In this document: one piece after another, positions 1 to 23,464 of the stretch
How the letters are laid out: every line of letters begins with the position of its first letter
Position numbering within the stretch: position 1 is the first letter of the stretch
From: a virus
Strand: one strand, 5' to 3'
Length of the DNA: 23,464 nt
Virus record (IMG/VR): IMGVR_UViG_3300031622_000025
Location: 1-23,464 of that record
The notes under the pieces: model-generated
The model's input: the letters and a program-made list of their open reading frames with translations, nothing else
The model's database searches: none
What the model was told of the DNA's origin: nothing
Position numbers and translations under genes: made by a program

Positions 1-2
1 AC

Positions 3-3000
3 TTTTCAGAACTATATGCAGTTTTTGGGCAAGGCGGAACTATTAACTTTACTGCGTTAGCAGATACTCCAAATGAATTAACAGCAAATACAATTCCGTT
101 AGTAAACGATGCAGGAACAGCAATAGGGTTAGCAACGCTTGCTTCAAATGCTGCACTAGGCGGTGGCGCAACAGATACTATTACATTTAGTTACAACGTA
201 GCGGGAAAACTTATAATTTCAACAGCGTTTACTTCAATGTCAGATGACTTAACACCAAGTCTCGGCGGACCGATGTCAGCAGTTGGAAATCCAATAGCAA
301 ACGTATCAGTATCAGAAGCTGCGGCTGCACTATATGCTTCAAGTCATGGTGATAATAGTGTAACAATTGACGACTTAGTTATTAACAAAGGTTATGCAGA
401 TAACAGATATATTATTAATGATACTACAGGAACTACTCCAGTACGTATTGCAGACGAGCCTGCAACAGTAACACAATATACACTAACAGTTAATAGATAC
501 TTAAACAACAACTTAGAAGTTCTTAGTCATGGATATGACACTAGTATAAATGGAACAGCCTATAAATTTAAAGCTGAGGACACTGATCCATCTGGACTTG
601 TTTCAGGAACTGTTTATTATATTAGACGTGTAGATGCAAATAACTTTACTTTACACACATCTGCAGCTAGTGCTGCGGACGCAAACTTAGATGTTGCTAA
701 TGCTACAAAACTAGCAGTGTCCGGTACTATTGCAGCAGCAGATGTACATACATTAGTTGATAACACTTACGACTCAACATTATATGGCAATTTCTTAAAA
801 GATGTTGCACTACCACGTAAGAGTATCGTTCGTCGTCAAGGCGATGATATGACTGGAGCATTATATCTAAATGATCATCCGGGCGAACTTGCAGGAGCTG
901 GTAAGCCAAATGGTAATGAAGATATGCAAGCTGCAACAAAATACTATGTTGACAACACCGCTTATTCAAGTTCAACAAACTTATTTGTAAGTACTACTGG
1001 CGACGACAGAATGATCAGTGTACCGTCTGGCAAGGAAGGTACTGCATTAACATACGCATATAAAACTATTGGTGCTGCTATGAAACGAGCAGACGAATTA
1101 ATTAAAGCATCTTCTCCAGCAACAGCAGATACTTCACCTTACAAACAAATAATTACAAAAGATAGCGGTTCTAGTTTTGCAGAGGTTACAGTTGCAGATG
1201 TTGTTTCTCCAGTATTTGAACAAACAAGACTTATTATAGAACAAAATAAAAACTTTATTATTAAAGAATTAACAGGATTTTTAAAATTTACATATCCTAC
1301 TTTTGTTTATGATATTGAGTTATGTGAAAGAGATTCAGGATTAATATTAGATTCTATTGCACTAGATATCAATAGAGGTTTAAATGCTAATACATTAACT
1401 AGAGCAGCTGCAGAAAGATATTATTCTAGTGCAAGTGCTAGAAAAGCAATTACAACTCAATTAACACAAACACTAGCATCTATTACTTTTAAGAAGAATC
1501 TAGTTACTGCATTATTACAACAAGATTTGTATAATGAAAAAACTGTAGCGAGTGTTACTATAGCATCTCCAGCTGTGGTTGGTACATCAACAACGCACGG
1601 ACTTGTAGATAAAAATCAAGTAACATTTGTAGTATCTGCAGGCATGACACAAATTAATAATGTTACTGCATTTGTTAAAGTATTAACAGACCAAACATTT
1701 GAATTATTCACTGATGAAACATTAACGACTCCGTATGATACAAGTAGTGGCTTTTCAGTATTTACTACTGGTAAGGTTGGAGTAATTTATCAAACAGAAG
1801 TAGACAGATGGACTAACGCAGGCGGTGATGGAGATACAACAGCAAGAGTAGCTGTTGGTGCAAAGTTTGATCTTATTACAAATATTGTTACTAACGGAAT
1901 TAGTTCCGGATCTGATGAAGTATTTGGTAGTAACTATAAAGTTGTTCTTAATAATGGATCATTAAATTATGTAGACCAAGGTATTTCGACTAACAACGAT
2001 TTGCTTCCAGGCAAGATTATTACTGGGTCATTATCAAAAGCAATTGCTAAAATTGTAAGCATTACATCAAATGATTCTAGTAATGGTAACAATGATACTA
2101 TCCAAGTACAACTACTAACACCAAAAGACTTTGAAATAGGTGAAAGTATACTTTACGGAAATACTAGTAGAAGCAAGCAAATTGCTGTTATGATTGAATC
2201 AGGAGTATACGAAGAAGACTATCCTATTAGAGTTCCAGCTAACGTATCATTAAAAGGTGATGACTATAGACGAGTTATTATCAAACCTAAGAACAGAGTT
2301 TCACAGTCAACTTGGGCAAATACTTATTTTTACAGAGATACAGAATTTGATGGATTAAGCACAGCAGTTACAGGAACGCCTTTCTTTAACCAATCAAATG
2401 TAAAACAAGGTTACTTTGGTTACCATTATTTGATAGATGCTGATAAGCCGTTAGCAATCGGTACAGCTATTACTAATACAGGAAATTACACAACAGCTGC
2501 AGAAATTATAAGACTTAACAAAGCATTTATTCAAGAAGAAGTTATTGCTTATATTACAGCAAACGCTCCAAGTATAACTTATACTGAGTCAGTTTGGCGA
2601 ACAAGAGTAGACTTAATTCTAAAAGCAATTTCATTAGACATGACATTAGACACAAACTATAATGCTATTGCTAGAGGATTATATTACCAACAAACAGCTC
2701 AAGCGGTTGCAGTTGCAGCAAACAAAGAAGCTACAATTAGTTCTATTAGGTACATAGGTTATCTAGTAAGAAACTTAGCAGCTGTTAAATTATCACCAGA
2801 AGGTATTGCTAGATTAGATGATGCAATTAATGAGATAATTGATATTATTACTAACGGAGCAGTTAATACTGATACAGGTGCAAACACACTAGTATTTTCT
2901 TATCCTACAAACTCAGCAGGCGCTGATGTTGATGTAGATGCAACAAAGGCTCGTAAACAGTTACAAGGAAATACCTTATTCCTACAAGCAGAACTAGTAG

Positions 3001-6000
3001 CTTGGATTACTGCTAATTATGGTAGTTTATCATATGATAGTACTAGGTTCAAACACGAAGTTGAAAGGGCACTTAATGCTGTAAGTTATGACATACAGTA
3101 CGGCGGAAATAGTGCATCAAGAGATGTTGCCAACAGTTGGTATATTGGAGCAACAGAGCAGTGGACAACTACATCAGCTCAAAGAACAGCATTTGCAGCT
3201 GCATTTAATCAATTGTCAACTATTGGTGAAGTAGTACTTGTTGATAATATTGTATCAAATTTACAATCAGGAGTTGTACAAAATGTATCTCTAGAAGGAG
3301 CATCAACATCAGAGCAAGCTGAATTTAGCGGACTGCTTCAAGTAATGGAAGATGTTATAACAGCAAACAGTGTATCAGGATTACCAAGCGAAACGCTTCC
3401 AAGTGTTACATGGTCTGCTTCACAATTTACAACAGCAAGAACAGCAATACTTTCTGCTACTGCAGCAACACAAGATAGTACAATTGTTTTTGTAGATGAT
3501 AATTTTGTTAACTTTACTTACAATGCAACAAAATGTAGAAGAGATGTTGGTTTAATTGTAGACTCAATACAAAAAGATCTTACTCGAGGAGGTGCAGAGT
3601 TTGTTACTGCTGCGGCAGGAGAATATTATTATAATTATATCAGCAGATGGGCATCAGCAGGATTCTTAGGTCAAGAGGCTATTACAAGAGATGCTATTAC
3701 AAAAGTAGGAGCAGTTGCTAATTTATTAATGGCTGGAACATATGCTTCAGGTAGTATTTTACAAAATCAGTCTGCAGCAGGATATGCTCCTCCAGTACTT
3801 ACAGGTGGAACCGGAGAATCAGGCACAGGTACCATAGCGATAAACTTAATTGGAAGAATTACTTACGCATTTAATATAGACTACAATCCACCAAAACGAA
3901 ATGATGCTATGGATATGTTCTTAATGAACGATTCTACTATCATTACTAACGTGTCAGCACAAGGACATGGCGGATTTATGTGTGTACTTGACCCTGAAGG
4001 ACAAATTTTAACTAAGTCGCCTTATATTTTTGCATGTTCTAGTTTTTCTAAAAGTGAAAACAAAAAGACATTTGCTGGCGGAATGTATATTGATGCATAC
4101 GTAGCAAACCTTCCTGTTTATGTTCCAGAAACAATTGATCCAGGAGCATCATTAGGTGGATCACAAAATGGAAAAATTAATAACTTTACTCTTTGGGTTC
4201 GAAGTCTACCAGGACAAGGACTATTTTTAAGAGCACCATTATTACCTTGTCCGTTTTATGTAGAAGGTAGAAGATATCAAATTAATGCAATATCAGATTA
4301 TGATAGCGGCAATGGTTGGTGTAAAGTTTACTTGGATGCAGATTCTAATAGTAATACAGGATACGACCAAACACAATTTGCTGACGGATTGTATAACAGA
4401 GATCTATTCTTTCAAACGTCAGGTAATAGATCATTACTAGCACAGAACTTTACACAAATTAATGATATGGGATATGGATTAATTTGTAATAACGGTGCTG
4501 TATCAGAACAAGTATCTACATTTACATATTATAATCAGGTTGCATTTTATGCATACAATGGCTCAGAAATTAGAGCATTAAATTGCTCAAACGGTTATGG
4601 TAACTTTGGTCTAGTTGCAGAAGGTGCTGATCCTAACGAAATTCCAGACCAAGTAACATTACAAGATAAAACAGAACAACCTGCAAAAGTTGTTACAACC
4701 ACAACTACTCCAAACGCAACAGGTGATACAAGCATCTATGTCACTGACTTGTTAACTGCTCCATTGAACAATTCGCATATTACTATTGCACACGGCGGTT
4801 CTACAGGAACATTTAACTATCAAGTACAAACAGTAGCAAACGTATCTGATGTAGCTCAAAACGGAAACATTGGTGAATTTGGTTCTACTATGGTAACTGG
4901 TGTAACATCAGTTACAAGTATTAGTGCAGCAGATGCTGCAAGAACAGCTGGAACATACAATAACGTACAAGGTACCGGCGGCTCTGTTAAATTAATAGCT
5001 GGACTTAAATGGTGGACAAACCCAGTGGAAGTTCGTATGCAAACTGACCATAGACTAAGAGATGGTTCTAAAATTGTAATTGCTGGTATTATCGGTACGA
5101 CAGAATTAAATGGTAATACATACTATTCTAAGAGAGTTACTTACAATGACGGATTAAATACTCCTGATAATACCATTCAACTTTATACAGATGAAGCATT
5201 AACTACTACAGTTAACGGCACTGGATTTACTGCATACACAGGTGCAGGTACAGTTACAGGTGGTGGCGCATCATTTAATATTACAATTAACGGTTCTGGT
5301 GCAGCAGCAGTTGTGCCAAACAGACCAGGACAAAACTATCTTGATACTCAAACTATTACTATATTAGATAGCCAACTAGGTAGTGGAGGCGGTGCGTCAT
5401 TAACTTTTAATGTTGTATCTTTTGCAAGTTCAACTGGGCCGGGATTAATTAATAACATCCTTTACAAACTTGATTTAGTCGTAGATTCTGCACAATCAGC
5501 AGACTTTTTTGGTACAATACGAGCAACAGTAGCTGATGGTACATTAATAAAATTCCGAAATCATAAATCACATATAATTAACGGAGTAACTGATCCAGCG
5601 ACTCTTAATGTTAGACCAAACACTGCTATCAATTTTGATGAAAGTGATACTGCAACATATCGTAGTATTGATTTCCAAACTACTGATCCATACGGACAAG
5701 CAGTAAGTGCAAATAGTATATTCACTACATTAGACTCAGGGTATGCTACTTTAGATATTACAACAAATATTTTAAATCTTGAAGGATTTGGTGATGCCCA
5801 AGGCGCTACAATAATTGCTATTAATCAATTAACTAACTCATCAGACATAACTAGAATTGCTAGAGATATTGCAGGATTGCAACCTGGAGAAGCTGGGTAT
5901 GCCGGCGGTATGATATTTACACATAATGGTAAAACTCATCAAGTAACAAATTATGAAAGTGATTCAACTGTTGCGTATATTACTATTGCCGATGTAGCAG

Positions 6001-8660
6001 GAACAAATATTAATGCAAGCTACAGTGGTACTGGATTAAACTCTGCATTTTCAACATCAGCCGGTGAACTAATTAAATTAGGAATAAACAGCGGAGCTAC
6101 TGCAGAACTAACAGTTTCAATATCTCTTGTTAGGGCTACAGGACACGATTTTACAAATGTTGGTACTGGATCATTTAATGATAGTAACTATCCAAATATT
6201 ATCTTAGGTAAAGCAGAAAATACACTAGCAGAATTTTATACTGCCGCAGCAAGTGCTACAGCAGCACAAGTTTGGGAAAGACGAAAAGGTAGAGTATTCT
6301 TTGTAAGTACTGACCAATACGGATTCTTTAGAGTTGGTAAATTCTTTAGTGTAGACCAAGCAACAGGATTAATTACGTTCTCAGGAGAGATTGGATTATC
6401 TAACGCTAACGCACTTGGATTTACTAAAGGTGTTACTATTAATGAATTTTCAGCAGATGAGACAATGGCTGATGAATCAGGAAGTGCAGTTCCAACAGAG
6501 AAGTCAGTTGTTGCATACTTAAATAGACGACTAGGTGGAACTACAACTGGATCTCAAATAGCAGCATCACCGGGTGGTAATAGACTTGGTATAGGATACG
6601 TACCGTTGAACGGTGCATGGCCAATGGAAGGTACCTTACAAATGGGTACTAATTTAGTTACTGGCGTTGCAAATCCAGGCAGTGATGGTACAGCGGCTAC
6701 AAACAAAAACTACGTAGACGGCAGAGTTACAGAATTTGATACACTTGCAGACTTAAGAAGTGTTGAAAATAATAATCAAGCTAGAGACGATTTATTAGTT
6801 GCAACAGGTAAGAAAAGAATTTATGTTTCACCACCAAGTGGTGGCACGTGGGCAATTGGAAATACAATACAACTAGTTGGCAATGCAGCAATTAACGGTA
6901 CTATTGTAGACATAGAAACTACAACAGATCAAATAATTGGTACTTTAGGAAATTCATATAGTGTTAGTATTGTTACTTACACTGTAGGAGCAGGAGTATT
7001 TGCAACTGGTAATTCATTAACTAACTTATCTGCAACAGCAACAGTATTAACTACGCCTATGGACGAATGGGCAAATGCGTTAGAGGCAACAGCTAGTGAT
7101 ATTAATATTACAGCAACAAGAACAGCTACTCAAACAGAGATTAACTTACAAATTGCTCCAAACTCAATTATAAATGCAGACGTTAATGCAAGTGCAGCGA
7201 TTGTACAAAGTAAATTAGCAATGACTTCAGCAGATACATTTGATGAAGATAACGCTACAACAGGTTGGGCAGGTTCAGCTACTAAAGTACAAGCTGACTT
7301 AGGACTTGCTAAATTTAGTGATGAAAACTTTGAAACTACAAGTGGATATGTTAGAATTAAAGCCGGTGGTATTGCAGCTGCTGAACTTGCAAATATTGGT
7401 ACAGGGAATGTTCTAGGTAGAACAACAGCAGGAACAGGAGCAGTTGAAGAAATAACATTTACAAATGTACTGCTTGCAGGCGGCGGCATTGTTGACGGTG
7501 ACTTTACAAATACTATTGTATCAAGCGACGCAGGATTTCCAGGTTCAACCTTAATTAAGTTATCAGCAGGAGTTTATGGTATTGCAGCAGTATCAACTAG
7601 TTCAACTGGTGATACTATGGTTCGACGAAAAACATCAGGAGCAATACAAGCTAACAGTTTCATAATTGGTGGTACTGATACTTACGAAATCTTATCAGAA
7701 AGTTCAGGAACACTTACCCTTAAAACACCGGCTCAAGGTACAATACTTACAGCAACAGGTGGAAGTGTAAGTCCTAGTGTAACTTATCCAGTTGTTAATA
7801 TTCCAGGTAACGTAGACATTGGTGCAACAGGTATTACTACGCAATCAGTGTTCCAAGCGGGATCGTCTTATGCAGCAAATTCGTTTGCAGCTGTAGATTG
7901 GACATATACTAATTTTATTGAAGCAAATGGTGAAAGAGATGCTAACGGAACAGGTATTGGTCTTGGTGCAGGAACAGGATTTGCCGGAGCAGCAGCTGAT
8001 GTTATCCAAGTTGTAACAGGCGGAGCAGTAAGAATAAAAGTTGATAGTACAACGACAACTATAAATAATGGACTTACGGTAGCTGGAGCAACTGTTTTAA
8101 ATGGTAATACTACAATAGGTAATGCAGGTACTGACACTGTTACTATAACTGGTAGAGTAAATGCTAACATATTACCAAATGCTGATAATACTATTAACTT
8201 AGGACAAGGTGGCGGAACACCATTAAAGTTTAATACAGTTTATGCTACTACATTCTCAGGTACAGCTACTACAGCAAGGTATGCTGACTTAGCTGAGAAA
8301 TATTTAGCAGATGAAGCATATGAGCCAGGCACAGTAGTTGTACTTGGCGGAACTGAAGAGATTACAGTAACATCTACAAAAGATGATCATAGAGTAGTTG
8401 GAGTTGTTTCAACCAATCCAGCTTACTTAATGAACTCAGAACTAGAAGGACAACATCCAACTGATGTTGCGATGACAGGACGAGTACCATGTAAGGTAAT
8501 TGGAATAGTTGTAAAAGGCGACATGTTAGTTGCTAGTGCAGTTCCAGGATATGCTATTGTAAATAATGATCCTAAACCAGGAAGTATAATAGGTAAGTCG
8601 TTAGAAAATAAACCCGACAGCGGCAAGAGTACTATTGAAATTATCGTAGGGAAAATATAA
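3..8660 (+). CDS. Giant tail-fibre-like structural protein (5' partial)
   Basis: The frame is open from the first complete codon at 3, so the true start is upstream; the first ATG (237) lies inside a fibre motif (DDLTPSLGGPM) and is not a credible start. At least 2885 residues are visible. In order: fibre motifs (DDLTP.LGG near 246; DDMTGALYL near 845; TKYYVDN near 936); four copies of a helical repeat between about 1219 and 3640; a beta-helix/pectin-lyase-like stretch (ESGVYEEDYPIRVPANVSLKG near 2190, then GHGGFMCVLDP near 3964); segments RRKGRVFFVSTDQYGFFRVG (about 6280) and GVTINEFS (about 6432), which I recall from T4-like cyanophage structural proteins; another PMEGTLQMG...NYVD fibre unit near 6620; and a C-terminal domain from about 8277 (YADLAEKY ... 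GVVSTNPAYLMN ... GRVPCKV) resembling fibre C-terminal domains, possibly autoproteolytic peptidase-G2-like. The likely role is host recognition or a long virion fibre. The stop overlaps the next start (TAATG). Structural assignment is strong; exact virion position is unknown. Confidence 0.85.
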   Translation, partial: FSELYAVFGQGGTINFTALADTPNELTANTIPLVNDAGTAIGLATLASNAALGGGATDTITFSYNVAGKLIISTAFTSMSDDLTPSLGGPMSAVGNPIANVSVSEAAAALYASSHGDNSVTIDDLVINKGYADNRYIINDTTGTTPVRIADEPATVTQYTLTVNRYLNNNLEVLSHGYDTSINGTAYKFKAEDTDPSGLVSGTVYYIRRVDANNFTLHTSAASAADANLDVANATKLAVSGTIAAADVHTLVDNTYDSTLYGNFLKDVALPRKSIVRRQGDDMTGALYLNDHPGELAGAGKPNGNEDMQAATKYYVDNTAYSSSTNLFVSTTGDDRMISVPSGKEGTALTYAYKTIGAAMKRADELIKASSPATADTSPYKQIITKDSGSSFAEVTVADVVSPVFEQTRLIIEQNKNFIIKELTGFLKFTYPTFVYDIELCERDSGLILDSIALDINRGLNANTLTRAAAERYYSSASARKAITTQLTQTLASITFKKNLVTALLQQDLYNEKTVASVTIASPAVVGTSTTHGLVDKNQVTFVVSAGMTQINNVTAFVKVLTDQTFELFTDETLTTPYDTSSGFSVFTTGKVGVIYQTEVDRWTNAGGDGDTTARVAVGAKFDLITNIVTNGISSGSDEVFGSNYKVVLNNGSLNYVDQGISTNNDLLPGKIITGSLSKAIAKIVSITSNDSSNGNNDTIQVQLLTPKDFEIGESILYGNTSRSKQIAVMIESGVYEEDYPIRVPANVSLKGDDYRRVIIKPKNRVSQSTWANTYFYRDTEFDGLSTAVTGTPFFNQSNVKQGYFGYHYLIDADKPLAIGTAITNTGNYTTAAEIIRLNKAFIQEEVIAYITANAPSITYTESVWRTRVDLILKAISLDMTLDTNYNAIARGLYYQQTAQAVAVAANKEATISSIRYIGYLVRNLAAVKLSPEGIARLDDAINEIIDIITNGAVNTDTGANTLVFSYPTNSAGADVDVDATKARKQLQGNTLFLQAELVAWITANYGSLSYDSTRFKHEVERALNAVSYDIQYGGNSASRDVANSWYIGATEQWTTTSAQRTAFAAAFNQLSTIGEVVLVDNIVSNLQSGVVQNVSLEGASTSEQAEFSGLLQVMEDVITANSVSGLPSETLPSVTWSASQFTTARTAILSATAATQDSTIVFVDDNFVNFTYNATKCRRDVGLIVDSIQKDLTRGGAEFVTAAAGEYYYNYISRWASAGFLGQEAITRDAITKVGAVANLLMAGTYASGSILQNQSAAGYAPPVLTGGTGESGTGTIAINLIGRITYAFNIDYNPPKRNDAMDMFLMNDSTIITNVSAQGHGGFMCVLDPEGQILTKSPYIFACSSFSKSENKKTFAGGMYIDAYVANLPVYVPETIDPGASLGGSQNGKINNFTLWVRSLPGQGLFLRAPLLPCPFYVEGRRYQINAISDYDSGNGWCKVYLDADSNSNTGYDQTQFADGLYNRDLFFQTSGNRSLLAQNFTQINDMGYGLICNNGAVSEQVSTFTYYNQVAFYAYNGSEIRALNCSNGYGNFGLVAEGADPNEIPDQVTLQDKTEQPAKVVTTTTTPNATGDTSIYVTDLLTAPLNNSHITIAHGGSTGTFNYQVQTVANVSDVAQNGNIGEFGSTMVTGVTSVTSISAADAARTAGTYNNVQGTGGSVKLIAGLKWWTNPVEVRMQTDHRLRDGSKIVIAGIIGTTELNGNTYYSKRVTYNDGLNTPDNTIQLYTDEALTTTVNGTGFTAYTGAGTVTGGGASFNITINGSGAAAVVPNRPGQNYLDTQTITILDSQLGSGGGASLTFNVVSFASSTGPGLINNILYKLDLVVDSAQSADFFGTIRATVADGTLIKFRNHKSHIINGVTDPATLNVRPNTAINFDESDTATYRSIDFQTTDPYGQAVSANSIFTTLDSGYATLDITTNILNLEGFGDAQGATIIAINQLTNSSDITRIARDIAGLQPGEAGYAGGMIFTHNGKTHQVTNYESDSTVAYITIADVAGTNINASYSGTGLNSAFSTSAGELIKLGINSGATAELTVSISLVRATGHDFTNVGTGSFNDSNYPNIILGKAENTLAEFYTAAASATAAQVWERRKGRVFFVSTDQYGFFRVGKFFSVDQATGLITFSGEIGLSNANALGFTKGVTINEFSADETMADESGSAVPTEKSVVAYLNRRLGGTTTGSQIAASPGGNRLGIGYVPLNGAWPMEGTLQMGTNLVTGVANPGSDGTAATNKNYVDGRVTEFDTLADLRSVENNNQARDDLLVATGKKRIYVSPPSGGTWAIGNTIQLVGNAAINGTIVDIETTTDQIIGTLGNSYSVSIVTYTVGAGVFATGNSLTNLSATATVLTTPMDEWANALEATASDINITATRTATQTEINLQIAPNSIINADVNASAAIVQSKLAMTSADTFDEDNATTGWAGSATKVQADLGLAKFSDENFETTSGYVRIKAGGIAAAELANIGTGNVLGRTTAGTGAVEEITFTNVLLAGGGIVDGDFTNTIVSSDAGFPGSTLIKLSAGVYGIAAVSTSSTGDTMVRRKTSGAIQANSFIIGGTDTYEILSESSGTLTLKTPAQGTILTATGGSVSPSVTYPVVNIPGNVDIGATGITTQSVFQAGSSYAANSFAAVDWTYTNFIEANGERDANGTGIGLGAGTGFAGAAADVIQVVTGGAVRIKVDSTTTTINNGLTVAGATVLNGNTTIGNAGTDTVTITGRVNANILPNADNTINLGQGGGTPLKFNTVYATTFSGTATTARYADLAEKYLADEAYEPGTVVVLGGTEEITVTSTKDDHRVVGVVSTNPAYLMNSELEGQHPTDVAMTGRVPCKVIGIVVKGDMLVASAVPGYAIVNNDPKPGSIIGKSLENKPDSGKSTIEIIVGKI
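1219..3640 (+). repeat. Four diverged copies of a helical protein repeat
   Basis: Inside the giant fibre gene, a unit of roughly 60-70 residues recurs at about 1219-1425, 2506-2700, 2953-3145 and 3475-3640. Each copy has a hydrophobic helix, then a (T/S)Y or VY segment, then a [CVE]-R-D-V-type helix followed by a D-rich turn and aromatic residues. Key segments are CERDSGLILDSI, WRTRVDLILKAISLD, FKHEVERALNAVSYD and CRRDVGLIVDSIQKD, each followed by YY or WY some 15-20 residues later. The copies are diverged at DNA level, so this is a protein repeat rather than a recent duplication. Confidence 0.75.
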
Positions 8661-9199
8661 TGGCAAAGCAAATAATTAATACTGGAAAGTCTCAAAACAA
8701 AGGAGACGGTGATCCATTACGTACTGCGTTTACAAAAGTAAATGAAAACTTTAATGAACTGTACGGTGGTTCAATGACTGACACTGAAAACTTTGCAGCA
8801 AATATAATTCCAGGTGTTGACGATACTAATAGTTTAGGATCAGCAACAAAACGGTGGTCTGAACTATATGTTAAAGATTATATTTTTATTAATGGCGTGA
8901 GACTAAGTGGATCATCCGATGGAAACTTAGTAGTAGGTGCAGATGTTCTTCAAGTAAATAACATAGTAGGAAGTGTGTTTGCAGACGATTCAAAATTAAT
9001 GATGGACGGACTAACAGGTACGCTGTACGGTCCATTAATTGGAGACGTAACAGGTAGTGTGTTTGCAGACAACAGTACACTATTAGTAGACGGTGTTGCC
9101 GGTACTATACCTGGCTACGTAAGTATTGCATCATTAAAAACAGAAGTTGCAGCAAGTGCAGACTTTGCAGCATTTAAGATTAGGATTGCAGCACTATAA
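8660..9199 (+). CDS. gp10-motif structural protein, tail/baseplate associated
   Basis: This 179-residue protein begins with a motif like the first ~30 residues of T4 baseplate wedge gp10: I-N-T-G near residue 6, then GDGDPLRTAF and a K-x-N-x-NF-x-ELY ending near residue 35. In fibre and baseplate proteins of T4-like marine phages such modules probably attach the protein to the tail. A WSELYVKD segment follows, then two GSVFAD repeats (D-D-S-K-L and D-N-S-T-L variants) and a C-terminal IPGYVSIASLKTEVAASADF segment. It is translationally coupled to the giant fibre gene through a TAATG overlap. It is far shorter than T4 gp10 (about 600 residues), so it is not a full gp10 orthologue. Structural role is likely; partner unknown. 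Confidence 0.7.
   Translation: MAKQIINTGKSQNKGDGDPLRTAFTKVNENFNELYGGSMTDTENFAANIIPGVDDTNSLGSATKRWSELYVKDYIFINGVRLSGSSDGNLVVGADVLQVNNIVGSVFADDSKLMMDGLTGTLYGPLIGDVTGSVFADNSTLLVDGVAGTIPGYVSIASLKTEVAASADFAAFKIRIAAL
8971..9070 (+). repeat. Direct repeat encoding GSVFAD units
   Basis: The 15-base stretch AGTGTGTTTGCAGAC occurs at 8972-8986 and 9056-9070, 84 bases (28 codons) apart and in frame. The surrounding codons also align (S-V-F-A-D followed by D/N-S-x-L, then M/V-D-G), so a 28-residue unit is duplicated in tandem. Confidence 0.8.
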
Positions 9200-9206
9200 T
9201 GAGATA

Positions 9207-9215
9207 CGATAAATA
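9207..9215 (+). promoter_or_regulatory. T4-type late promoter (CGATAAATA)
   Basis: GATAAATA at 9208-9215 matches seven of eight bases of the T4 late consensus TATAAATA. It sits in the short gap between two structural genes, 20 bases before the ATG at 9236. The same core occurs before three other structural genes here. T4 late promoters have no -35 box and are read by host RNA polymerase with gp55/gp33 and the sliding clamp; use of that system here is inference. Confidence 0.6.
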
Positions 9216-9235
9216 TATGAAACAGGATGTAACTA

Positions 9236-11533
9236 ATGGCAAATAGATTTCCAATAATAATTGACACCAACGATAATAACCGTCTTAAGGAATTGCCAAA
9301 TGGTGATAGCTTAGATCTAGCTAACGGTGGTGTTAGAAATGCACAGTTTATAGAAACTGCTTCACTTATTATAGCAGGAGCTAATTTTGTTCCATTTAGT
9401 AGGGCGTATGCAGATCTAACTGGTACTCCAACTATTGCAACAGATATTTCAAGTTTAACAGATTCACAAAATTTATTAACTGGTACTAGTTTTTCTACTA
9501 TTACTAGCAAGCCTACTACATTATCTGGGTACGGAATTACAGATGCGTTTAATGGAACATATGCCGGGCTAACTGGAGCACCAAATCTAGCACCAATAGC
9601 AACTACAGGTTCATTTAATAGTCTTACAGCCAAACCCACTACACTTGCAGGTTATGGAATTACAGATGCACTCACAGGCGCATCACTTTTAAAGAATCTA
9701 GCAGATGTACACACAGTAGTACCAACAGACGGACAGCTATTAAGTTGGGACAACTCAAATAGTTATTGGAAACCAATTACAGCATCAGGTACAGGTACAG
9801 TTACAAGCGTAATAGCAAGCACTGGACTAACTGGTGGAACTATTACAAGTGCAGGAACTATAGCAGTTGATGTAGGAACTACAGCAAATAAAATTGTACA
9901 GCTAGATGCAAGTGGAAAACTTCCAGGAGTTGACGCATCATCGTTATATAATGTAAATATTAGTTCACTTAACAGTATTATAGATACTACTATTACTTCT
10001 CCAACTAACGGACAAGTTTTAAAGTATAACGGAACAAACTGGTTTAACGCTACAAACGATGGATCTGGAGGCTCTATTACTTTTGTAGGAGACGACTCAA
10101 CAGGTACAGCAGTAGACGGTAGTGAAACTTTTAAAATTGCAGGTGGTACTAATATTACTACAGCAGTTTCAGGAGATACATTAACTATTAATGCAACAGC
10201 AATTACAAAAGCACAAGTTAGTGATTTACTAAATAGTGATTTTGACGTAGGCACAAACAAGATACTATATTCTAACGTTTATGCAACTGAGGGTGATCTA
10301 CCTACTGCAAGTTCATACCATGGTATGTTTGCTCATGTACATGCTACAGGAGCAGGTTACTTTGCACATGGCGGTGCATGGATAAAGTTAGCAAATAATG
10401 CAACTACACTAGCAGGATATGGCATTACTGATGGATATGCAAACACCAACGTTGACGCCCATTTAAATCAAGCAGGTAGCGTAACAACTGGTTATGTACT
10501 AAGTTGGAACGGTAGTGATTATGCATGGGTAGCACAAAGTGGTGGTGGCGCCAGTATTGGTAACTTTACGTTTGCTTCTAGTGTTGTTGACACTGATGAT
10601 TCAAGTGGTATTACTATTACACCGTCAGTTACAATAAGCAGTGACTTAACTGTAGAGAATGACCTAGTTGTAAATAACAAAATAACAGCAACAGAGTTTG
10701 TTAGCTTGTCTGCAGGAACTCCTGAAATTAGATCAGCTACAACTTTAGACTTATACGCAATAGGCGCAGTAAGAATTCAAAACGGAGCGTTAAGATTATT
10801 TAATGCAACAACAACAGTTAGAGATACATTGTCACCAGCAAAAGGTGATGTTGTTTATAACTCAACTGTAAATAGAACACAAGTTTATACAGGTGCAGCA
10901 TGGGTTAGCAATGCACTTAGCACAGACATTCCAACTAGCACTAGTCAGTTAACTAACGGAGCAGGATTTGCTACACTAGCAAGTCCAACGTTTACAGGAA
11001 CAGTAAGTGGTATTAGTTCAACAATGGTTGGACTTAGTAATGTTACAAACGAATCGAAAAGTTCGATGTTTACTGATCCAACATTTACAGGAACAGTTGG
11101 CGGCGTAACAAAACAAATGGTTGGGTTGAGTAATGCAACAAACGAATCTAAAGCAACTATGTTTACTAGTCCAACATTTACAGGAACAATAGCAGGATCA
11201 TTTGGTGGTACTGTAGAAAACTCTTTTAATATTACAGCAAGCGGATCAAGTGACTACGTGTTTGCAGCAGACTCAAAATTCTTTACTGCAAATGCTAACG
11301 ATCCTGTATTATACTTGCGAAGAGGTGAAACATATAAATTTATTGTAAATGCAAGCGGACATCCATTCCAAATAAGAGTAAGTAACGGTGGTTCAGCATA
11401 TAATACTGGTGTAACTAATAATGGTCAATCTAATGCTACAATTACATTTATAGTACCAATGACTGCTCCAGCAACATTATATTACCAATGTACTGCTCAT
11501 AGTGGTATGGGTGCAGTTATTAACATCGTTTAG
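9236..11533 (+). CDS. Tail fibre protein with C-terminal cupredoxin-like domain
   Basis: This 765-residue protein is built of phage fibre repeats. Three copies of a TTL(A/S)GYGITD unit occur (about 9520, 9640 and 10405), and three exact-period 31-residue units follow at 10985-11190. The last ~90 residues look like a small beta-sandwich: SDYVFAADSKFF, then YLRRGETYKFIVNASGHPF, then YYQCTAHSGMG. H709, C752, H755 and M758 reproduce the order and C-x2-H-x2-M spacing of the type I copper ligands of amicyanin. The domain could be a metal-binding fibre tip or merely a stable adhesion fold. A late promoter at 9207-9215 precedes the gene, with AGGA about 10 bases before the ATG. Fibre identity is firm; copper binding is untested. 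Confidence 0.8.
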   Translation: MANRFPIIIDTNDNNRLKELPNGDSLDLANGGVRNAQFIETASLIIAGANFVPFSRAYADLTGTPTIATDISSLTDSQNLLTGTSFSTITSKPTTLSGYGITDAFNGTYAGLTGAPNLAPIATTGSFNSLTAKPTTLAGYGITDALTGASLLKNLADVHTVVPTDGQLLSWDNSNSYWKPITASGTGTVTSVIASTGLTGGTITSAGTIAVDVGTTANKIVQLDASGKLPGVDASSLYNVNISSLNSIIDTTITSPTNGQVLKYNGTNWFNATNDGSGGSITFVGDDSTGTAVDGSETFKIAGGTNITTAVSGDTLTINATAITKAQVSDLLNSDFDVGTNKILYSNVYATEGDLPTASSYHGMFAHVHATGAGYFAHGGAWIKLANNATTLAGYGITDGYANTNVDAHLNQAGSVTTGYVLSWNGSDYAWVAQSGGGASIGNFTFASSVVDTDDSSGITITPSVTISSDLTVENDLVVNNKITATEFVSLSAGTPEIRSATTLDLYAIGAVRIQNGALRLFNATTTVRDTLSPAKGDVVYNSTVNRTQVYTGAAWVSNALSTDIPTSTSQLTNGAGFATLASPTFTGTVSGISSTMVGLSNVTNESKSSMFTDPTFTGTVGGVTKQMVGLSNATNESKATMFTSPTFTGTIAGSFGGTVENSFNITASGSSDYVFAADSKFFTANANDPVLYLRRGETYKFIVNASGHPFQIRVSNGGSAYNTGVTNNGQSNATITFIVPMTAPATLYYQCTAHSGMGAVINIV
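10985..11190 (+). repeat. 31-codon tandem repeat in fibre gene
   Basis: CCAACRTTTACAGGAACA starts at 10985, 11078 and 11171, exactly 93 bases apart. Between the copies lie closely similar units encoding MVGLSNxTNES followed by K-x-x-MF and PTFTGT. The high DNA identity of the last two units points to recent duplication or homogenisation, a common source of variation in phage fibre genes. Confidence 0.85.
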
Positions 11534-11542
11534 GAGACTACA

Positions 11543-11815
11543 ATGGCCGCAAATGGGATATCAACACTAACACTAAAACGTACTAGACAGGACACCAAAC
11601 TTGCAAAAGCACTAGCCAAGCGAGAAGGTAAAACAGTGGCTGCAAACGGTACAATTAGTGGTAGCACAGATACAGATGCAGTAGCATACAGGGCGAGAAA
11701 CACTCTTACTGTTTCTCAATTACCTACTAGGTATCATGCTTCAAGTAACACAGGTGCATTAATAGATAATGCAAACAGCGGAGGGCTTGTTGTTGGCAGG
11801 CCATGGACTGCGTAA
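11543..11815 (+). CDS. Small protein of unknown function in the tail module
   Basis: This 90-residue protein has a basic N-terminal half (K12, R13, R15, K19, K22, K26, R27 and K30 within its first 30 residues) and a C-terminal segment with Pro, Asn and Gly ending VGRPWTA. No catalytic motif, signal peptide or membrane segment is visible. AGGAG at 11532-11536 overlaps the stop of the fibre gene and lies 6 bases before this ATG, so the two genes are probably co-transcribed. The stop is immediately followed by the ATG of the subtilase gene. It may be a small virion protein or an accessory to the fibre or protease; nothing in the sequence decides between these. Confidence 0.7.
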   Translation: MAANGISTLTLKRTRQDTKLAKALAKREGKTVAANGTISGSTDTDAVAYRARNTLTVSQLPTRYHASSNTGALIDNANSGGLVVGRPWTA

Positions 11816-14572
11816 ATGGCTGAAAAAGAATATATTGTAAGTCTTAACCGCGGTGTCGATTACGATGCATTTAATGCTGAAATGATCGCATCAACTGGTG
11901 CTGGTGACATTCCCAATAGAACAATAACCGTAGAAAATGCTAGGCCGTTAAGTCAGCGTAATACTCATTACATGTTAGAGGACGCAGAAGCGGTAGCACT
12001 ACTTGACGATGCTAGAGTATGTGGAGTTGAAATTCCTCCAGAACAACGTACTGATATTGAAATTGGACTTAGTGCTCAACAATTTGGTAGCTGGCGTAAA
12101 ACTTCAGCTGATGCGTCAACTGATCTAAACTGGGGAATGATGCGAGGAATACATCGCGAAGATGTATGGAATCAAACAACTGAAACTACACTTCCGTTTA
12201 ATTACAATCTAACAGGCAAAGGTGTTGATGTTGTAATACAAGATAGTGGACTTGATGTAGGACATATTGAATTTACTGATGCTAACGGTGTAAGTAGAGT
12301 AAACCAAATTGATTGGTTTGCAGCTAGTGGCGTGTCAGGTACACAGAGTGCAAATCATTATAGAGATTACGACGGTCACGGTACACATGTTGCTGGCACA
12401 GCAGTTGGCCGCACAATGGGTTGGGCCAAAGACGCACAAATTTATTCAGTAAAAGTTTATGGCTTAGAAGGTACAGGTGATGACGAGACAGGAATAAGTG
12501 TATCAGATTGCTTTGATGTTATTAAAGGTTGGCATAATAACAAACCTATCGATCCTGCTACAGGATTTAAAAGACCAACAGTAGTAAACATGAGTTGGGG
12601 ATATGGTTTTAGTAATAGTGCTACTCCTACAGTAGGAGTATATAGGGGCGCCGCCTGGACATACGGTGATTCCGGGTACAACAATGATTATGCAATGTGG
12701 CAAACAGCTGGTATCGTTGTCAAACTTGGTACAAAGAGATACATTAATTCGAGAATAACTAGTGTTGATACTGATGTACAAGAAATGATAGATGCAGGAA
12801 TACATATATGTGTTGCTTGTGGAAATAACTATTATTATGTAGATAACGCAAACGGACAAGACTATAACAATACTGTCACTATAAATGGTAGTGTTCGTTA
12901 CTATCATCGAGGATCAAGCCCATATGATGAAGAAGCACTTATAGTAGGAAGTATTGACATAGACTATCAAAGTAATTTAGAAAACAAATCAGAATTTAGT
13001 AACACTGGTCCAGGCGTAAACATTTATGCACCAGGATCACAAATTATGAGTGCTAGTTCAAATGATAATCCAAGTGGAACAAGTGATAAGGCTGCGACTA
13101 ACAATAGACAAACCCATCCACTTGATAGCAGTCAACACATATATAAAATTAGTGGAACTAGTATGGCATCACCAAATGTTTGTGGGCTACTAGCAACTGT
13201 ACTAGAGCAGAATAAAGGGCTGACTCCTGCACAAGCACAAGCCTGGATATTTAAAAACTCAACACCTAGCAAGCTATATAACGGTACTGTTGATGATTGG
13301 GATGACCAAGACAGTATTCAGCAAATTGGAGATTCAATAAATTATTCATCTGGTTCAGTTAAAACAGTTACTGAGCTTCCGCCGTTTACTAAAGAACTAA
13401 CTGTACGAGGAATAAAACTTTTAGGGCATGGACCATATGATGTGTCTGCTAAAGGTATTAGTGATACCTTTTTAGAAAAGGTTGCACGGACTGTACAATT
13501 ATTACTTGATCCCGAAGCATCAGGTATAGATAAAGAAAAACAAGCTGCGGCTATAGACGGCATGGCTAATGAAAACAACGAAGGCAACTTTGGCATAGGG
13601 CCAACCGTTCAACGAATTGGTTACATTAATGGCGGACAGTATGCCCGATCTTTCTTAGACGATGATGCACCTAATAATTATCCGGGATTACAAAATACTG
13701 AATTTTCGTATAGAGCAAAAGACTATGTATGGGAATTTCCAGACGATGACGCAAGTGGTTCAGGTATTGCTGACTGGGGCGGATATACCGTTGGTGGACA
13801 GGTTACTGAAGTACTAGAACATGTATTACATACTATTAGTCAACATGGATTACATTACGCATATCCATACGAACTAAACATTACAAGTGGCCAAATTGGC
13901 AGTCCAATGATGACAGCAATGCAAGAAGCTATTACAAATAGTGTATTTGATGTTTCAGGATATAGTGCATTATATAGTCCAGATTCAACTGTAGATCTTG
14001 ATGAGATGTCAAATGAAATGTTACAAACTTCTAGAGGTATATCTTCTAAATATTCTGAATATTTAAATGAAACTGTAAGTGGTCGTAAGAGGGGTGATGT
14101 TAATGATAGTGGCAGTATTGATATTGACGATGTTATGGGATTTCTATCATTTAAGAATGGAGCCAGCAACGCTTGGATTACAGATAATATTATTACACCA
14201 TTAACCTATAACGGATATTATGCTGCAATTGCAAGAGAATATCAATACTTGTTATGTTATGCAATGTGGGAATACTATTCAGTATACGTTGACGGTGGAA
14301 GTTTATCTCCTGAATGGAATGATAATTCAAGAACACAAGCAGGTGTATTAACAAATAATCCATTAGGGTATGCATTGTTTAATAATTTTATTAGTAAAGT
14401 TATATCAAAACCGACCGAGGCTACACTAAATGCTATGTTTGCAGTTAGCGGAGCGTCAGGTTATATCCCAGTAGAAAATACAAATAGAATTTTCTACACT
14501 CCGTTTGCTTCAAAAGATACTTTAACTGTTGGAAACTTTACAGGTATCGGAGTTAGTATAGCAAACAAATAA
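11816..14572 (+). CDS. Subtilisin-like serine protease (S8) with Ca-loop C-terminal half
   Basis: The first ~510 of 918 residues form a subtilase. D143 lies in VVIQDSG, H188 in DGHGTHVAGT and S449 in SGTSMASP, giving the complete triad; N337 in VACGNN is the expected oxyanion-hole Asn. Residues 1-100 may act as a propeptide-like region (YIVSLNRGVDYDAF at the start resembles inhibitor I9 beginnings). The region from ~520 is not a protease domain I recognise: it has a His cluster (H669, H672, H677, H680) and one EF-hand/dockerin-like loop at 761-772 (D761, N763, S765, S767, D769, D772). There is no obvious signal peptide. The gene starts directly after the stop of the 90-residue gene, within the tail-fibre cluster. 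The likely role is a virion-associated protease acting on the cell surface or on tail proteins; the target is inferred, while the protease call is firm. Confidence 0.92.
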   Translation: MAEKEYIVSLNRGVDYDAFNAEMIASTGAGDIPNRTITVENARPLSQRNTHYMLEDAEAVALLDDARVCGVEIPPEQRTDIEIGLSAQQFGSWRKTSADASTDLNWGMMRGIHREDVWNQTTETTLPFNYNLTGKGVDVVIQDSGLDVGHIEFTDANGVSRVNQIDWFAASGVSGTQSANHYRDYDGHGTHVAGTAVGRTMGWAKDAQIYSVKVYGLEGTGDDETGISVSDCFDVIKGWHNNKPIDPATGFKRPTVVNMSWGYGFSNSATPTVGVYRGAAWTYGDSGYNNDYAMWQTAGIVVKLGTKRYINSRITSVDTDVQEMIDAGIHICVACGNNYYYVDNANGQDYNNTVTINGSVRYYHRGSSPYDEEALIVGSIDIDYQSNLENKSEFSNTGPGVNIYAPGSQIMSASSNDNPSGTSDKAATNNRQTHPLDSSQHIYKISGTSMASPNVCGLLATVLEQNKGLTPAQAQAWIFKNSTPSKLYNGTVDDWDDQDSIQQIGDSINYSSGSVKTVTELPPFTKELTVRGIKLLGHGPYDVSAKGISDTFLEKVARTVQLLLDPEASGIDKEKQAAAIDGMANENNEGNFGIGPTVQRIGYINGGQYARSFLDDDAPNNYPGLQNTEFSYRAKDYVWEFPDDDASGSGIADWGGYTVGGQVTEVLEHVLHTISQHGLHYAYPYELNITSGQIGSPMMTAMQEAITNSVFDVSGYSALYSPDSTVDLDEMSNEMLQTSRGISSKYSEYLNETVSGRKRGDVNDSGSIDIDDVMGFLSFKNGASNAWITDNIITPLTYNGYYAAIAREYQYLLCYAMWEYYSVYVDGGSLSPEWNDNSRTQAGVLTNNPLGYALFNNFISKVISKPTEATLNAMFAVSGASGYIPVENTNRIFYTPFASKDTLTVGNFTGIGVSIANK

Positions 14573-14575
14573 ATA
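14568..14575 (+). promoter_or_regulatory. T4-type late promoter (AATAAATA)
   Basis: AATAAATA matches seven of eight bases of the T4 late consensus. It overlaps the TAA stop of the subtilase gene (14570-14572) and lies 22 bases before the ATG at 14598. A good ribosome-binding site, AAGGA at 14585-14589, follows. The position matches the octamers before 9236, 15339 and 18594. Confidence 0.55.
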
Positions 14576-14597
14576 CATACGTATAAGGAAAAATAGA

Positions 14598-15305
14598 ATG
14601 ACAACGCAAAAAATTAATATAGGACAACTAGCAAACGACGGCACTGGTGATGACATTAGAACTGCGTTTGATAAAATTAACGATAACTTTGTTGATCTAG
14701 ATACAAGGTTTCCAACTGCTGCAACAGGCGTAAATTTAGGATCACTTGGTGAAAACGTGTTTGAAAGTAATACAAATTCAGAATTAAGTTTTAAGAAACT
14801 AATAGCAGGTTCTCATATTACACTATCTTCGTCAGCTACTGGAATTACAATTTCAGGAACTACTGATTTAGACCAATTAATAGCTGTTAGTGATAGTGGT
14901 ACAGTTACAGTTAGTAGAGGACAGACAATGTCTGTTCAAGGTCTTAACGGAATTACTACATCTGTTATAGGACAGAATTTATATGTATCCGGTACAACAG
15001 GAGTAGTAGGGTCAGATACGTTACCTACATTAAGTGCAAACTTAAACGCCAACAATAAAAATATTATAAACGGTGGTACTATAACTGCTTCGGGATTTTA
15101 TGGTCCTATAGAGGGATTAGTATACGGTGTGGACGTTAGAGAGATAGGAAACGCAGGGCCTAATGCTTGGGATTTTGGATCAATAAGTGAAACATATACT
15201 AGCTTATTAGATTACATAGGAAAATCAACTAACGTAGATCTTGGTACATACGTAGGTGCAGGTGTTGCAAGTGGTGAAATAGACCTAGGTAGCATTGCAG
15301 TATAG
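14598..15305 (+). CDS. gp10-motif structural protein
   Basis: This 235-residue protein opens with the T4 gp10-type N-terminal motif: KINIGQLANDGTGDDIRTAF followed by DKINDNFVDL, covering residues 5-34. The rest is rich in Ser, Thr, Gly and Asn with beta-type periodicity (SHITLSSSATGITISGTT; TVTVSRGQTMSVQGLNGI), which suits a fibre or baseplate-spike protein. Near residues 140-170 there is an L-N-A-N-N-K-N-I-I-N-G segment like those of phage fibre proteins. It shares its N-terminal motif with the protein at 8660-9199 and more loosely with that at 18594-19154. A late promoter and AAGGA ribosome-binding site precede it. Probably part of the baseplate-fibre interface; full gp10 function is not supported because the protein is too short. 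Confidence 0.7.
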   Translation: MTTQKINIGQLANDGTGDDIRTAFDKINDNFVDLDTRFPTAATGVNLGSLGENVFESNTNSELSFKKLIAGSHITLSSSATGITISGTTDLDQLIAVSDSGTVTVSRGQTMSVQGLNGITTSVIGQNLYVSGTTGVVGSDTLPTLSANLNANNKNIINGGTITASGFYGPIEGLVYGVDVREIGNAGPNAWDFGSISETYTSLLDYIGKSTNVDLGTYVGAGVASGEIDLGSIAV

Positions 15306-15310
15306 GTTAC

Positions 15311-15318
15311 GATAAATA
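15311..15318 (+). promoter_or_regulatory. T4-type late promoter (GATAAATA)
   Basis: GATAAATA, preceded by C, is identical over nine bases (CGATAAATA) to the element at 9207-9215. It lies in the 33-base gap between two structural genes, 20 bases before the ATG at 15339, the same distance as at 9208-9215. The identical flanking base and spacing support function. Confidence 0.62.
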
Positions 15319-15338
15319 CTTAAAAGTTAGGAACTAGC

Positions 15339-18300
15339 ATGGCAGTATTTTGGACACAATTTTCAGGACAAACTCTAGGAACATTAGTTGAAGGTGTATC
15401 TACAACAGTAGATTTGCCATTAGATTTATCTGTGGTTGCTGATGATTCAACACTGTATACAGTAACACACATTAGTGGCGAATTGCCACTTGGTATGGTA
15501 CTCCAAGATAACTCTATAACTGGTACTCCAAGAGAAGTTTCTAGAGATACAGAATACAAATTTGTATTACGGGCAACATACAACAGTACAATAAACGATA
15601 GAACTTTTATTATAAAAGTAACAGGTCCAGATACTCCTACATGGAACACTGCCGCAGGATTATTACCAGTAGGTCAAAATAATGCATTTTATATATTAGA
15701 TAATAGTCCAATCGACTTTCAATTAATTGCCGAAGATTCAGATACAATAGCAGGGCAAAAATTAGAATACTTTATAGGTTCAGAAGATGGAGTACTTCCA
15801 CCGGGAATAACATTAACAACTGACGGAAAATTAATAGGAATAGTAGATCCAATACTTGCAATTGAAAAACGAATTGACTCTGGAAATTACGATATAAGTA
15901 ACTTTGATAATATTGCATATGATTACGGTGTAAGAAGTTCAAATGGTTTTGACAGTTTCTTTTATGATACTACAATTTATGACCTAAGTATTCCAACTCG
16001 ATCGCCTAGAAAACTTAGCAGAAATTACGAATTTGTTGTTTCAGTTAATGACGGCGATACTATTTCTAGAAGAACATTTAAAATTTATGTAGTTGGAGAT
16101 GATTTTGTAAGAGTAGATAATACTCTTATGGAAGTAGATACTGGCGTGTTTACTGCTGACAATACACATATTAGAATACCATTATGGTTAACTCCTAGAG
16201 ATTTTGGATATCGAAGGGCGAATAACTATGTTACGTTATTCTTAGATACATTAGATACTAACGAGCTATTAGGTATTATGTCATACTCGTTACAAGAAGT
16301 AAATGACGACGGTACAACTAGTACTCTTCCAGAAGGATTGTCGCTAGATACTATAACAGGAGAAATTGCTGGTCGCGTACCATACCAACCTAGTGTAACA
16401 AAAGAATATAAATTTACAGTTAAAGCAAGTAGAGTAGGACCAACAACTACTAAACAATATGTTACGTTAGCAATATACGAAGATATAGCATTTGGGGCAA
16501 GTGTATTAAAAGTAACAAAGAATCAAGATGTATCATTATTAATAGGAAGCCAGATAGTAATAGACGAAAAGTCTTATACTATAACAAAAGCAGATACTAC
16601 TATATCAACTGCGTACGACGAACTCTCGTTAGGAGAAAACTTAACAGTATCTACATTTGAAAATGCACTTCCTGGACAACAAGTAATAAAGATTAAAAAG
16701 TTAGGCCTACCATATATAACTAATATAATTGGAAAAACATTAATCTTCGGAGATTATTCTTATACTATTTCTAGTGTAGATATAAATCAAAAAGTTTATA
16801 GGTGTAGAATACCTCACGTGTCAACTACTTTTAATTCTGATAATTCTAAAATTTATTGGGAAGAAGTCGTAGGAGCATCGACTACAGGTGTAACTGATTG
16901 GCATCATGAAGCTAATTATGCACTAGATGATTTAATAAAATATAACAGTACAATGTTTGAAAATATAACAGTTAGTACTAATATAGTTACAACTATCTAC
17001 GCCGGAGCAGTTACTCCAATTGAATTAATTCCGTTGTATACTACTAGAATAGTTAAAAAAGGTGAATTGTTTGATTTTAACTTATATTCTTCTCAAGCAA
17101 ACGAAACAGCAGAAGCAAATAAAACATTTACTGTTAAAACTTTAGGTGATGTGGATTCTAGAATTACTTGGATTACTCCGCAAAACTTTACAGATATTAG
17201 TGCTAATTATATTTCTAATTTACAAGTTGTAGCAACTAGCTCTGTTGTGTCAGCAAGAGTTATGTATTCATTAACAAAGGGCAAACTTCCACCGGGACTA
17301 ACACTTCTATTAGACGGATCGATATCTGGTAAAGTTAAAACGTTTAACGATACTAATGGAATTGGATTAACACAGTTTGATAAAGGAGTATTTATTTTAG
17401 ATGGGAACAAATCAACTGTTGATAGAAAATTTATATTTGAAATAACTGTACAAGATCAATTCGGATATAGTAAAACAACTAGAGAATTTAATATAACTGT
17501 AGGCGATCCTGATAATAAAACTTATAGTGATATATTTGCAAGACCATTGTTTAAGCAAACGCAACGTTCATTGTTTAATACGTTTATTAGTAATACAGAA
17601 ATTTTTAATCCAAGTTATATCTATCGTCCAGATGATCCAAATTTTGGTATACAAAGAAAAATTAATATGCTTATATACTCTGGAATTGAAACTAAAACTA
17701 TAGATCACTATGTTGCCGCGATAGCAAAGAATCACAAAAGAAAAAACTTTAAACTAGGAAATATAAAGACAGCAGTAGCAAAGACTCCAGGAACGCAAGA
17801 CATTGTATATGAAGTTGTATACCTTGAGGTTATTGATCCTTATTTACCAACAGCAGGCGAAGTAAGAAAAAGTATTCAAATTGATACTAAAACAAAACTA
17901 TTAACAAGTGAGTCACAGTATGGCGATAAGCCTGCACCATTTATTTCGTTCAATTTTGAAGAGAGAAATCTAGGAGATAGTACTGCTAACACTCTACAAA
18001 TTATACCAGTTGGTGGAAGTATATCTGTATTACAAAGAACCGGAACTGAAGTTGTATCTGGACAAAATAACGAAATATTAATAGGATTAAGAGATTTATC
18101 TACAGTAACGTTTCCTGCAACTATAAGTGCATATGTTGCAGATAAAACTGCTACTAGTCCTTGGTATTTAGAGTCAGTAAATACAAACGTAATTAAAGTT
18201 GATAGTAATGCAATAAGCAGTGATCAAAGGAACGATTCAAAACGTTATATTTCAAATCTTAAAAACATGCGAGACAATATTGCAGATTCCGGTATTACTG

Positions 18301-18551
18301 TAAGAAACTTCTTACCGTTGTGGATGAGAACTGCTCAAGAGGGCCAGTTACAAGAATTAGGCTATGTTTCTGCAGTTCCACTATGTTATACATTAAAGGG
18401 TAAAAGTAAAATTATTAAAAATGCTGTAGATTATCAAGCATTTGACTTTACTCAATTAAATTTTGACATAGATAGATATATTATAGATAATACTACAGGA
18501 AACACAGCTGAACAATATTTGCTATTCGCAAATTACCAGTTTAACATTTAA
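15339..18551 (+). CDS. Large virion structural protein with Ig-like (He_PIG-type) motifs
   Basis: This 1070-residue protein has at least four signatures of putative Ig or cadherin-like domains, LPxG(L/I/M)xL followed by a glycine-containing turn: near residues 48 (LPLGMVLQDNSITG), 153 (LPPGITLTTDGKLIG), 329 (LPEGLSLDTITGEIAG) and 649 (LPPGLTLLLDGSISG). Each is followed by a YEF/YKF(x)V beta strand. The C-terminal part (LPLWMRTAQEG near 990; NFDIDRYIIDNTTGN near 1045; LLFANYQFN at the end) is of a type I recall from T4-like cyanophage structural proteins. Ig-like domains on virions often give weak adhesion to surface glycans. A late promoter and an AGGA ribosome-binding site precede the gene. 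The exact virion location is unknown; a tail or baseplate accessory is likely. Confidence 0.78.
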   Translation: MAVFWTQFSGQTLGTLVEGVSTTVDLPLDLSVVADDSTLYTVTHISGELPLGMVLQDNSITGTPREVSRDTEYKFVLRATYNSTINDRTFIIKVTGPDTPTWNTAAGLLPVGQNNAFYILDNSPIDFQLIAEDSDTIAGQKLEYFIGSEDGVLPPGITLTTDGKLIGIVDPILAIEKRIDSGNYDISNFDNIAYDYGVRSSNGFDSFFYDTTIYDLSIPTRSPRKLSRNYEFVVSVNDGDTISRRTFKIYVVGDDFVRVDNTLMEVDTGVFTADNTHIRIPLWLTPRDFGYRRANNYVTLFLDTLDTNELLGIMSYSLQEVNDDGTTSTLPEGLSLDTITGEIAGRVPYQPSVTKEYKFTVKASRVGPTTTKQYVTLAIYEDIAFGASVLKVTKNQDVSLLIGSQIVIDEKSYTITKADTTISTAYDELSLGENLTVSTFENALPGQQVIKIKKLGLPYITNIIGKTLIFGDYSYTISSVDINQKVYRCRIPHVSTTFNSDNSKIYWEEVVGASTTGVTDWHHEANYALDDLIKYNSTMFENITVSTNIVTTIYAGAVTPIELIPLYTTRIVKKGELFDFNLYSSQANETAEANKTFTVKTLGDVDSRITWITPQNFTDISANYISNLQVVATSSVVSARVMYSLTKGKLPPGLTLLLDGSISGKVKTFNDTNGIGLTQFDKGVFILDGNKSTVDRKFIFEITVQDQFGYSKTTREFNITVGDPDNKTYSDIFARPLFKQTQRSLFNTFISNTEIFNPSYIYRPDDPNFGIQRKINMLIYSGIETKTIDHYVAAIAKNHKRKNFKLGNIKTAVAKTPGTQDIVYEVVYLEVIDPYLPTAGEVRKSIQIDTKTKLLTSESQYGDKPAPFISFNFEERNLGDSTANTLQIIPVGGSISVLQRTGTEVVSGQNNEILIGLRDLSTVTFPATISAYVADKTATSPWYLESVNTNVIKVDSNAISSDQRNDSKRYISNLKNMRDNIADSGITVRNFLPLWMRTAQEGQLQELGYVSAVPLCYTLKGKSKIIKNAVDYQAFDFTQLNFDIDRYIIDNTTGNTAEQYLLFANYQFNI
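18463..18491 (+). promoter_or_regulatory. Possible sigma-70 promoter inside a structural gene
   Basis: TTGACA (18463-18468), 17 bases, then GATAAT (18486-18491) matches 11 of 12 consensus bases with ideal spacing. It lies in coding sequence about 100 bases before the gene at 18594. Because the DNA is AT-rich, a chance match is quite possible; only a mapped transcript start near 18498 would establish it. Confidence 0.3.
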
Positions 18552-18555
18552 AAGC

Positions 18556-18574
18556 AATAAATACTATATAAATA
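18556..18574 (+). promoter_or_regulatory. Tandem T4-type late promoters (AATAAATA and TATAAATA)
   Basis: Two octamers lie in the 42-base gap after the Ig-like protein gene: AATAAATA at 18556-18563 and the exact T4 late consensus TATAAATA at 18567-18574. The second is 19 bases before the ATG at 18594, in line with the spacing of the other late octamers here. AGGAG at 18580-18584 is the ribosome-binding site. Confidence 0.65.
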
Positions 18575-18593
18575 AAGATAGGAGAGATCATAA

Positions 18594-19154
18594 ATGGCTA
18601 GTAACATACTTACAACTGATATAAACGAATTATATCCAGTTGCTGGATCTGATAATGATAGTCAGGGATTTAGAGATAACTTCCGTCTAGTTAAAACAGG
18701 ATTAGCAACAGCAGCAACAGAAATAACTTCGTTGCAAACTACATCTGCAAAGTTAAATGCAGAAAATGACTTTAACGGAAATGTAATAAGAGAAGCAAAC
18801 TTTATTGCTAATTCAGAAGAAGCATATGTAACTGACGAAGTAACAGCAAGTCAAGACTTAAGATTTGTAAACGGTAACTATCAAGTTATCACAGTAGGTG
18901 CTGATGTTACATTAACACTAACTGATTGGCCAGCTACTGGCAAATTAGGAAAAATACGCTGTGCTGTTAAAGGCGACGGAGTTTCTAGATTAATTACATT
19001 CTCTGCAGGCCCTAATAGAGTATTAAAAACAGATACAAATTGGCCAGTTAGTTTTCTAGCTGTTAGTGAAACTGATCCAATCTTTATAGATCTTTGGTCA
19101 AGTGACGCTGGCTTAACAGTATACGGTCAGTATCATGGACAATTCACTGTTTAA
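18594..19154 (+). CDS. gp10-related small structural protein
   Basis: This 186-residue protein has an N-terminal segment (INELYPVAGSDNDSQGFRDN then FRLVKTGL, residues 10-37) that is a variant of the gp10-type GDxLRxAFxKINxNF motif. The following ITSLQTTSAKLN stretch is probably a short coiled coil. The C-terminal ~100 residues form a beta domain (YQVITVGADVTLTLTDWP, then GKIRCAVKGDG, then ITFSAG, ending FIDLWSS...GQYHG). This resembles, in strand pattern, the second part of the T4 gp10 N-terminal region; the similarity is by eye only. A consensus late promoter precedes it. Its last 20 bases overlap the next gene. Probably a baseplate or fibre-attachment protein. Confidence 0.68.
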   Translation: MASNILTTDINELYPVAGSDNDSQGFRDNFRLVKTGLATAATEITSLQTTSAKLNAENDFNGNVIREANFIANSEEAYVTDEVTASQDLRFVNGNYQVITVGADVTLTLTDWPATGKLGKIRCAVKGDGVSRLITFSAGPNRVLKTDTNWPVSFLAVSETDPIFIDLWSSDAGLTVYGQYHGQFTV

Positions 19155-19377
19155 TCCATTAATAGATTCTTTATCGGATCTTTCAGTAAACGAACTAACT
19201 AATAAAATTGACGAACTTTCTCGTAAGTATTTTATGTCTAGTAATCCTGACATACAACTTCAGATACAGTTAATACTAGAAATGTATAACTCTGAGCTTA
19301 CAGTAAGACAATCTAAAGACATGAAAAATATCGAAAATGGCGATAAAAGTCTTGACAATCTGATTAATATCAGTTAA
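19135..19377 (+). CDS. Conserved-type small helical protein, function unknown
   Basis: This 80-residue protein is mostly predicted helix: LFNPLIDSLSDLSVNELTNK, then ELSRKYF, then a DIQLQIQLILEMYNSE helix and a charged tail ending DNLINIS. I recall similar small proteins in T4-like cyanophages, but no function. The ATG lies 20 bases inside the preceding gene in another frame and has no clear ribosome-binding site, so expression may depend on translational coupling to that gene. No catalytic residues or membrane segments are visible. Confidence 0.65.
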   Translation: MDNSLFNPLIDSLSDLSVNELTNKIDELSRKYFMSSNPDIQLQIQLILEMYNSELTVRQSKDMKNIENGDKSLDNLINIS

Positions 19378-19386
19378 ACTATATAT

Positions 19387-19908
19387 ATGCTTATGAAAAC
19401 AGATACCCTAGGAATACCACGATTCTCTAATCGCGACTTAATTGACATGATCTATAGTGGCCATGTGGATAAATGTCATGTGGTACTTTGTGACGAAAGT
19501 GATGATATTAATAAATTTAATACAGTAATGTCAGAACAAGGACTTCCTACACTTACAAAATATATTCCAATTGACGTAGACGAAAAGACATTTGATAGTG
19601 CGTTACAATCAGAATGGTTTATGCCTAAGGAGTACAAAGAACTAAATGTACATAATTATGTATTAACAAAGTGTAAAACACAAGAAGAAACTGCAAGGTG
19701 TGCAACAGAACTTGCAGAATATGATGGTAGAGGTATGATACCGTTATTACAGTATATGATTTACCTTGTAGACTTTATGCGTGAAAATAATATTATTTGG
19801 GGTGTAGGTAGAGGTAGTAGTGTAGCAAGTTATGTGCTATACTTAATAGGCGTACATAGAATTAATTCAATCCAGTTTGACCTGGACTGGAGAGAGTTCC
19901 TGAGATAA
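19387..19908 (+). CDS. PolIII-alpha (DnaE/PolC)-like fragment protein without catalytic site
   Basis: This 173-residue protein ends in a clear match to the start of the C-family DNA polymerase palm: a helix (LLQYMIYLVDFMRENNI), then G-V-GRGS (GRGS at 141-144), then ASYVLYLIGV, then FDLDWREFLR. In E. coli DnaE the equivalent segment is [20 protein letters not shown] followed by FDLLFERFLNP, and the catalytic P-D-F-D-V-D motif comes next. Here translation stops at the equivalent of ERFL, so the metal-binding aspartates are absent and it cannot be a polymerase alone. T4-like phages normally use a family-B polymerase (gp43). It may be an independent regulator or nucleic-acid-binding derivative; its role is unknown. 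The N-terminal ~110 residues are unrecognised. A second ATG six bases downstream (19393) is an alternative start; no clear ribosome-binding site is seen for either. Confidence 0.75.
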   Translation: MLMKTDTLGIPRFSNRDLIDMIYSGHVDKCHVVLCDESDDINKFNTVMSEQGLPTLTKYIPIDVDEKTFDSALQSEWFMPKEYKELNVHNYVLTKCKTQEETARCATELAEYDGRGMIPLLQYMIYLVDFMRENNIIWGVGRGSSVASYVLYLIGVHRINSIQFDLDWREFLR

Positions 19909-19936
19909 GTAAGTATATAACTAAGGAGGTATTACA

Positions 19937-20320
19937 ATGCCAATGAAAGCACAAGGACGCACAGTTTACAAATCAATGCAAGGTAAGCAGATTGATATGG
20001 ACATGTTACGTCAAAGAAATGAACTTACTCAAGCAGTAGGTAATGCAAAAGTCAACGCCCGGGGCGATGAAATAGGCCCAGGTGGTAAAATTACTCGAAA
20101 GAAAGAAGACGTTCTAAGAGAATACTATGAAAATTCTTCTAGTATGCCTGATGAGGTAGCCGTTAAAAAGCCAACTTCTGAAGAAATAGAAGAACAAATA
20201 ATAGTTGCAGCTAAAACAACTGCAAAAACTACGAAAGCTACAACAGAGCCTGTTAAAAAAGATTTAACAGACGACTGGGAAGAAGACGAATCTGGAAATT
20301 TTGTAAAAAAAGGTGACTAA
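19937..20320 (+). CDS. Charged protein of unknown function
   Basis: This 127-residue protein is very hydrophilic. The first half is basic with a GRTVYKSMQGKQIDMDMLRQ segment and a Gly/Asn-rich turn (NARGDEIGPGGKI, near residues 40-53); the last 60 residues are Lys/Glu/Thr-rich and end in an acidic patch (DDWEEDESG). I recall similar short proteins in T4-like marine phages without a known function. The ribosome-binding site AAGGAGG (19923-19929), 7 bases before ATG, is the strongest in the window and implies high expression. The stop overlaps the next start (TAATG). The composition would fit a nucleic-acid-binding or small virion protein; this is a guess. Confidence 0.72.
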   Translation: MPMKAQGRTVYKSMQGKQIDMDMLRQRNELTQAVGNAKVNARGDEIGPGGKITRKKEDVLREYYENSSSMPDEVAVKKPTSEEIEEQIIVAAKTTAKTTKATTEPVKKDLTDDWEEDESGNFVKKGD

Positions 20321-20733
20321 TGACTAGTGTAATAAAAGGCCAATTACGGCCTATTAAAGACAAGGTACTTGTAAGTCACATGTACTTTGGAGAACAAAAA
20401 ACTAAATCAGGTCTTATTATTAAAGACGACAACGGTACAACTCGAGGAATTTATCCTCGTTGGGGTAAAGTGTATGCTAAAGGTCCTACTAATAAAGAAG
20501 ATTACAATGTTGGAGATTGGGTTTTAATTATGCACGGACGCTGGACTCGAGGAATTAATCTTGAAGATGGAGATTCTGAGAAAGAAGTCCGTATGATAGA
20601 AAACGAAAGTGTATTAGCATTTTCAGATGAAAAACCAAGTGATGTTTATATTGGAGCAGAATACGCAGATGGCGAACATGCTACTGTAGATCCAAGTTCA
20701 TTTGTAAATTCGTCGGGAGCATTAGCACAATGA
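20320..20733 (+). CDS. GroES/gp31-like co-chaperonin
   Basis: Residues 9-105 have the GroES order: LRPIKDKVLV (the R-P-x-x-D-x-V strand), a mobile-loop region GEQKTKSGLII with the terminal hydrophobic tripeptide (LII, 32-34) that binds GroEL, then RG...WGKVYAKGP, then YNVGDWVLI and a final strand near ESVLAF. The SGLII end of the loop resembles that of T4 gp31, which replaces GroES when the host GroEL folds the major capsid protein. At 137 residues it is longer than GroES (about 97) and T4 gp31 (111), with an extra ~30-residue polar tail. AAAGGTG lies just before the start; the end overlaps the mazG-like gene by four bases (ATGA). Replacement of host GroES is inferred from the family. Confidence 0.8.
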   Translation: MTSVIKGQLRPIKDKVLVSHMYFGEQKTKSGLIIKDDNGTTRGIYPRWGKVYAKGPTNKEDYNVGDWVLIMHGRWTRGINLEDGDSEKEVRMIENESVLAFSDEKPSDVYIGAEYADGEHATVDPSSFVNSSGALAQ

Positions 20734-21143
20734 GCAAGCAAATAGACCTTAACAAGTATAAAGAATTTGTAGATGCTGTTACCAGCGACGAAAGCAAGAA
20801 TAACGATAATTTTACTAACCGTTGGGTAACACTAGTTAATCAACGTGATGTTGATATGCCAAGATTAGTAACTGCTTCTATGGGATTGGGTGCTGAATCA
20901 GGCGAGTTTACTGAAGTAGTCAAAAAGATTATGTTCCAAGGCAAGCCTTTAGATGCTGATAATATCTTTCATATGCAACGTGAACTAGGCGATATCATGT
21001 GGTATTGGATGCAGGGTTGTATGGCTTTAAATATTGATCCAAACGAAGTTATTCAAATGAATATTGATAAACTTAAAGCACGTTACCCAGGTGGCGACTT
21101 TGATGCACACTACAGTGAAAACAGACAAGACGGTGATGTTTAA
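20730..21143 (+). CDS. MazG-like nucleotide pyrophosphohydrolase
   Basis: This 137-residue all-alpha protein carries the MazG/dUTPase-2 metal-binding signature: E56-S-G-E59 followed, 25 residues later, by E85-L-G-D88, in GLGAESGEFTEVVKK and MQRELGDIMWYW. A downstream ALNIDPNEVIQMNIDKLKAR helix is also typical. MazG-type enzymes hydrolyse (d)NTPs to the monophosphate and pyrophosphate. Phage versions have been proposed to clean non-canonical nucleotides or alter ppGpp signalling; substrate here is not deducible. GGGAG (20715-20719) and the ATGA overlap suggest coupling to the co-chaperonin gene. It is the last gene before the promoter/hairpin at 21151-21214. Confidence 0.85.
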   Translation: MSKQIDLNKYKEFVDAVTSDESKNNDNFTNRWVTLVNQRDVDMPRLVTASMGLGAESGEFTEVVKKIMFQGKPLDADNIFHMQRELGDIMWYWMQGCMALNIDPNEVIQMNIDKLKARYPGGDFDAHYSENRQDGDV

Positions 21144-21150
21144 TTAAAAA

Positions 21151-21214
21151 GAACTTGACTTCTTCAACTTTATACGTTATAATATACATATAAAGTTTGA
21201 AGGAGTCTAGTTTT
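21151..21214 (+). repeat. Long inverted repeat spanning promoter and ribosome-binding site
   Basis: The left arm 21157-21174 (GACTTCTTCAACTTTATA) is complementary to the right arm 21189-21207 except for one T-G wobble and one unpaired T at 21196. Pairing extends outward past one T-T mismatch (21156/21208) through 21152-21155 with 21209-21212. That gives about 22 pairs around a 14-base loop (21175-21188) which contains the -10 box. The right arm includes the AAGGAG ribosome-binding site (21200-21205) of the exonuclease gene. RNA crossing the whole element would hide that site, while RNA started at the internal promoter lacks the left arm. It may also act as a weak terminator (TTTT at 21211-21214). 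Confidence 0.8.
21155..21183 (+). promoter_or_regulatory. Sigma-70-type promoter (TTGACT-N17-TATAAT)
   Basis: The -35 box TTGACT (21155-21160) matches five of six consensus bases; the -10 box TATAAT (21178-21183) is perfect, and the spacer is the optimal 17 bases. It lies in the 69-base gap after the MazG-like gene, in front of the exonuclease-clamp loader-ferredoxin operon. A start near 21190 would give a leader of about 23 bases with AAGGAG seven bases before the TTG codon. It is probably an early promoter used by unmodified host RNA polymerase, in contrast to the late octamers of the structural genes. Confidence 0.82.
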
Positions 21215-21749
21215 GACAATACACGCTACAATCGATTTAGAAACACTTGATACATCTCCAAGTGCGACTGTACTAAGTTTAGGTGCAGTTAAGTTCAATC
21301 CGCTTAATACAAGTGAACCCCATTCAGAATTATACATTAAAATAGATATTGACGAGCAAGACAGCTTAGGCCGTACAGCATCTGATAGCACTATTGAATG
21401 GTGGGGTAAACAAGATCCTAAAGTAATGGAAGAAGCATTTGATCCTAATAATAGAGTTAGTGTAAGTGACACTCTAAAACAGATTAATAAATGGATGGTC
21501 GGTGTTGATATACTTTGGGGACAAGGTTACGGTTTTGATATGACTATATTAGAACACATGTATAGGGTCGCTGGCGTTCCTATACCTTGGAACTTTTGGA
21601 TTGTACGTGACAGTCGTACACTATTTGGGTTATGTGAAAAGGACCCAAGGAAGTTAATGCAAACTGATCTTCACAATGCATTAGCAGACGCATACTTTCA
21701 GGCTAAATCAATACAAGTAGCATATAAAGAACTAGGAGTTAAAAAATGA
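21213..21749 (+). CDS. dexA: DexA-like DEDDh 3'-5' exonuclease
   Basis: This 178-residue protein has the DnaQ/exonuclease fold motifs: ExoI I-D8-L-E10-T; ExoII WGQGYGFDM with D109; ExoIII H154-N-A-L-A-D159, making it DEDDh. The STIEWWGKQ segment (59-67) is shared with T4 DexA (STIEWWKNQ), as are the W-Q-G-x-x-FD core and the R-D-x-R-T near 132. T4 DexA (227 residues) degrades single-stranded DNA; this copy is shorter, chiefly at the C-terminus. The start is TTG at 21213: AAGGAG (21200-21205) lies seven bases before it, and the next ATG (21423) would remove the ExoI motif. It is the first gene after the sigma-70 promoter and its ribosome-binding site lies in the inverted repeat. The stop overlaps the next gene by four bases. 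Confidence 0.85.
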   Translation: MTIHATIDLETLDTSPSATVLSLGAVKFNPLNTSEPHSELYIKIDIDEQDSLGRTASDSTIEWWGKQDPKVMEEAFDPNNRVSVSDTLKQINKWMVGVDILWGQGYGFDMTILEHMYRVAGVPIPWNFWIVRDSRTLFGLCEKDPRKLMQTDLHNALADAYFQAKSIQVAYKELGVKK

Positions 21750-21964
21750 ATACTATAATACTAGTAACTATAGTAGCAGGTAATATTGTGAGCTCAGCAA
21801 CATTTGGAACACTAAATGAATGCACACAAGCTAGAGATGTAGTTATGTCACAAGACAATATATCTGCGTACTGCACATACAAGCAAGTTGAACCCGATCA
21901 TACTAAAGATGTGTTTAAATTATTTGGTCGAATGATCCAAGAAATAGGAGAACTAGAAAAATAA
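21746..21964 (+). CDS. Small two-cysteine protein, function unknown
   Basis: This 72-residue protein starts with a hydrophobic stretch (IILVTIVAGNIV, residues 4-15) that may be a beta strand rather than a signal peptide, because no charged n-region precedes it. A helix and a second strand follow, with C26 and C43 placed to form a disulphide or thiol pair (LNECTQARD and SAYCTYK); the tail is helical and charged. AGGAG at 21734-21738 and an ATGA overlap indicate coupling to the exonuclease gene; the stop overlaps the clamp-loader start. Small proteins of this pattern occur in phages and bacteria without assigned function, as far as I recall. Confidence 0.65.
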   Translation: MNTIILVTIVAGNIVSSATFGTLNECTQARDVVMSQDNISAYCTYKQVEPDHTKDVFKLFGRMIQEIGELEK

Positions 21965-22878
21965 TGAAAGAATTATGGGTAGAAAAATATCGTCCTAAAA
22001 CAGTTGCAGGATATGTATTTAAAGATAATGCACAACGCAGTCAAGTAAACACTTGGATTAAAGATAAGACTATTCCGCATTTGCTGTTTAGTGGTAATGC
22101 AGGTATTGGTAAGACTACCCTTGCTAAACTATTGTTTAACGAGCTTGACATAAATGATTTAGATGTATTAGAAATTAATGCAAGTCGTACAAATAGTGTT
22201 GACGATGTACGTGATAAGATTGTAAATTTTGTACAGATGATTCCGTTTGGGGATTTCAAAGTTGTATTACTTGACGAGGCAGATTATTTAAGTCCAAATG
22301 CACAAGCTGCACTACGTGGAGTGATGGAAGAATATCACACTACATCAAGATTTATTTTAACATGTAACTATCCTAACAGAATTATTCCTGCACTACACAG
22401 TCGTTGTCAAGGCTTTCATATTGCTAAGATTGATCAAACAGAGTTTACTGCAAGAGTTGCAGAGATTTTGATTGCAGAAGGCGTAGTTCCAAACTTAGAT
22501 ATCTTAGACACATACGTAAAAGCAACTTATCCAGATTTGCGTAAATGCATTAATATGGTACAGATGAACGTACAGGATAAAAGTTTGCTTAAACCAAATG
22601 AAGGTGATTCTGGTGCAAGTGACTGGAAACTTGATATGGTAGAATTATTTAAAGCAGGCAAGATTCAAGAAGCACGTAAGTTACTATGTGGATCTGTACG
22701 ACCAGAAGAAATGGAAGAAATTTATCGCTGGCTATATGATAACATTGAACTGTTTGGAGATGACACACAACAAGATACAGCAGTCTTAACTATTAAACAA
22801 GGGTTAGTAGATCATACGTTAGTTGCAGATCCAGAAATCAATCTAGCAGCAACGTTAATTAGACTTGCGAGAATATAA
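21964..22878 (+). CDS. 44: Sliding-clamp loader large subunit (gp44-like AAA+ ATPase)
   Basis: This 304-residue protein is an RFC-family AAA+ ATPase close in length to T4 gp44 (319). Motifs in order: an N-terminal [11 protein letters not shown] (RFC box II-like), Walker A GNAGIGKT (44-51), Walker B VVLLDEAD (D104, E105), sensor 1 LTCN (N135), the SRC arginine-finger motif (S146, R147, C148), and sensor 2-like [12 protein letters not shown] helical collar domain follows. With gp62 it should load the gp45 clamp for replication, and in T4 the clamp also activates late transcription. AGGAG lies about 13 bases before the ATG, and both ends overlap neighbours by one base (TAATG). No gp62-like gene follows in this window; a ferredoxin gene is there instead. 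Confidence 0.92.
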
Positions 22879-23234
22879 TGACATACTTAGTAAACGACGA
22901 TTGTATTAAATGTAAACACATGGATTGCGTAGAAGTTTGTCCTGTAGATTGTTTTTACGAAGGTGAAAATATGTTAGTAATTAATCCAGATGAATGTATT
23001 GACTGTGGTGTATGTGAACCTGAGTGTCCAACAAATGCTATATTAGCAGACAACGCTTTTAGTACTCCAGAAGAATCATTAAAATGGTTAGACGTTAATA
23101 CAAAATATTCAGCACTATGGCCAAACATTACAGTGTTTCGTCCTGAAGATGTCCCCTCAGATGCTAAAGAATGGGATGGAGTACCTAATAAATATGAAAA
23201 TCACTTTAGTGAAAAACCAGGTAAAGGTGATTAA
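22878..23234 (+). CDS. fdxA: 7Fe ferredoxin, FdxA/FdI type
   Basis: This 118-residue protein aligns along its length with Azotobacter vinelandii ferredoxin I (106 residues). All nine cysteines of that protein's two motifs are present at the same spacing: C9, C12, C17, C21, C25, C40, C43, C46 and C50. By that template C9, C17 and C50 hold the [3Fe-4S] cluster; C21, C40, C43 and C46 hold the [4Fe-4S] cluster; C12 and C25 are free. [14 protein letters not shown] and NPDECIDC are nearly identical to FdI, and WPNIT (81-85) and W-D-GV (99-102) match its C-terminal part. It is a cytoplasmic one-electron carrier. The start overlaps the clamp-loader stop (TAATG), so it is in the replication operon. 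It looks like a host-derived auxiliary gene; its redox partner is not shown. Confidence 0.93.
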
Positions 23235-23410
23235 TGGGTGGTCGAAAACAAACACGTAAAGATTTTTCAGGAAACTTAATTAAAATAAGTATGCTTGAGC
23301 AAGAGATTGCTTATGCACAATCACAATTAAAAGAACATGATACAGGACATATACATACTGCTATCAGTTGGATGAAACACAGAGTAAAGGATTTAAAGAA
23401 TGAAAGTTAA
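23234..23410 (+). CDS. 58-residue protein of unknown function
   Basis: The ATG overlaps the ferredoxin stop (TAATG) and AAAGGTG at 23223-23229 lies just before it. The 58-residue product starts [11 protein letters not shown], then has two helices (LEQEIAYAQSQLKEH and ISWMKHRVKDLKNES) likely to form a helical hairpin. It is basic and without cysteines. The stop overlaps the next gene start by 11 bases. The good ribosome-binding site and the tight coupling on both sides support a real gene; no function is recognised. Confidence 0.65.
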   Translation: MGGRKQTRKDFSGNLIKISMLEQEIAYAQSQLKEHDTGHIHTAISWMKHRVKDLKNES

Positions 23411-23464
23411 ATTAGTATCTTATAGTAAAGCAGCATCTGAGTTCCATTCTCAGGGCTTAGATAA
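23400..23464 (+). CDS. thyX: Start of a probable ThyX thymidylate synthase (3' partial)
   Basis: Only 21 codons are in the window, beginning MKVKLVSYSKAASEF. The K-V-K-L-(V/I)-S-Y beginning is what I recall for flavin-dependent thymidylate synthases (ThyX) of T4-like marine phages, which make dTMP from dUMP using FAD and NADPH. AAAGGA at 23386-23391, eight bases before the ATG, supports the start, which overlaps the 58-residue gene by 11 bases. The diagnostic RHR motif of ThyX lies outside the window, so the assignment is tentative. Confidence 0.4.
   Translation, partial: MKVKLVSYSKAASEFHSQGLD

Follow-up and report, generated by a model that had tools for sequence, protein, structure and literature searches.

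The gene for a DexA-like 3'-5' exonuclease in an uncultured marine T4-like phage is preceded by a hairpin of about 60 bases (21150-21214, + strand) that contains both a sigma70-type promoter and the Shine-Dalgarno (SD) sequence of the gene. With a probability of roughly 0.7, this element works as an expression gate, in which RNA started at the internal sigma70 promoter is translated and late readthrough RNA is silenced by a fold that masks the SD sequence. The window, that is, the whole stretch of 23,464 nucleotides analysed here, covers part of the genome of this phage, and the element occurs in a marine group of T4-like phages that are uncultured. The tail-fibre and baseplate proteins of the window match PHROGs and cyanophages. 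The same strand carries, upstream of the element, genes for tail proteins, a fragment resembling a DNA polymerase, a GroES-like gene and mazG (20730-21143, + strand, from the list of open reading frames; PF03819), which is the last gene of the upstream cluster and whose stop codon lies 6 nt 5' of the hairpin. Downstream are dexA itself (21213-21749, + strand, TTG start; PF16473, E 2e-36; PHROG 255 exonuclease, E 1e-48), a 72-aa ORF, a clamp loader and a ferredoxin-like gene.

A similar junction, consisting of the mazG-side cluster, the element, dexA and a clamp-loader-like gene, is found in four large contigs, in one of which the proteins were checked against profiles. The ferredoxin-like gene of the window (Fer4, DUF3470; 22878-23234) is located directly 3' of the clamp-loader gene, in a phage. 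A 173-aa ORF (19387-19908) matches only a DNA polymerase III alpha fragment (PF07733) and PHROG 11127, and a homologue occupies the same place in L232. Among the matches listed in a DNA similarity search of the region against sequenced phages, only its mazG part is covered. No cultured phage carrying the element was found, and the nearest cultured DexA relatives are less than 60% identical.

The element would form a compact gate where a late cluster, running from the tail genes to mazG, meets an early cluster of replication genes that includes dexA and the clamp loader. Transcription by the sigma70-bearing host RNA polymerase would begin within the right arm of the hairpin, at about 21190. RNA from this start would lack the left arm, leaving the SD sequence free and allowing dexA to be translated early. 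Readthrough RNA from mazG, which most likely starts at the late TATAAATA promoters near 18560, would carry both arms and fold, so that ribosomes could not bind at dexA. In most relatives a T-run directly after the stem would probably terminate most upstream RNA as well, and the window copy, from which the T-run has been lost, would rely on SD masking alone.

The minimum free energy (MFE) fold of 21120-21230, a calculation proposed with the original prediction, has a free energy of -31.4 kcal/mol, compared with -14.0 +/- 2.5 kcal/mol for shuffled sequences (z -6.9; 0 of 200 as stable as the hairpin). Of the 4680 segments of 65 nt on the + strand of the window, the hairpin is the most stable. 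In this fold, the core arms (21157-21177 and 21186-21207) form 20 pairs with a single bulge at 21196, and an outer extension pairs 21150-21155 with 21209-21214. The left (5') arm, identified by the MFE fold and by covariation in relatives, spans 21150-21177 and includes the anti-SD stretch ACTTCTTC; the right (3') arm spans 21186-21214. The layout described beforehand is present: the -10 box TATAAT (21178-21183) lies within an 8-nt loop (21178-21185), AAGGAG, the SD sequence of dexA (21200-21205), lies in the right arm, and the -35 box TTGACT (21155-21160), placed in the left arm by the original prediction, straddles the base of that arm. The two boxes are separated by 17 bp, and this spacing predicts a transcript start at 21190 (+ strand), 7 nt 3' of the -10 box and inside the right arm. 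The SD sequence is followed by a degraded spacer, TCTAGTT (21206-21212), where relatives have the T-run TTTTCTT. A repeat search did not list the inverted repeat, presumably since ungapped extension is interrupted by the bulge, and Rfam covariance models gave no match in the window at the gathering score.

Every base of the SD sequence is paired in the long RNA. The computed probability that it is unpaired in long upstream RNA is 0.001 in the window and has a median of 0.0004 over 41 elements, in support of the claim that the hairpin hides the SD sequence in RNA coming from mazG. In RNA from the predicted internal start at about 21190, which lacks the left arm, this probability is 0.51 in the window and has a median of 0.44 over the 41 elements, as against 0.47 at 12 ordinary sites, so the release of the SD sequence that had been proposed is predicted as well. 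The short RNA of the window is no more structured than its shuffles (z -0.25). This suggests a placement of the internal promoter that keeps its own RNA from forming the block. For some relatives, L030 and L063 among them, much of the SD sequence is predicted to be hidden in the short RNA as well.

A DexA protein search gave 80 loci with 56 distinct leaders; where a gene of 52-61 aa precedes dexA, the leader of that gene was taken. Of these leaders, 35 combine a strong sigma70 promoter with a hairpin that masks the SD sequence, 5 have the promoter only, 4 the hairpin only and 12 neither; about one-third of dexA leaders are without the element. Two of the four hairpin-only leaders look by eye like tRNA genes abutting dexA, and in L021, L029 and L035, which are loci without the element, a sequence that looks tRNA-like by eye abuts the dexA start. 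A scan with a pattern requiring TTGACT..AAGGAGT, by which part of the set was found, added 51 stretches, some of them from the same contigs. The total is 41 distinct elements, all of which stand directly before dexA or before the 52-61 aa gene preceding it. This hydrophobic ORF, which has the motif GTTGATGIALMILHITGYLTGWAWP and no PHROG match, separates the element from dexA in many relatives, where it carries the element (for example L005, L014, L032, L073 and L232:5609-5767). L002, the nearest relative of the window (dexA 96% identical), has weak arms, and L082 and L083, the two closest mazG relatives, have no element directly after mazG.

The original prediction tied the element to dexA. 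The element does stand before dexA, but similar leaders also occur at other genes. A pattern search of twelve large contigs gave no more than one strict copy in any genome and suggested an element confined to dexA; this idea was rejected, as structure-led scans found similar leaders elsewhere. A 142-aa gene (PHROG 27048) has such a leader in L261-L264, L266, L269 and L271, with the -35 box outside the hairpin, the -10 box in the left arm (CTCCTGCTATAAT...AGCAGGAG) and a T-run following. A promoter-in-hairpin leader precedes mazG in L092, L093 and L098 and also in L082 and L152; none was seen before mazG of the window. Similar leaders are found before the primase gene of L196 and before genes of L198 and L253 that match PHROG 639 (transcriptional regulators) and are read as gp33-like from this match. 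In four large contigs, a strong promoter lies just upstream of 10 of 41 masked ribosome-binding sites (RBSs) compared with 28 of 435 unmasked ones (odds ratio 4.7, p = 6e-4), some of the counted cases being the dexA element itself. Because the positions of the -35 box and the arms vary with the same outcome, namely a start between the arms, these leaders suggest that the gate has been selected repeatedly rather than inherited by descent from one copy. Sigma70 promoters are also located in near-perfect palindromes on the - strands of L226 (~3770) and L227 (~17284), where the SD sequence is not covered.

Most copies of the element in relatives probably terminate upstream RNA as well, as judged from their T-rich spacers and terminator scores. 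In relatives, T accounts for 82% of the 4-6 bases that separate GGAGT from the start codon, compared with 29% T (46% A) at ordinary sites, represented by 396 GGAG RBSs of the same contigs; the spacer is at least three-quarters T in 93% of the elements and in 1.8% of ordinary sites. The T-run is not an extension of the stem, because the TTG beside the left arm pairs with it by one wobble at most. The d'Aubenton-Carafa terminator score exceeds 0 in 18 of the 41 elements and -10 in 29 of them, compared with 1 and 5, respectively, of 1003 ordinary tails placed on the same stem. The earlier suggestion that the hairpin could end upstream RNA is therefore supported by the relatives but not by the copy in the window. 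An intrinsic terminator has a stem followed by a T-run within 0-2 nt, and the window has TCTAGTT there and a score of -49; L002, likewise without a T-run, scores -76. The T-run of the window copy appears to be lost, termination of upstream RNA is not predicted there, and in both the window and L002 the SD mask would act alone.

The same data bear on a different reading, in which the element is primarily an intrinsic terminator with a nested promoter, the SD sequence lies in the right arm for compactness and masking adds little. The T-rich spacer 3' of the stem in nearly all 41 elements and the terminator scores agree with it. So does L229:17157-17193 (+ strand), in which a 2OG-Fe oxygenase gene is preceded by a terminator-like hairpin that encloses a strong sigma70 promoter and leaves the SD sequence outside, and so does the distribution of strong -10 boxes, which peak in the middle of terminator-like hairpins (6 versus 1-4 per neighbouring 20-nt bin). 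However, the window and L002 retain the hairpin over the SD sequence without a T-run, 23 of the 41 elements score below zero by the d'Aubenton-Carafa formula, and the leaders of L152 and L253 mask the SD sequence without a clear T-run. We therefore regard a terminator-first element as rather unlikely.

The promoter of the gate scores 11 out of 12 and is among the four best-scoring matches in 8000-23464. Sigma70-like matches as a class are not commoner in the window than in shuffles, and the match by itself is therefore weak evidence; together with the hairpin and its conservation, the evidence for a promoter is strong. It is improbable that the promoter is absent and that the AT-rich loop of an attenuator, or of an mRNA-stability structure in a mazG-dexA transcript, merely mimics one. 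Such a mimic would fit the chance frequency of promoter-like matches in the window and the degenerate -10 boxes of some relatives (TATTGT in L056 and TAACAT in L066). However, all 35 of the protein-found leaders with hairpin and promoter keep TTGACT or TTGACA, the 17-bp spacing and a -10-like box, the conserved stem leaves out the first three bases of TTGACT, and the promoter recurs within the hairpins of other genes with shifted geometry.

The arms differ widely in sequence among relatives, and their complementarity is retained. Over the 41 elements, the outer 14 pairs are 92% paired, compared with 36-55% when the arms are slid against each other; for 32 distinct arm pairs, the figures are 95% and 35-55%. 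On these 32 arm pairs, double-sided changes occupy 78 cells compared with 26.7 +/- 4.0 in shuffles, and the covariation score is 0.504 compared with 0.136 +/- 0.019. The pairs that touch the SD sequence and the -35 box hardly vary, as expected because both are fixed by other functions. A comparison of this kind had been named as a check on the hairpin, and the refuting outcome named with it, arms not conserved or without compensatory changes, clearly does not hold: the hairpin, with heavy covariation between its arms, persists in 41 distinct relatives. This is strong evidence from aligned sequences, which are related and not independent lineages, that the RNA fold of the element is under selection. 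An operator, in which the palindrome across the promoter is bound by a repressor protein, would explain that a near-palindrome spans the -35 and -10 boxes and that ACTCCTT/AAGGAGT is constant in most copies. However, these constant parts are accounted for by the -35 box, the -10 box and the SD sequence, and the position of the hairpin relative to the -35 box differs between genes. The remaining arm positions show 5-6 different pair types each with pairing kept, which is explained by an RNA fold and not by a sequence-specific operator, and this possibility is very improbable. The coincidence of a promoter with a DNA palindrome also recalls the N4-like promoters, at which a phage RNA polymerase recognizes a hairpin extruded from the DNA, but the likelihood of this is negligible because the N4 promoter hairpin has a stem of 5-7 pairs and a 3-nt loop, the stem here has about 20 pairs, the promoter is near the full sigma70 consensus and the right arm always ends in an SD sequence, which a DNA promoter does not require.

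The internal promoter is of the sigma70 type (TTGACT-17-TATAAT), not a T4 late promoter, and is probably early. RNA reaching the hairpin from upstream is probably late, because late-type motifs head the upstream cluster. Two of them, AATAAATA (18556-18563, + strand, from a motif scan) and TATAAATA (18567-18574, + strand), precede the gene at 18594, which is the head of the cluster ending in mazG; TATAAATA occurs in the window at 8060 and 18567 only. Judged by motif placement, the clade uses T4-type late promoters: GATAAATA is found 12-45 nt before ORFs 47 times versus 2.2 expected in this clade, and TATAAATA 15 times versus 1.1, compared with 3 versus 1.5 for the control TTTATATA. Total counts of TATAAATA are not above those of a reversed control, and hence only placement before ORFs was used. 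In G001, G002 and G005, CGATAAATA heads the upstream cluster at the equivalent place, and there is no strong sigma70 promoter between CGATAAATA and the element in G001 and G002.

In T4 genes e, soc and 49, the SD sequence is held in a helix in long upstream RNA, and RNA from an internal promoter, which lacks the 5' arm, is translated (PMC3014915). The dexA element is predicted to share this arrangement. For T4 gene e and I-TevI, late transcription starts at the internal promoter, and it is the early RNA that is blocked (PMC3014915, PMC2988022). In T4 e, late promoters (TATAAATA) lie inside and early RNA comes from upstream, whereas in the dexA element the promoter inside is of the sigma70 type and the one outside looks late. 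The parallel with T4 e drawn in the original prediction thus holds for the logic of SD masking, but the timing is likely to be reversed, with expression on early and late readthrough off. Furthermore, a T-run follows the stem in most relatives of the dexA element, and the part of PMC3014915 used here mentions none for T4 e. The dexA element would thus resemble the T4 e and I-TevI leaders in its working yet lies outside their class, because the late promoter, a defining feature of the class, is absent.

The leaders of I-TevI, I-TevII, I-TevIII, segB and Aeh1 mobE combine an RBS hairpin with a promoter whose RNA cannot form it (PMC2988022). The dexA element shares with these homing-endonuclease leaders the RBS hairpin and, by prediction, a promoter placed so that its RNA would escape folding. 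However, their promoters are late or middle and their genes are mobile, whereas the dexA element occupies a conserved junction of nuclease and replication genes. A structure scan of the first 50 kb of T4 recovered the I-TevII leader as a positive control. T4 (L260) also has a weak case in the mrh.2 leader (~15242, - strand), with a sigma70-type early promoter in an SD-masking hairpin of -13.3 kcal/mol. No sigma70 promoter within an SD hairpin was found in the first 50 kb of HTVC008M and Syn9.

In IS10 and IS50, readthrough RNA folds and hides the RBS of the transposase. In IS200, a stem-loop in the leader sequesters the RBS (PMC12594629). The IS10, IS50 and IS200 leaders likewise guard against impinging transcription via folded readthrough RNA; they precede a transposase, whereas the dexA element precedes a PF16473 exonuclease, has no insertion-sequence gene and stays in place. 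Most relatives share with intrinsic terminators a stem with a G-C-containing base that is followed directly by a T-run. Unlike intrinsic terminators, the dexA-element stem holds a full promoter and the SD sequence of the next gene and has a long A-T-rich upper part. In the literature search, with most subscription papers outside it, no sigma70 promoters in SD-masking or terminator hairpins were found described for this phage group, and no promoter-terminator overlap is described for LUZ100 (PMC10134795). Compared with T4-type leaders, what is new is probably the sigma70 inner promoter with its probable reversed timing and, in most relatives, the T-run.

It is an even question whether such gates recur throughout the clade, each combining a terminator, a sigma70 promoter and a ribosome site in one hairpin of about 50 bp, in varied geometries before several early genes. 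An early gene downstream of late genes on the same strand would then be shut off from late readthrough in both transcription and translation. If the gate works as proposed, promoters nested in hairpins would serve both directions of time, T4 holding late genes back early and this clade holding early genes back late. The element would be a compact natural insulator, with a terminator, a promoter and an RBS in about 60 bp, of which 41 sequence variants are at hand. It would give a clear prediction of when dexA, which encodes a nuclease, is kept off. Furthermore, transcript levels in these phages would not mirror protein output for the gated genes.
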